Positions 1 through 56,026 of a DNA stretch of 56,026 bases are shown one piece after another. The notes below the pieces were generated by a model, which had not been told where the DNA came from, ran no database searches, and saw only the letters and a list, made by a program, of their open reading frames with translations. The translations under genes and the position numbers were made by a program. The stretch comes from Nocardia wallacei (GTDB lineage: Bacteria; Actinomycetota; Actinomycetes; Mycobacteriales; Mycobacteriaceae), in contig NZ_JARWQD010000062.1 of assembly GCF_029869545.1 (NCBI RefSeq), positions 1 to 56,026 on the forward strand. Reading direction: 5' to 3'. Every line of letters starts with the position of its first letter. The stretch's first letter is position 1.

Positions 1-97
1 TTGGGCGTAACCGGGGCGGGGTGGCTTCTGTTATCAGGTGGCTACCCATCCCCGTTTGGGGGGTTCCCCGGGCGCCCGGGTGGGGCTGGCCCTAGGG
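1..97. other. palindrome-rich sequence before the truncated synthetase gene
   Basis: The first 97 bases do not encode the N-terminus expected of the adjacent synthetase; its frame is closed by a TAG at 93-95. The stretch is packed with inverted repeats: CCCCGTTTGGGG, GGGGTTCCCC, the perfect 14-bp palindrome CCCGGGCGCCCGGG and GGGCTGGCCC. It may be the edge of a repeat or mobile element, a rearrangement junction, or an assembly boundary. No transposase or known terminal repeat was recognised. Confidence 0.4.
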
Positions 98-1454
98 GGT
101 CGTCGACGGCGAGATCCGCTGGAGCTACACCGAACTCGTGGACCGGGTGCGCCGGGCCGCGGGCGCCTTCGCCGCGGCCGGGATCGGCAAGGGCGACCGG
201 GTCGCGGTCTGGGCGCCGAATTCGGCGGAGTGGATCGTCGCGGCGTTCGGGCTGCTCACCGCGGGCGGGGTGCTGGTGCCGGTGAACACCCGGCTGAAAA
301 CCGAAGAGGCCCACGACATCATCCGGCGCAGCGGCGCCAAGGCGGTGGTGGTGCAGCAGGGCTTCCTCGGCACCGAGTACGCCGCCGACGTGCCCGTGAT
401 CGACCTGAAATCCGATTTCCTCTGCGGCAAAACGTCTTTCGAGGCGGCGATGGACGGCACCGATATCGCCGACATCGTCTACACCTCGGGCACCACGGGG
501 CGCCCCAAGGGCGTGATGATGAATCATCTGCAGACCCTTCGCCTGTACGCGGAGTGGTGCGAGCTGGCCGATCTGCGCGAGGGTGACCGCTATCTGATCG
601 TCAACCCGTTCTTCCATACCTTCGGGTACAAGGCGGGCCTGATCGCGTCGCTCATTCGCGGTGCGACGATTCTCCCGGTGCCGGTATTCGACGTGGACCG
701 GGTGCTGGAACTTATTGCGCGCGAGCGGATCACGATGCTGCCTGGTCCGCCCACGCTCTATCACTCGCTGCTGGCGGCGCGGGGTGAGCACGATCTGTCG
801 TCGCTGCGGGCGGCCGTCACCGGCGCCGCCGACATCCCGGTCGAGCTGATTCGCCGGGTGCGCGAGGAGCTTCCGTTCCGGACCATCATGACCGGCTACG
901 GGCTCACCGAGGCCGGGACAGCCACCGCGTCCCGCCCCGGCGACACCTTCGAGCAGATCGCCACCACGGCCGGACATCCCTGCGACGGCGTGGAATTGCG
1001 CATCGCGGACGACGGCGAGGTGCTCGTGCGCGGCTACAGCGTGATGCAGGGCTACTGGGACGACCCGCGCGCCACCGCCGAGGCGATCGACGCCGAGGGC
1101 TGGCTGCACACCGGGGATCTGGGCAGCCTCGAGGCCGGCGGCCGACTGCGCATCACCGGGCGCAAGAAGGACATGTTCATCGTCGGCGGATTCAATGCCT
1201 ACCCCGCCGAGATCGAGGGCTTCCTGCTCGAGCACCCGGCCGTGCTGCAGGCCGCGGTGATCGGGGTGCCGGACGAGCGGCTCGGGCAGGTCGGGCGCGC
1301 GTTCGTGGTCAAGCAGGGCGCGCTCACCGAAGACGAGTTGATCGCCTGGAGCCGCGACCGGATGGCCGGATTCAAGGTCCCCCGCTCGGTGCGATTCCTG
1401 GACGAACTGCCCCTCAACGCCACCGGCAAGGTCATGAAGGACCAACTGCGCTGA
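97..1454 (+). CDS. acyl-CoA synthetase (AMP-binding), 5' truncated
   Basis: ATP-dependent acyl-CoA ligase (FadD type) that adenylates a carboxylic acid and transfers it to CoA. Family similarity begins at about base 97 (VVDGEIRWSYTEL) and runs to the stop, so roughly the first 25-35 residues are missing. The first usable start inside the frame is GTG 138, which lies within the conserved N-terminal subdomain. Visible motifs are the phosphate-binding loop YTSGTTGRPKG, the GYGLTEAG motif, the GDLG aspartate, the hinge RKKDMFIVGGFNAYP, and the catalytic lysine in NATGKVMKDQLR near the C-terminus. It faces the thiolase operon tail to tail with a 12-bp gap. With a normal N-terminus it would be an ordinary fatty or alicyclic acid activating enzyme; here it is probably a pseudogene or an edge artefact. 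Confidence 0.85.
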
Positions 1455-1466
1455 TTACTCGAGCCG

Positions 1467-2627
1467 CTACTGACGCGGCCCTTCGAGAATCGTCACCGCC
1501 GACACCGCCGTCGGCCCGCCGATATTGTGCGCCAGGCCGATTCGCGCCCCGTCGACCTGGTTGGCGGCGGTGCCGCGTAGTTGTTCGAACAGTTCCACGC
1601 ACTGCGCGACACCGGTCGCCCCGGGCGGATGGCCCTTGGACTTCAGCCCGCCGCTCGGGTTCACCGGGAGCCCGCCACCGACGGCGGTCACGCCCGCCTC
1701 CACCAGCTTGTGCGCCTCGAATCGGTCCGCGAAGCCCAGGTCCTCGTAGCTGATCAGCTCGATACCGGTGAAGAAGTCGTGCACCTCGGCGACATCGATG
1801 TCGGTCGGGCGCAGACCGGCCATGGTGAATGCCGCCCGGGCCGCGCGGACCGTGGCGGGGAACGTGGTCATATCCCGTTTGTGCTGGTGCATCACCGAAT
1901 CCAGCCCGAGCCCGACACCGCGCACCCAGACCGGGCGATCGGTGTAGCGGTCCACCACGTCCTCGGCGGCCAGGATCAGCGCCGCGGCGCCGTCGCTCTG
2001 CGGCACGCAGTCGTAGACGCCGAGCGGGTCGGCGACGATCGGCGCCTCCAGCGCCTGTTCGAGGGTGATCTCGAAACGCAGGCGCGCCTTGGGATTTCGC
2101 GCGCCGTGCCGGTGGTTCTTGACCGCCACCATGGCCAAATGCTCGCGGGTGGCGGGGGATTCGTGCAGATAGCGGTTCACGTGCAGCGCGAATCCGGCGG
2201 GACCGAACAGGCCCAGCTGGTAGTCCCACGCCGGGTCCCGCATCAGCATGCCCCACTCCCCGAGCAGGTCCTTCTGCGCGGTCTCGCGCAGCTTGTCCGC
2301 GCCGATCACCAGTGCCACGTCGAAGGCACCGGACGCGATCCCGAACAGCGCGTTGCGCACGGCGTCATTGCCTGTGGCACAAGAGTTCTCGATATGCGTG
2401 ACGGGAATGCCGGGCACACCCAGCGCGTCGGCCAGCACACCGGCCGGCGGCCCGTCGGTCGTGCCCATCGCCCCGAACCAGGCCGCCTCCAGCTCCTCCG
2501 GCCGCAGCCCCTTGTCGACCGCGGCCACACATTCCGCGAAGGCCATCGGCAACAGATCCTTGATACCGAGCGCGAAATGCTCGGCGAATGTAGTCATCCC
2601 CGCCCCGACAACGGCTACCTTACGCAC
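1467..2627 (-). CDS. SCP2/lipid-transfer-type thiolase
   Basis: Thiolase-fold enzyme of the SCP2-thiolase group (386 aa, no SCP2 sterol-carrier domain), expected to cleave or form beta-ketoacyl-CoA. The nucleophilic cysteine is C83 in IENSCATGNDAV. The SCP2-thiolase signature appears as EVHDFFTGIEL, and the glycine-rich C-terminal loop reads NPSGGLKSKGHPPGATG. It is the last gene of the minus-strand operon that starts with the ALDH at 6534, 33 bp after the HMG-CoA-synthase-like/DUF35 gene. Thiolases of this type often work with a DUF35 partner, so the two neighbours probably form a complex. Its substrate is unknown; the context suggests beta-oxidation of a side chain or an opened ring. Confidence 0.85.
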   Translation of the reverse strand: MRKVAVVGAGMTTFAEHFALGIKDLLPMAFAECVAAVDKGLRPEELEAAWFGAMGTTDGPPAGVLADALGVPGIPVTHIENSCATGNDAVRNALFGIASGAFDVALVIGADKLRETAQKDLLGEWGMLMRDPAWDYQLGLFGPAGFALHVNRYLHESPATREHLAMVAVKNHRHGARNPKARLRFEITLEQALEAPIVADPLGVYDCVPQSDGAAALILAAEDVVDRYTDRPVWVRGVGLGLDSVMHQHKRDMTTFPATVRAARAAFTMAGLRPTDIDVAEVHDFFTGIELISYEDLGFADRFEAHKLVEAGVTAVGGGLPVNPSGGLKSKGHPPGATGVAQCVELFEQLRGTAANQVDGARIGLAHNIGGPTAVSAVTILEGPRQ

Positions 2628-2660
2628 GCGACCTCCTCGGTCCCTGGGGTGTCGGGGCGG

Positions 2661-3833
2661 TCATGCCGCCTCCTCCGGTTCGAAGGCGTAGCCGTAGTCG
2701 GGCACGCCGGAGCGGATCGCCACGCGCCGTAGCACCATGCGGCCTCGGGTGCCGATCGTGGCGGTGGCCGGGTCGGCGCCGGTCACCTTGGCCAGGGCAC
2801 GCACGTCGACATCGTCGAGTTCGACGATCACCAGCGAGTACGGGCTGCGGGAACCCGGGACCGGGATCCGCACGGTCGTCTCGGCGTAGACGGTGCCGGT
2901 GCGCGGCAGCGGCACTAGCGTGTAGTCGGTGCTCAGCTTGCCGTCGGGGCCGACGCGGTAGCGCGGCGGGAAGTCGAGTTCCGCACTGCCGCCGTGACAT
3001 CCGGCCTCCCAGCGCACCTTGGCCTCGAATGCCCGCTCGTAGGCGGCCAGCGAGATCGGCAGGTCGCCGCCGGGCACGAACTCACCCGCGGGAAGCTCGC
3101 GCGGTGCGGGCTCGACCCGCCGGACCTCGGTGACCCCGGGCACCACCGTGATCCCGGAGAGATTCGCCTGTTCCACGCCGACCAGCAGCCCGTCGGCACC
3201 GTGTTCGGCCATCCAGCCCAGGGCGAAGAGCCCGGAACTCGCGCCCAGCGTCGGCAGCTGCGGCGGCGTAAGGCATTGCGCCGCAGCCTGTTTGTGGTCG
3301 ACCCCGGCGACGGCCACGGGTGTGTCGAGCCAGGCCGCCGACAGCGAGGCCACCAGTCCCCGCTCGTGCAACAACCGGGGGTCGCCGTAGTCGTGCACGG
3401 CACCGACCGCGTTGCGGGTGCGCGCTGGGAGGCTGCGCGCCACCCGGGACGCGATGCGCACCTGCAGACCCGACCGCTCGGACACCAGCGCCGCCGCGGC
3501 GCCCGCCGGTTCGAGATCGACGCCGATGACCAGGGTGCGAGGGCGCGCCGAACTCAGCGCGTCCAGCGTCGCCGGTGCGCCGCCCAGCCGCTCGATCACC
3601 TCCAGCTCCGGATCCAGCCCCAGCCCGGCCAGCAGCACCGCGGCGTTGCTGCTGTCCACCAGCGGCAGGTCCCGGCTGACCAGGACGACCCGCTCCACCG
3701 GCGGGCCCTCGGCCAGCGCCGCCCGCCCGGCCTCGACCGCCAGCGTCACGGCGTCCTCGTCATCGCCGGGCACCCGGCTGTTGCGACCACCCCAGCAGGG
3801 CAGATACGTACCGATGGAAGTTATCGACGGCAT
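2661..3833 (-). CDS. HMG-CoA synthase-like protein with C-terminal DUF35 OB-fold
   Basis: 390-aa protein with a thiolase/HMG-CoA-synthase-like N-terminal part (about residues 1-260) and a DUF35-type OB-fold C-terminus (about 270-385). The position that normally carries the nucleophilic cysteine appears to be leucine (VIERLGGAPATLDAL), and the C-terminal part lacks the two CxxC pairs of the DUF35 zinc ribbon (LDFPPRYRVGPDG). Both absences suggest a structural or CoA-channelling role rather than catalysis. It lies directly upstream of a SCP2-type thiolase, an arrangement resembling the archaeal thiolase/HMGCS/DUF35 complex. It follows the CaiB gene by 29 bp. The domain reading is from sequence pattern; the non-catalytic role is inferred. 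Confidence 0.65.
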   Translation of the reverse strand: MPSITSIGTYLPCWGGRNSRVPGDDEDAVTLAVEAGRAALAEGPPVERVVLVSRDLPLVDSSNAAVLLAGLGLDPELEVIERLGGAPATLDALSSARPRTLVIGVDLEPAGAAAALVSERSGLQVRIASRVARSLPARTRNAVGAVHDYGDPRLLHERGLVASLSAAWLDTPVAVAGVDHKQAAAQCLTPPQLPTLGASSGLFALGWMAEHGADGLLVGVEQANLSGITVVPGVTEVRRVEPAPRELPAGEFVPGGDLPISLAAYERAFEAKVRWEAGCHGGSAELDFPPRYRVGPDGKLSTDYTLVPLPRTGTVYAETTVRIPVPGSRSPYSLVIVELDDVDVRALAKVTGADPATATIGTRGRMVLRRVAIRSGVPDYGYAFEPEEAA

Positions 3834-3862
3834 CGGTCACTCCTCGCTCGCCATATCGCGCC

Positions 3863-5071
3863 CTAGGCGACCGCGCCCGCGGTCTTGAGCGCGATGATGC
3901 GGTCCCAGTCCAGGCCGAGCTCCAGCAGGACCTCCTCGGTATGTGCCGCGAAGGCGGGCCCGGCGCGCAGTTCCGGCGCGCTGACATCGAACTGCACCGG
4001 GCTGGACACCAGCTCCAATTCACCTGCGGGGAGCAGGTATTCGTTGGCCCGGATCTGCGCGTCCGCGCCCACCTGCCGGGAGTCCTGCACCGGCGCCCAG
4101 GGCCCGGCGAGGGTGGCGAAACGCTCGGTCCACTCGGCCAGCGTGCGGCCCTTGATCGCCTCGCGCAGGATCTGCACGGCCTCGGCGGTGTGCTCCGCGA
4201 TCGCGGCGGTATCGGCGAAACGCGGATCCTCGGCCAGCTCCGGCCGGTCGATGTGGCGGCACACGTCGGCCCAGAACTTGGCCGGTTGCAGCATGACGAA
4301 CGACAGGTAGCGATCGTCGGCGGTGGCGTACAACCCGGACAGCGGATTGGTGGGCGCCCCGTGCGCACCCGGCACCGGGGCCACCATCGGCTGGTCCTGG
4401 TGCGAGGACAGCGCCACCGAGTGACCGATCGACCACAGCCCGCTGCCCAGCAGCGACACGTCCACGACCGAGGGTTCCCCGGTCCGCTCCCGCCGCACCA
4501 GCGCGGCGGCGATACCCCCGGCGAGATTGGTGCCGGAGATGGTGTCGCCGAACGCCGGTCCCGGCGGCGCGATCATGCCCTCGGTGCCGGGCGGGGTGAC
4601 CGTCGCCGCGACCCCGCCGCGGCACCAGAAGGCGGTCATGTCGTAGCCGCCCCGGTCGGATTCGACGCCGCGCGGGCCCAGCGCGCTGCCGCGCGCGTAG
4701 ACGATACCCGGGTTCACCGCGCGGATATCGTCCACGTCGATCCCGAATTTGGCGCGGGCCCGCGGCAGGAAGCTGGTCAGGAAGACGTCCGCGCGCCGGG
4801 CCAGGTCGTAGATCACCTCGCGACCCTCGGCGACCGTCATATCGACGCCGATACTGCGCTTGCCCCGATTGGCATGCTCCACATTGGGATTCGGATCGCC
4901 CTCGACCGTGAAGGCACCCACCCGGCGCAGCCCGCGCTGCGGATCGCCGGTGACCGCGTGCTCGACCTTCACCACATCGGCGCCCCAGTCCGACAGCACC
5001 GCGCCCGCCGAGGGGACGAACCCGTACATCGCCACCTCGAGGACCCGGATACCCTCCAGCGGCTTACTCAC
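3863..5071 (-). CDS. CaiB/BaiF family CoA-transferase
   Basis: Class III CoA-transferase (402 aa) moving CoA from one acyl-CoA to another carboxylic acid. It begins VSKPLEGIRVLEVA, typical of the family, and has the nucleotide-binding part GADVVKVEHAVTGDP and NRGKRSIGVDM. The likely catalytic aspartate is in DRGGYDMTAFWCRGG. The GTG start at 5071 overlaps the ALDH stop (GTGA) and is preceded by GGAGGTGG. Longer in-frame sequence upstream lies inside the ALDH gene and was rejected. The operon order ALDH, CoA-transferase, HMGCS-like, thiolase suggests oxidation of an aldehyde to an acid, CoA loading, then thiolytic or aldol-type cleavage. The acyl group is unknown. Confidence 0.9.
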   Translation of the reverse strand: MSKPLEGIRVLEVAMYGFVPSAGAVLSDWGADVVKVEHAVTGDPQRGLRRVGAFTVEGDPNPNVEHANRGKRSIGVDMTVAEGREVIYDLARRADVFLTSFLPRARAKFGIDVDDIRAVNPGIVYARGSALGPRGVESDRGGYDMTAFWCRGGVAATVTPPGTEGMIAPPGPAFGDTISGTNLAGGIAAALVRRERTGEPSVVDVSLLGSGLWSIGHSVALSSHQDQPMVAPVPGAHGAPTNPLSGLYATADDRYLSFVMLQPAKFWADVCRHIDRPELAEDPRFADTAAIAEHTAEAVQILREAIKGRTLAEWTERFATLAGPWAPVQDSRQVGADAQIRANEYLLPAGELELVSSPVQFDVSAPELRAGPAFAAHTEEVLLELGLDWDRIIALKTAGAVA

Positions 5072-6534
5072 GACACCACCTCCGCGAGGGTCTTGTGCTC
5101 CAGGAACTCCTCCAGCCCGAGCCGCCCCATCTCGCGGCCGACACCCGACTGCTTGTAGCCGCCGAACGGGACGTCGGGGTGAAAGTAGCTGCCGCCGTTG
5201 ATACTCAGCGTGCCGGTGCGGATGCGCCGCGCCACCGCCTTCGCCCGGTCCGCGTCGGCGCCGAACACCGCGCCCGACAGGCCGTAGATGGAGTTGTTCG
5301 CGATGCGGACGGCCTCCTCGTCGTCGGAGTAGGGAATCAGGGCCAGCACCGGGCCGAACACCTCCTCCTGCGCGATCTCGCTGTCCGGGTCGACGTTCGC
5401 CAGCAGCGTGGGCTTGTAGAAGTAGCCCGGATCCACCTTCTCCCCGCCGGTCACCAGCGTCGCGCCCGCGGCGACCGCGCGCTGCACCATGCCGTCGACC
5501 TTGTCGCGCTGGCGGGCGCTGATCAGCGGGCCCATATAGGTTTTCGGATCGCTCGGATCGCCGTAGGTCACGTGCGCGAAGTTGGCGGCGATGAGCTCGG
5601 CGACCTTGTCGTGGTCCTGGTGCGGCACCAGCACCCGGGTGGTGAGGGCACAGCCCTGGCCCGCGTGGGTGACGACGCTGAACGCCGCGAACTGGGCGGA
5701 GGCGATGTAGTCGGCGTCGTCGAGCAGGATCATCGCCGATTTGCCGCCCAGCTCCAGGAAGACCTTCTTCACGGTGGCGCTGGCGGCGGCCATGATCTGG
5801 CGGCCGACGACGGTGGATCCGGTGAAGCTGACGACATCGACGTCCGGATGCGTGGTCATCCGCTTGCCGACCTCGATATCGGAGGAGGCCAGCACGTTCA
5901 CCACGCCCGCCGGGATATCGGTGTGCCGGGCGATGATCTCGCCGAGCGCCAGGGTGGCCAGCGGGGTGTCCGGCGCGCCCTTGAGCACCACGGTGCAGCC
6001 CGCGGCCAGCGCCGGCGCCAGCTTGGCCAGCGCCAGCTGGTGCGGATAGTTGTAGGCGGCGATCGCGGACACCACACCGGCCGCCTCCCGCTCCACCCAG
6101 CGCCGGTGCTGGCGGCCGCGGGCCTCGACCTCGCCGAGGTCCTCGCTCCACGGGTAGTCGGCCAGGAGCCCGGCGTAGTAGCGCACGATCTCGATCGGCG
6201 TCTCGAGCTGGTTGCCGTGGGTGAGCATGCGGGTCGCGCCGACCTCCGCGATGGTCAGCTCGCGCAACTCCTCCACGTTGTCCCGCAGCGCCTGGTAGAG
6301 CTGGTTCAGGCAGCGAATCCGGAACTGCGGGTTCGTCGCCCAGTCGGTGGTGTCGAATGCCCGCCGGGCCGCCGCGACCGCCGCGTCCACCTCGGCCACG
6401 CCCGCCTCCGGGGCGTGGCCGTAGACCGCGCCCGTCGCGGGGTCGAGCGAGGCAAGCGTCCGCCCGGTCTCGACCAGTTGCCCGTCGATCAGCAGCCGCC
6501 GGGCCACCGTGACCGCCTGTTCCTGCGTTGACAT
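5068..6534 (-). CDS. aldehyde dehydrogenase family protein
   Basis: NAD(P)-dependent aldehyde dehydrogenase of full family length (488 aa), first gene of the minus-strand operon. Active-site residues are present: N162 in AYNYP, general base E261 in LELGGKSA, and nucleophile C295 in GQGCALTTR. The ATG at 6534 fits the N-terminal family alignment, and the stop overlaps the next start by four bases. It probably oxidises an aldehyde released by an aldolase or lyase step to an acid that the downstream CoA-transferase can activate. The upstream region carries inverted repeats and a possible TATAGT -10 on this strand. Confidence 0.92.
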   Translation of the reverse strand: MSTQEQAVTVARRLLIDGQLVETGRTLASLDPATGAVYGHAPEAGVAEVDAAVAAARRAFDTTDWATNPQFRIRCLNQLYQALRDNVEELRELTIAEVGATRMLTHGNQLETPIEIVRYYAGLLADYPWSEDLGEVEARGRQHRRWVEREAAGVVSAIAAYNYPHQLALAKLAPALAAGCTVVLKGAPDTPLATLALGEIIARHTDIPAGVVNVLASSDIEVGKRMTTHPDVDVVSFTGSTVVGRQIMAAASATVKKVFLELGGKSAMILLDDADYIASAQFAAFSVVTHAGQGCALTTRVLVPHQDHDKVAELIAANFAHVTYGDPSDPKTYMGPLISARQRDKVDGMVQRAVAAGATLVTGGEKVDPGYFYKPTLLANVDPDSEIAQEEVFGPVLALIPYSDDEEAVRIANNSIYGLSGAVFGADADRAKAVARRIRTGTLSINGGSYFHPDVPFGGYKQSGVGREMGRLGLEEFLEHKTLAEVVS

Positions 6535-6748
6535 CCCGTCTCCCTAGCCGATTGCGGAAACTATATTCTCGTCAATAGAGAATGTAACATTCGCATGGCT
6601 CCGTGGTGACAACTCGCGACGATCCGTTGGCATCCAGCAGCTCCCAGGACGGATTCGCAGTCGTGGACGCCCGACCCGTTCGGCCCGCGACGGTTGCGGG
6701 CCCGGCATGAGCGAGAGTACTGTTCTCATACTTGGAAGGGATATTCTT
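6535..6748. promoter_or_regulatory. divergent promoter region with inverted repeats
   Basis: This 214-bp region separates the ALDH operon (minus) from the SDR operon (plus). It is AT-richer than its surroundings near 6555-6592. Two overlapping inverted repeats are visible: ATTCTC-N7-GAGAAT at 6565-6583 and the perfect palindrome GAATGT-A-ACATTC at 6580-6592. A TATAGT on the minus strand (6560s) could be a -10 for the ALDH operon. A second repeat, GAGAGT-ACT-GTTCTC, lies at 6713-6727 next to the SDR start. The binding factor is unknown. Confidence 0.5.
6713..6727. promoter_or_regulatory. candidate operator, GAGAGT-ACT-GTTCTC
   Basis: A 15-bp imperfect inverted repeat 21 bp before the SDR start at 6749. 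It belongs to a motif (GAGAAT-N3-ATTCTC type) also found in the intergenic regions at 16359, 24595 and 39706. Spacing and symmetry fit a TetR-type dimer site, but no TetR gene is in the window. Confidence 0.4.
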
Positions 6749-7453
6749 GTGAAGACGGCAGTGGTCACGGGCGGCGCATCGGGCATCGGACTCGGCATCG
6801 CGCAGCGTCTGCGCAGCGACGGATTACACGTCGCCACGGTGGATTTGAACCCGTCCGACGACGAATTCGCCTACCGCGCCGACGTCAGCGACCCGGAGGA
6901 GGTCACCGCGGCGCTGACCGCGGCGCGCGCCGCGCTCGGCCCCGTCACCGTGCTGGTGAACGCCGCGGGAGTGGACGGGTTCAAGCGCTTCCAGAACATC
7001 TCCTTCCCCGAGTGGCAGCGCGTGATCGAGGTGAACCTGCACGGCGTCTTCCACACCGTGCAGGCGGTGCTCCCGGACATGCTGGCCGCGGGCTGGGGCC
7101 GGATCGTGAACATCTCGTCCTCCAGCACGCATTCGGGCCAGCCGTTCATGTCGCACTACGTGGCGGCCAAGTCCGCGGTCAACGGGCTCACCAAATCCCT
7201 TGCCCTGGAACTCGGTCCGTCCGGCATCACCGTGAACGCGGTGCCGCCCGGCTTCATCGATACCCCGATGCTGCGCCGCTCCGAGGAGGCCCGCCGGCTC
7301 GGCGGCACCGTCGAGGACCACATCCAGCGCACCCCGGTCCGCAGGGTCGGCAGGCCCGAGGACATCGCCGCCGCCTGCGCATTTCTCATCTCCGAGGAGG
7401 CCGGGTACATCACCGGCCAGATCCTCGGCGTCAACGGCGGGCGCAACACCTGA
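6749..7453 (+). CDS. short-chain dehydrogenase/reductase (SDR)
   Basis: Classical SDR of 234 aa. It starts at GTG 6749, eight bases after GGAAGGG; this places the Rossmann motif TGGASGIG directly after VKTAVV, whereas an upstream ATG at 6707 would overlap the candidate operator. It has the NAG-equivalent NAAG, the serine region ISSSSTHS and the catalytic YxxxK as YVAAK, with the C-terminal GQILGVNGG. It probably oxidises a hydroxyl or hydroxyacyl group with NAD(P). It is the first gene of a plus-strand operon followed by a ferredoxin 36 bp downstream. The substrate is not deducible. Confidence 0.88.
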   Translation: MKTAVVTGGASGIGLGIAQRLRSDGLHVATVDLNPSDDEFAYRADVSDPEEVTAALTAARAALGPVTVLVNAAGVDGFKRFQNISFPEWQRVIEVNLHGVFHTVQAVLPDMLAAGWGRIVNISSSSTHSGQPFMSHYVAAKSAVNGLTKSLALELGPSGITVNAVPPGFIDTPMLRRSEEARRLGGTVEDHIQRTPVRRVGRPEDIAAACAFLISEEAGYITGQILGVNGGRNT

Positions 7454-7489
7454 GTCCGGCACGACTCCCGTCCGAGAGGAAGAACACCC

Positions 7490-7684
7490 GTGAAGGTCCG
7501 AGTCGATCAGGAACGCTGCCAGGGGCACACACTGTGCGCCATGATCGCTCCGAAGGCATTCGAACTCAGCGAGATCGACGGCCATTCGTCCCCGGTGGAC
7601 GAAACGGTTCCCACCGATCAGCAGGAGCAGGTCCGCGAGGCCGTCCACTCCTGCCCCGAACGCGCCATCTCGATCACCGAATAG
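7490..7684 (+). CDS. [3Fe-4S]-type ferredoxin
   Basis: 64-aa ferredoxin of the actinobacterial P450-partner type. Cluster ligands are C10 and C16 (CQGHTLC, with H13 in the position often occupied by a fourth cysteine) and C55 in CPERAI. It starts at GTG 7490 after GAGAGGA. These proteins pass electrons from a ferredoxin reductase to a P450 or another oxygenase. No P450 adjoins it; the closest is at 14994 with its own ferredoxin. It sits between an SDR and the DUF35-thiolase fusion, nine bases before the latter's start. Confidence 0.9.
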   Translation: MKVRVDQERCQGHTLCAMIAPKAFELSEIDGHSSPVDETVPTDQQEQVREAVHSCPERAISITE

Positions 7685-7692
7685 AGCGCCGC

Positions 7693-9366
7693 GTGGCAGA
7701 GCAGACATCCGCAGAGCCGTCGGGTCGGCCGCTGCCGCTGCTGACTCCGGACGTCGAATTCTTCTGGACCGCAGGGGCCGACGGCACGCTGCGCATCCGG
7801 GAGTGCCGCTCGTGCGCGGCGCTGATCCATCCACCGCAGCCGATCTGCCGCTACTGCCGCGGGCACGAGCTGGGGATCCGGGAGGTCTCCGGCGCGGCCA
7901 CCCTGGCGAGCTTCACGGTGAACCACCGCTTCGCGCTGCCCGGACTGCCGCCGCCGTACGTGGTGGCCCAGGTGGCGCTGGTCGAGGATCCGCGAGTTCG
8001 GTTGACCACCAACATCATCGACGCCGACCCGGACGAGCTGGCGCTCGGCATGCGGGTGGAGGTGGTGTTCCGGCAGGACGGCGACGTGTGGCTGCCGCTG
8101 TTCCGGCCCGCGGCGACCCAGCCCCCGCCCGCGCCGCCGCCGGTGGACGAGATCGACCCCGCGCGCTTCGCCGACCACGTGCGCCCGATGATCCGGCAGG
8201 ACAAATTCGAGGACAAGGTGGCGCTCACCGGGATCGGCATGTCGCGGCTGGGCCGTCGCCTGATGGTGCCGCCGCTGGAGCTGACGATCGAGGCGTGCGA
8301 GCGGGCCGTCGCCGACGCGGGTCTCACGCTGGACGATATCGACGGCCTGTCCTCCTACCCCGGCGGCGGGAATCTGGGCGGGTTCGGCGAGGGCGGGGTG
8401 ACCGCGCTCGAGGCCGCCCTCGGCCTGCGGCCCGCCTGGCACAACGGCGGTATCGAGACCTTCGGGCCCGGCGGCTCGGTGATCGCCGCGATGACGGCGG
8501 TCGCGGCCGGGCTGGCCCGGCACGTGCTGTGCTTCCGGACGGTGTGGGAGGCGACCTTCAACGAACTGGTGAAGGCGGGGCGGATCACGCCCTCGGGCGG
8601 GCGCACCACCAGCTGGATGACCCCGTTCGGCGCCACCTCGGCCGCGCACCACCTGGCGCAGAACGCGCAGCGGCACTTCCATCGATACGGCACCACGCGC
8701 GAGACGCTCGGCTGGATCGCGCTCAATCAGCGCGCCAATGCCGAGCTGGAACCGACCGCCGTCTATCGCGATCCGATGACCATGGACGACTATCTCGCGG
8801 CCCGGCCCATCACCACCCCGTTCGGGCTCTACGACTGCGACGTGCCGTGCGACGGCGCGGTCGCGGTGATCGTCTCGGCGATCGACGCCGCCCGCGACCT
8901 GCCCGCGGCGCCGGTGCTGGTGGAGGCGGTCGGCACCCAGATCGTCGAGCGCATCGAATGGGATCAGAGCACGCTCACCCACGAGCCGCAGGTGCTCGGC
9001 CCGGCCGCGCACCTGTGGACCCGCACCACGCTGCGCCCCGGCGACGTCGACGTGGCCGAACTCTACGACGGATTCACCTTCAACTGCCTGTCCTGGATCG
9101 AGGCGCTCGGCTTCTGCGGCATCGGTGAGGCCCGCGACTTCCTCGACGGCGGCAAGGCCATCGCCCGCGACGGCACGATCCCGGTCAACACGCACGGCGG
9201 CCAGCTCTCGCACGGCCGCACGCACGGGATGGGGCTGTTGCACGAGGCGGTGGTCCAGCTGCGCGGGGCGGCGGGCGCGCGGCAGGTCGCCGACGCGCGG
9301 GTCGCGGTCGTGTCGAGCGGCGGCCTGACCCCCGGCGGCGCGATGCTGCTGCGTGCCGACTCGTGA
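7693..9366 (+). CDS. DUF35-thiolase fusion, probable acyl-CoA aldolase
   Basis: 557-aa fusion. Residues 20-140 form a DUF35 module with a complete zinc ribbon (C38, C41, C52, C55: CRSC and CRYC) plus an OB-fold; residues 175-555 form a thiolase-like domain. The thiolase nucleophile is absent (IETFGPGGSVIAAM, about 255-266), and the C-terminal loop reads NTHGGQLSHGRTHGMG instead of the SCP2 form. AELYDGFTFNCL places Y458 where Ltp2-type retro-aldolases have a functional tyrosine. In cholesterol catabolism Ltp2 needs a DUF35 partner; here both parts share one chain. GTG 7693 is chosen because it follows the ferredoxin stop and yields the complete DUF35 domain. Aldolase activity is inferred from family comparison. 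Confidence 0.78.
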   Translation: MAEQTSAEPSGRPLPLLTPDVEFFWTAGADGTLRIRECRSCAALIHPPQPICRYCRGHELGIREVSGAATLASFTVNHRFALPGLPPPYVVAQVALVEDPRVRLTTNIIDADPDELALGMRVEVVFRQDGDVWLPLFRPAATQPPPAPPPVDEIDPARFADHVRPMIRQDKFEDKVALTGIGMSRLGRRLMVPPLELTIEACERAVADAGLTLDDIDGLSSYPGGGNLGGFGEGGVTALEAALGLRPAWHNGGIETFGPGGSVIAAMTAVAAGLARHVLCFRTVWEATFNELVKAGRITPSGGRTTSWMTPFGATSAAHHLAQNAQRHFHRYGTTRETLGWIALNQRANAELEPTAVYRDPMTMDDYLAARPITTPFGLYDCDVPCDGAVAVIVSAIDAARDLPAAPVLVEAVGTQIVERIEWDQSTLTHEPQVLGPAAHLWTRTTLRPGDVDVAELYDGFTFNCLSWIEALGFCGIGEARDFLDGGKAIARDGTIPVNTHGGQLSHGRTHGMGLLHEAVVQLRGAAGARQVADARVAVVSSGGLTPGGAMLLRADS

Positions 9367-9391
9367 CCGCCGCGACTTCGATTGGTGCCCA

Positions 9392-10348
9392 ATGACACTC
9401 ACGCAATCCGACCTCTCCGCCGTGGACGATCCCGGGCCGGTGCCCGTGGTGGCCGATGTCGGCGGTATTCCGGTGTCGGGGCTGCTGGCGGAGGTGCCGT
9501 CGCCGCGCGCGGTACTGGTCGCGCTGCACGGCGGGGGCACCACCGCCGCCTACTTCGACTGCCCGGGGCATCCCGAGCTGTCGCTGCTGCGCGCCGCTCA
9601 GCGCCTGGGGTACACCGTACTGGCGCTGGACCGGCCGGGATACGGCAGTTCGGGTCCGTTCGCCGACGAGTTGGAGCCGCCGCGGCGCCGCGTCGATCTG
9701 ATGTACGGGGGCATCGACGTCCACCTCCGGGACCGTCCGCGCGGGGCCGGGGTCTTCCTGCTGGCGCATTCGGCCGGGTGTGAACTCGCGCTGCGCATGG
9801 CGGGCGAGGATCGCGGGCGCGACCTGCTCGGACTGGAGCTGGCGGGCACGGGCCGCACCCCGCATCCGGCGGCCGAGGGGCTGCTCGGCCCGCACGCGGA
9901 CGGCACCCGGCCCACCGGTGTCGGTCCGCTGCTGTGGCGGCCCCGCCGCCTGTATCCGCCCGAACTCGTCGGCGGGGCGATCATCGGCGCGCCCGGGCCC
10001 CGGCTCGAGGCGATGGCGTTCACCGACTGGGTGGACCACGAGTTGCCGCGCATCGCCGCGCGGATACGGATTCCGGTGCGCTGGAGCGTGGGCGAGTACG
10101 AGACGGTGTGGCGCAACGATCCGGCCGAACTCGCCGAAACGGCCACGCTGTTCGGCGCGGCGCCGCGGGTGGTACTCAATCTGCAGCCGAACGCCGGGCA
10201 CAACACCAGCCTGGGCTACACCGCGGCGGCGTACCACCTGAAGGTGCTCTCGTTCGTGGAGGAGTGCGTGGTGGCCGCCTCGACCGGTGAGTTCACCGGT
10301 CCGGCAATACAATTCGACGGCGGCGCGCAGGCGCCGACAGGGAGGTGA
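9392..10348 (+). CDS. alpha/beta hydrolase
   Basis: 318-aa alpha/beta-hydrolase. The oxyanion region is VALHGGGTTAAYF, the nucleophile elbow is LLAHSAGCE (serine in the HSAG form) and the likely catalytic histidine is in NAGHNTSLG near the C-terminus. No signal peptide is visible, so it should be cytoplasmic. ATG 9392 is preferred over an in-frame start at 9353 that lies in the previous gene. Gap to the fusion gene is 25 bp and to the DoxX gene 5 bp, so it is in the same operon. It could hydrolyse an ester, thioester, lactone or a C-C bond; the sequence does not decide. Confidence 0.82.
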   Translation: MTLTQSDLSAVDDPGPVPVVADVGGIPVSGLLAEVPSPRAVLVALHGGGTTAAYFDCPGHPELSLLRAAQRLGYTVLALDRPGYGSSGPFADELEPPRRRVDLMYGGIDVHLRDRPRGAGVFLLAHSAGCELALRMAGEDRGRDLLGLELAGTGRTPHPAAEGLLGPHADGTRPTGVGPLLWRPRRLYPPELVGGAIIGAPGPRLEAMAFTDWVDHELPRIAARIRIPVRWSVGEYETVWRNDPAELAETATLFGAAPRVVLNLQPNAGHNTSLGYTAAAYHLKVLSFVEECVVAASTGEFTGPAIQFDGGAQAPTGR

Positions 10349-10353
10349 GGGCT

Positions 10354-10884
10354 ATGGACGCGGCCGATACCGCACTGGCGCTGCTGCGCCTGGTGGTGGG
10401 CGGCACCATGATCGCGCACGGTGTCAATCATTGGATCGGCGGCGGCCGGATCGCGGGGACGGGGCGCTGGTTCGCCTCGCTCGGGCTGCGCAACGGTGTC
10501 CTGCAGGCATGGCTGAGCGTGCTCACCGAGGTCGGCGCGGGCGCCCTGCTCGTGCTCGGCCTGCTCACCCCGTTCGCCGCGGCGGCCGTCGTGTCGGTCA
10601 TGCTCGTCGCCGGTCTGCTGGCGCACCGCGCCAACGGCTTCTTCGTCTTCAAGGACGGCTACGAGTACGTCCTCGTACTCGCCACGGCCGCGCTGGCACT
10701 GGGCCTGCTCGGCCCCGGATGGCTGTCGCTCGACCACGCCGCGGATATCGAGATCACCGGCTGGGCGGGCGGCGGCATCGCCCTCATCCTCGGTGCGCTC
10801 GCGACCGCCGCCCTGCTGGCCGTGTTCTACCGCCCGGCACCGGCGAAGAACGAGACCGGCACCGCGGCAACGGAGGTGGGCTGA
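10354..10884 (+). CDS. DoxX family membrane protein
   Basis: 176-aa integral membrane protein of the DoxX/DoxD-like family. Hydrophobic segments are visible at about 5-25, 47-70, 72-92, 105-125 and 135-160, and the family-typical AHGVNHW occurs in the first loop. The ATG at 10354 sits eight bases behind GGGAGG and is preferred over GTG 10345, which lies in the upstream stop region. The gene overlaps the next start by one base, so translation is probably coupled. DoxX proteins are linked to redox functions in the membrane, but a specific role here cannot be assigned. Confidence 0.82.
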   Translation: MDAADTALALLRLVVGGTMIAHGVNHWIGGGRIAGTGRWFASLGLRNGVLQAWLSVLTEVGAGALLVLGLLTPFAAAAVVSVMLVAGLLAHRANGFFVFKDGYEYVLVLATAALALGLLGPGWLSLDHAADIEITGWAGGGIALILGALATAALLAVFYRPAPAKNETGTAATEVG

Positions 10885-11702
10885 TGCGGGTCGGATTCAT
10901 CGGGCTCGGGAGCCAGGGCGGGCCGATGGCGCGGCGGATCGCGGAGGGCGGGTACTCGACGACGCTGTGGGCGCGGCGAGCCGCCTCGCTGGAGCCGTTC
11001 GCCGATACGCCCGCCGCGACGGCGGATTCGCCCGCGGCGCTGGCGCAGCGCAGCGATCTGGTATGCCTGTGCGTGGTCGGCGACGACGACGTGCGCGAGG
11101 TGGTGACCGGGGACAACGGCATCCTGGCCGGGCTGGCGCCGGGGTCGATCATTGCCGTGCACTCCACCGTGCACCCGGACACCTGCCGCGAACTGACGGA
11201 ACTCACTGCGCCGCAGCAGTTCTCGGTGATCGACGCACCGGTCAGCGGGGGCGGCGCGGCCGCGGCGGCCGGGCGCCTGCTGGTCATGGTCGGTGGCCCC
11301 ACCGAGGCCGTCGAACGGGCCCGCCCGGTGTTCGCCACCTACGCCGACCCGATCGTGCATCTCGGCGACGTCGGCACCGGGCAGGCCGCCAAACTGCTCA
11401 ACAATCTGCTGTTCACCGCGAACCTCGCCACCGCCATGAATACCCTGACGCTCGGCAAGGCCCTGGGCATCACCCCCGACCGGCTCGGCGAGGTCATCAC
11501 CCACGGCACCGCGAACAGCTTCGCCCTCGGCCGAATCACCTCCGCCGGAGGCACTGTGGAGCGCCTGGCCCACCACGCCGGAGACCTCCTACGCAAGGAC
11601 GTCGGCCTGGTGGCCCGATTGGCCGAGTCGGCGGGTGTCGACCCGGGCGTCGTGCTGCATGCGGCCGATACCACCCTCGCCATGATGGACCGATCGCGTT
11701 GA
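10884..11702 (+). CDS. 3-hydroxyisobutyrate dehydrogenase-like NAD(P)-oxidoreductase (copy 1)
   Basis: 272-aa beta-hydroxyacid dehydrogenase. N-terminal Rossmann motif GFIGLGSQGGPMA, substrate-binding signature DAPVSGGGAAAAAGRL and catalytic lysine in GTGQAAKLLNNLLF (family K in the KLxNN motif). ATG 10884 overlaps the DoxX stop. The family oxidises short beta-hydroxy acids or reduces semialdehydes. A paralogue follows 121 bp downstream, so the two may act on related intermediates or as a heteromer. Confidence 0.88.
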   Translation: MRVGFIGLGSQGGPMARRIAEGGYSTTLWARRAASLEPFADTPAATADSPAALAQRSDLVCLCVVGDDDVREVVTGDNGILAGLAPGSIIAVHSTVHPDTCRELTELTAPQQFSVIDAPVSGGGAAAAAGRLLVMVGGPTEAVERARPVFATYADPIVHLGDVGTGQAAKLLNNLLFTANLATAMNTLTLGKALGITPDRLGEVITHGTANSFALGRITSAGGTVERLAHHAGDLLRKDVGLVARLAESAGVDPGVVLHAADTTLAMMDRSR

Positions 11703-11823
11703 ACCACGCCTACCGAACCCGTTCCGCGCGAGGGCAGTTCGCCACAACCGCCGCCAACCGTTCTCCACCGGCGGTTTCGGAACCGGGACCGGCGAGCACC
11801 GCCCGGCACACAGAAGGACGGCC

Positions 11824-12741
11824 ATGCTGATCGGATTCATAGGGGCGGGACGCATGGGACGTCCGATGGTCCAGCGGCTGGTAGGCGACGGGCATACGGT
11901 TCGCGCGCTGGGAAGATCGTCCGAAACTCGTTCCGCCCTGGCCGAATTCGGCGCGGAACCGGTGGAGACTGCCGCCGATGCCGTCCGCGGTGCCGACGCC
12001 GTCGTAGTCTGTGTCTTCTCCGACGACCAAGTTCGCGCGGTGTGCTCGGACGAACCTCTGCTGGGCTCGCTGTCTAGCGGGGCGACACTCATTGTGCACA
12101 CCACCGGCAGTCCGCAGACGGTGGCAGACATCGCCGTCGCGGCATCCCCATACGGCATCGAGGTCATCGACGCACCGGTCAGCGGCGGCCCGCACGATAT
12201 CGCCGCGGGCGAACTCACCGTATTCCTCGGCGGCAGCGACACAGCGGTATCCGCCGCGCGAAAAGTCTTGTCCGCCTACGCCGATCCGATCCTCCACGTC
12301 GGCCCGCTCGGCACCGGCCAGCGCGTCAAGCTCATCAACAACACGTTGTTCGCCGCCCAGGTGGGCCTGGTCGCCGACGCCGTCCGCCTCGGCAACCAGC
12401 TGGGCGTGGCCGAACAGACCCTCCTCGCGGCCCTCCCCCACGCCAGCAGCACGAGCCGCGCCCTCACCACCATCGCCCACAGGGGCACGGTCGAAGCCTT
12501 CCGAACCACAGCAGGCGAATTCCTGAGCAAGGACGTCACGGTGGCCCGGACCCTGGCCGCAGGACTCGGCGCAGACCTCGGAATCCTCGACACCGCCATC
12601 ACCGCAGTCATCGGCGCAACCGTCAGCCGTCCGCATCCTCCTGCTCGATTCGTTGCCGAATCACCCGAACTGTCCTGTCCCTCGGAACGCGATCGGGCCA
12701 GAACACGGCAACCAGGCAAACGATCAGAGGTAGAGCGATAA
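11824..12741 (+). CDS. 3-hydroxyisobutyrate dehydrogenase-like oxidoreductase (copy 2) with read-through tail
   Basis: 305-aa paralogue of the preceding gene: GFIGAGRMGRPM, DAPVSGGPHDIAAGEL and the catalytic-lysine motif GTGQRVKLINNTLF. Copy 1 ends where copy 2 reaches residue ~269 (ITAVIGATVSR). The remaining 36 residues are arginine/proline-rich, unlike the family, and lie antisense within the small membrane-protein gene at 12623-12769. The simplest explanation is that an insertion near 12623-12631 removed the native stop and translation now runs to the next one. The catalytic core looks intact. Confidence 0.85.
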   Translation: MLIGFIGAGRMGRPMVQRLVGDGHTVRALGRSSETRSALAEFGAEPVETAADAVRGADAVVVCVFSDDQVRAVCSDEPLLGSLSSGATLIVHTTGSPQTVADIAVAASPYGIEVIDAPVSGGPHDIAAGELTVFLGGSDTAVSAARKVLSAYADPILHVGPLGTGQRVKLINNTLFAAQVGLVADAVRLGNQLGVAEQTLLAALPHASSTSRALTTIAHRGTVEAFRTTAGEFLSKDVTVARTLAAGLGADLGILDTAITAVIGATVSRPHPPARFVAESPELSCPSERDRARTRQPGKRSEVER

Positions 12742-12769
12742 CGACGAACAGGCCGAGCTGCCAGTTCAT
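12623..12769 (-). CDS. small single-pass membrane protein (48 aa)
   Basis: 48 codons: MNWQLGLFVVIALPLIVCLV gives one hydrophobic segment (about 3-25), followed by a charged tail WPDRVPRDRTVRVIRQ and a short acidic end. The ATG overlaps the stop of the upstream 54-aa gene (ATGA), which supports translation. The family is not recognised. It belongs to an islet with the XRE/DUF6879 operon transcribed divergently, and its 3' end overlaps the convergent reductase tail by 119 bp. Confidence 0.55.
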   Translation of the reverse strand: MNWQLGLFVVIALPLIVCLVAVFWPDRVPRDRTVRVIRQRIEQEDADG

Positions 12770-12930
12770 GACGCCTCCGGCGTGGTCAGATCGTCCCGTT
12801 CCGTGTGCGCCCCGGTGTCCGGGAGGTAGAACTCCATGTACACCCCCGGACCGTCCTCCGGATCGTCCCCGTAGTCCTCGACTTCCAGGAAGCCGCCAGG
12901 AAACTCGAAGATTCTCGTGCGCCGTTCCAT
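12766..12930 (-). CDS. small acidic protein (54 aa)
   Basis: A 54-codon gene starting at ATG 12930 (MERRTRIFEFPGGFLEVEDY). The protein is strongly acidic, with EVEDYGDDPEDGPG in the middle and an ordered-looking YMEFYLPDTG. The stop overlaps the ATG of the 48-aa membrane protein, indicating a coupled two-gene operon. The family is not recognised. Its location opposite a XRE/DUF6879 operon suggests it belongs to the same accessory module. Confidence 0.5.
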   Translation of the reverse strand: MERRTRIFEFPGGFLEVEDYGDDPEDGPGVYMEFYLPDTGAHTERDDLTTPEAS

Positions 12931-13108
12931 GCCAACCCCTGTAGTCCGTCGTTTGGTCAGGCTCTGACGCTATGAACCGACTATGATCCTCGTCCATGCC
13001 TATGCTCGATCATGCTCAGATTCGGTCCTACCTTCACGGAACGGCCAATACCGAGGGACAATTGGAGCCGTCCAAGCATGAACGCGCATGATCCGATCGG
13101 AGGCCAAC
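12931..13108. promoter_or_regulatory. divergent intergenic region of the XRE islet
   Basis: 178 bp separating the two tiny minus genes from the plus operon. It is visibly less GC-rich than the flanking catabolic DNA. It contains a direct repeat of ATGCTC at 13002-13007 and 13012-13017, spaced exactly ten bases apart (one helical turn), a plausible binding site for the XRE regulator encoded downstream. A Shine-Dalgarno CGGAGG (13098-13103) precedes ATG 13109. Confidence 0.4.
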
Positions 13109-13453
13109 ATGCGGCTATATTTCCTCGGCAAAGGCGGCAGCGAAGGCGGAGGCTGCCCGAGTCTCTACTACACAGACCGAGACACCTACGTTGTGCAGGG
13201 GTGGCAGACGGGTACACCGGAGACCATCGAGATTCCACAGCGGCTTCTCGGCTTCCTACAGCAGGAAACGTACATCGGGGCCGCCATGACCGACACCGGC
13301 CGGGGAACTTTCGCCCTGTCTGGTGTACCTGTCACCGACACCGACGCCCTGGCCCAGATGAACATCTATCCCAACGAAACAGCTGTCGAGGTACCGAAGC
13401 TGGAAAGGACGTTCTACGGCAATGCTGCTAGTGCAGGGCGAGTCCTTCAATGA
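13109..13453 (+). CDS. hypothetical protein, first gene of XRE/DUF6879 operon
   Basis: 114-aa protein, start ATG 13109 six bases after CGGAGG. It begins MRLYFLGKGGSEGGGCPSLY and contains a central aromatic stretch (TYVVQGW) and a conserved-looking threonine/proline-rich C-terminal half. No domain is recognised. It overlaps the DUF6879 gene by about 20-30 bp. Small unknown proteins of this kind accompany DUF6879 and XRE-DUF5753 genes in actinobacteria and are thought to be part of a regulatory switch, but no mechanism can be read here. Confidence 0.72.
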   Translation: MRLYFLGKGGSEGGGCPSLYYTDRDTYVVQGWQTGTPETIEIPQRLLGFLQQETYIGAAMTDTGRGTFALSGVPVTDTDALAQMNIYPNETAVEVPKLERTFYGNAASAGRVLQ

Positions 13454-13943
13454 CCTGTTCCGAGATGCGAAGCATGAAGCATTTCACCTAGAGGTCAGGG
13501 ACAACTATTACCCGGCCGACCACCCGCCCTTGGTTCGTTACTTGGCCGACGAACCCGACAATTACGAGTGGTTTCAGCCGTGGCTGAGCCATGTTCGAGA
13601 GACAACAGCACGAGGCGTAGCAATAAACCGGGCCAGGGTGGTGACCACCCCACACAATGATTACACCCGGTATGCGAGGCATGTGGCTCACCTCAATGTG
13701 GAGGCGGGCGAAGATGTGCGGTACTTACCGCGCCATCTCATCGACCCCGATGAACTGACCGCTGATGACTGGTGGCTGTTCGACGATTCGGTGGTGTCGT
13801 TCACGGTGTTTGCACCCGGAGAAAACGGGGAGTGGTTAGGCGGCGGAGTAACCACCGACCCTCGAATTGTGGACTACATCCGCAGAGTGAAGGAACGGGT
13901 CTGGTCAATGGCGACCCCGTTATCGGAATACAGCGAGCCGTGA
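13422..13943 (+). CDS. DUF6879 family protein
   Basis: 173-aa protein matching the actinobacterial DUF6879 pattern: FNDLFRDAKHEAFHLEVRD at the start, and a C-terminal acidic/aromatic block DDWWLFDDSVVSFTVF. Start may be ATG 13422 or GTG 13431; both overlap the upstream gene. It overlaps the XRE gene by four bases (GTGA). DUF6879 proteins are nearly always encoded beside XRE-DUF5753 regulators, and the pair is believed to act together, perhaps with DUF6879 as ligand sensor or antagonist. That role is inferred. Confidence 0.8.
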   Translation: MLLVQGESFNDLFRDAKHEAFHLEVRDNYYPADHPPLVRYLADEPDNYEWFQPWLSHVRETTARGVAINRARVVTTPHNDYTRYARHVAHLNVEAGEDVRYLPRHLIDPDELTADDWWLFDDSVVSFTVFAPGENGEWLGGGVTTDPRIVDYIRRVKERVWSMATPLSEYSEP

Positions 13944-14785
13944 CAGATTCACTGCATCAGGCCAAGGAAGCTCTTGGGGCGCGACTCCGAGAGCTTCGCC
14001 TGGATGCAGGCATCAGCGGCACCGAACTTGCCCGCCGTGCCGGATGGCATCAGACCAAGGTGTCGAAAATCGAGTACGGCAAGACCAAGCCCACCGACGA
14101 CGATATACGCGTCTGGTGCTCCCATACAGGGACAGAAGAACAAGTACCCGACCTGATAGCCACTCTTCGCAATATCGAGGCTATGTGGGTCGAGTGGCGG
14201 CGACTGCTCGATACGGGTACCAAGCGCCGACAACAAGCCTCCATCAAACTCGAGGCCGAGACCGAGGTGATGCGCGTCTATCACCCGTTTCTGATTCCCG
14301 GATTACTCCAGACGGCAGAATACGCCGAAGGCGTACTACGGAGCGTTGTCGAATTCCAGCAAGTACCCGACGACGTGGACAAAGGTGTCTCGAAGCGGAT
14401 GGAACGGCAACAGATCTTGTATCGCCGAGACCACCGATTCCATTTCGTACTTGCAGAGCAAGCACTCTATACCACCGTGGGGAACGACCAGACCATGATC
14501 GGGCAGTTGGATCGGTTGTGGGCTGTTGTAGGAATGCCCCGCGTAACTCTCGGCATCGTTCCCACCGCCGCTCCATACCGAGTCTCGATGATGAACTTCA
14601 TTCTTTTCGACAAGACCAGAGCCATGGTGGAGACCGTTACGGCCGAGCTGACTATTACTCAACCACGAGAGATTGCCCAATACGGCCGAGCGTTCGATGT
14701 GCTCGCCGGTCAGTCCGTCACCGGTGACGCAGCACGAACCCTGATCCGCCGGGCACTCGAAGCCCGGCTCGGCAACTGCGACTGA
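13940..14785 (+). CDS. XRE family transcriptional regulator with DUF5753 domain
   Basis: 281-aa regulator. The helix-turn-helix (about 12-65) reads LGARLRELRLDAGISGTELA and WHQTKVSKIEYGKTKP, and the C-terminal two thirds is a DUF5753 domain (YHPFLIPGLLQTAEYAEGVL, VLAEQALYTTVG). GTG 13940 overlaps the DUF6879 stop and gives a complete HTH. Such regulators control development and antibiotic production in streptomycetes, and often their own divergent neighbours. The ATGCTC direct repeat at 13002-13017 is a candidate site. Codon use is less GC-biased than in the flanking genes, consistent with acquisition as a module. Confidence 0.88.
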   Translation: MTDSLHQAKEALGARLRELRLDAGISGTELARRAGWHQTKVSKIEYGKTKPTDDDIRVWCSHTGTEEQVPDLIATLRNIEAMWVEWRRLLDTGTKRRQQASIKLEAETEVMRVYHPFLIPGLLQTAEYAEGVLRSVVEFQQVPDDVDKGVSKRMERQQILYRRDHRFHFVLAEQALYTTVGNDQTMIGQLDRLWAVVGMPRVTLGIVPTAAPYRVSMMNFILFDKTRAMVETVTAELTITQPREIAQYGRAFDVLAGQSVTGDAARTLIRRALEARLGNCD

Positions 14786-14808
14786 GGCCGAGCCCGCGGG
14801 AGCTATGA

Positions 14809-14997
14809 CTACTCGACCACGATGGCCCGTTCCGGGCAGGACTGTTCTGCCTCCCGGACGGCATTCTGGTACTCCTCGGGGACGTCGGTCAGGGTGACCT
14901 CGGCGTAGCCGTCGTCGGTCAGCGTGAAGACCTCGGGGCACATGCCGAGGCAGACGCCGTGGCCGCGGCAGCGGTCCTCGTCCACGGTGATCTTCAT
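14809..14997 (-). CDS. [3Fe-4S]-type ferredoxin, P450 partner
   Basis: 62-aa ferredoxin, MKITVDEDRCRGHGVC, with ligands C10, C16 and C54 (CPERAI), H13 in the variable position and an extra C20 in GMCPE. Its ATG overlaps the stop of the upstream P450 (ATGA), so it is the dedicated electron donor of that P450. It converges on the XRE gene with a 23-bp gap. Confidence 0.92.
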   Translation of the reverse strand: MKITVDEDRCRGHGVCLGMCPEVFTLTDDGYAEVTLTDVPEEYQNAVREAEQSCPERAIVVE

Positions 14998-16286
14998 CGG
15001 GTGGTCTCCTCGACGTCGAACTCCAGGTGCAGCGCGGTCAGGCCGCGCAGGATGAATGTCGGCAGGTAGTCGTAGCGGCGGGCGTCGGCCGGGCCGTGCA
15101 CGCTCTCGTCGATGCGCAGGTCGCTGGTGCGCTCGAGCAGCCGCTCGAGGGCCACCCGGGCCTCCGCGCGGGCCAGCGGCGCCCCGGGGCAGGTGTGCAC
15201 GCCGCGGCCGAATGCCAAGTGCGAGCGGGCATTCGAACGATCCGCCGCAAAGACGGTGGGCTCCTCGAAGCGGCGCGGATCGCGATTGGCGGCGCCGTTC
15301 ACCACCATCAGCACCGTGCCCACCGGCACCCGCGTCCCGCCGACCGTGGTGTCCACCTTGGCCAGCCGGAAGTCGCCCTTCACCGGGCTCTCCATCCGCA
15401 GCGACTCCTCGATGAAGTTCTGGATCCGGCTGCGGTCCTCGCGCAGGTACCGCTGGATGTCCGGGCGTTCGGCCAGCAGTTTCAGCGCCGAACTCAGCAG
15501 CCGGACGGTGGTCTCCTGACCGGCGGAGAACAGGTTCGCCGCCACCCGCACCACATCCAGCACCTCGGGCTGCCTGCCGTCCGGGAACGTCGCCGTGGCC
15601 ATGCTGGTAAGCACGTCCCCGGTCGGGTTCGCCCGCCGATCCTCGACATAGGTCGAGAACCGGCTGTACAGGAACTCGATCGGGTTGTGCGACATGCCTT
15701 CCCCGTCGGTGCTGCCGACGCTGGCGCCCTCCCGGTGCGGGTCGCGCTGCAGCGCCTGCAGGAACTCCTCCTGATCGGCCTCCGGCACGCCCAGCAGGTC
15801 GGCGATCACGTACAGCGTGAACGGCCCGGCGAACTCCCGGATGCAGTCGCCGCCGGTGGCCAGATAGTCGTCCAGCAGCCGATCGGCGATGGTCCACATC
15901 GCCGCCTCGTTCTCCTTCAGCCGCTTCGGCGTGATCAGCCGCATCAGCAGGGCGCGATGGTCGGTATGGACCGGCGGGTCCAGCGTCGGCAGCTGATCGC
16001 TCATCGGCAGGGTGTCCCGGTGCTCGGCGATGAGCGCGTCGACATCGGACGAATCATCCAGCGGCACAGGGAAACCCGGGAAGGGCCCGGTCACCGAGAT
16101 ACAGGAGGAGAACCGCTCGACGTCGTTGTAGACCTCGAGCGCCTCCTCGTACCCGGTCACCATCATCACGTCGTGGTGTTTCTCGCGATGCACCGGGCAC
16201 TGCGCCCGCAACGCGTCGAAATACGGATACGGATCGTCGACCAGCTCCCGGCCGAGAAAGAAGTCCAGCTCTTCGAAGTTTTTCAC
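14994..16286 (-). CDS. cytochrome P450
   Basis: 430-aa soluble bacterial P450. Heme ligand C366 in the FGRGVHTCPG motif, I-helix oxygen-activation motif AGQETT (255-260) and ExxR at E294-R297 are all present, so it should be a competent monooxygenase. GTG 16286 is chosen because it follows a GAAGGGA Shine-Dalgarno and gives a usual N-terminus (VKNFEELDFFLG, DDPYPYFDALRA). It is cotranscribed with its ferredoxin and diverges from two acyl-CoA dehydrogenases across a region with a CTCACATGTGAG palindrome. The likely role is terminal or ring hydroxylation of a hydrophobic substrate feeding the CoA pathway. The CYP family was not identified. Confidence 0.92.
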   Translation of the reverse strand: MKNFEELDFFLGRELVDDPYPYFDALRAQCPVHREKHHDVMMVTGYEEALEVYNDVERFSSCISVTGPFPGFPVPLDDSSDVDALIAEHRDTLPMSDQLPTLDPPVHTDHRALLMRLITPKRLKENEAAMWTIADRLLDDYLATGGDCIREFAGPFTLYVIADLLGVPEADQEEFLQALQRDPHREGASVGSTDGEGMSHNPIEFLYSRFSTYVEDRRANPTGDVLTSMATATFPDGRQPEVLDVVRVAANLFSAGQETTVRLLSSALKLLAERPDIQRYLREDRSRIQNFIEESLRMESPVKGDFRLAKVDTTVGGTRVPVGTVLMVVNGAANRDPRRFEEPTVFAADRSNARSHLAFGRGVHTCPGAPLARAEARVALERLLERTSDLRIDESVHGPADARRYDYLPTFILRGLTALHLEFDVEETTR

Positions 16287-16430
16287 GACCCGACGGTTCC
16301 CTTCGACAACCGCGACCAGCACGCCCTCCGGACCGTTCGCCAGTCGGCTTCCGCAATTGAGAATCTTGCTCTCACATGTGAGTATGAGATTTCCACAGTT
16401 GTAGCCCCGCGTCAACCAGAGGACCGGCAC
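16287..16430. promoter_or_regulatory. divergent promoter with CTCACATGTGAG palindrome
   Basis: 144 bp between the P450 (minus) and acyl-CoA dehydrogenase (plus). A perfect 12-bp palindrome CTCACATGTGAG is at 16371-16382. It overlaps a 15-bp motif GAGAAT-CTT-GCTCTC at 16359-16373 that resembles sites at 6713, 24595 and 39706. The nearby AT-rich stretch to about 16400 probably contains the promoters. Confidence 0.5.
16359..16373. promoter_or_regulatory. candidate operator, GAGAAT-CTT-GCTCTC
   Basis: A 15-bp imperfect inverted repeat in the P450/acyl-CoA dehydrogenase divergent region, matching the recurring GAGAAT-N3-ATTCTC pattern in the outer GAGA and TCTC bases. It shares its last three bases with the adjacent CTCACATGTGAG palindrome, so two factors could compete or one could bind an extended site. 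Confidence 0.4.
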
Positions 16431-17573
16431 ATGCCCCACGATCCCACCGCCGACCAGCGGTTCTTCCAGGCAACCACCCGCGATTTCCTCGCCGACACCG
16501 TGCCCATCGGCACCGTGCGGGAACTCGGTGCGGCGGGCACCGGCTTCGACCGCGACTGGTGGCGGCGCGGCGCCGAGCTGGGCTGGACGGCCATGCTCGT
16601 CCCCGAAAGCCTCGGCGGCGGAACGATTTCCGGCCGCCCCATGACCGAGCTCGCCCTGATCGCGGCGGAACTGGGCCGCGCCTGCGCACCGGGCCCGTTC
16701 GTCACGACCAACGCCGTCCTCGCCGGGCTGGCCCCGCACGCCGATCGGCTGCCGGAGGTCGTGACCGCCGTCGCGACCGGCGAGCGCATCGCGACCTGGG
16801 CGGTGTACGAGCCGGGTCGCGGTTTCGACGTCCTCGCCACGCGCGGCGACGGCGCTGCCACCCAAGCCCGGCCCGAGGGCACCGGTTATCGGCTGACGGG
16901 AGTCAAAGACCGCGTGGAGGCCGGTGACCAGGCCGAGGTCTTCCTCGTCACCGCGGCGGGCCCGGCGGGACCGGTGCAGGTGCTCGTCCCCGCCGATGCG
17001 CCCGGTGTCACCGTGGAACCGGCGTGGACCCTGGACCTGGTCCGGCGCACCGCGCGGGTGTCGTTCGACGATGTCGCCGTCCCCGCCGACGCCGTCACGC
17101 ACACCGGCGCCGACGCCGAATCAGCCGTCCGCGCACAGACTCTCACCGCCGCGACCCTGGCCGCCGCGGAGACGGTGGGCGCCACCGGGACCGCGCTCGA
17201 CGCGACCCTCGCGTGGCTGTCCGACCGCTACACCTTCGGCCGCCCGCTGGCCTCCTATCAGGCGCTCAAACATCGCATGGCCGACAACAAGACCTGGCTG
17301 GAGGCGTGCCGGGCGACCACGACCGCCGCCGCCGCGGCCTGGGACGACGACGATCCGGCCACCGCGGCCGAGGCGGTCAGCATCGCGAAATCGTATGTGG
17401 GCGCGAAGGCTCCGGTGATCGCCCAGGACTGCGTGCAGCTGCACGGAGGTATCGGCGTCACGTGGGAACACGACCTACATCTGTATCTGCGGCGAATCAC
17501 CCTGGGCCGCACCCTCTACGGCACCCCCGAGGAACACCGCCGCCACATCACCGACCTGCTCACCGCCGCCTGA
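16431..17573 (+). CDS. acyl-CoA dehydrogenase subunit (FadE-like)
   Basis: 380-aa flavin-dependent acyl-CoA dehydrogenase family member. It has the truncated middle domain and C-terminal VQLHGGIGVTWEHDLHLYLRR with TLYGTP, typical of one subunit of heteromeric actinobacterial enzymes. Start ATG 16431 follows GAGGACC. The next gene is a different acyl-CoA dehydrogenase, 43 bp downstream, so the pair probably forms an alpha2-beta2 enzyme as in steroid side-chain degradation. It would introduce a C=C bond into an acyl-CoA. Confidence 0.88.
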   Translation: MPHDPTADQRFFQATTRDFLADTVPIGTVRELGAAGTGFDRDWWRRGAELGWTAMLVPESLGGGTISGRPMTELALIAAELGRACAPGPFVTTNAVLAGLAPHADRLPEVVTAVATGERIATWAVYEPGRGFDVLATRGDGAATQARPEGTGYRLTGVKDRVEAGDQAEVFLVTAAGPAGPVQVLVPADAPGVTVEPAWTLDLVRRTARVSFDDVAVPADAVTHTGADAESAVRAQTLTAATLAAAETVGATGTALDATLAWLSDRYTFGRPLASYQALKHRMADNKTWLEACRATTTAAAAAWDDDDPATAAEAVSIAKSYVGAKAPVIAQDCVQLHGGIGVTWEHDLHLYLRRITLGRTLYGTPEEHRRHITDLLTAA

Positions 17574-17616
17574 GACCACCGTCGTTCCGGAGCCACACAA
17601 GGAAGGTGCCGTCGTT

Positions 17617-18867
17617 ATGACCACCGATATGGATCCCGCAACCGCCCTCGAGCCCGTCGCCGAGTTCCGTGAGCGCGCCCGGGGCTGGTTGCGGGAGAAT
17701 CTGCCGCCCGCGCCCCCGCCGGACGGCGACGCCTACGGCGAGCGGGCGTGGGATCGCGCCCGGCAGGTGCAGCGGATCCTGTACGACGGGGGGTTCGCGG
17801 GGATCTGCTTCCCCGCGGAGTACGGCGGCCAGGGCCTGACCCCGGCCCATCAGCTGGCCTTCACCGAGGAATCGCTCCCCTACGAGATGCCGCTGCTGTT
17901 GAACGTCCCCACGCTGGCCATCTGCGCGGCGACGCTGCTCGAGCTCGGCACCGAGGAGCAGAAGCGGGCCCACCTGCCCGCGGTGCTGCGCGGCGAGGAG
18001 ATCCTGGTCCAGTTCCTGTCCGAACCGCAGGGCGGCTCGGATCTGGCCGGGCTCACCACCCGCGCCGAGCGCGACGGCGAGCGCTGGATCCTCAACGGCT
18101 CCAAGATCTGGAGTTCCGGCGCGTACGCCGCCGACTACGGGCTGTGCCTGGCCCGCACGAACTGGGACGCGCCCAAACATCGCGGGCTCACCCTGTTCCT
18201 GGTGCCGGTGCGCGCCGCGGGCGTGACGGTGCAGCGGATCAAACAGGTCACCGGTTCGACCGAGTTCTGCCAGGAGTTCTTCGACGATGTCGCACTGCCC
18301 GAGGAGGCGGTGCTGGGCCGGGTCGACGAGGGCTGGGAGGCCGCGACACAACTGCTGACCCATGAGCGCGCCGCCCTCGGCGGCACCTCGCCCTACACCA
18401 GCGGCGCCCGCCCGCACCTGGGCGGCGAGGTGGACCGTCTACTCGAATTGGCCCGCGCCACAGGACAATTGGACGACCCACGCACCCGGGAGGACATCGG
18501 CGAGGCACGGGCCATGAACGTGGTCCGCGACCAGCTCATCGACCATGTCACCGCGGCGATCACCAGCGGCGCCCTACCGCCCTCGGCGGGCGCCGTCACC
18601 CGGCTGTTCAGCGCCGAAAACGCCTGGCTGCAAACGGATATGGCCGTCCGCATAGCCGGTTCGACCGCCACCACACAGCATCCCGGAGATCCGGCCGACA
18701 CCGAAAAGGTCGGCCTCGACTACCTGTTCCGCGCGGCCTGGAGCCTGGCAGGCGGCAGCACCGAGATGGCCCGCAACGTCATCAGCGAACGCGTACTGGG
18801 CATGCCCCGCGAATACGCCGCCGACCGCAACGTCCCGTTCAACCAGATCGAGCGCGGGCGCCGGTGA
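17617..18867 (+). CDS. acyl-CoA dehydrogenase subunit (FadE-like)
   Basis: 416-aa acyl-CoA dehydrogenase. N-terminal helical domain with FPAEYGGQGL, FAD-binding middle domain with LSEPQGGSDLAGLTTRAERDG and ILNGSKIWSSGA, and C-terminal GGSTEMARNVISERVLGMPRE. GTG/ATG choice is clear: ATG 17617 follows GGAAGG. It is the likely partner subunit of the gene just upstream. It ends 48 bp from a convergent enoyl-CoA hydratase. Confidence 0.9.
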   Translation: MTTDMDPATALEPVAEFRERARGWLRENLPPAPPPDGDAYGERAWDRARQVQRILYDGGFAGICFPAEYGGQGLTPAHQLAFTEESLPYEMPLLLNVPTLAICAATLLELGTEEQKRAHLPAVLRGEEILVQFLSEPQGGSDLAGLTTRAERDGERWILNGSKIWSSGAYAADYGLCLARTNWDAPKHRGLTLFLVPVRAAGVTVQRIKQVTGSTEFCQEFFDDVALPEEAVLGRVDEGWEAATQLLTHERAALGGTSPYTSGARPHLGGEVDRLLELARATGQLDDPRTREDIGEARAMNVVRDQLIDHVTAAITSGALPPSAGAVTRLFSAENAWLQTDMAVRIAGSTATTQHPGDPADTEKVGLDYLFRAAWSLAGGSTEMARNVISERVLGMPREYAADRNVPFNQIERGRR

Positions 18868-18915
18868 GGCCGTTGCGGCGGTATGGGATCGGTGCGGCGG
18901 GGCGCGGACACAGTG

Positions 18916-19683
18916 TCAGCGCCCCCGCCACCGCGGCGTCCGTTTCTCGGCGAATGCCCTCGGCCCCTCTTGCGCGTCCTCGCTCGTATAGCACTCGACC
19001 GCGGCATGCCGAGCCGCCTGTAATGCTGCGGCTCGGCCCATCTCGGTCGCCAGCATGACTGTGTCGCGGGCCGCTTTGACCGACAGTGGGGCGCCCGCGA
19101 GGATCTCGGAGGCCAATCCCACTGCGGCGTCGAGTAATTCGGCGGGCTCGGCGAGGCGGTTCACCAGGCCGATCTCGTAGGCGCGGCGGGCATCGATGGG
19201 CCGCCCGGTGAGCAGTAGTTCCATCATGATCCGCTGCGGGATCATGTGGATCAGCGGCGCCGCCCACGGTGAGCTGCGGCCGACCTTCACCTCGGTGACC
19301 GCGAAGGTGGCGCTCGTGCTCGCCACGCACAGATCGCACGCCTGGGCGATCATCCAGCCGCCCGCGAAGGCCGCGCCGTTGACCGCGGCGATGGTGGGCT
19401 TGGACAGCTCGACGGTGTCGTAGGGCACCGGGAACATCTCGCGCGGCGGCACACCCATCCCGCGCTCGACCATCTCCTCGAGATCGCCGCCCGCGCAGAA
19501 CGCCTTGGTTCCCGCACCGGTGAGGATGGCGACACGCAGCCCGGCGTCGTTCTCGAACCGGTCCCACGCCTCGAACAGTCCCGCCCGCACGTCGGCCGAC
19601 AGGCAATTGCGCCGCTCGGGCCGGTTCAGGGTGATCACCGCGATACCGTCCGGCCGGGCATCGAACAGCACGGCATCCGACAT
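18916..19683 (-). CDS. enoyl-CoA hydratase/isomerase family protein
   Basis: 255-aa crotonase. Oxyanion-hole signatures are AFCAGGDLEEM (about 65-75) and NGAAFAGGWMIAQACDLCVAS (about 103-123). The usual second catalytic glutamate region reads VTEVKVGRSS. Start ATG 19683 overlaps the stop of the upstream CoA-transferase by one base (TGATG). It would hydrate or isomerise enoyl-CoA produced by a dehydrogenase and is the last gene of the operon starting at 22153. Confidence 0.88.
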   Translation of the reverse strand: MSDAVLFDARPDGIAVITLNRPERRNCLSADVRAGLFEAWDRFENDAGLRVAILTGAGTKAFCAGGDLEEMVERGMGVPPREMFPVPYDTVELSKPTIAAVNGAAFAGGWMIAQACDLCVASTSATFAVTEVKVGRSSPWAAPLIHMIPQRIMMELLLTGRPIDARRAYEIGLVNRLAEPAELLDAAVGLASEILAGAPLSVKAARDTVMLATEMGRAAALQAARHAAVECYTSEDAQEGPRAFAEKRTPRWRGR

Positions 19684-20954
19684 CAGAACCCTCTCCGCTG
19701 GATCGCGTGCGCCGCCCGCTCCAGCTCCTCGCGAAAATCGGGGTGCGCCACCGCGATCAGCCGTCGCGCGCGCTCGGGCAGGGTCCGGCCCGCGAGTTCG
19801 GCCGCGCCGAATTCGGTGACGATGACGTCGACGTCGCTGCGCGCCGTGGTGACCGGCCCGCCGAGCGTCGCGGTGATCCGGCTGACCGTGCCACGCTTGG
19901 CGGTGGCGGGCAGGGCGATGATCGCGTGGCCGCCCGGCGAGCGCATCCCCGCCCGGACGAAATCCACCTGTCCTCCGGTACCGCCCAGGTAGGCCGCGCC
20001 GCTCTGTTCGGCGTTCACCTGCCCGGTGAGGTCGACCTCCACCGCGGAGTTGACCGTGACCAGCCGCTCGAGCTGTGCGAGCACGCCCGCGTCGTGGGTA
20101 TATCCGGTGGCGCACAGCCGAATCGACGGATTGCGATCGGCGAACCGGTACAGCCGCTCGGTGCCGATGAGCGCCCCGGTCACCGAGACGCCACGGTCGA
20201 TCTCCTTGCGCGCGTTCGTGACCACCCCCGCCTCCACCAGATCCACCAGGCCGTCACCGATCATGCCCGAGTGCACCCCGAGATCGGTTCTGTCGCACAG
20301 CAATCGCAGGATGGCGTCGGGAACCGCCCCGATCCCCGTCTGCAGGACGGCACCGTCCCCGATGTACGCGGCCGCGTGCTCGGCGACGGCCGCATCCACC
20401 GGGCCGACCCGAGCGGGCGGCACCTGCACCGGCGGCCTGGAAACCGTTACTGCGTAGTCGATCTCGCTCGCGGACAACCGCTCACCGCAGGTCCTCGGCA
20501 CTTGATCGTTCACCTCCGCGACCACCACCCGGGCGGCGGTCACGGCCGCCCGCACGTGGTCGCCGATCAGCCCGAAGCTGTGCTCCCCGTGCTCGTCGGC
20601 GGGACTCACCTGAACGAAAGCCACGTCGCAGCCGATGATTCCGGCCTCGATCAGCGGCCCGACGCGGCTGACATGACACGGGACGATCGCGAGCCGATGC
20701 TCCGCCGCCACCGCCCGCAGCGCACCGATGGCCCCCATGCTCGACAGCGCGAACGCATCGGTCGCGGCCGGGGTGAACAGCCCCGAGAAGCTGGTCGCGA
20801 CGAACACCGACAGCCCGCCGATCCCCGCGCCCTGCGCGATGAGCGACTCGATCAGCGTCGTCGGCTCACCACACGCCTGCCCCACCACGATGCGATCCCC
20901 GGGCCGCAATATCTCCCGCAGATCGAGGTCGGCGGCGTCGAGTATCGCGGTCAT
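19683..20954 (-). CDS. acetyl-CoA hydrolase/4-hydroxybutyrate CoA-transferase family
   Basis: 423-aa class I-type CoA-transferase/hydrolase. N-terminal half with VVGQACGEPTTLIESL and VSPADEHGEHSFGLIGDHV; C-terminal half with LQTGIGAVPDAIL and LGVHSGMIGDGLVDL, and a late GQVDFVRAG block. In characterised 4-hydroxybutyrate CoA-transferases the corresponding HTEM stretch supplies a catalytic glutamate; here the position reads glycine (HSGM), so the chemistry may differ. Its ATG overlaps the CaiB stop (ATGA). It is part of the three-gene operon CaiB, this gene, enoyl-CoA hydratase. Confidence 0.82.
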   Translation of the reverse strand: MTAILDAADLDLREILRPGDRIVVGQACGEPTTLIESLIAQGAGIGGLSVFVATSFSGLFTPAATDAFALSSMGAIGALRAVAAEHRLAIVPCHVSRVGPLIEAGIIGCDVAFVQVSPADEHGEHSFGLIGDHVRAAVTAARVVVAEVNDQVPRTCGERLSASEIDYAVTVSRPPVQVPPARVGPVDAAVAEHAAAYIGDGAVLQTGIGAVPDAILRLLCDRTDLGVHSGMIGDGLVDLVEAGVVTNARKEIDRGVSVTGALIGTERLYRFADRNPSIRLCATGYTHDAGVLAQLERLVTVNSAVEVDLTGQVNAEQSGAAYLGGTGGQVDFVRAGMRSPGGHAIIALPATAKRGTVSRITATLGGPVTTARSDVDVIVTEFGAAELAGRTLPERARRLIAVAHPDFREELERAAHAIQRRGF

Positions 20955-22153
20955 CCGCGCACCCGACCATCGGTGTCGGCGGCCTGCTTTCGGCTCACCG
21001 TGTCGCAGTCGCCACCAGCCCGCACTCGCCCCACCACCTCCTCGGTATCCGCGCCCAGCCTCGGCGCGGGACCCGCGACGCGCCCCGGGGTGCGGGAGAA
21101 CCAGGTCGGTGGTCCCGGGAAGCGCACGGGGCCGTTCGGGGTGTCGACGGTCTCGAAGAAGCCGGTGTCGAGCAGGTGCGGGTTGTCGAACAGGTCGTCC
21201 AGCGAGCGCACCGGCGCCACCGGGATGTCCAGTGCCCGTAGCAGTTCCAGCCACTCGCCGGTGGTGCGTCCGGCGAATGTCTCGGCGAGCCGGGCGTAGA
21301 CGGTGTCGATCCGCGCGGCCCGCTGCTCCAAGGTGGCGAATTCCGTTCCGGCCCAGGCCGGTTGCACGGCCTCGACGAACGCCGTCCACTGCTTGTCGTT
21401 GTAGACCAGCGCGGAGATGTACCCGTCCGCGGTGCGGTAGGGCCGCCGATTCGGCGTCACCGCACGGGGATACGCCGCACCGCCCAGCGGCGGCTGGAAC
21501 AGCGCCCCGTTCGCGTGTTCGACGAGCATGAACGCCGCCATGGTCTCGAACATGGCGACCTCGACCTCCTGCCCCTCCCCGGTGCGTTCGCGGTGGAACA
21601 GCGCCATCGTGGTGGCATACAGGGCGGTCAGCCCGCCGATCTTGTCGGCCATGATGGTGCCGACATAGCCTGCGTCGCCGGTCAACCGCTGCTGGACGTA
21701 CGGCAGCCCGCATTCGGCCTGGATGGTGTCGTCGTAGGCGGTGCGGTCCGCGTCGCGCCCGCGCCGGCCGTAGCCGTAGCAGTTGGTGTAGACGATGGCG
21801 GGATTCAGGGCCGTCACCTCCGCGTAGCCGAACCCCAGTCGCTCGATCGCCGCCCCGCGCATCGAGTGGATGAAAACGTCTCCCGCCGTGACGAGTTCGC
21901 GCAGTGCCGCCTTGTCACGGTCCGTGCGCAGATCCAGGACCACACTGCGTTTCCCGCGGTTGACGTTGACGAAGACACCGGACATCCCCCGCTCCGGGCC
22001 GACCGAGATGTAGCGGGTGTTGTCCCCCGCGGGCGGCTCGATCTTGATGACCTCGGCACCCATATCGGCCATGATCTGCGTGCAGTACGGGCCCATGACC
22101 ATCGCCGTCAGGTCGATGACACGGATTCCGGACAGCGGACCTGCATGTTCCAT
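20951..22153 (-). CDS. CaiB/BaiF family CoA-transferase
   Basis: 400-aa class III CoA-transferase. N-terminal GIRVIDLTAMVMGPYCTQIM, then GAEVIKIEPPAGDNTR, NRGKRSVVLDL, and the likely catalytic aspartate in DRTAYDDTIQAECG. ATG 22153 is preceded by AAGGA. It is the first gene of the minus operon and diverges from an acyl-CoA synthetase; between them is the third copy of the GntR-type operator. Having a CaiB transferase, a second CoA-transferase and an ATP-dependent synthetase under one divergent promoter suggests several alternative routes to load CoA. Confidence 0.9.
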   Translation of the reverse strand: MEHAGPLSGIRVIDLTAMVMGPYCTQIMADMGAEVIKIEPPAGDNTRYISVGPERGMSGVFVNVNRGKRSVVLDLRTDRDKAALRELVTAGDVFIHSMRGAAIERLGFGYAEVTALNPAIVYTNCYGYGRRGRDADRTAYDDTIQAECGLPYVQQRLTGDAGYVGTIMADKIGGLTALYATTMALFHRERTGEGQEVEVAMFETMAAFMLVEHANGALFQPPLGGAAYPRAVTPNRRPYRTADGYISALVYNDKQWTAFVEAVQPAWAGTEFATLEQRAARIDTVYARLAETFAGRTTGEWLELLRALDIPVAPVRSLDDLFDNPHLLDTGFFETVDTPNGPVRFPGPPTWFSRTPGRVAGPAPRLGADTEEVVGRVRAGGDCDTVSRKQAADTDGRVRG

Positions 22154-22232
22154 CGCCACGTCCTTGTTCACGACCGCACCGGCGCCGGTGCACGGACCCG
22201 CATTTCTCGGCGCATTCCGGTCTATCTGATGA

Positions 22233-22246
22233 ATCTTTATAAGGAT
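22233..22246. promoter_or_regulatory. candidate GntR operator, site 3 (ATCTT-TATA-AGGAT)
   Basis: Core ATCTT-N4-AGGAT between the CaiB operon (minus) and the acyl-CoA synthetase (plus). The ten bases ATAAGGATAG and the following ATA at the same spacing match the 28-bp operators flanking the GntR gene at 38733 and 39952. The site is diverged in the left half-site by one base. If translation of the synthetase began at ATG 22229 the site would be inside the coding region, one reason for preferring GTG 22265. Confidence 0.6.
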
Positions 22247-22264
22247 AGTGATATCAAGAACGGT

Positions 22265-23767
22265 GTGGACAGTGTCAATGGCGCGGGCCCGCTCCGGCCG
22301 ATCGCGCGGATCCTCGACGCGGCGCGTCCCGACGCCCCGGCCGTCGAAGCCGCCTCGGGCACTTGGACTTACGCCGAACTCGACGCGCGGGCCGATCGCG
22401 CGGCGGCCGCACTCTGGGCACTGGGCGTGCGGCCGGGCGACCGTGTCGCCGCCTGCCTGCCCAACGATCTCGGTATCGTCGCCGCCTTCCACGGCGCCCA
22501 GCGCATCGGCGCGGTGTGGGCGGGCATCGCCGAGGCCCTGTCGGCGAGCGAGCAGCAGCGACTGGCCGACCTGTGCGCGCCCGCCGCGGTCCTGGCCGGG
22601 CCCCGCTGCCTCGTGGCATCTCCCGCCGTCGTCGACGACGACCGGTGGTCGGCCCTGCTGCGCTGCGCACCGGCGGCGCCCCGCATCGACCACGACCTCG
22701 ACGCCCCGGCCGGAATCGCCTTCACCAGTGGCACTTCCGGCGCACCGAAGGCAGTGGTACACAGCCAGCGCAACCTGCTGCTGCCCGGCGCCATGCTGGT
22801 CGCCACCCGGGGCTGGGGCCCCGAGCTGCGCAAGGGCGACAGCTTCCCGTTCACCGTGCTCAATATGCTGGTGCTGTCGACACTGCTCACCGCCCAGGCA
22901 GGCGGCTGCGCGGTGGTCATGGATCGCCGCGACGTCGACGGTGTGGCCGAGTGGATCGCCGCGCACCGGGTCACCGTCTGGAACGGCGCACCGGCCCAGC
23001 TCTATGATCTCGCCCGCCGCCCGAACCTGGACCTCGGGTCGCTGCGCGAGGTGTGGAGCGGCGCCAGCGACACCCCCGATTCGGTGCGCACCGATTTCGC
23101 CGCGGCCCACGGACCGGTCCCCCGCGCCACCTACGGCCTGACCGAGGCGCCGACCGTCGTCTCGATCGATCCGCCCGGAAGCCAATGGATCTCGGGCAGC
23201 AGCGGTTCGGTGCTTCCGCAGTACGACGTCGCCGCCTACGACGACGAGGGCCGCCGCCTGCCGCCCGGCGAGCCCGGCGAACTGCGGCTCGCCGCCGCGA
23301 CCACGGGCCCGTGGGCCGGGCTCTGGACTCCGGCGCTCGGCTACTGGTCCGACGGCAGGGTGCGACCCGCACCGCCCGGCCCGTTCCCGACCGGCGATAT
23401 CGGGACGGTCGATGCCGCCGGACGCCTCTCCGTGCTGGACCGCAAGAAGATGGTGATCATCCGCGGCGGCGCGAACGTCTATCCACTCGAGGTGGAGCGG
23501 GTCCTCGGCGCGCACCCCGGCGTCGCGAAGGCCGCCGTCTGCGGGATACCCGACGAACGCCTCGGCCAGAAGGTGGCCGCGGTGATCGAAAGCGTCGGCC
23601 CGGCAGTGGATTTCGATGAGCTCGCCGCGCTGTGCCGACGGGAACTGGCGGGCTACAAGGTTCCCGAGATCTGGTCGCGTGTCGACGCCCTCCCGCTCAA
23701 CGTCATGGGCAAGATCGAGCGAACCCGGATTCCCGAACTCGTCACCGCACCGGAGAGGCGACCGTGA
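22265..23767 (+). CDS. acyl-CoA synthetase (AMP-binding)
   Basis: About 500-aa ligase that activates a carboxylic acid with ATP and CoA. Motifs: FTSGTSGAPKAVVHSQRN, TYGLTEAPTV, GDIGTVDAAG, DRKKMVIIRGGANVYPLEVE, and a C-terminal NVMGKIERTRIPE with the catalytic lysine. The start is ambiguous: GTG 22265 is used because an upstream ATG at 22229 would put the candidate operator in the coding sequence; the latter adds 12 residues. It overlaps the SDR by four bases (GTGA). Confidence 0.88.
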   Translation: MDSVNGAGPLRPIARILDAARPDAPAVEAASGTWTYAELDARADRAAAALWALGVRPGDRVAACLPNDLGIVAAFHGAQRIGAVWAGIAEALSASEQQRLADLCAPAAVLAGPRCLVASPAVVDDDRWSALLRCAPAAPRIDHDLDAPAGIAFTSGTSGAPKAVVHSQRNLLLPGAMLVATRGWGPELRKGDSFPFTVLNMLVLSTLLTAQAGGCAVVMDRRDVDGVAEWIAAHRVTVWNGAPAQLYDLARRPNLDLGSLREVWSGASDTPDSVRTDFAAAHGPVPRATYGLTEAPTVVSIDPPGSQWISGSSGSVLPQYDVAAYDDEGRRLPPGEPGELRLAAATTGPWAGLWTPALGYWSDGRVRPAPPGPFPTGDIGTVDAAGRLSVLDRKKMVIIRGGANVYPLEVERVLGAHPGVAKAAVCGIPDERLGQKVAAVIESVGPAVDFDELAALCRRELAGYKVPEIWSRVDALPLNVMGKIERTRIPELVTAPERRP

Positions 23768-24534
23768 GCGCGCCGCGGGACCGCGTCGCCGACCTGTTCG
23801 GCCTGCACGGCCGGGTCGCGATCGTGACCGGTGCGTCGTCGGGACTCGGCGCGACGGTCGCGGAGAATCTGGCCGCGCTCGGCGCGCGAGTGGCGGTGGT
23901 GGCGCGGCGCGCCGATCGGCTGGCAGAACTGGCCGCGCGGATCGGCGGCCATCCCGTGGCCTGCGATCTGGCCCTGGAGGTCGAGACCGTGGTGCCCTCG
24001 GTGGTGGCCGCCCTGGGACCGCCGGAGATCCTGATCAACGCGGCCGGGAACCGGTTCTCCGAGGATCCCGCGGAATCGGAGACCCACGAAGCGATCCAGC
24101 GCACCCTCGCGCTCAACCTGGTCGCTCCCTTCCGGCTGGCGCAGGAAGTGTTCCCGCACATGCGTTCCCATGGGCGGGGTTCGATCGTCAACATCTCCTC
24201 GATCAGCGGCCGCGTCGGCGTGCCCGGCATCCCGCAGGCGTCCTACGCCGCCGCCAAATCCGGGCTCTCGGGCCTCACGGCCGAGCTCGCCGTGCAGTGG
24301 GCGCGGCACTCGATCCGAGTGAATACGGTGGCGCCCGGCTTCTTTCGCAGCGAGATCACCGACAGCCTCTACGACGACGAACGCGGCGCGCGATACCTGC
24401 GCCGCAACACCCCGCTGCCCACCGAGGCGAATCCCGGGGACATCGTCGGCGCCGTCGTCTGGCTCGCCGGAGATGCGGCCCGGTACGTGACCGGCCAGAC
24501 CGTCGTCGTGGACGGAGGGTGGACCGCCCGCTGA
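23764..24534 (+). CDS. short-chain dehydrogenase/reductase
   Basis: 256-aa SDR. TGASSGLG nucleotide motif, NAAGNRF, serine region NISSISGRVG, catalytic YAAAK and C-terminal GQTVVVDGGW. The GTG at 23764 overlaps the synthetase stop, giving an operon of synthetase and SDR. It probably oxidises a beta-hydroxyacyl-CoA or ring alcohol intermediate. Confidence 0.9.
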   Translation: MSAPRDRVADLFGLHGRVAIVTGASSGLGATVAENLAALGARVAVVARRADRLAELAARIGGHPVACDLALEVETVVPSVVAALGPPEILINAAGNRFSEDPAESETHEAIQRTLALNLVAPFRLAQEVFPHMRSHGRGSIVNISSISGRVGVPGIPQASYAAAKSGLSGLTAELAVQWARHSIRVNTVAPGFFRSEITDSLYDDERGARYLRRNTPLPTEANPGDIVGAVVWLAGDAARYVTGQTVVVDGGWTAR

Positions 24535-24663
24535 CCGGACCCGGCAGCCGATTGACATCCCGAAATAACGATGGAAGTATTATTCGCACTAGTGGAGAAT
24601 TATATTCTCGCAGGTCATATGCGACGCGAGAGCCCACTGGCGGAGAGAGGAACTCGCTGGCGA
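24535..24663 (+). promoter_or_regulatory. promoter region with GAGAAT-TAT-ATTCTC
   Basis: 129-bp gap inside the plus-strand cluster. TTGACA at 24552-24557 resembles a -35, with AAGTAT/TATTAT at 24575-24583 as possible -10 (spacing 17 or 20). Downstream lies the best-conserved copy of the 15-bp inverted repeat, GAGAAT-TAT-ATTCTC (24595-24609). This implies that the reductase and following genes have their own regulated promoter. Confidence 0.45.
24595..24609. promoter_or_regulatory. candidate operator, GAGAAT-TAT-ATTCTC
   Basis: Inverted repeat with perfect six-base arms around TAT, located 54 bp before the reductase start and just after a candidate promoter, a position suited to repression. 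Related copies occur at 6713, 16359 and 39706. Confidence 0.5.
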
Positions 24664-25647
24664 ATGTTCACGGCACTGCTCATCGACAAGGCCGACGCGG
24701 GCCCGCAGGTCACCCTCACGAGCGTGGCCGACGCGGACCTACCGGAGGGGAATGTCCGCGTCGACGTCTCGCATTCCACCCTCAATTACAAAGATGCCCT
24801 TGCCATTACGGGCAAGTCACCGATCGTCCGCAGCTATCCGATGGTGCCCGGCATCGACCTCGCCGGTGTCGTCACCGAGAGCACACACCCGGAGTGGTCG
24901 GCCGGTGACGGCGTCGTCCTCAACGGGTGGGGCGTCGGCGAGAGCCACTGGGGCGGCCTGGCCCAGCGCGCCAGCGTCGACGGCGACTGGCTGGTCCCGC
25001 TGCCCGCCGAATTCACCGCACGCCAGGCCATGGCGATCGGCACCGCGGGCTATACGGCCGCGCTCTGCGTCGAGGCGCTGCTGCGCCACGGCATCGGGCC
25101 GGACCGGGGCGAGATCCTGGTGACCGGCGCGACCGGCGGTGTCGGCAGTATCGCCATCGCACTGCTGGCCGAGGCCGGATTCACGGTCGCCGCCGCCACC
25201 GGAAAGGCCACCGAGGCCGGGTATCTCCAGGATCTGGGCGCGAGCACCGTGGTCGACCGCGCCGAACTGAGCGACCGCGGCAAGCCGCTGCAGAAGGAGC
25301 GCTGGGCGGGCGCGATCGACACCGTCGGCAGCTACACGCTCGCCAACGTCTGCGCCCAGACCCGATACGGCGGCGCGGTCGCCGCCTGCGGGCTGGCCCA
25401 GGGCATGGACTTCCCCGCCACGGTCGCGCCGTTCATCCTGCGCGGTGTGACGCTGCTCGGCATCGACAGCGTCCAGGCCGCGATCACGCGGCGACTGGAG
25501 GCCTGGGCCCGGCTCGCGCGCGATCTCGATCCCGCCGCACTGGATTCCATCGCCACCGAGATCTCCCTCGCGGAGGCGATCGCCGCGGCGGACCGGCTCG
25601 TCGCCGGGACCGTGCGCGGCCGGGTCGTCGTCGACGTGAATCGCTGA
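24664..25647 (+). CDS. MDR-family quinone oxidoreductase, AcuI/YhdH-like
   Basis: 327-aa medium-chain dehydrogenase/reductase without zinc ligands. [10 protein letters not shown] and PGIDLAGVV are typical of the YhdH/AcuI (acryloyl-CoA reductase) branch, with an NADPH-binding motif [10 protein letters not shown] at about 155. ATG 24664 gives the standard N-terminus MFTALLID; an earlier in-frame ATG at 24571 would lie in the promoter. It probably reduces an enoyl-CoA or related activated alkene with NADPH. The MaoC gene follows by 12 bp. Confidence 0.85.
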
Positions 25648-25659
25648 TCGGAGCAGGCC

Positions 25660-26838
25660 GTGACCGAGAGTATCGAACTGGACCTCAGCGACGTCGACCA
25701 CCGCGTCGGCAAGCCGGTCGGCGGCGGGCAGCTGTGGGATCCGTGCAGTACCTCCGACATTCGCCGCTGGGTGATGGCGATGGACTATCCCAACCCGCTG
25801 CACTGGGACGAGGAATTTGCCCGGGAATCGCGCTACGGCGGACTGATCGCGCCCCAATCCATCGCCGTCGCACTGGATTACGGGCACGGCGCCCAGCCCG
25901 CCTGCGTGGGTCACATCCCCGGCAGTCACCTCATCTTCGGCGGCGAGGAGTGGTGGTTCTACGGCTGCCCGGTGCGCCCGGGCGACAAGCTGGTGCAGGA
26001 GCGGCGCTTTCACGACTACAAGGTCACGGAGACGAAATTCGCCGGGCCGACCATGTTCTCGCGCGGCGACACCACGCACCGCAATCAGCGCGGCGCGCTC
26101 GTCGCCCGCGAACGCTCCACCGCCATCCGCTATCTCGCCGCCGAGGCGAAGAAGCGCGGAATGTACGACGACCAGCTCGGGCCCGTAAAGACCTGGACCG
26201 CCGCGGAATTGGCGGCGGTGGACGAGCTGCGGCACGAGTGGCTGCTGTCCAACAGGGCGGGCATCTCACCGCACTTCGACGAGGTGAAGGCCGGTGACCG
26301 CCTGCCGCGCCGGGTGATCGGCCCGCACACCATCGCGAGCTTCACCACCGAATACCGCGCCTTCCTGTTCAACATCTGGGGCACCTTCGGATGGACCGCC
26401 CCCGTAGGCATCGACGATCCGTGGATCAACCAGGATCCGGGCTGGACCGAGGGTTTCGCGTTCGACGAGGAGGGCGCCCGCATCGACCCGCGCAAACGCG
26501 ACGGTTTGTACGTCGGTCCGTCGCGCGGGCATATCGACGCCGACAAGGCCGACGAGGTCGGGATGGCCCGCGCCTACGGTTACGGCGCCACCATGGGCGC
26601 CTGGTGCACCGACTATCTCGCCTACTGGGCGGGCAACGACGGCATGGTCCGCCATACCAAGGCCGACTTCCGCGGGCCCGCCTTCGAGGGCGACGTGACC
26701 TATTTCGACGCCGAGATCGTCGGCAAGGACGCGGATTCGGCGTGGGGGGTGCCGCTGGTTCAGGTGAGGTTGCGGCTCACCAATCAAGACGGCGGCGTGC
26801 TGGTCACCTGCACCGCCGAAGTCGAGCTGCCGTACTGA
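25660..26838 (+). CDS. MaoC-like acyl-CoA hydratase (double hot-dog)
   Basis: 392-aa protein with two hot-dog modules. The N-terminal one contains AMDYPNPLHWDEEF, the family hydratase region (D42, N45, H48), and HIPGSHLIFGGEEWWF; the C-terminal half has GPSRGHIDADKADEVG and FRGPAFEGDVTYFDAEIVG. Such long MaoC proteins act as enoyl-CoA hydratases on bulky substrates. GTG 25660 is used. It lies between the AcuI-like reductase and a synthetase in one operon. The reaction is inferred. Confidence 0.8.
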   Translation: MTESIELDLSDVDHRVGKPVGGGQLWDPCSTSDIRRWVMAMDYPNPLHWDEEFARESRYGGLIAPQSIAVALDYGHGAQPACVGHIPGSHLIFGGEEWWFYGCPVRPGDKLVQERRFHDYKVTETKFAGPTMFSRGDTTHRNQRGALVARERSTAIRYLAAEAKKRGMYDDQLGPVKTWTAAELAAVDELRHEWLLSNRAGISPHFDEVKAGDRLPRRVIGPHTIASFTTEYRAFLFNIWGTFGWTAPVGIDDPWINQDPGWTEGFAFDEEGARIDPRKRDGLYVGPSRGHIDADKADEVGMARAYGYGATMGAWCTDYLAYWAGNDGMVRHTKADFRGPAFEGDVTYFDAEIVGKDADSAWGVPLVQVRLRLTNQDGGVLVTCTAEVELPY

Positions 26839-26852
26839 GCGGGGAGAACGAG

Positions 26853-28538
26853 ATGACCGCCGACCGCAGGGCCATCGCCGCCGGACCGCCCCTCGACGCC
26901 GAGCCCGGCCTCGGGCCGCTCACCCTCCCCGGCTTCCTGCGCGCGGTGACGCGGGACTACGCCGACCGCGAAGCACTTGTGGCACAGGATGGTTCCGGGA
27001 CCGTCCGCTGGACCTACCACGAGCTGTGGGAGCGGTCGGTCGCCGTGGCACGGGCGCTGCGGGCGTGCGGCCTGGGTAAGGACGGCCGGGTCGGGGTGCT
27101 GATGACGAACCGCCCCGAATGGCTCGCGGCGGTCTTCGGCACCTCGCTCGCGGGTGGTGTCGCGGTCACGCTCAGCACCTTCTCCACCGCGGCCGAGCTG
27201 GATCATCTGCTCGATGTGTCCGGGGTGTCGGTGCTGCTGTTCGAACGCGCCGTGGCCGGAAAGGATTTCGCGGATATTCTCACCGAACTCGAACCGGCCG
27301 TGGGCAGTTCGGCTCCCGGTACCGTGCGGTCGGCGAAGTATCCCTTCCTGCACCATCTCTCGGCGATCGGGGAGCCGCCCGGCGGCGCGATCGAGTCGTG
27401 GGCGGAGTTCCTGGCCCGCGGTGACGCCGAGCCGCGCGAATCGGTCGAGGCGGCGGCCCGGTCGGTGCGGCCGAGCGATACGGCGGTCATCTTCTTCTCC
27501 TCCGGATCCACCAGCAAGCCCAAGGGGATCCGCAGCGCGCACCGCGGGGTCGCCATCCAGATGTGGCGATTCCGCCGGATGTACGGCTTCGGCCCGCACG
27601 ACCACGTCCGCTGCTGGACAGCCAACGGGTTCTTCTGGTCCGGCAATTTCGGCATGGCCCTCGGCGCGACGCTCGCCGCGGGCGGCTCGCTCGTGCTGCA
27701 GTCGACCTTCGACGCGTCCGCGGCGCTGCACCTGATGGAGACCGAGCGCGTGAACTTCCCGGTCGCCTGGCCGCATCAGTGGGCCCAGCTGGAAGGCGCA
27801 TTGAACTGGGCGGCAACCGATCTCGGCAGCCTGCGGTTCGTGGACGTTTCGACTCCCGCCGCCCGCCACCCCCGCGTGTCGACCGGCTGGACCGAGCCCG
27901 GACACGCCTACGGCAATACCGAAACCTTCACCATCACCACCTGTTTCCCGGCCTGTACCCCCGCCGACGTGATCGGGGGCAGCATGGGCGCACCCCTGCC
28001 GGGCAACACGATCAAGATCGTCGACCCGCTCACCGGAGAGCTCCTGTCGCGCGGCGAACGAGGCGAGATCTGTGTCAAGGGACCGACATTGATGCTCGGC
28101 TACCTCGGGACGCCCCTCGACGAGACGCTGGACGCCGACGGCTATTTCCACACCGGCGACGGCGGTTACCTCGACGACGCGGACCGGCTGTTCTGGGAGG
28201 GCCGCCTCACCGACATCATCAAGACCGGCGGCGCGAACGTGTCGCCCCGGGAGGTGGACGAGGTCCTCGCCCGTTTCCCGGGCGTGAAGGTCGCGCACAC
28301 GGTCGGAGTCCCGCACGAAACCCTCGGCGAGGCCGTCGTGGCCTGCGTGGTCCCGCACGCGGACACCACACCCGACGCCGCCCGCATCCGCACCTACCTC
28401 CGCGAACACCTGGCCAGCTACAAGGTGCCCCGCCACATCCTGTTCTTCACCGAACAGGACCTAGCCCTCACCGGCAGCGCCAAGATCAAATCCGCCGACC
28501 TCCGCACCCTCGCCACCGAACGCCTCCCCGACCTATGA
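26853..28538 (+). CDS. acyl-CoA synthetase (AMP-binding)
   Basis: 561-aa AMP-forming ligase. P-loop FFSSGSTSKPKGI, aromatic/GNTET motif AYGNTETFTI, GDGGYLDD, LTDIIKTGGANVSPREVDE and catalytic lysine in TGSAKIKSADL. It is divergent from the other two synthetases in the window, suggesting a different acid substrate. ATG 26853 is preceded by GGGGAGAACGAG. It converges on the kinase-like gene with an eight-base gap. Confidence 0.9.
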   Translation: MTADRRAIAAGPPLDAEPGLGPLTLPGFLRAVTRDYADREALVAQDGSGTVRWTYHELWERSVAVARALRACGLGKDGRVGVLMTNRPEWLAAVFGTSLAGGVAVTLSTFSTAAELDHLLDVSGVSVLLFERAVAGKDFADILTELEPAVGSSAPGTVRSAKYPFLHHLSAIGEPPGGAIESWAEFLARGDAEPRESVEAAARSVRPSDTAVIFFSSGSTSKPKGIRSAHRGVAIQMWRFRRMYGFGPHDHVRCWTANGFFWSGNFGMALGATLAAGGSLVLQSTFDASAALHLMETERVNFPVAWPHQWAQLEGALNWAATDLGSLRFVDVSTPAARHPRVSTGWTEPGHAYGNTETFTITTCFPACTPADVIGGSMGAPLPGNTIKIVDPLTGELLSRGERGEICVKGPTLMLGYLGTPLDETLDADGYFHTGDGGYLDDADRLFWEGRLTDIIKTGGANVSPREVDEVLARFPGVKVAHTVGVPHETLGEAVVACVVPHADTTPDAARIRTYLREHLASYKVPRHILFFTEQDLALTGSAKIKSADLRTLATERLPDL

Positions 28539-28546
28539 CACTGACC

Positions 28547-30298
28547 TCAGTCTGCCGGGTGCGTAGCGGCGATGTGGGAGTGGCGACGTGCCGGGATGCC
28601 GCCCCGAGCGGCGTCGGATTCCCGTAGCCGAGTCATCAGTGCGGCCAAATGCTCGAAATCGTTCACATGCGCAAGGGCAGTGAGGGCGAGATCGAGGAAG
28701 GCATCGGTGCTCTCCATCGAATAGCGCCTGAGGTAGGTCCTCGGCATGTGCTGCGCGTACCACAGACGCCGGCACGCCTCGCGGGTGCTGCGGGCGAGGA
28801 TCGTGCACCACAGCGCCTCGGCGCTATCGACCGGGCGCCACCACTTCTCACAGGCCGCCACGGCGTCGCCCGTCGGCGACAACGGACCCAGCCCACTCAT
28901 CTCGAAGAACAGCACATGCGCGACGTCGTCCCAGGCAGTGACGTCCTTGCCCGCGGCCTCGAAATCGATATCGACGACGCACCGCATGATCTCCGAGCGC
29001 AATTCGCCGGTGTCCAGACCCAGCAGGCGGTGGCACAGCTCGACGGCCGATTCGCCGGTCACCCAGACCCGGTTCTTGAGGTGCGCATCCCGGAACGACA
29101 CCGTGGCGTCCGATTCGAGCCGTGCGCCCAGCTCTCGGACATCGTCGATGGCTCCCGAGAGATCCGCGTCCGCGATCGGGCCGCCCTCCAGGCAGCGCAT
29201 TGCGACAGCGCCCTGCTCTGCGTACGGGTACCGAACCCTCGGCAGGTGCGCGACCAGGGAGTCGGCGATGCTCCGGAACTCGGCCAGGCTCGCGAGCGAG
29301 TCGCACACGATCTCGCCGAGTACCCGGGAGGCTTCCTCGACCACATCGTCCTGCTGCCCCACGCGGTTCAGGGTGTAGGCAAGCTCGAACAGCGAGACTC
29401 CGGCGACCACCTCCATCGTCACCGGCGCGGCGTGCGAAACCAGGTCGGCCAGGACCGACGATGCCGAGTCCCGCTGGAAGACCGGCCGAAAGTACCTGGT
29501 ACGCATCCGAATACTGCGCGCGGCGCCGACCCAGGCGCGCTCCGCCGCGTTCTCGTTCTGGCCTGCGCACCACTTCCTGACGACCGGCCGGGGCTGCGCT
29601 CCGTCGTGATCCGTCAGGACGGCGTTGCCCTTGAACAGGCTGGGCCAGCGCGGCAGGCAGTCGGTCTCGACCGGGGCCGAAAACCACCGCGTCCGGTGAT
29701 GTTCCGCGATCGCCCGCCACGAATGTGCCAGCACCACGGGGACTTTCCCGTCGGCACACGGTGACAACCATGCCGATGCTTCCGGCGTCGCGGCCCTCGA
29801 GGCAGCCGCCGCTTCCGGAACATAGGCGATATCGCCGCCCAGCAGGACGAATTCCGCGGGTACCTCGAGGCCGTGCATCCCGACAGTCACCCGGCCACCG
29901 AACCGCGGGACCCATCGGCCGATCACAGCCACCGCGCGCAGAATCTGCCGGCGCGCGATCCATGCGTGCAACGGCTCGTCGGCGACCGCATCGACCCATC
30001 GCAGGAACTGCTGCCCGTCCGGGTCCGGGCACAGGATGCTCACGGCGGGAATCCTCCGGTCGGTGGCGCACACGCGGACCAGTTCCACCGCGACAGGTAC
30101 GAGCCCCGCCGCGCACACGACGCGCACCGAACACCCGTATTCCGAAGCTTTGCAGCGGATTTCGTCGACACACCGCCGCAATCCCGGAGCCAGGGCCACC
30201 GGTTCGAGCCCGGTGCCGATTCCCCTGTCGATCGACCGGTCGAGAGCATGCAACGGAAGTTCCCCCACTTCCGCGAGAACCCTTGTCTCACTTGCCAC
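28547..30298 (-). CDS. phosphotransferase (APH/kinase-like) with unknown N-terminal domain
   Basis: 583-aa protein. The C-terminal two thirds has an APH-type kinase pattern: N-lobe lysine candidate in PVVRKW (K242), hinge-like TMEVVAGVSLFELA, the catalytic loop FRDAHLKN (D404, H406, N409) and the metal-binding DIDFE (D443/D445) followed by WDDVAHVLFFE. The first ~190 residues contain SVRVVCAAG and VPAEFVLLGGDIAYVP and may be a degenerate PLD/TrmB-like sensor domain; this is tentative. The GTG at 30298 has only a modest Shine-Dalgarno. It is the last of four same-strand genes with HAD, 2TM and ARMT1-like proteins. The substrate is unknown. Confidence 0.65.
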   Translation of the reverse strand: MASETRVLAEVGELPLHALDRSIDRGIGTGLEPVALAPGLRRCVDEIRCKASEYGCSVRVVCAAGLVPVAVELVRVCATDRRIPAVSILCPDPDGQQFLRWVDAVADEPLHAWIARRQILRAVAVIGRWVPRFGGRVTVGMHGLEVPAEFVLLGGDIAYVPEAAAASRAATPEASAWLSPCADGKVPVVLAHSWRAIAEHHRTRWFSAPVETDCLPRWPSLFKGNAVLTDHDGAQPRPVVRKWCAGQNENAAERAWVGAARSIRMRTRYFRPVFQRDSASSVLADLVSHAAPVTMEVVAGVSLFELAYTLNRVGQQDDVVEEASRVLGEIVCDSLASLAEFRSIADSLVAHLPRVRYPYAEQGAVAMRCLEGGPIADADLSGAIDDVRELGARLESDATVSFRDAHLKNRVWVTGESAVELCHRLLGLDTGELRSEIMRCVVDIDFEAAGKDVTAWDDVAHVLFFEMSGLGPLSPTGDAVAACEKWWRPVDSAEALWCTILARSTREACRRLWYAQHMPRTYLRRYSMESTDAFLDLALTALAHVNDFEHLAALMTRLRESDAARGGIPARRHSHIAATHPAD

Positions 30299-30379
30299 TT
30301 CCGGTGGCAGCAGGCGAATAATCGTCTACTCCAGCCATAGGTGACCGAGACTCATTCTAGCCCAGCCGATTCGACCGGT

Positions 30380-30417
30380 GGCGCTTTCGCGCCCGGGTGG
30401 GGATACGAAACCGGGCG
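30380..30417. terminator. GC-rich hairpins downstream of HAD gene
   Basis: Two overlapping stem-loops follow the HAD stop on the minus strand: GGCGC-TTTC-GCGCC (30380-30393) and CGCCCGG/CCGGGCG arms (30390-30396 and 30411-30417). There is no T-tract, so this could be a weak terminator or an mRNA processing structure separating the HAD gene from the kinase gene. Confidence 0.3.
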
Positions 30418-30435
30418 GCCCGCAGGAGTACCGCG

Positions 30436-31185
30436 TCACCGCAGGCGCAGGTCCACCAGTGCCGCGAGGAATCCTTCGGCGTCCGCGAGGTTTTCGACTG
30501 CGCGGTCGGCGCCCGCATCCGACAACGCGTCGACGCTACTGGCACCGGTCGCCACACCGATGACCTTCGCGCCGCCGACCCGCGCCGCCTCGACATCGCG
30601 GGGCGTGTCTCCCACCAGAATCGTCGATTCCGCATCGAAGGTGATCCCGTACTTGCGCCGCGCCCGCTCGCGGGCCAGGCCCACCAGCTCCCACCGGGCC
30701 CGGCCGTCGGAACCGTAGGCCCCCACCGACAGGTCCAACCACGGATCGAGCCCGAACGTCGCCAGCTTGGTTGCCGCATTTGCCCGGACATTCCCGGTCA
30801 GCACCGACTGGACAACGGCGGGGACCTCCGCCAACTCCTTCAGCAGCCGCCGCGCGCCCGGCAGTGCCGCACCACGACGCGCCAGCTCGGCAGTTTTGCG
30901 ATTCAGCGACTCCGCGAGCACGCCGTCCAGGTCCGGTGCGCTGTCCAGCACGTCGACGCCGATGGCATTGCGGAGAAAGAGATCCTTCATGATCTGGTAT
31001 TCGGTACGCCCGGCCGTCACGGCGGTGACTCTGGAAATCCGGCCGGTCAACGCCTCGAATGCCAGTGCGTAGACCTCCCTGCTCACTCCCGCGGTGGTGA
31101 GCAGCGTCTTGTCGATGTCCCACAGCAGGAGCGTCTCGGGAAGCATCGCAACCCGCCGAGCGCTGGATTCCTGAAGTCGGTTCAC
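30436..31185 (-). CDS. HAD family hydrolase
   Basis: 249-aa haloacid-dehalogenase-superfamily phosphatase. Motif I LLLWDIDKTLL carries the nucleophile and acid aspartates, motif II is in VLTGNVRAN, and motif III/IV is GDTPRDVEAARVGGAKVIGV. It resembles the phosphoglycolate/beta-phosphoglucomutase-like group with an alpha-helical cap. The start is uncertain: GTG 31185 (eight bases after AAAGGGG), GTG 31194 or ATG 31146. It lies between the 2TM protein and the kinase-like gene on the same strand. It dephosphorylates a small phosphate ester of unknown identity. Confidence 0.82.
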   Translation of the reverse strand: MNRLQESSARRVAMLPETLLLWDIDKTLLTTAGVSREVYALAFEALTGRISRVTAVTAGRTEYQIMKDLFLRNAIGVDVLDSAPDLDGVLAESLNRKTAELARRGAALPGARRLLKELAEVPAVVQSVLTGNVRANAATKLATFGLDPWLDLSVGAYGSDGRARWELVGLARERARRKYGITFDAESTILVGDTPRDVEAARVGGAKVIGVATGASSVDALSDAGADRAVENLADAEGFLAALVDLRLR

Positions 31186-31281
31186 AGCCTTCACCCCTTT
31201 GCGTCCACCGTACCGATGTCAGAAAGATGAAGCAGGCCGAACAACGAAAGCGGCCGAACGGGAATCGTAGCGGTGCGGTTG

Positions 31282-32049
31282 CTACTTCGACGGATCGGGC
31301 AGAGACTGGACGTCCTTCCATAAACGCTCGGCGCGCGCGAAGAAGAAATCCAGCCATTCCTTCCCGTTCTCCTCCCCCAGCGCGATGGAGGGGCGGTCAC
31401 CCGGATCGGTCTTGTACGGGTAGAAGTAGACCAGGGCGGATCGCTCGTGACCGTGCTTGACGAATATGCCCGCCATCGTGGGCACGCTGTGGTATGCCCG
31501 CGTCTCGATGCGCTGATTCTCCTTGTCCGACAGCAGCGCCCGTACCGAGCGCATCGTGGATTCGAACACCCGGAAATCGGCGACCAGACGTTCGGTGGTG
31601 TGCGAGGTGGACGACGCGGTATACCGGGCCAGATCGTCGTCGCGCAGATCGAGAACCGCGATGCGAACCCGGCAGCCGCTCCGGACCAGATTGGCCAGCC
31701 GCTCAGGCCCCTCGGTCAGCGAGCCCGCCTTCGTCAGGCCCACAATGAGCACCTCGGAGGCGTTTCGAGCGAAGTCGTCGAACGACCCGACCTCCGCCCA
31801 CCGGCGCAGCACCGGCGGATTCTCGAGCCTCCCCCGGACCTGATGTACCTCGCGCCGGATCTCCTGCAGCACCAGTAATCGGTCCGAAACGTAGGTGAGC
31901 ACCAGCACCGCGAGCAGGCCGAGCACGGCGCTGAGTTGATCCTTCACGCTCAGCTCGCCCATGACGGAGAGCACCGTCATCGCGACGCCGGCGACAACCG
32001 TGGCCAGGGCTAGGATCAGGACGACAACCGACGATATTCTGCGCGACAC
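31282..32049 (-). CDS. two-TM protein with degenerate PLD-like domain
   Basis: 255-aa protein. Two hydrophobic segments at about 8-30 and 40-60 anchor it, followed by a cytosolic domain. The domain has the alternating beta/alpha pattern of the phospholipase-D superfamily (VLIVGLTKAG, CRVRIAVLDL, IFVKHGHERSALVYFY, WLDFFFARAERLWKD), but the HKD catalytic motifs are not visible. It may therefore be a ligand sensor (DUF5919-like) rather than an enzyme. GTG 32049 lies 12 bp after the ARMT1 stop, indicating cotranscription. Confidence 0.6.
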   Translation of the reverse strand: MSRRISSVVVLILALATVVAGVAMTVLSVMGELSVKDQLSAVLGLLAVLVLTYVSDRLLVLQEIRREVHQVRGRLENPPVLRRWAEVGSFDDFARNASEVLIVGLTKAGSLTEGPERLANLVRSGCRVRIAVLDLRDDDLARYTASSTSHTTERLVADFRVFESTMRSVRALLSDKENQRIETRAYHSVPTMAGIFVKHGHERSALVYFYPYKTDPGDRPSIALGEENGKEWLDFFFARAERLWKDVQSLPDPSK

Positions 32050-32061
32050 TCTCTACCTTGT

Positions 32062-33234
32062 TCACTCGACGACGAAATGCGCCACCGCGTAGCGGCCCGA
32101 GAACCGCCAGTCCCGTTCGGTGGCATCCAGCTCCGACACCGATTCCCGCGGCAGACCGGCACAGATATCCGATTTCATGGTCCGCAGGATCAGCAGGTCG
32201 GTTTTCAGGTCCGGGAGCAACTGTTCCAGTGGATACGTGGCCGGGGTGACCCGATCGGCGAGCAGGCGACGGTAATTCAGGTCGCCCTTGACGATCGTCA
32301 CATCGTTGCTGCCGATTCCCTCCGCCAGATCCGGGGGCATCTGGCAATAATGCAGCGGCGACTGGAAGAACCAGTGCGTCACAATGCGCAGCCGCCCTTC
32401 CTCGACACACCGACGCAGCATCGACAGCTCGTGATCGGCATTGATCAGCGCCGACACCGTGGTCTCGAAATCGTTGGCCGTGGCGTCGGAGATGAAGAAC
32501 GGCCGCTGCTTCAGATATACCGTCACCGTGGTGTTTTCCCGGCTCCGCAGCAGATGCGCGGCGAGAATCACGTCGGCCAGCAGCTCCGCACCGGCATTGT
32601 CCGCGACAATACCCACCGAGTCGGATTGTTCCAGCCGCACCCGCGCCGGGTCCAAATCGTCCACCAGCAGCACGCCGGACCCCGGCGCGGACCCGTCGCC
32701 GCGGAATTGGGCGTGCGCCGCATCCGACAGATTCCCCCACAGCGAGGCCATCAGGCTCTCGCGCAACGAGAGAGTGCTCGCCCGGCCCCTGGTCACGACG
32801 CCGACGGCCGCGAGCAGGGCGTTCGTCTTGCGCGCCAGGAACGGGTCGCGCTCGTAATTGCTGGACAGATAGTCGAAATAGCCGAAGGCGTCGAGAAGGA
32901 GGTGATAGAACAGCGCCTCACCGATGTAACTGGGTGAATCGAACCAGGAGCCGCCGATCAACTCCATCGCGCCGCGCCAGGCATACAGGGGAACCATGGT
33001 GTGGGTGGACGACGGCTTCGGTATGGGATCGTCGTGAAGAAAGCTGTCACGCAGCCCCGCCAGGCTCTCACCTGCCCGGTCGTCCCGATTCACCAGCGCG
33101 CGGACCTGGTCGACCACCCGCGGAAAGACCCGCTTCATCATGCCGTTGGCGAATACGTTCTCCGGGGCGGTCGACAGTGTCTCGAATTCGGCCGCGGCGC
33201 CGGCGGGAGGTCGGGATCCCCTGCAACCGGTCAT
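32062..33234 (-). CDS. ARMT1/DUF89-like metal-dependent phosphatase
   Basis: 390-aa member of the DUF89 (ARMT1-like) damage-control phosphatase family. Signature residues are visible in order: VADNAGAELLAD, the KxxPxxxxDA block LKQRPFFISDATAND, and KGDLNYRRLL. Family members are Mn/Co-dependent and remove phosphate from sugar phosphates or damaged metabolites. ATG 33234 is chosen for its strong GGAGGGGG Shine-Dalgarno seven bases upstream; in-frame sequence further upstream is poor. It is first in the four-gene minus-strand set, and none of the neighbours outside this set shares the function. Confidence 0.78.
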   Translation of the reverse strand: MTGCRGSRPPAGAAAEFETLSTAPENVFANGMMKRVFPRVVDQVRALVNRDDRAGESLAGLRDSFLHDDPIPKPSSTHTMVPLYAWRGAMELIGGSWFDSPSYIGEALFYHLLLDAFGYFDYLSSNYERDPFLARKTNALLAAVGVVTRGRASTLSLRESLMASLWGNLSDAAHAQFRGDGSAPGSGVLLVDDLDPARVRLEQSDSVGIVADNAGAELLADVILAAHLLRSRENTTVTVYLKQRPFFISDATANDFETTVSALINADHELSMLRRCVEEGRLRIVTHWFFQSPLHYCQMPPDLAEGIGSNDVTIVKGDLNYRRLLADRVTPATYPLEQLLPDLKTDLLILRTMKSDICAGLPRESVSELDATERDWRFSGRYAVAHFVVE

Positions 33235-33397
33235 GTGCCGCCCCCTCCACTGGTATGTCGCCCGTCCGATGTGCACCTCGCCAGCGACCTCATGGTACAG
33301 CTGGGAAGCCCGGGCGGATACGGTCAAATGTCCACTTGAGATACCGCAAAAGCGCAGGCCGGCTGGATCATTGAACGCGGAAGCTCCGAGCCCCCGG

Positions 33398-34471
33398 TCA
33401 GGAGTAGTTGTGGGCGAGGGTGCGGCGGTGGGTGGCCGGTGTGCCGTAGAGCGAGCGGTTCAGGGTGGCTCGTTTGAGGTAGGCGTGGATGCCGGATTCC
33501 CAGGTGTAGCCGATGCCGCCGTGTAGTTGCATGGCCTTGCCGACGACCTGGACGGCGGCGGTGGTGGCGTAGGACTTGGCCATCGCGGCGGTCGTGGCCG
33601 CGGTGGGGGTGCCGTGGGCGCGGACCGCCGCGGTGACCAGCTGGCGGGCGACCCGCGCCTGGACCAGCATGTCGGCGCAGGCGTGCTGGACGGCCTGGAA
33701 GGAACCGATGGCGCGGCCGAATTGCTCTCGCGCGCGGGCGTATTCGACGGTGGCGGCGAGCATGGCCTCGATCAGGCCGAGGCTGTCGCAGGCGGTCGCG
33801 ACGGCGGCCCGGTCGTGCAGGTGACGCAGGGCCGCGGTGCCGCCGCCCGGCAACCGCCACAGCGAATCCGGCCGGATCGGGACATGCTGGGCGGCAACGT
33901 GACCGATGATCCGGGTGGCGTCGAGCAGCGGCTGGTTCGTGACGGTCACGCCCGGGGTTGCCGGGTCGACGGCAACGATCAGGATCTCGCCGTCCGGTGT
34001 ACGAGCGGGGATCAGCAGTCGGTCGGCGGCGGGCGCGTCCGGGACGAAATCCGCGCTCCCGTCGAGATGTATCGCGGCCGGGTCGCCGCTGAGCCGGAAG
34101 CGCGGATTCTCCGGAGAGTCCTCCCACTCCCCCGGCATTACAACGATCGGCAGGACCTTTCCGGATACAGTGTCGCGGAACAGACTGTCTCGCAACGGGT
34201 TCGGTTCGACCAAGGTGAAGGCGGCGATGCCGAGTACCGCCACCGAGGGATAGGCCGTGTAGGCCGCGGCGCGGCCGATCTCTTCCAGCAGCACGGCCAG
34301 CTCCGCGAAAGTCGCTCCCGCGCCGTCCATTTCGCCAGACGCCTCCAGGCCCAGCCACCCGGCCCGGGTGATCCGGGACCAATCGACCGGTGTTTCGTGA
34401 TCGGTGGCGGCGAGCAGGGCGCGTGCCGCCGTGCGCAGATCGTCGTGGAGGTCGTCGAATTCGCCGGTCAT
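33398..34471 (-). CDS. acyl-CoA dehydrogenase subunit (beta-type)
   Basis: 357-aa acyl-CoA dehydrogenase family protein. The C-terminal MQLHGGIGYTWESGIHAYLKR and LYGTPATHRR resemble the subunit at 16431. The middle domain is short and the N-terminal part begins MTGEFDDLHDDLRTAARALL. It overlaps the upstream, longer acyl-CoA dehydrogenase (ATGA), which argues for an alpha2-beta2 enzyme. It closes the operon starting at 38722. Confidence 0.87.
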   Translation of the reverse strand: MTGEFDDLHDDLRTAARALLAATDHETPVDWSRITRAGWLGLEASGEMDGAGATFAELAVLLEEIGRAAAYTAYPSVAVLGIAAFTLVEPNPLRDSLFRDTVSGKVLPIVVMPGEWEDSPENPRFRLSGDPAAIHLDGSADFVPDAPAADRLLIPARTPDGEILIVAVDPATPGVTVTNQPLLDATRIIGHVAAQHVPIRPDSLWRLPGGGTAALRHLHDRAAVATACDSLGLIEAMLAATVEYARAREQFGRAIGSFQAVQHACADMLVQARVARQLVTAAVRAHGTPTAATTAAMAKSYATTAAVQVVGKAMQLHGGIGYTWESGIHAYLKRATLNRSLYGTPATHRRTLAHNYS

Positions 34472-35667
34472 CGCGGTGCCGCCGGTTCCCTGGGCAGGCC
34501 GAGGCCGCGCTCGGCGATGAGGCTGCGCTGGATCTCGCTGGTGCCGCCCGGGATGGTCCATTCCCAGGAGGCGAGGAAATCCAGCGGCCAAGCGCCGGAC
34601 TCCCAGCCACTGGACATCGGTTTCCGCAGCATGGTCTGGGCGTCCAGGCCGCCGATCTCGGCGCCGAAATCCGTTAGGCGCTGCAGTAATTCGCTGTAGT
34701 ACAGCTTGACGACCGAGGCGTCGGCCGGACCCGCGGTCCCCTCGGCATGGCGTTCCACCAGGTCGCGGCACAGCCCCCGCAATCCGGTGAGTTCGATCTC
34801 CAGCTGAGCCAGGCGATCGGCGATCGCGGGGTCGTCGATCGGGCGCAGGCCGCCCGGTCCGGACCGGCGGGCCGTCTCGAGCAGCCACCGGAATCCCGCA
34901 TTGCCCAGCCGTTCGGCCAATTCCAGCATGGTCAGCCCGCGTTCGGCACCGAGTGTCCGCTGGGCCACTCGCCAGCCGGTGTTCTCCGCACCGACCAGGT
35001 GCGACGCCGGGATGCGAACCTCGTCCAGGAAGATCTCGCAGAAGTGCGAGTCGCCGGTCGCCTGGCGGATCGGCCGCACGTCGATGCCGGGGCTGCGCAT
35101 GTCGAGCAGGAAGTACGAGATCCCTTGCCGCTTGGGCGCATTCGGGTCGGTGCGGGCCAGGAGCAGGCACCAGTCCGCGTACTGTGCGCCGCTGGCCCAG
35201 ACCTTCTGCCCGGTGACCAGGTAGTCGCCACCGTCGCGGCGGGCGGTGGTGCGCAGGGCGGCCAGGTCCGAACCGGCTTCGGGCTCGGAAAAGCCCTGCG
35301 CCCAGATCTCGCCGTCCAGGATGGCGGGCAGGTGACGGCGCCGCTGTTGCTGCGTGCCCGCCGCCAGCAGGGTCGCCGCCGCGTGATGGATCGCGACGAA
35401 GGCCAGGACCAGCCGCGGCGCGTCGTGCGCGGCCAACTCCTGGTACAGCACGACCTGTTCCGGAACGGTCATGCCGCCGCCGTATTCGCGCGGCCAGTGC
35501 GGTACCGCGTAGCCCGCGCCGCGCAACTCCTGGAACCACTCCTGTTGGAAGCGAACGAATTCCGCATCGGACGCGCCCGTCTGCGCCCGCCGCCACCCGG
35601 CCGGGATATGCGCGCGGCACCAGTGCCGGATCTCGGCGCGGAACTCGGTGAGGTCCGCCGCGGTCAC
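34468..35667 (-). CDS. acyl-CoA dehydrogenase subunit (alpha-type)
   Basis: 399-aa acyl-CoA dehydrogenase with complete middle domain (FSEPEAGSDLAALRTTARRD, VTGQKVWASGAQYADWC) and C-terminal IPGGTSEIQRSLIAERGLGLPRE. GTG 35667 overlaps the enoyl-CoA hydratase stop (GTGA), and its own stop overlaps the next start. It is the probable FAD-binding partner of the gene at 33398. Confidence 0.9.
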   Translation of the reverse strand: MTAADLTEFRAEIRHWCRAHIPAGWRRAQTGASDAEFVRFQQEWFQELRGAGYAVPHWPREYGGGMTVPEQVVLYQELAAHDAPRLVLAFVAIHHAAATLLAAGTQQQRRRHLPAILDGEIWAQGFSEPEAGSDLAALRTTARRDGGDYLVTGQKVWASGAQYADWCLLLARTDPNAPKRQGISYFLLDMRSPGIDVRPIRQATGDSHFCEIFLDEVRIPASHLVGAENTGWRVAQRTLGAERGLTMLELAERLGNAGFRWLLETARRSGPGGLRPIDDPAIADRLAQLEIELTGLRGLCRDLVERHAEGTAGPADASVVKLYYSELLQRLTDFGAEIGGLDAQTMLRKPMSSGWESGAWPLDFLASWEWTIPGGTSEIQRSLIAERGLGLPREPAAPR

Positions 35668-36449
35668 GGTGCCCGCATCCGCGTCCGCAGCGCGAGCAAC
35701 CGTTCCCGGTGCTCGGGCGTCTGCATGGAGACCACCTCGGCGGCGAATCCGGCCTGCATCGGCCCGGCGAGCGCCTGGGACAGGTACATGTTCACCACCC
35801 GCTTGGTGCTGCGCAACGCCTCGGGGGGCTGGGCGCTGAGCCGGTCGGCGAGTGCGCTTGCCTCGCTGAGCAAGTCGTCCGGTGCGACGGTCCGGCTCGC
35901 CAGGCCCACCTGCACGGCGGTGGCGGCATCGATCCGGTCGCCGGTGTACAGGTACTCCCGCGTGCGCAGGATCGGGGTCAGCAGCGGCCAGAACGCCGCG
36001 CCCCCGTCGCCTGCGACCAGCCCGACGGCCACGTGCGGGTCGGCGAGGTACGCCCGCTCCGACATCAGCACGACATCGCACAGCACGGCGATGCTGGCGC
36101 CCAGCCCGACCGCCGCCCCGTTCACCGCCGCGATCACGGGCAGCGGGAAACGCAGCATCTCCTCGATGATCTGCGCGCCTTCGCGAATGCTCTCGTCTCG
36201 TGCCACGGGATCGTCGAGGAAGCTGGTGATCCACTCCAGATCCCCGCCCGCGCTGAATGCCCGGCCCGCCCCGGTCAGGATCACCACCCGCGCCTGGCGA
36301 TCCGCGGCCAGCTGCCGCCAGACCTCGGCCAGCGCCCGATGCAGGTCGGCGTTCACGGCATTCGATTCACCGGGGCGATCGATCACCACGGTCCGCACCG
36401 GCCCGTCCGACCGCACGATCAGCCCCGGCGGCAGGTCGTAGACCGCCAT
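35664..36449 (-). CDS. enoyl-CoA hydratase/isomerase family protein
   Basis: 261-aa crotonase. AFSAGGDLEWITSFLDD and NGAAVGLGASIAVLCDVVLMS are the two oxyanion-hole blocks. A long acidic insertion after the first block (DDPVARDESIREGAQ) is typical of the actinobacterial form. ATG 36449 lies in the TGATG overlap with a ghost acyl-CoA dehydrogenase terminus (see the tandem repeat at 36444). It is flanked by two acyl-CoA dehydrogenase pairs. Confidence 0.88.
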   Translation of the reverse strand: MAVYDLPPGLIVRSDGPVRTVVIDRPGESNAVNADLHRALAEVWRQLAADRQARVVILTGAGRAFSAGGDLEWITSFLDDPVARDESIREGAQIIEEMLRFPLPVIAAVNGAAVGLGASIAVLCDVVLMSERAYLADPHVAVGLVAGDGGAAFWPLLTPILRTREYLYTGDRIDAATAVQVGLASRTVAPDDLLSEASALADRLSAQPPEALRSTKRVVNMYLSQALAGPMQAGFAAEVVSMQTPEHRERLLALRTRMRAP

Positions 36450-36597
36450 CACTCCATCTCCCGATCGAACAGCCCGGACAGGCCATGTCGGCCCGACAGC
36501 CGGAGCAGCGGGTCGTGGGTCGCCATCACTCCACCCCCGGATCGAACAGCCCGGACACGCCACGCCGCCCCGACAGCCGGGTCAGCAGGTCGTCAGT
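36444..36597. repeat. 77-bp imperfect tandem duplication of a gene terminus
   Basis: Two adjacent 77-bp copies, 36444-36520 and 36521-36597, roughly 80-85% identical by eye. Copy 2 encodes the real C-terminus of the acyl-CoA dehydrogenase at 36526 (RLSGRRGVSGLFDPGVE). Copy 1 encodes a ghost version (RLSGRHGLSGLFDREME) followed by stop and the hydratase ATG as TGATG. The same TGATGGCG arrangement exists in copy 2, so the duplication copied a translation-coupling junction. Confidence 0.75.
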
Positions 36598-37518
36598 GGC
36601 CACCGCGCCCAGCGGCAGGCGGCGTAGCGGCAGGCTGTAGCGGGACAGCCAGGACAGCGGGGACTCGTCGCAGAAGCCGAGGGCGCCGTGTAGTTGGTGG
36701 GCCGTGCGGAAGACCGTTTCGGCCGCGTCCAGGATCGCCGAGCGCAGCGCCACGGCGTCGAGGAGCGCGTCGGGACTGTCCGACTGAATACTCCACAGTG
36801 CGTAGCGCGCAAGCATATCCGCGCCGCGCCGCTCGACCTCGGCGTCGGTCAGCTGGAACTGGACCGACTGGAACTCCGCCAGCGGCCTGCCGAACTGCTC
36901 GCGCACGAGCACGTGGTCGCGGGTCAGGTCCACCGCGCGATCCAGCATGCCCAGCAGCGTCCAGCACGGAAGGACCAGCGCGAGTGCGAGATCCGCCGTA
37001 CCGTCCGCGTCGACCGGGCGCACATCCACCCGTGCGACGAAGGCCGATTCCCGGGCGGGGGCGTCCGGCGCCCGCACGACGACCTCACTGCGGACACCGT
37101 CGAAAGTCACTGCCGCCCAGCGGAGGTCGAGATCCGAGACGGCCGCGGCGGGTTCGTCACCGGCTATCGCGACCAGCCCGTCGACATTCAGGTCCACCGG
37201 CCGGGCCAGCCGCTCGGCGACCGGATACGGTGTGGCCCAATATCCCGCGCTGCGGCACAGCGCGGCCGCCGCCTCCAGTTCGTCGTGATCGCGGCGCGGT
37301 TCCAGGTCCCACGCCCCGAGCGCACTCAGTACCGGCGCCACCAGCGACTCGCGTCGCCCGGGTGCCCGTTCGGCGGCCACGACCAGATCGTCACCGCCCG
37401 CGGCCTGTAGGGCCCGCTTCACCTGCGTGCCGAATTCCCTTGCCGCGCCGGAGAGTTCGATCCGCAGGGAATGCTCGTGCGGCCGGAACTGCGCGGCGGT
37501 CACCGATCCACCGCCCAT
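36526..37518 (-). CDS. acyl-CoA dehydrogenase subunit (beta-type)
   Basis: 330-aa acyl-CoA dehydrogenase family protein, short like the other beta-type subunits. Recognisable parts: VREQFGRPLAEFQSVQFQL and TAHQLHGALGFCDESPLSWL. ATG 37518 or GTG 37503 could be the start; the latter gives VTAAQFRPHEHSL. Its C-terminal 26 codons are duplicated downstream. It pairs with the acyl-CoA dehydrogenase at 37553. Confidence 0.83.
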   Translation of the reverse strand: MGGGSVTAAQFRPHEHSLRIELSGAAREFGTQVKRALQAAGGDDLVVAAERAPGRRESLVAPVLSALGAWDLEPRRDHDELEAAAALCRSAGYWATPYPVAERLARPVDLNVDGLVAIAGDEPAAAVSDLDLRWAAVTFDGVRSEVVVRAPDAPARESAFVARVDVRPVDADGTADLALALVLPCWTLLGMLDRAVDLTRDHVLVREQFGRPLAEFQSVQFQLTDAEVERRGADMLARYALWSIQSDSPDALLDAVALRSAILDAAETVFRTAHQLHGALGFCDESPLSWLSRYSLPLRRLPLGAVATDDLLTRLSGRRGVSGLFDPGVE

Positions 37519-37552
37519 CGTCCGGGAAGTCGGCCACCGATCCGCGAACCCA

Positions 37553-38722
37553 CTACGCCGCCTCCCCCGTGCGCGGCGGGCCACTCAACAACGAGCGGGC
37601 CAGCAGAATCCGCTGTATCTCGATACTTCCGGAGGCGACGGTCGCGGCATTGGCGTAGCGCCAGTGATCGTCCACCGCCCGGCGGAATCGCCGCACGGCC
37701 TCCTCGTCTCCCGCCGCGAAGGCGGCCAGCTCGGTCAACACGGCGGCGCTCTCCTGATCGAGCCGGGTCACGGCGATGCGGTAGGCCGCGGCGTCGCCCG
37801 GCGTGACCTGTCCCGCGCTCTGCAACGACACCACCTGGTAGGCGAGCAACCGGGCGCGCCGGGCCCGGGTGAGCGCCCGGGACCAGCGGCCGCGCAGCTC
37901 GGCGGGCAGGCGATCCCATCGCGGCCCCAGCATCTGCGGCGCCATCCGCAGCAGTCGCTCGCAGCGCGCATAGCGGGCGATGCCGACCCGTTCGAACGCC
38001 AGCACCTCGCCCACCACCGACCAGCCCCCGTCCACGGAGCCGAGCACGTCGGCCGCGGTCGCCCGCACACCGTCGAAGAAGACCTCGTTGAGGTGATGCG
38101 GCCCGAGCATGGAACGGATCGGCCGGACCTGGATCCCCGGATCGGACATCGGCACCAGAAATACGGTGAGCCCCTGCTGTTTTCGCCCCCGCGTGCAGGT
38201 GCGGGCCAGCAGGAAGCACCACTGCGCCATGGTGGCATAGGAGGTCCAGACCTTCTGGCCCGAGATCCGCCAGCCGTCGCCGTCGCGGCGGGCGGCGGTG
38301 CGCAGCGACGCCAGATCCGAACCGGCGTCCGGTTCGCTGAAGCCCTGGCACCAGATCACCTCGCCCCGCGCGATCGGCGGCAGATGCTTGCGCTGCTGTT
38401 CCGGCGTCCCGTGCCGCATGATCGCCGGGCCGACCCAGTTGACGCCCATGTACTGCGCGCCGCGCGGCTCGTGCTGCGCCCACATCTCCTCCCGGACGGC
38501 GGTCTGCTCCCACACCGAGGCGCCGCGGCCACCGAACTCCTCCGGCCATGCCGCGCACAGCAGCCCGCGGTCGGCGAGCACTCGGCAGAACCGTTGGGCG
38601 ACAGCAAGATCCGAAGGATCATCGGTGAATGCGCCGAGATATCCGGCCGGGACCTCCTCGGCAACCAGCCGTCGCAGCTCGGCCCGGAGCTCGGCGACGG
38701 ACTCACCCATCGTGAAGTCCAT
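37553..38722 (-). CDS. acyl-CoA dehydrogenase subunit (alpha-type)
   Basis: 389-aa acyl-CoA dehydrogenase: WPEEFGGRGAS, FSEPDAGSDLASLRTAARRD, ISGQKVWTSYATMAQWC and C-terminal ASGSIEIQRILLARSLL. ATG 38722 (MDFTMGESV) is preferred over an upstream TTG at 38740 that overlaps the operator. It is the first gene of the operon and diverges from the GntR regulator gene, with the 28-bp operator 11 bp upstream. Confidence 0.9.
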   Translation of the reverse strand: MDFTMGESVAELRAELRRLVAEEVPAGYLGAFTDDPSDLAVAQRFCRVLADRGLLCAAWPEEFGGRGASVWEQTAVREEMWAQHEPRGAQYMGVNWVGPAIMRHGTPEQQRKHLPPIARGEVIWCQGFSEPDAGSDLASLRTAARRDGDGWRISGQKVWTSYATMAQWCFLLARTCTRGRKQQGLTVFLVPMSDPGIQVRPIRSMLGPHHLNEVFFDGVRATAADVLGSVDGGWSVVGEVLAFERVGIARYARCERLLRMAPQMLGPRWDRLPAELRGRWSRALTRARRARLLAYQVVSLQSAGQVTPGDAAAYRIAVTRLDQESAAVLTELAAFAAGDEEAVRRFRRAVDDHWRYANAATVASGSIEIQRILLARSLLSGPPRTGEAA

Positions 38723-38732
38723 TGCCGCACAG

Positions 38733-38760
38733 TACTTCAATCCTCATAAGGATAGCAATA
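38733..38760. promoter_or_regulatory. candidate GntR operator, site 1 (28 bp)
   Basis: A 28-bp sequence with core ATCCT-CATA-AGGAT (38740-38753), located between the acyl-CoA dehydrogenase operon and the GntR gene. Its exact reverse complement is at 39952-39979 on the other side of the regulator. TTGTAT (38762-38767) and TACACT (38786-38791), 18 bp apart, could be the regulator's promoter, so binding would repress both directions and give autoregulation. Confidence 0.7.
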
Positions 38761-38834
38761 TTTGTATGGTCAACCGCCGGTTGGCTACACTGCCGCCATG
38801 ACCGGAAGGCAGCGCGCGTGAGGAACGTCCCCGG

Positions 38835-39650
38835 GTGGATGCGGTGACGGCGCCCAAGCGCGGCCGCGTCCCGCAACAGCGGATCGCCGAAACCGTTGCC
38901 GCCGAACTGCGTTCGCGCATCCTGGCCGGTGACGAGAACTACCGGCTGCCCACCCAGGACCAGCTGGTGCAGGATTTCGGCGTCAGCTATCCCTCGATCC
39001 GCGAGGCGCTGCGCATCCTGGAGACCGAGGGCCTGGTGACCGTCCGGCGCGGAAACGTCGGCGGCGCGGAGGTACATCGCCCCGACGAGACCTCCGCCGC
39101 CTACCATCTCGGACTCGCACTGCAGGGCGCCCGCGTCACCCTCGGCGACCTGGCGGCGGGGCTGCGCATGCTGGAACCGCTCTGCGCGGCCGAATGCGCC
39201 ACCCGGCCCGACCGCGCCGAGACGGTCGTTCCCGCGCTGACCGACAACGTCGACAAGTCGGCCGAACTCGTCGGCGACGGTGCGGCTTTCACGCACACCG
39301 CGCGCGAATTCCACGATCTCATCGTCTCGTTCACCCCGAACCTCACCGTCCGCTATGTGGTCAACTCGCTGGTCGCGCTCTGGTCGGCGCAGGAGCAGGC
39401 GTGGGCGGAGTCGCTGGCCCGGCGCGGCGAGTACCCGTCGCCCGAGGAGGCGACCGAGGCCGTGCGGACCCATCGGCGACTGGTCGAGGAGATCGCGGCC
39501 GGGCGCGCCGAACGGACCGAGCGGTTGTATCGCGACCATCTCGCCGCCACCCAGGCCCGGGTTCTCGAACGATTCGAGGGCGGCGTGGTCACCGCCGCCT
39601 CGCCCCGCACCCGTTCCACGGTGCAAGGCGGGGCGCACACGCGCATCTAG
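38835..39650 (+). CDS. GntR family regulator with FCD ligand-binding domain
   Basis: 271-aa FadR-subfamily GntR repressor. The winged helix-turn-helix is at about 15-75 (LRSRILAGDENYRLPTQDQL, VSYPSIREALRILETEGLV, VRRGNVGGAEV), followed by the all-helical FCD domain (about 95-225) with HxxxH-like residues in THTAREFHDLI. Start GTG 38835 (GTG 38844 is an alternative). FCD domains bind small organic acids, often acyl-CoA or pathway intermediates. The gene is bracketed by perfectly inverted operator copies that face an acyl-CoA dehydrogenase operon and the oxygenase operon. Confidence 0.92.
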   Translation: MDAVTAPKRGRVPQQRIAETVAAELRSRILAGDENYRLPTQDQLVQDFGVSYPSIREALRILETEGLVTVRRGNVGGAEVHRPDETSAAYHLGLALQGARVTLGDLAAGLRMLEPLCAAECATRPDRAETVVPALTDNVDKSAELVGDGAAFTHTAREFHDLIVSFTPNLTVRYVVNSLVALWSAQEQAWAESLARRGEYPSPEEATEAVRTHRRLVEEIAAGRAERTERLYRDHLAATQARVLERFEGGVVTAASPRTRSTVQGGAHTRI

Positions 39651-39705
39651 CGCGGGGCGGGCGCCGCGCGGTGGATGCGCCGCTCCGTCTGCGCACACGG
39701 AGTAT

Positions 39706-39720
39706 GATAATTCCATTCTC
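39706..39720. promoter_or_regulatory. candidate operator, GATAAT-TCC-ATTCTC
   Basis: 15-bp inverted repeat with one mismatch to the GAGAAT-N3-ATTCTC pattern, 56 bp after the GntR stop. Its presence beside a GntR operator suggests that two regulators converge on the oxygenase operon. Confidence 0.4.
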
Positions 39721-39951
39721 GCGATGCGACGGCCTGACTTCACCACAGGAGGGACGGCGCTGCGGTCCCGCGTCACGCGGCACCTCGCACCCTTGGGCCA
39801 CCGAAACGCGACCCCGGCCCCCGGAGACCGGCGGGCACGCAGCAGGCGCTCGGAGCACCGAAATACATTGCGGCCATTGGGCTTCCCAACAGACCCGCTA
39901 TGTCGATCCACTTCCCGAAGCCCTGCGCTTACGGGATGAGGACAGCGCAAG

Positions 39952-39979
39952 TATTGCTATCCTTATGAGGATTGAAGTA
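39952..39979. promoter_or_regulatory. candidate GntR operator, site 2 (28 bp)
   Basis: Exact reverse complement of the 28 bp at 38733-38760, with core ATCCT-TATG-AGGAT (39959-39972). It lies 110 bp upstream of the SMP-30-like gene at the head of the oxygenase operon. The pair forms an inverted repeat around the whole regulator gene, so besides two local sites it could support looping. Confidence 0.7.
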
Positions 39980-40088
39980 GCGTGATCCGCGTTACAGCAG
40001 TCGCCCGGATCGGGCGGTACCGACCACCGCGCAACCTCGGCGACGACACGTAGCGAAAACGACGTTCTCAAACATTCGGGAGGCCGCC

Positions 40089-41693
40089 TTGACCACAGGG
40101 GCGCGCTACCGCAGCACCGCACCGATCACCCTCGCCGCGGGATGGAGCCTGGAACGGCTCACGCCCCCGAGCCGGCTGTTCGGTGCGAACGGCCTGCGCA
40201 CCGGTCCGGACGGCCGCGTCTATGTGGCGCAGGTGGCCGGGAGTCAGATCAGCGCGCTCGATCTCGCCACCGGAGACCTGGAGACGATCAGCGCCCGGGG
40301 CGGCGATATCGTCGCCCCCGACGACCTGGCCTTCGATGCCGAGGGCAACCTCATCGTCACCGAGTACATGGACGCGCGGGTCAGCGTGCGCGGCACCGAC
40401 GGCCGCGCCCGGGTGCTGCGCGCCGATCTGCCCGGCGCCAACGGCATCACCGTGCACCGGGGCCGGCTGTTCGTCGACGAATGCCGCCTCGGCGGGCGTC
40501 TCATGGAGCTGCCGCTCGACGGCGGCGCCCCGCGCGTGCTGCAGGACAACCTGCCGATGCCCAATGCCATGGCGGCCGGTCCCGACGGCCTCCTCTACTA
40601 CCCGGTCATGGGCACCAACGACATCTGGCGTATCGATCCCGACGGCGGCACGCCCGAACGGGTCGTCGGCGATCTGGGCGCACCCGACTCGGTCAAGTTC
40701 GACTCCGCGGGCCATATCGTCTCCACGCAGGCGGGTACCGGCGAGGTGCTGCGCATCGATCCACGCACCGGGGACCGCCGGGTGCTGGCACGACTGGAGC
40801 CCGGCCTGGACAACTGCACCTTCGTCGACGAGCGCCTGTTCGTGTCGCATTTCTCCGGTGCGATCACCGAGATCCTCGGCGGCGGGGAGACGCGCAACGT
40901 GCTGGACGGGGGCCTGCTGTGGCCGCTGGATCTCACCGTCGGCCCCGACGGCGGCCTGTACGTGGCCGACGGGACGTTCTTCTACACCTTGCGCGACGGT
41001 GAATTGCACACGGTCGCCTCGCTTTTCAGCCCCGGAAACCCCGGCTATGTCCGCGGCGTCGCCGCCGTCGGCGCGAGCGAGTTCGTGTGCGCGACCTCCA
41101 CCGGCCAGGTCTCGTACTACCGCCCCGGCACGACCGAGGAACCCGAGGTCGTGGCCGACGGTTTCGATCAGCTCTACGGCATCGCGGCGGGCCGGGACGG
41201 GACGATCGTCACCGCGGAACTGGGCGCGGGCCGTGTGCTGGCGCTCCGCGCCGGGCAGGTGGAGGTGCTGGCGGCGGGGCTGGACGCGCCGCGAGGGGTC
41301 GCGTTCGGGCCCGACGGTACCGTCCTGGTATCCGAATCGGGCGCGGGGCGCGTGGTTTCCGTCGGCCCCGCGGGTGTCCACGTGGTGGCGGACGGCCTGA
41401 CGAATCCGCACGGAATTCTGGTGCGCGACAACCGATTGCATATCATCGATGCCGACATCAAGGCCCTGGTCCGGATCGACCTCGACACGAAGGCACGCAC
41501 CATCCTCGCGGCCGGACTCCCGGTGGGCGCGCAGCCCGGCGTGACCCCCAAGCCGCTGCTCGGAACACCCCCGTTCTCCGGCCCCATGGGCCCGTTCACC
41601 GGCATAGCCGCCGGTCCGGACGGCACACTCTACATTTCCGGCGACGCCGAGGGCAGTGTCTTGGCGCTGCGAGAGCAGGGCGGGCAGCGATGA
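40089..41693 (+). CDS. SMP-30/gluconolactonase-like beta-propeller protein
   Basis: 534-aa beta-propeller protein made of repeated blades of the form GPDGRLYVAD (for example GLRTGPDGRVYVAQ, FDAEGNLIVTEY, VGPDGGLYVADG, FGPDGTVLVSES, AGPDGTLYISGD). It is nearly twice the length of a standard SMP-30/gluconolactonase, so it may be two fused or extended propellers. No signal peptide is seen. It starts at TTG 40089 with GGGAGG seven bases upstream, and overlaps the SDR by four bases. In the context of a Baeyer-Villiger monooxygenase a lactonase role is plausible, but this is inferred. Confidence 0.75.
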   Translation: MTTGARYRSTAPITLAAGWSLERLTPPSRLFGANGLRTGPDGRVYVAQVAGSQISALDLATGDLETISARGGDIVAPDDLAFDAEGNLIVTEYMDARVSVRGTDGRARVLRADLPGANGITVHRGRLFVDECRLGGRLMELPLDGGAPRVLQDNLPMPNAMAAGPDGLLYYPVMGTNDIWRIDPDGGTPERVVGDLGAPDSVKFDSAGHIVSTQAGTGEVLRIDPRTGDRRVLARLEPGLDNCTFVDERLFVSHFSGAITEILGGGETRNVLDGGLLWPLDLTVGPDGGLYVADGTFFYTLRDGELHTVASLFSPGNPGYVRGVAAVGASEFVCATSTGQVSYYRPGTTEEPEVVADGFDQLYGIAAGRDGTIVTAELGAGRVLALRAGQVEVLAAGLDAPRGVAFGPDGTVLVSESGAGRVVSVGPAGVHVVADGLTNPHGILVRDNRLHIIDADIKALVRIDLDTKARTILAAGLPVGAQPGVTPKPLLGTPPFSGPMGPFTGIAAGPDGTLYISGDAEGSVLALREQGGQR

Positions 41694-42562
41694 CCACGGG
41701 GGAACACTTGGCGCACAACGGCTTCGGCGAACTGGGCCTCGCGGGGCGCGTCGTCATCGTCGCGGGGGCGGGTGGTGGCGGCATCGGTACGGCCGTGTGC
41801 CGCCTGGTCGCTCGCGCGGGCGCCACCGTGATCGCGGTCAGCCGATCCCCGGAGAATTTGGGCGAACATATCGAACCGCTTGCCGCCGCGGGGCTTTCGG
41901 TTGTTCCGGTGGCGGCCGACGTCGGCACCGACGCGGGCATCGACACCGCGCTCGAGCATGCCCGCGGCGCACCGGGCTCCCTGCACGGCCTGGTCAATGT
42001 CGCCGGCGGCGCCGCTCCCGCGACCTGGATGCCCGCCACCCGCGTGACCCGCGACGACTGGCGCGCGCTGTTCGAGCAGAACCTCGAGACCATGTTCTTC
42101 ACCAGTCAGGCGGTGGCCGCGGAACTGCGGTCGCAGGGCCGTCCGGGGTCGATCGTGTCGATCTCGTCGATCAGCGGAATGAACACGGCCCCTTTCCATA
42201 TCGCCTACGGCACGGCCAAGGCCGCCGTGGTGGCGGCGACCCGGACGATGGCCGCGGAACTGGCGCTCGACGGCATCCGCGTCAACGCCGTCGCCCCCGG
42301 GGTGACGGCGACGCCCGCCTCGGGCACCTATGTCGACGAGGACTCCGACCGCGACCGCCGCGCCATCGCCATGGGCCGGCGCGGGCGTCCCGAGGAACAG
42401 GCCGGGCCCATCCTGTTCCTGCTGTCCGACCTGGCGAGCTATATCACCGGCCAGACGCTGCTCGTCGACGGCGGATTGAACCTCAAGTGGACCCATCTCG
42501 GCGCCGACAACACCTCACTGTTTCTGAAGGACGAGTCGTTCCGCGCCGCGATCACCCGCTGA
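41690..42562 (+). CDS. short-chain dehydrogenase/reductase
   Basis: 290-aa SDR with a glycine-rich cofactor loop VAGAGGGGIGTAV (variant of TGxxxGIG), NVAGGAAP, SISSISGMN, catalytic YGTAK and C-terminal GQTLLVDGGL. A 25-residue extension follows the normal C-terminus (KWTHLGADNTSLFLKDESF). Its ATG overlaps the SMP-30 stop (ATGA). It probably oxidises a hydroxyl produced by the oxygenase to a ketone for the Baeyer-Villiger enzyme. Confidence 0.88.
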   Translation: MTTGEHLAHNGFGELGLAGRVVIVAGAGGGGIGTAVCRLVARAGATVIAVSRSPENLGEHIEPLAAAGLSVVPVAADVGTDAGIDTALEHARGAPGSLHGLVNVAGGAAPATWMPATRVTRDDWRALFEQNLETMFFTSQAVAAELRSQGRPGSIVSISSISGMNTAPFHIAYGTAKAAVVAATRTMAAELALDGIRVNAVAPGVTATPASGTYVDEDSDRDRRAIAMGRRGRPEEQAGPILFLLSDLASYITGQTLLVDGGLNLKWTHLGADNTSLFLKDESFRAAITR

Positions 42563-42589
42563 CGGCGCGAGGGTCATCAGGAGGACATC

Positions 42590-43939
42590 ATGACCGAGAC
42601 ACCGGAACCGCTGTCGACACCGCTGACCATCGGTGTCGAGGCGTACATTTCGCCGGAGTACGCCCGCGCCGAAGGGGACCGGCTCTGGGCCAAGGTGTGG
42701 CAGCAGGTCGAGCGGGTGGAGGAGATCCCCCGGGTCGGCGACTTCCTCACCTACGAGATCCAGGACGACTCGATCATCGTGGTGCGCACCGCTCCCGACA
42801 CGATCCGCGCCTACCACAACGTCTGCGCGCACCGGGGCCGCCGCCTGATCGACACCCCGCCCGGCGCGCACGACGCCCGCGGCAGCCGCAAGCAGTTCGT
42901 GTGCGGATTCCACGGCTGGCGCTACGACCTGCGAGGCCGCAACACATTCGTGGCCGAACGCGAGGACTGGCCGTGCGGTCTCAGCGAGCGCAACGACGGC
43001 CTGAACCCGGTGCGGGTCGACACCTGGGGCGGCTGGATCTGGATCACCATGGACCCCGACGCCGTGCCCCTGCGCGAATATCTGGAACCCGCCGCGAGCC
43101 TGCTCGAGCACTTCGAGCTGGAGAAGATGCGCTACCGGTGGCGGCGGTGGCTGACCTTCGACTGCAACTGGAAGGTCGCCTTCGAGGCATTCATGGAGAC
43201 CTACCACGTGCCCTACACGCATCCGGAGTTCATGAACTTCGGGCAGTTCCTGGGCTGGGCGCGGGCGCAGGGCAGGCACAGCAATATCGGCTACGACGCG
43301 CCGAAGGGGATGGAGGAGAACCAGGCCAAGGTGCGCCTGGGCCACGGTCCCGACGCCCGGGTCTCGACGGCGGCGCTGCAGAATTTCACCTGGGAGAACG
43401 CCAATACCAACACCACCCGGACGCTGGTCGACGTGGCCAACCGCCTGGTCGACGAGCTGCCCGAGGGCACCCCGGCGGGCGAGGTCCTGCGGTACTGGCT
43501 CGACACCGCGCGCTCGGAGGACGAGGCGCGCGGCGTGGTCTGGCCCAAGGTCGATCCCGACATCGTCGCGCGGGCCGGTACCGCGTGGCAGATCTTCCCG
43601 AACTTCCAGATCGGCCACGCGCTGAACAACATGCTGTGCTACCGGTTCCGGCCCTACGGCCACGACCCCGACAGATGCATCTTCGAGGCCGCCGTCTTCG
43701 AGCTGTTCCCGCCCGGCGAGGAGCCGGAGACCGAGTGGGAGTACACGCCCGAGGGCGATCCGAACTGGAGAACCGTGCTGCCACAGGACTTCTCCAACAT
43801 GGCCGCGGTACAGAAGGGCCTGAAGTCGCGGGGCTTCTCCGGCGCGAAACCGAATCCGTATCGCGAGCGCAGCATCGTCAATCTGCATCACAACCTCGCC
43901 TCCTACATGGGCACCGGCGAGCCCCGCCCGATGCCCTAG
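42590..43939 (+). CDS. Rieske non-heme iron oxygenase alpha subunit
   Basis: 449-aa ring-hydroxylating or demethylating oxygenase. The Rieske [2Fe-2S] ligands are C79 and H81 (CAHRGRR) and C105 and H108 (CGFHGWRY). The catalytic domain has the mononuclear-iron histidines H206 and H211 in ETYHVPYTH. Reductase and ferredoxin partners are not adjacent, and there is no beta subunit, as in KshA-like single-alpha oxygenases. RBS AGGAGG precedes ATG 42590. It would oxygenate a cyclic or aromatic substrate at the start of the pathway. Confidence 0.92.
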   Translation: MTETPEPLSTPLTIGVEAYISPEYARAEGDRLWAKVWQQVERVEEIPRVGDFLTYEIQDDSIIVVRTAPDTIRAYHNVCAHRGRRLIDTPPGAHDARGSRKQFVCGFHGWRYDLRGRNTFVAEREDWPCGLSERNDGLNPVRVDTWGGWIWITMDPDAVPLREYLEPAASLLEHFELEKMRYRWRRWLTFDCNWKVAFEAFMETYHVPYTHPEFMNFGQFLGWARAQGRHSNIGYDAPKGMEENQAKVRLGHGPDARVSTAALQNFTWENANTNTTRTLVDVANRLVDELPEGTPAGEVLRYWLDTARSEDEARGVVWPKVDPDIVARAGTAWQIFPNFQIGHALNNMLCYRFRPYGHDPDRCIFEAAVFELFPPGEEPETEWEYTPEGDPNWRTVLPQDFSNMAAVQKGLKSRGFSGAKPNPYRERSIVNLHHNLASYMGTGEPRPMP

Positions 43940-43990
43940 CGGGAACGCCCGTCCCCCGATCACATTCGAGTCAGAGATCCAGGAAATCCG

Positions 43991-45817
43991 ATGCAACAGT
44001 GCGAGCCGACGGAAACGCCCGAGGTCGACCGGGAGGCCCTCCGCGCGAAATATCTGGCCGAGCGCGACAAGCGGCTGCGTCCCGAGGGACAGCGCCAGTA
44101 CCTCGAGGCCGAGAACGAATTCGCCGAGTTCTACGAACACGATCCACATATGCCGGTCGTACCGCGCGAACCGATCTCCGCCGATATCGACGTGGTGGTG
44201 CTCGGCGGCGGTTTCGCCGGGCTCATCACCGCGCATCGGTTGCAGCGGGCGGGCGTCACGGATTTCCGGATCGTCGAGCTGGGCGGCGATTTCGGCGGTG
44301 TGTGGTACTGGAACCGCTATCCCGGCATCCAGGTGGACTCGGATTCCTACACCTACCTGCCGCTGATCGAAGAGACCGGCTACATGCCGACGGAGAAGTT
44401 CACCCACGGCGACGAGAACTACGAGCATGCTCAGCGCATCGGCAAACACTTCGGCCTCTACGAGAAGGCGATCTTCCACACCCTGACCCGTTCGCTGGAA
44501 TGGGACGAGGAACTCGAACGCTGGCGAATCGGCACCAATCGAGGTGACGACATTCGGGCCCGCTTCGTGGTGATGTGCCAGGGCCCCTACAACCGCCCGA
44601 AGCTGCCCGGCATCCCGGGTATCACCGACTTCACCGGACACACCTTCCACACCGCCCGCTGGGACTACGACTACACCGGCGGCGACCTGCACGGCGGACT
44701 GGACCGGCTCGCCGACAAGCGCGTCGCCATCATCGGCACGGGATCGACTGCGGTCCAAGCGATTCCGCACCTGGCGCGCGGCGCGAAGCACCTCACCGTG
44801 TTCCAGCGGACACCGTCGTACATCTTCGAGCGCGACAACTACCCCACCGATCCGGAATGGGTGAAGACGCTGCAACCGGGCTGGCGCGCGGAACGGCAGC
44901 GCAACTTCCACAACGCGGCCTTCGCGTTCTACAGCCCGGGTGAGCCGGATCTGATCTGCGACGGCTGGACCGAGGTCGCTCGCAACCTGGCCGCGCGGCT
45001 GAACGAGACCGGCGGCTGGGCGGCACTGGCGGATCCGGCGAAGTTCCTGGAACTCAAGGAGATCGAGGACTACCGGGCGATGGAGCGGCTGCGCCGCCGC
45101 GTCGAGGAGATCGTCGAGGATCCGGAGACGGCGGAGAAGCTCAAGCCGTACTACCGCAACATGTGCAAGCGACCGGTCTTCAACGACGACTACCTGCCGA
45201 CGTTCAATCGACCGAACGTCACCCTCGTCGACGTCTCGGATACCAAAGGCGTGGAACGCATCACCGCGAAGGGCGTCCTGGCCCACGGCGTCGAGCACGA
45301 GGTGGACTGTCTCATCTTCGCCAGCGGTTTCGAGATCACCACCTCGCTCGATCGCCAGTACGCCGTCGAGCCGTTCACCGGGCGCGGCGGGCGGTCGCTG
45401 TACGAGCACTGGGGCGCGGGATTCCGCACGATGCACGGCATCACGACCCACGGCTTCCCGAACATCTACTTCACCGGGTTCATTCAGGGCGGTGTCACCG
45501 CGGCCACCACCCTCATGTTCGAGCAGCAGGCCGACCACATCGCCTACATCATCGCGCAGGCGCGGCGGCGCGGCGCCACGGTCGTGGAACCCAGCGCGGA
45601 GGCCGAGGAGCGGTGGGTCCGCACGATCCGCGAGAACACGGTCGACAACAGCACCTTCGTGAGCGAATGCACGCCCGGCTACTACAACAGCGAGGGCGAG
45701 CCGAACGGCCGCTCGTTCCTCGGCGATCCGTTCTGGGGCGGGTTCTACGTGCTCGAGGACATGCTGCGGGCGTGGCGGGACGCGGGCGAGCTGGAGGGGT
45801 TGGTGCTGAGCGAATGA
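43991..45817 (+). CDS. Baeyer-Villiger monooxygenase (FAD/NADPH)
   Basis: 608-aa class B flavoprotein monooxygenase. FAD-binding GGGFAG (72-77), NADPH-binding GTGSTA (249-254) and the Baeyer-Villiger fingerprint FTGHTFHTARW (214-224) are all intact. The extended N-terminus (about 60 residues before the first Rossmann fold) is typical of the steroid/cyclopentadecanone-type enzymes rather than the short cyclohexanone type. It would convert a ketone to an ester or lactone. It shares an operon with an upstream SDR, an SMP-30 lactonase candidate and downstream SDR, TPP enzyme and ALDH. Confidence 0.93.
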   Translation: MQQCEPTETPEVDREALRAKYLAERDKRLRPEGQRQYLEAENEFAEFYEHDPHMPVVPREPISADIDVVVLGGGFAGLITAHRLQRAGVTDFRIVELGGDFGGVWYWNRYPGIQVDSDSYTYLPLIEETGYMPTEKFTHGDENYEHAQRIGKHFGLYEKAIFHTLTRSLEWDEELERWRIGTNRGDDIRARFVVMCQGPYNRPKLPGIPGITDFTGHTFHTARWDYDYTGGDLHGGLDRLADKRVAIIGTGSTAVQAIPHLARGAKHLTVFQRTPSYIFERDNYPTDPEWVKTLQPGWRAERQRNFHNAAFAFYSPGEPDLICDGWTEVARNLAARLNETGGWAALADPAKFLELKEIEDYRAMERLRRRVEEIVEDPETAEKLKPYYRNMCKRPVFNDDYLPTFNRPNVTLVDVSDTKGVERITAKGVLAHGVEHEVDCLIFASGFEITTSLDRQYAVEPFTGRGGRSLYEHWGAGFRTMHGITTHGFPNIYFTGFIQGGVTAATTLMFEQQADHIAYIIAQARRRGATVVEPSAEAEERWVRTIRENTVDNSTFVSECTPGYYNSEGEPNGRSFLGDPFWGGFYVLEDMLRAWRDAGELEGLVLSE

Positions 45818-46743
45818 CCGCCGGGCCGGAGCTGAGATTCGACGATCGCGTCGCCGTGATCACCGGCGCGGGGCGGGGTTTGGGGCGCGCGTACGCCCTG
45901 CTGCTCGCCTCGAGGGGCGCCCGGGTCGTGGTCAACGACACCGGCGCCGCCATCAGCGGCGACGGCGCGGACATCGACGTCGCGAACCAAGTGGCGCAGG
46001 AGATTTCGGCGGCGGGTGGCGAGGCCGTCGCGTGTACCGAATCCGTCGCGAGCCCCGAGGGCGGACGCGCGATCGTCGAATCGGCCCTGGATGCCTACGG
46101 CCGCATCGACATCCTCATCCACAATGCGGGGAACAACCGCTACGCCGCGCTGGCGGAGATGACCTACGAGGACTTCGAGGCGGTCCTCGATGTGCACCTG
46201 CGCGGCGCCTTTCACGTTGTGCGGGCAGCGTTTCCGCGGATGTGCGACGCCGGATACGGCCGCGTCGTGCTCACCTCGTCGATCGGCGGCCTCTACGGCA
46301 ACGAGCGGGTCGCCAACTACGCCGCGGCCAAGGCGGGCATCATCGGGCTGTCCACCGTGGTCGCCCTGGAGGGCGCCGCGCACGGCGTGAAATCCAATGT
46401 GATCGTCCCGGCCGCCCTGACCCGGCTGGCCGACGGGCTCGACACCTCGGCCTACCCGCCGATGGGACCGGAGCTGACGGCACCGGCGGTCGCCTGGCTG
46501 GCACACGAAACCTGTTCCGTCACAGCGGAACTGCTGGTCGCCATCGCGGGGCGGATCGCGCGCGCGTTCATCGCCGAGACACCGGGCATATACCGGCCGT
46601 CGTGGACGGTCGAAGACGTAGCCGAACACATCGACGCCATTCGCGACACCAAGGATTTCTGGCTGCTACCGGCGGTCCCCTCGGGCCACGCCGAGCACAT
46701 CGGCAGGAGTTTCGCGATGGCCACGGAAGGACATGACGCATGA
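45814..46743 (+). CDS. SDR, MFE2-type 3-hydroxyacyl-CoA dehydrogenase-like
   Basis: 309-aa SDR: TGAGRGLGRAYA with the family's acidic NDTGA, NAGNN, SSIGGLYGN and YAAAK. The long C-terminus (IYRPSWTVEDVAEHIDAI) is shared with the dehydrogenase part of peroxisomal multifunctional enzyme 2. Such enzymes oxidise 3-hydroxyacyl-CoA. ATG 45814 overlaps the BVMO stop (ATGA) and its own stop overlaps the TPP gene. Confidence 0.88.
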   Translation: MTAGPELRFDDRVAVITGAGRGLGRAYALLLASRGARVVVNDTGAAISGDGADIDVANQVAQEISAAGGEAVACTESVASPEGGRAIVESALDAYGRIDILIHNAGNNRYAALAEMTYEDFEAVLDVHLRGAFHVVRAAFPRMCDAGYGRVVLTSSIGGLYGNERVANYAAAKAGIIGLSTVVALEGAAHGVKSNVIVPAALTRLADGLDTSAYPPMGPELTAPAVAWLAHETCSVTAELLVAIAGRIARAFIAETPGIYRPSWTVEDVAEHIDAIRDTKDFWLLPAVPSGHAEHIGRSFAMATEGHDA

Positions 46744-48449
46744 CGGTGAAGGTATACGAGCGCATTCTGGACCTGTTCGAGGCCGAGGGCATCGACACGA
46801 TCTTCGGCATTCCGGATCCGAACTTCGTGCACCTGTTCCACCTCGCCGAACAGCGTGGCTGGAATGTCGTTGCGCCCCACCACGAGGAGTCGGCGGGCTT
46901 CATGGCCGAGGCGGTGTCGCGGATGACCGGCAAGCCCGCGCTGGCCATCGCCACGCTGGGACCGGGTATCGCGAATCTGGCCGGATCGATCATGTGCGCC
47001 AAGGTGGAGAACTCCCCCATCGTCTTCCTCGGCGGGCAGCGCGCCCGGATCACCGAGCAGCGGGTGCGCCGCGGCCGGATCCAATTCGTGCAGCAGTCCT
47101 CGCTGATCGAGAACTCGGTGAAGTACAGCGCCAGTATCGAATACGCGGACCAGACCGACGAGATCATTCGCGAGGGGCTGCGCAAGGCGCTGTCGGGTAC
47201 CCCGGGTCCGGTGTACATCGAGTACCCCTCGCACGTGATCCTCGAGGAACTCGAGGCGCCACCGGTGTTGCCGCCCAGGGCCTATCGGCTCGTCGGCCAG
47301 ACCGCGGGCCCGGATCGGATCACCGACGCCGTGCGGTACATCCGCGCCGCGCAACAGCCGATCCTGCTGGTCGGGCACGGCGTGCACACCGCCCGGGCGG
47401 GGGCTCCGGTGCGGGAGCTGGCCGAGCTCATGGCGGCACCGGTCCTGCAGACCTCGGGCGGCACCTCCTACATCGCGGGGCTGGAGGATCGCACCTTTCC
47501 GTACGGCTTCTCCAAGGCCGGGCTCGAGGCGGTGGTGCGGTCGGATCTGGTGCTGGCCATCGGCACCGAACTCGGCGAGCCGGTGCACTTCGGCCGCGGA
47601 CGGCACTGGGTGGCCAACGAGGCCAACCGGAAATGGCTGCTGGTGGAACAGGATCCGGCGGCCATCGGCGTGAACCGGCCCATCGACGTGCCGCTGGTCG
47701 GTGACCTGCGGGCGATCGTGCCACAGCTGGTCGAGGCGCTGCGCGACACCCCGCGCACGCCCACACCGGACCTGGCGCGCTGGATCGAGCAGGACGCGGC
47801 GGAGCGGGCGGAACTGGCGGACACGGCGCCCACCGGCGGCGAACTGGTGCACCCCGCCCGGATGATCGTGGAGGCCACCAAGGCCTTTCCCGCCGACGGC
47901 ATCATGGTGCGCGACGGCGGCGCCACCACGATCTTCGGCTGGACCTACTCTCAGGCCAAGCCCCACGACGTGATCTGGAACCAGAACTTCGGCCATCTGG
48001 GCACCGGCCTGCCCTACGCGGTGGGCGCGTCGGTGGCCGACGGCGGTCGGCGGCCGGTCATGCTGATCACCGGCGACTCGTCGTTCCAGTTCCAGATCGC
48101 GGAGCTGGAAACCGCTGCGCGGCTGAACCTTCCGCTGGTCTGCGTGGTCGGTGTCGACTATGCCTGGGGCCTCGAGGTCGGCGTCTACAAACGCACCTTC
48201 GGGACGGAGGATCCGCGGCAGCCCGGGGTGCACTGGAGCAAGGACGTGCGACTGAACCGGGTCGCCGAGGGCTTCGGGTGTTACGGCGAATACGTCGAAC
48301 GCGACGAGGATATCGCCCCCGCCATCAAGCGCGCCTACGCCTCCGGCCGGCCGGGCGTCATTCACGTCGCGGTCGATCCGAAGGCCAATTCCGAGGAGAT
48401 GCCCAGCTACGACGAGTTCCGGACCTGGTATGCGGAAGGACAGCAGTGA
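46740..48449 (+). CDS. thiamine-diphosphate-dependent enzyme (acetolactate synthase-like)
   Basis: 569-aa TPP enzyme of the acetolactate synthase/2-hydroxyacyl-CoA lyase/benzoylformate decarboxylase fold. The catalytic glutamate region is APHHEESAGFMAEA (about E49), and the TPP/Mg motif starts GDSSFQFQIAELETA at G445. The usual asparagine pair that ends that motif appears as VGVDYAWG. It lies directly before an aldehyde dehydrogenase (one-base overlap), so an aldehyde product from decarboxylation or C-C lysis is likely. Acetolactate synthesis is improbable since no regulatory subunit or ilv gene is nearby. Confidence 0.85.
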   Translation: MTVKVYERILDLFEAEGIDTIFGIPDPNFVHLFHLAEQRGWNVVAPHHEESAGFMAEAVSRMTGKPALAIATLGPGIANLAGSIMCAKVENSPIVFLGGQRARITEQRVRRGRIQFVQQSSLIENSVKYSASIEYADQTDEIIREGLRKALSGTPGPVYIEYPSHVILEELEAPPVLPPRAYRLVGQTAGPDRITDAVRYIRAAQQPILLVGHGVHTARAGAPVRELAELMAAPVLQTSGGTSYIAGLEDRTFPYGFSKAGLEAVVRSDLVLAIGTELGEPVHFGRGRHWVANEANRKWLLVEQDPAAIGVNRPIDVPLVGDLRAIVPQLVEALRDTPRTPTPDLARWIEQDAAERAELADTAPTGGELVHPARMIVEATKAFPADGIMVRDGGATTIFGWTYSQAKPHDVIWNQNFGHLGTGLPYAVGASVADGGRRPVMLITGDSSFQFQIAELETAARLNLPLVCVVGVDYAWGLEVGVYKRTFGTEDPRQPGVHWSKDVRLNRVAEGFGCYGEYVERDEDIAPAIKRAYASGRPGVIHVAVDPKANSEEMPSYDEFRTWYAEGQQ

Positions 48450-49873
48450 TGCGCGAGTACTCGACGTTCTACATCGGCGGGACGTGGGCCGATCCGGCCG
48501 ACACCCGGACCTTCGAGGTGGTGAATCCGGCGACCGAGGAGGTCTGCGGGAAGGTCGCGAGCGGCTCGGCCGCCGACGTCGATCGGGCCGTGGACGCGGC
48601 GCGCCGCGCCTTCCCGGAGTGGGCGGCGACAACCACGCAAACTCGGATCGAGTTGTTGCGCAGGATAAGTGACGAGTACCGCAAGCGCCGGAACGACCTC
48701 GCCGCGGCCCTGACCGAGGAGATGGGTGCCCCCGCCGCGCTGGCTGGTGGGTTCCAAGTCGACCTGGGCGCCGGGCATCTGGCGACGGCCATCGAGATCC
48801 TCGAGGGCTTCGCGTTCGAGCAGCGCCGCGGCGACACCCTGATCGTCAAGGAACCGATCGGCGTCTGCGGTCTCGTCACGCCGTGGAACTGGCCGCTGAA
48901 TCAGATTGCCGTCAAGGTCTTTCCGGCCCTGGCGGCCGGTTGCACGATGGTGCTCAAGCCGTCGGAGCAGGCGCCGTTCTCCGGGCAGATCTTCGCCGAA
49001 ATCCTCGATGGCGCAGGGGTTCCCGCGGGTGTGTTCAATCTGGTGCAGGGCGACGGCCTGGGCGTCGGGGCGCCGCTGTCGGCGCATCCCGGGGTGGACA
49101 TGGTGTCGTTCACGGGCTCCACGCGCGCGGGTATCGAGATCGCCAGGAACGCGGCGCCTTCCGTCAAGCGGGTCACGCAGGAGCTGGGCGGCAAGAGCCC
49201 GAACATCGTCCTCGACGACGCCGATCTGGTGGCCAATGTGGGCGGGGCCGTCGCGACTCTGATGAACAATTCGGGCCAGACCTGTAGCGCGCTGTCGCGC
49301 ATGCTGGTTCCGCGCGCTCGCATGGACGACGCCGCGGCGGCGGCCAGGGACGCGGCCGCCCAACTGTCCGTGGGCGATCCGACCGGCGACGTCGCGCTGG
49401 GCCCGGTGGTTTCCGGCGCGCAGTTCGACAAGATCCAGGCGCTGATCCGCAAGGGTATCGATGAGGGCGCCACGCTGGTCGTCGGCGGCACCGGCCGCCC
49501 CGACGGGCTGACCAAGGGCTACTACGTCAAGCCCACGGTCTTCGCCGACGTGACCAACGACATGACCATCGCCCGCGAGGAGATCTTCGGCCCGGTCCTG
49601 ACCATCCTCGGCTACGACGACATCGATCAGGCCGTCGACATCGCCAACGACACCGACTACGGCCTCGCCGCGAATGTCGCCGGCGCCGACCTCGACCGGG
49701 CCCGCGCCGTGGCCCGCCGGATCCGCGCCGGATGGGTCACGATCAACGACGCCTTCGACTTCCACGCCCCCTTCGGCGGCTACCGCAAGAGCGGAAACGG
49801 CAGGGAGTGGGGCGAATTCGGCTTCGAGGAGTACCTGGAGACCAAGGCGATCCTGGGCTACGCGCCGGAGTAA
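48449..49873 (+). CDS. aldehyde dehydrogenase
   Basis: 474-aa NAD(P)-dependent aldehyde dehydrogenase with N147 (TPWNWP), E245 (QELGGKSP) and nucleophile C279 (SGQTCSA). ATG 48449 overlaps the TPP gene stop (TGATG). It is only distantly similar to the ALDH at 5068, so different aldehydes are expected. It is the last gene of the oxygenase operon and is followed within four bases by a convergent P450. Confidence 0.93.
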   Translation: MREYSTFYIGGTWADPADTRTFEVVNPATEEVCGKVASGSAADVDRAVDAARRAFPEWAATTTQTRIELLRRISDEYRKRRNDLAAALTEEMGAPAALAGGFQVDLGAGHLATAIEILEGFAFEQRRGDTLIVKEPIGVCGLVTPWNWPLNQIAVKVFPALAAGCTMVLKPSEQAPFSGQIFAEILDGAGVPAGVFNLVQGDGLGVGAPLSAHPGVDMVSFTGSTRAGIEIARNAAPSVKRVTQELGGKSPNIVLDDADLVANVGGAVATLMNNSGQTCSALSRMLVPRARMDDAAAAARDAAAQLSVGDPTGDVALGPVVSGAQFDKIQALIRKGIDEGATLVVGGTGRPDGLTKGYYVKPTVFADVTNDMTIAREEIFGPVLTILGYDDIDQAVDIANDTDYGLAANVAGADLDRARAVARRIRAGWVTINDAFDFHAPFGGYRKSGNGREWGEFGFEEYLETKAILGYAPE

Positions 49874-49876
49874 CTC

Positions 49877-51133
49877 TCACAGCGGAGTCGTGGGAGGAAA
49901 AGTGACCGGAAGCGCCGCCAATGCCCGGTGGAAAGGGCCGGGCCGCCAGCGGAGTTCGGTAGTCGGCACCGCCAGCCGCATATCGGGCAGCACATCGAGA
50001 AGCTGATCGATGGCGTTCTGGGCGACCAGATAGGCGATCGATTGCGCGGGGCAGGCATGCCCGCCGACCCCCCATGCCAGATGCGCGCGATTGCCCGTGT
50101 GATCCCCGGATCGGATCTCCGGATCGTTGTTGCACGCGGCCATGCTGATCACCACCGGCCGATGGGCAGGCAGCCAGACATCGTCCAGCAGAATCGACCG
50201 GCGAGGGTAGGTGAAGAGAAAGTTCGCCAGCGGCGGGTCGTTGAACAAGACCTCGTCGAGGGCGTCGCGGGTCGACAGGCTTCCACCGACGACACTGCCG
50301 CCGAACCGATCGTCGGTGATGATCGACAGTAGGGTGTTGGTGATGAGGTTCTGCTGAAATTCGATCCCGGCACCGTAGTGCCCCGCCACCTGGTGGACCA
50401 TCTCCTCGTCGTCGAGTGCCGCGGGATGCCGCAGTAGTAGCGATGTGAGGTCGTTACCGGATTCCGCCCGTTTGAGCCGCACCAGTTCCAGCATCGCCGC
50501 GCTGATCATCCTGTTGCCTTCCTCGGCATCGACGCCCTCGACGAGCGCGGCCATGCCGGTGGCGACTCGCTGCCCGATCGCCGCCGGGCAGCCCAGCAGC
50601 GCATTGACGGCCTCGAATGTCAAGGGGAAGACGTATTGCTGGATCAGGTCGGCCGTACCGTCGCCGCAGAAGGTGTTGATCAGTGGGACGGCGATCTGCT
50701 CCACAGCGGTGTGCAGGGCGTACGAATCCACCTCGCCGATACTGCCCGTGATGGCCCGCCGATAACGCAGGAAATCCGCGCCGGAATTTCTGCTCGCGGT
50801 GGGCCGCCACTCCATGATCGGACGGACGGGGCAGTCTTCCGGTATGTCCTTTTGCCACGTGCGCGGATCGGCCGGAAAGCGCTCGGGATCATTGAGGATC
50901 CGCACCGCCGTGCGGTAGCCCACCACCAATGTCGCCGGAACGCCCGGCGACAGCTCGACCGGAACCAATGAGCCGTACTGCCCCCGCATCTCACGGTATG
51001 CGCGGTGCGGATCCGCGGCGAATTCGGGCGCGTGCAGCGGCACCCGGACGTCGGGCGCGTCGACCGGGGCGCCACGGACGGTCGAGGCGGGCGGGGATAG
51101 GGGCGGCAGGTGTGGTGGTTTCGGAGTCGCCAA
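49877..51133 (-). CDS. atypical cytochrome P450 lacking the ExxR arginine
   Basis: 418-aa P450 with a complete heme-binding loop WGVGGHACPA (C361). Two usually conserved features are altered: the I-helix reads GHYGAGIEFQ (acid present, alcohol missing), and the K-helix ExxR reads EVLF (E294 present, position 297 is Phe). The CYP157 group of streptomycete conservons similarly lacks the ExxR arginine, so this protein may belong near it. TTG 51133 with AGAGGAC upstream is used. No ferredoxin adjoins it. It diverges from an AraC regulator, which may control it. Confidence 0.85.
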   Translation of the reverse strand: MATPKPPHLPPLSPPASTVRGAPVDAPDVRVPLHAPEFAADPHRAYREMRGQYGSLVPVELSPGVPATLVVGYRTAVRILNDPERFPADPRTWQKDIPEDCPVRPIMEWRPTASRNSGADFLRYRRAITGSIGEVDSYALHTAVEQIAVPLINTFCGDGTADLIQQYVFPLTFEAVNALLGCPAAIGQRVATGMAALVEGVDAEEGNRMISAAMLELVRLKRAESGNDLTSLLLRHPAALDDEEMVHQVAGHYGAGIEFQQNLITNTLLSIITDDRFGGSVVGGSLSTRDALDEVLFNDPPLANFLFTYPRRSILLDDVWLPAHRPVVISMAACNNDPEIRSGDHTGNRAHLAWGVGGHACPAQSIAYLVAQNAIDQLLDVLPDMRLAVPTTELRWRPGPFHRALAALPVTFPPTTPL

Positions 51134-51365
51134 TCACTGTCCTCTGTACTTCCGGCAAAGGTCCCGCCCGCCATCGATGGTGACACCGCATCGGGCCGAA
51201 CCAGTAGGGCCGATCGTGCCGAGCGGCAGCCCGACCGCGCCAATCTCACCCACCGGATACGCGGCACGGCGATCGGCTAGCCTCACCGAACAGTCCGAAC
51301 GTGGGCGGGCCGGTACCGCCAGACGTTCCGATCAGGTGCGCACAGGTAGGCAGAGGTACTCGCGG

Positions 51366-52352
51366 GTGAATACGGCAGACAGCGTTGCGTTTCCGAATTT
51401 CATACTGGCCAACGCCGGCGTGACCGAGGCATCCCGGCGGCGGCTGGCCGGGGCGGCGCACCTGCCGCAGTGGTTGCTCGACAGCGGTGACACCTTGGTA
51501 CCCAGCAACAGTCAGCTCCAGTTGTGGGAACTGGTCGAGCACGAGCTCGGCGACCGCGACGTGGCGCTGCGCATCGGACAGGTGAACACGCTGGGCCACT
51601 TCGGGTTACACGACTACCTGTTCAGCACCGCGCCGACCCTCGCCGACGGGCTGGCGCTGTCCGAGCAGTACGCCGACCTCATCACCACCAACGTCGGATT
51701 CGCGGTGTCCGGCGAGTCCGAGGACGAGGCGAACGCGGATGTCCGGCTGCTCGACGGGCACGGGCGCGGACATCAGCTGGCCACGCAGTTCTCCCTCGCC
51801 GCCGTGGTGACCCGGGCCCGGCACGCCACCGGCCGGGATGTCCATCCGGTCCGGATCCGCTTCCGGCAACCGGCACCGCGGCGACACGACGCATTCGTCG
51901 AGGCATTCGGCACCCGCCGGATCGATTTCGGTGCGCCGACCGACCAGATCACGTTCCGCACCAGGGATTTGGCGACGCCGCTGCGCACGGCGGATCCGGC
52001 GCTCGCCGCCGTGCTGCACCGGTGCGCGCGGACGCTGCCGCCGCCGCGCCGCCTCGATGCCAGCTGGTCCAGTCAGGTACACCATGCGCTGACCGCCCTC
52101 CTCGGCGACGGCCGCGTGACCATCGACCGCGCCGCGCGCTATCTGGCGACGAGCAGACGCACCCTGCAGCGCCGGCTCGCCGACGAGGGAACCACGTGGA
52201 CGCGCGAACTCGACCGGGCGCGGAGCGCGGTGGTGGAACACCGTTCCCACCACAGCCCGCACGACACCAAATCCTCGCTCGCCCGGCGCGTCGGCTACGC
52301 GGATCCCGGAGCACTCCGCCGCGCCCAGCACAGGTGGGCCACTCGGGCCTGA
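51366..52352 (+). CDS. AraC family regulator with N-terminal Arabinose_bd domain
   Basis: 328-aa regulator. Residues ~15-200 match the Arabinose_bd type N-terminal domain (TLVPSNSQLQLWELVEHELG, LGHFGLHDYLFSTAPTLADG), and the C-terminal ~90 residues contain the AraC helix-turn-helix (VTIDRAARYLATSRRTLQRR, plus YADPGALRRAQHRW). GTG 51366 is preceded by GAGG. It diverges from the atypical P450 across 232 bp and lies 139 bp before an APH-like kinase gene. Probably activates one or both. Confidence 0.88.
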   Translation: MNTADSVAFPNFILANAGVTEASRRRLAGAAHLPQWLLDSGDTLVPSNSQLQLWELVEHELGDRDVALRIGQVNTLGHFGLHDYLFSTAPTLADGLALSEQYADLITTNVGFAVSGESEDEANADVRLLDGHGRGHQLATQFSLAAVVTRARHATGRDVHPVRIRFRQPAPRRHDAFVEAFGTRRIDFGAPTDQITFRTRDLATPLRTADPALAAVLHRCARTLPPPRRLDASWSSQVHHALTALLGDGRVTIDRAARYLATSRRTLQRRLADEGTTWTRELDRARSAVVEHRSHHSPHDTKSSLARRVGYADPGALRRAQHRWATRA

Positions 52353-52491
52353 GCATCCTCCGGGGCGTTCCGTGCCTATCCCGGTGCCTACCGCGCCATC
52401 CTCCGTTCCGGCACCCGCGGCACCGAATCCGCTGCCGGATACTGCGATTCAGCCGCGGCAGCGCGGCGCGACGGTGCGAGAAAGGCATGGC

Positions 52492-53673
52492 ATGGGCGAA
52501 ACCTCGGAGCCACAGGGTGTGCTTCCCGGGATACTGCGACTCGGCGGCTCCGTCCTGTCGGAGAAGGTTCTCCGACGCAGGGACACCGAGATTCCGATGC
52601 GGAGGAGCGAGGTCACCGCGCAGTGGCTCACCAGCGTGCTGGCGGCCGAACATCCTGGGGCACAAGTGGAATCGTTCGAAATCGTCGATGTGGACGGCGG
52701 CACGACGAGCCGATGGAAGGCCACGGTCGAATACAACGAGGCCGGGCGGGCGGCGAAGCTGCCCGAGCACCTGTTCGGCAAGACGACCCTGACCTTCACG
52801 CAGCGTCTGACGCAGTATCTGGCGCATGCGCTGCCCGGCGAACCGGGGTTCTTCCAGCAGCTGCGGCCGGAGCTGAATATCGAGGCGCCGCGCGGGTATT
52901 TCGGCGCCGCGAATACCCGCACCGGCCGATCGCTCACACTGCTCGAAGACATCGGTATCACCAAGCGGGCGCGGTTCTGCACCCCGCTGGAGACCGTCAC
53001 CCGGGAGCAGATCGAGGACCTGCTCGCGAATATGGCCGTCTGGCACGGCCACTACTGGGAGTCTCCCGAGCTGCGAACACGCGAGTGGTTGAAGACGCCG
53101 AGCGCCCATTTCCGCAATTTCGACCGGCTGCTGGGAATGCGGAAACGGGCGCGCGTCGGACTCGACCGCGCCCCCGATATCGTTCCCGACACACTGCCTC
53201 CCGTGCAGGACCGCCTCTACGACGCGTGCGGCAAGGCCCTGCTGATCGCCGAACAGGGTGCCCAGACACTGCTGCACGGGGATCCCCATATCGGCAACGC
53301 GTACATCTGCGCCGACGGCCGCATGGGATTCACCGACTGGCAACTGGTGCTGCGCGGCAGCTGGGCCTTCGACGTGACCTACACGATCACCTCCGGCCTC
53401 GAGGTGGCCGACCGCAGGGCTTGGGAGCGGGAACTCATCGAGTTCTATATCGACCGCTTGCATGCGGCCGGTGGACCCGCCCTGCCCTTCGAGGACGCCT
53501 GGCTCGCCTACCGCAGACAATGCCTCTATCCATACTTCGCATGGATGATCACCATCGGGCGCAGCGCCCTCATGCCCGAATTCCAGCCCGCCGAGATATG
53601 CCGCGCCATCGTGCACCGCACATCCCACGCGATCATGGACCTGGACGCGCTACGAGCGGTCGAAGGTAGCTGA
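52492..53673 (+). CDS. APH/EcKinase-like phosphotransferase
   Basis: 393-aa kinase-fold protein with catalytic loop LLHGDPHIGN and metal-binding TDWQLVLRG. The N-terminal region WLTSVLAAEHPGAQVESFEI is like that of mycobacterial phosphotransferase-family proteins found beside lipid genes. ATG 52492 is chosen behind GAGAAAGG. The stop abuts the stop of a convergent acyl-CoA dehydrogenase with no spacer. The phosphoryl acceptor is unknown. Confidence 0.83.
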   Translation: MGETSEPQGVLPGILRLGGSVLSEKVLRRRDTEIPMRRSEVTAQWLTSVLAAEHPGAQVESFEIVDVDGGTTSRWKATVEYNEAGRAAKLPEHLFGKTTLTFTQRLTQYLAHALPGEPGFFQQLRPELNIEAPRGYFGAANTRTGRSLTLLEDIGITKRARFCTPLETVTREQIEDLLANMAVWHGHYWESPELRTREWLKTPSAHFRNFDRLLGMRKRARVGLDRAPDIVPDTLPPVQDRLYDACGKALLIAEQGAQTLLHGDPHIGNAYICADGRMGFTDWQLVLRGSWAFDVTYTITSGLEVADRRAWERELIEFYIDRLHAAGGPALPFEDAWLAYRRQCLYPYFAWMITIGRSALMPEFQPAEICRAIVHRTSHAIMDLDALRAVEGS

Positions 53674-54825
53674 TCACGTCAACCCCAGATCGCGAGCCAC
53701 GATCATCTTCATGACCTCGCTGGTGCCCGCGTAGATGCGCGCGACCCGGGCGTCGGTGTAGAGGCGGGCGATCGGGTACTCCATCATGTAGCCGTAGCCG
53801 CCGAACAGTTGCAGGCAGCGGTCGACGACGCGGGCCTGTACCTCGGTGCAGAACAGTTTGACGCGCGCCGCGTCCGCACCCGACAGCGCGCCGTCGAGCA
53901 GGTCGAGCACCGCCCGGTCGATCATCGTCCGGGCGGCCTCGACCTCCGCGGACATCGCGGCCAGTTCGAACTTGGTGTTCTGGAACGAGGCCACCGGCGT
54001 GCCGAATGCCTTGCGCTGCCTGGTGTAGTCGATGGTCGCGGTGATGGCGGCGCGGGCCTGGGCGACCGATCCGACGGCCACCGTCAGCCGCTCCTGGGGC
54101 AGGTTGTGGCCGAGATAGCCGAAGGCCGCGCCCTCCTCGCCGAGCCGATTGGCCACCGGCACCCGGACATCGCTGAACGACAGTTCCATCGTGTCCTGCA
54201 CCTTGCAGCCCATCTTCTCCAGCATGCGGCCGCGGGTGAACCCGGGCATCCCGTCCTCGACGACGAGCAGGGTGAGACCGGCGCGGCGATTCTCCGGGTC
54301 GGTGGAGGTGCGGGCGACCACGATGACCAGATCCGCCAGCAGGCCGCCGGTGATGAAAGTCTTTGCGCCGTTGAGGATGTAGTGCTCGCCGTCGCGGACC
54401 GCGGTGCTGCGCATGCCCGCAAGATCCGACCCGGTCCCCGGCTCGGTCATGGCGACGGCGGTGAGCAACTGCCCCGACGCCAGGCCGGGAAACCAGCGCT
54501 CCCGCTGTGCCGCGTCGGCGTACTCGAGGAAGTACGGCAGGATGACATCGAGCTGCGTGCGCACCGTGCCGAGGGTGACCAGCGCGCGGGCCGCCTCTTC
54601 CTGCAGAACGACGTTGTACCGGTAGTCGCGCTGCCCCGCTCCCCCGTATTCCTCGGGCACCGCGAAACCCAGCAGCCCGAGTTGCCCCATCTCGGTGAAG
54701 ATTTCGCGCGGCATCACCCCGGCCTTCTCCCACGCGGGATAGTCGGGCACGATCCGCTTCTCGACGAAATCCCGGACCAGCCCGCGGAACGCCTCGTGAT
54801 CGGCGGTGAACAGTTCTCGGCGCAT
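53674..54825 (-). CDS. acyl-CoA dehydrogenase
   Basis: 383-aa homomeric-type acyl-CoA dehydrogenase: PEEYGGAGQRDYRY, MTEPGTGSDLAGMRSTA, LNGAKTFITGG, RKAFGTPVASFQNTKF, QLFGGYGYMMEYPIARLYTDAR and IYAGTSEVMK. The YAGT form is that of the LCAD/IVD group, in which the base is on another helix. It follows the thiolase by 12 bp in the same operon, giving a two-gene beta-oxidation unit. Confidence 0.93.
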   Translation of the reverse strand: MRRELFTADHEAFRGLVRDFVEKRIVPDYPAWEKAGVMPREIFTEMGQLGLLGFAVPEEYGGAGQRDYRYNVVLQEEAARALVTLGTVRTQLDVILPYFLEYADAAQRERWFPGLASGQLLTAVAMTEPGTGSDLAGMRSTAVRDGEHYILNGAKTFITGGLLADLVIVVARTSTDPENRRAGLTLLVVEDGMPGFTRGRMLEKMGCKVQDTMELSFSDVRVPVANRLGEEGAAFGYLGHNLPQERLTVAVGSVAQARAAITATIDYTRQRKAFGTPVASFQNTKFELAAMSAEVEAARTMIDRAVLDLLDGALSGADAARVKLFCTEVQARVVDRCLQLFGGYGYMMEYPIARLYTDARVARIYAGTSEVMKMIVARDLGLT

Positions 54826-54837
54826 GTGCGGCTCCGT

Positions 54838-55983
54838 TCAGGACATCAGTTCGACCACGGTGGCATTGGCGGTGCCGCCGCCCTCGCACATGGTCTGCAG
54901 GCCGTAGCGAATTCCGTTGTCGCGCATGTGATAAATCATCCGGGTCATGAGCACGGCGCCGGAACCGCCGAGGGGGTGCCCGAGGGCGATCGCCCCGCCG
55001 AGCGGGTTCGTCCGCGCGGGATCGGCGCCGGTTTCGGCCAGCCAGGCCAGCGGGACCGGGGCGAAGGCCTCGTTCACCTCGAACACGCCGATCTCGTCGA
55101 GCGCCACACCCGCCTTGCCCAGGACCTTCTCGGTCGCCGGAATCGGGCCGGTGAGCATCAGTACCGGATCCGAACCCGCCACCGCGCCCGCCCGGTAGCG
55201 CACCAGCGGGGTCACTCCGAGCGCCCGCGCCCGCTCCGCGGTGGTCACCAGCAGCGCCGCGGCCCCGTCCGAGATCTGCGACGAGTTGCCCGCATGAATG
55301 ACACCGTCGTCCCGGAATGCTGGTTTCAGTCCGGCCAGCTTCTCCGCGGTGGTACCGCGCCTGATGCCTTCGTCCGCGGCCACCGCACCGGAATCGGTCG
55401 GTACGGCGACGATCTGGTCGGCGAAGGCACCCGAATCCTGAGCCGCGGCAGCGCGCTCGTGCGACCGCGCCGAGTACTCGTCGAGCCGGGTGCGGGTGAA
55501 ACCCCATTTCTGCGCGATCAATTCGGCCGAGATGCCCTGGTTGAAGGAGAAGTCGTCGTAGCGCGCCAACGCTTTCGGGCCGTACGGCTGCCCGGAGGCG
55601 CGGGCCGCCCCCAGCGGCACCCGGCTCATCACCTCGACGCCACCGGCCACCACCACGTCCTGCTGCCCCGACAGCACGGCCTGCGCGGCGAAATCCAGTG
55701 CCTGCTGGCTGGATCCGCACGCGCGATTCACGGTGGTGCCGGGGATGGTCTCCGGCCAGCCCGCCGCCAGCACCGCGTAGCGGCCGATATTGCTGGACTG
55801 GTCGCCGACCTGGGAGACGCAGCCCCAGATCACGTCGTCGATCACCGCCGGATCCACGCCGGTGCGCTCGGACAGTGCGGTGAGCACGAGCGCGGACAGG
55901 TCGGCCGGGTGCACGCCGGACAGCGCGCCGTTGCGTTTGCCGACGGCGGTGCGGACCGCCCCGGCGATGACTACCTCACGCAT
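54838..55983 (-). CDS. acetyl-CoA acetyltransferase/3-ketoacyl-CoA thiolase
   Basis: 381-aa classical thiolase (FadA/AtoB type). Nucleophile C89 in NRACGSSQQAL, NEAFAP block, H336 in GHPLGGSG and C366 in CEGGGTAN, so the catalytic set is complete. It is first in the operon, with ATG 55983. It cleaves 3-ketoacyl-CoA with CoA and works with the dehydrogenase downstream. Confidence 0.95.
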   Translation of the reverse strand: MREVVIAGAVRTAVGKRNGALSGVHPADLSALVLTALSERTGVDPAVIDDVIWGCVSQVGDQSSNIGRYAVLAAGWPETIPGTTVNRACGSSQQALDFAAQAVLSGQQDVVVAGGVEVMSRVPLGAARASGQPYGPKALARYDDFSFNQGISAELIAQKWGFTRTRLDEYSARSHERAAAAQDSGAFADQIVAVPTDSGAVAADEGIRRGTTAEKLAGLKPAFRDDGVIHAGNSSQISDGAAALLVTTAERARALGVTPLVRYRAGAVAGSDPVLMLTGPIPATEKVLGKAGVALDEIGVFEVNEAFAPVPLAWLAETGADPARTNPLGGAIALGHPLGGSGAVLMTRMIYHMRDNGIRYGLQTMCEGGGTANATVVELMS

Positions 55984-56026
55984 CTCTCATCTCCCGTTCT
56001 CGGACTCGGTGCGGATCGGCGGCCGC

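Follow-up and report, generated by a model that had tools for sequence, protein, structure and literature searches.

Operators of the FadR subfamily of GntR regulators follow the consensus TKGT/ACMA, with 2-3 nt between GT and AC, as set out in the relevant part of PMC4494728. Table 1 of that paper gives both Arg35 and Arg45 of FadR as contacting G; the paper further describes Asp as far less common than Arg at the first of these two places, where it is predicted to contact C. We describe here a locus of Nocardia wallacei in which a member of this subfamily is enclosed by two inverted copies of a site with a different core. The window, i.e. the whole stretch of DNA that was analysed (56,026 nt; contig NZ_JARWQD010000062.1), carries the regulator gene between a left operon of acyl-CoA dehydrogenase type on the minus strand and a right operon with SMP-30, Rieske and Baeyer-Villiger monooxygenase (BVMO) genes on the plus strand:

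34468-35673, minus strand: third acyl-CoA dehydrogenase (start approximate)
35664-36563, minus strand: enoyl-CoA hydratase (open reading frame as listed, start uncertain; Pfam)
36526-37584, minus strand: second acyl-CoA dehydrogenase subunit (open reading frame as listed; Pfam)
37553-38722, minus strand: acyl-CoA dehydrogenase ACAD1, first gene of the left operon (Pfam, NCBIfam)
38835-39650, plus strand: GntR/FCD regulator of the FadR subfamily (start maybe 38844; Pfam GntR and FCD above cutoff; fold)
40089-41693, plus strand: SMP-30/ScyE-like protein SGL, first gene of the right operon (Pfam, NCBIfam)
41693-42562, plus strand: short-chain dehydrogenase (start approximate)
42590-43939, plus strand: Rieske ring-hydroxylating oxygenase alpha subunit (Pfam)
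43991-45817, plus strand: BVMO (NCBIfam, PDB likeness)
45814-46743, plus strand: short-chain dehydrogenase (start approximate)
46740-48449, plus strand: thiamine-diphosphate (ThDP) enzyme
48446-49873, plus strand: aldehyde dehydrogenase (start approximate)

Together the two operons look like a CoA-linked catabolic route, acting on a cyclic ketone or a terpenoid-like acid. The pathway is read from protein families without a named substrate because, among the operon proteins scanned, only the SMP-30/ScyE-like protein passed an NCBIfam cutoff, and that at the subfamily level. The BVMO comes nearest to the PtlE model (667 bits against a cutoff of 1100) and has 5mq6 as its nearest PDB entry; the ThDP enzyme is nearest to the acetolactate synthase, oxalyl-CoA decarboxylase and 2-hydroxyacyl-CoA lyase types. 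Several open reading frames of the neighborhood have a less clear identity: those at 28547-30298, 31282-32049 and 33324-34610 (all minus strand, 3' of the left operon) have neither a Pfam nor an NCBIfam match and surround an ARMT1-like gene (32062-33327) and a HAD hydrolase gene (30436-31194). Another one, at 49877-51133 (minus strand), has no Pfam match and a weak NCBIfam match to P450-derived glycosyltransferase activators, and is possibly a degenerate or atypical P450.

The sites themselves are the following:

38733-38760, minus strand: left operator element; its minus-strand sequence, which points to the acyl-CoA dehydrogenase gene, is TATTGCTATCCTTATGAGGATTGAAGTA (repeat search and conservation in relatives)
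38738-38755, no strand assigned: 18-bp core dyad of the left site, CAATCCTCATAAGGATAG on the plus strand (core defined from relatives)
39952-39979, plus strand: right operator element, same sequence as the left one, reading towards the SMP-30/Rieske/BVMO operon (repeat search and conservation)
39957-39974, no strand assigned: 18-bp core dyad of the right site, CTATCCTTATGAGGATTG (core defined from relatives)

A first-pass annotation had noticed this exact inverted pair around the GntR/FCD gene, and comparison within the window bears it out: the two copies are perfect reverse complements (28/28) and form part of a longer inverted pair whose 37-nt arms, 1183 nt apart, are 92% complementary. It had also placed each copy before an operon start, which holds on both sides, with the amendment that the right operon begins with the SMP-30/ScyE-like gene (40089) and not with the Rieske gene. 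The string ATCCT-N4-AGGAT occurs twice in the window, against 0.01 occurrences expected from shuffles, and the whole-genome search for it that the annotation had proposed located three places, of which only the pair has the 28-bp flanks; the third (C280) is embedded in unrelated sequence. Unrelated genomic copies of the 28-mer, which the annotation had named as evidence against an operator, were looked for with up to three mismatches, and the 8.07-Mb, 399-contig assembly holds the pair alone. A relaxed 21-mer (up to two mismatches) matched the pair and one further 2-mismatch place in the same genome (L191), with no window-gene homolog within the surrounding 3 kb. As judged from the comparisons below, the pair very likely serves the enclosed GntR/FCD gene as its operator.

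When GTDB contigs were searched for an exact 19-bp match, 27 stretches were recovered: 24 from Nocardia, two from Aldersonia and one from Gordonia. Many Nocardia share this gene order, again with a site on either side of the regulator. Among the regulator-centred loci, 69 of which were examined, 24 have an opposed pair of sites whose copies lie 955-1432 bp apart; in nine of these pairs all 28 bp agree, and the other 15 have 1-7 differing positions. The exact 28/28 identity of the two copies is hence not special in itself: as the pairs vary in identity and the order recurs, selection for the same site, and not recent duplication, is the simplest reason for the copies being alike. When the two flanks of the regulator were compared in 13 loci for 20-mers in common (up to three mismatches), the site was recovered in two (L023, L029); the other 11 gave only unrelated GC-rich matches (e.g. 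L027) or nothing.

The most widely conserved unit in the comparison of relatives is an 18-bp dyad, CWATCCTT-N2-RAGGATWG, which in Nocardia is extended on one side by CAAnTATTG and runs on the other into a TANNNT hexamer. In another genus (g41), where the regulators are 72-76% identical, the element between ACAD1 and the regulator is a perfect palindrome, CAATCCTTATAAGGATTG, and in another family, with regulators 51-53% identical, it takes the form CTATCCTTGTAAGGATTG or AATCCTTACAAGGATTG. Across 397 genomes of the order, the exact pattern WATCCTTNNRAGGATWG was found in nine genomes at 11 distinct places, nine of which, in eight genomes, adjoin orthologs of the regulator, ACAD1 or SGL; the place in G504 (L217) and one of the two in G431 (L224) have no window-gene homolog nearby. 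A match to the core or to the longer Nocardia pattern was also seen away from known targets, at G092:C23:255631. Three loci (L133, L134, L208) encode paralogous regulators (62-64% identity) with a diverged site before their own gene, e.g. AAAGATTGCAATACTTGCGAAGATTG.

The extended Nocardia site shows a further regularity: in AAGTATTG-CTATCCTT-AT-GAGGATTG one 8-mer can be read three times, its orientation alternating from copy to copy. Three genomes (G114, G046, G209; loci L109, L110, L198) have an extra AAGGATAGCAATACTTG unit beside the full left site, and in one lineage, here called rearranged, mainly the first two half-sites are kept at the regulator promoter. It is possible that such an array of half-sites would be bound by two dimers.

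The regulator has both domains that mark the FadR subfamily: an N-terminal GntR winged helix (PF00392, 49.2 bits, cutoff 27) and a C-terminal all-helical FCD domain (PF07729, 50.8 bits, cutoff 24.3), with helices predicted at residues 85-244. Its predicted structure (mean pLDDT 78) matches FadR-subfamily entries, including complexes with DNA, and FCD entries lead the list of structure matches. Three histidines, H157, H210 and H232, noted with regard to the FCD metal ligands, are invariant in 20 homologs. In the alignment, QDQ and VSY stand where PdhR and NanR have ERE and VSR/VGR; by spacing, these places (HTH positions 28 and 38) correspond to Arg35 and Arg45 of FadR and are occupied here by Asp and Tyr, which are nearly invariant among the 20 homologs. 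The regulator is present (E <= 1e-60) in 30 of the 397 genomes of the order. The exact core accompanies it in eight of the 11 genomes in which the two key places have Asp and Tyr/His, versus none of the 19 in which they have Glu and Gly/Ala/Leu, the protein of the window being included in the count (Fisher 2.8e-5, uncorrected for phylogeny). The three genomes with Asp and Tyr/His that are devoid of the exact core (G003, G097, G109) all belong to the rearranged lineage.

For a wider survey of site and regulator, ATCCT-N4-AGGAT alone was tried as a genome-wide marker and rejected: it is too short, occurring in 130 of 148 Nocardia genomes with unrelated spacers at most of the listed places. The bare core being too common, a longer pattern, TATTGCWATCCTTNTGAGGATTG, was used with up to three mismatches, the regulator being called at E <= 1e-60 among the best candidates (at most 12 scored per genome). 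By these criteria the regulator is present in 57 of the 148 Nocardia genomes. The site pattern is found in 54, every one of them among the 57, and is absent from all 91 genomes that lack the regulator (Fisher 2.9e-37, uncorrected for phylogeny). The three genomes with the regulator in which the pattern fails are G215, which has two weaker sites; G109, which has a ATCNTTNNAANGAT match 2.5 kb downstream of the regulator start (L121); and G217, with no site in the 3.8 kb examined. Since the regulator and the operons are mostly inherited together, this co-occurrence alone is no proof that the regulator protein binds the site.

A control without selection for the motif was drawn from 138 loci (the window included), none of which the motif had served to retrieve. 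Homologs of 22 window genes (at least 55% identity, match starting at residues 1-5) were taken from these loci, and the distinct regions of 250 nt before them were scanned with ATC[ACT]T-N4-A[AGT]GAT. The core is present in 48 of 49 regions before ACAD1, in all 44 before SGL and in 43 of the 61 before the regulator, the ACAD1 and regulator counts not being independent because the two genes often share one divergent region; upstream of homologs of the 19 other window genes it is found in none of 177. Across many species the dyad precedes the first gene of each operon and none of the inner ones, all these counts being uncorrected for phylogeny. The single ACAD1 region without the core belongs to a locus (L139) whose regulator has VSGPS instead of VSYPS, and the 18 regulator regions without it come mainly from the rearranged lineage, from L200 (G217) and from the three paralog loci mentioned above. 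The proposal that the pair is the operator of the enclosed GntR protein has thus withstood comparative tests able to fail it, all of them made on sequence.

The position of the sites relative to the predicted promoters suggests how they might act. The hexamers concerned are:

38729-38734, minus strand: TACTGT, predicted -10 of the left operon, which would be leaderless; 6 nt separate it from the ATG at 38722
38753-38758, minus strand: TTGCTA of the left site, 18 bp upstream of the -10; judged by position only, it may be a -35 or belong to a third half-site
39954-39959, plus strand: TTGCTA of the right site, open to the same two readings by position only
39978-39983, plus strand: predicted -10 hexamer TAGCGT of the right operon; TANNNT stands here in every one of the 26 SGL sites of the same orientation

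TANNNT is the -10 class of Mycobacterium tuberculosis promoters, centred 7-12 bp before the transcription start at 73% of primary start sites, and the relevant parts of the same transcriptome study (PMC3898074) describe leaderless mRNAs as common and report no conserved -35. At the distinct ACAD1 sites the dyad centre lies 23-25 nt from the start codon in 45 of 46 cases, the other being a secondary weak site (L025). TANNNT starts at -13 or -12 in 48 of the 49 unselected ACAD1 upstream regions, and is present in 53 of 53 distinct ATG-ending ACAD1 regions once motif-fetched loci are added. As TANNNT stands 12-13 nt before the left start codon, the left mRNA is predicted to be leaderless. The TTGCWA hexamer is found 18 bp upstream of TANNNT; its reading as a -35 is weak because no conserved -35 was reported in the mapped mycobacterial transcriptome, and since the inverted SGL sites keep the TTG, it may rather be a part of the operator. 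A 23-codon open reading frame that begins at a GTG shortly after the right site was weighed as a leader peptide; since the GTG is replaced by GTA in several relatives, the idea was given up. Between the left site and the regulator gene, 38786-38821 comprises a TACACT hexamer, 6 nt and a 7-codon open reading frame (MTGRQRA). TANNNT followed 5-8 nt later by ATG or GTG was seen between site and regulator in 33 of 34 loci, and in 22 of the 34 it opens a similar short frame, often of the form M-x-x-R-R-x-A and sometimes overlapping the regulator start; this might possibly be a leaderless upstream open reading frame coupled to the regulator.

The dyad lies just upstream of the predicted -10, and it is from this position that repression is proposed. 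We accordingly hold it to be highly probable, though short of certain, that the inverted pair represents conserved promoter-overlapping elements that are bound by the enclosed GntR/FCD dimer. The dimer would occupy the dyad before ACAD1 and that before SGL, and would block both flanking operons, and probably the regulator gene too, until a pathway intermediate releases it. The inducer would be a carboxylate or acyl-CoA intermediate of the cyclic-ketone-type pathway.

Some GntR proteins activate. It is therefore worth weighing that the site is an operator at which the regulator activates, or that it is bound by some other protein: its correlation with the regulator is by itself inseparable from one with the cluster as inherited, and an activator that distorts the promoter might conceivably make use of the spacer-like position. 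We regard this as unlikely, given that a dimer bound just upstream of the predicted -10 would hinder the polymerase, that the site also faces the regulator's own gene and that the core is lost where the recognition residues change, both in the comparison of residue classes and in the VSGPS locus.

Less probable still is that the elements are promoter only, common to both operons and read, for example, by an alternative sigma factor, with the symmetry being incidental. That both copies have the same direction relative to transcription and overlap TANNNT (in 48/49 ACAD1 regions and 26/26 same-orientation SGL sites), and that the non-symmetric left extension is kept, would fit such a role. However, the SGL sites are divided in orientation: 26 of 40 distinct ones have the same orientation, all with TANNNT in place, whereas the other 14, which belong to some lineages, run against the direction of transcription, and five of these still show TA...T there by letters. 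Across site orientations it is, on these sequences, the dyad that is the constant part. Further, the element turns into the perfect palindrome of g41, and has no match in the 91 Nocardia genomes without the regulator.

The site is also kept where the regulator and the operons lie apart. In the rearranged lineage the regulators are about 70-73% identical and are encoded apart from the operons. The promoter alignment shows a partial site, CAAnTATTGCAATC or similar, kept upstream of the regulator; the SGL upstream region has TAAGTATTGCAATCTTT-N2-AAGGAT, the half-site pattern being present in eight of the nine loci having SGL. In six genomes of this lineage that were checked (L168, L169, L171, L175, L177, L184), ACAD1 is preceded by CATTGCAATCCTTATGAGGATTG or a close variant centred 24 nt from the ATG, these loci having been fetched by the motif and only the position before the ACAD1 orthologs (81-83% identity) being unselected. 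The ACAD1 operon of these genomes is on another contig than the regulator in three and 87-98 kb from it in the other three. This separation, together with the varying spacing of the copies (955-1432 bp), speaks against the two sites acting mainly through DNA looping by regulator dimers about 1.2 kb apart; two strong near-identical sites do flank the gene in 24/69 loci, but we give looping very little weight and reject it as a general explanation. We likewise reject, as scarcely credible, that the pair forms the terminal inverted repeats of a small mobile element carrying the regulator: a 1.25-kb one-gene unit with perfect 28-bp inverted ends resembles an insertion sequence, but the enclosed gene is a GntR/FCD regulator with neither a transposase gene nor the multiple genomic copies of an insertion sequence or MITE, the pair is single in the genome and holds the same syntenic place in many species with variable spacing, and single sites precede operons far from the regulator.

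The sites extend to further targets in some genomes. G046, G114 and G209 have a third site match about 9 kb from the pair, that of G046 (L110:19144-19175) preceding a gene for an AcuI acrylyl-CoA reductase (533 bits, NCBIfam cutoff 440). The site of Gordonia hankookensis (L042:5532-5563) precedes another AcuI gene (538 bits), with no homolog of the regulator, ACAD1 or SGL in the 8 kb examined. These associations suggest that the pathway of some hosts might include an acrylyl-CoA-forming step; in the window no such site precedes an acrylyl-CoA reductase gene. More tentatively, and with somewhat less than even confidence in the scheme as a whole, we propose the following. A branch of FadR type without both Arg-guanine contacts may read CWATCCTT-N2-RAGGATWG through an Asp/Tyr surface, and the third half-site of Nocardia, AAGTATTG, convergent with the left arm, would make two overlapping dyads. 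The promoter of leaderless genes might then be covered by two dimers as far as the -10, and one regulator would control a dispersed regulon, with the acrylyl-CoA reductase gene among its members in some hosts.

These observations provide a concrete, testable operator off the family consensus for a regulator clade present in several genera of Actinomycetota, and sketch the regulon that serves an uncharacterised pathway of Rieske/BVMO/acyl-CoA type in Nocardia and its relatives. The change in the operator is matched by a change in the recognition residues, and so offers a natural experiment on the evolution of GntR specificity. The compact regulator-operator pair could also serve as a biosensor part.

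Among the known systems, FadR, PdhR, LldR, GlcC and others have canonical operators with TKGT/ACMA boxes, whereas the conserved dyad CWATCCTT-N2-RAGGATWG has none, as the first-pass annotation had supposed in calling the core unlike the FadR-type consensus; Arg35 and Arg45 of FadR are replaced by Asp and Tyr, so that the site and the regulator have neither the boxes nor the two HTH arginines of this group. NanR of Escherichia coli differs in another way: it binds GGTATA direct repeats and has a 32-residue N-terminal extension, whereas there is a dyad here, no GGTATA in the 28-mer and only a short tail on the regulator, which scores 66 bits with the NCBIfam NanR model against a cutoff of 260 and so lacks the marks of the NanR type. 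DhdR, a 2-hydroxyglutarate-responsive GntR/FCD regulator, was compared by protein alone and is about 20% identical. In open-access literature, covered by titles and the beginnings of abstracts, nothing was recognised as this operator or cluster, and the core strings were unmatched. The nearest likeness in arrangement is to the double-site divergons of the FadR subfamily, which, as far as the relevant part of PMC4494728 describes them, share with this locus an own site near each operon start and a regulator gene within the arrangement; the difference is that the second site of this locus is on the far side of the regulator gene, and that one lineage has its sites dispersed. Taken together, the comparisons make a well-supported case that the predicted operator represents a new type within a known regulator subfamily.
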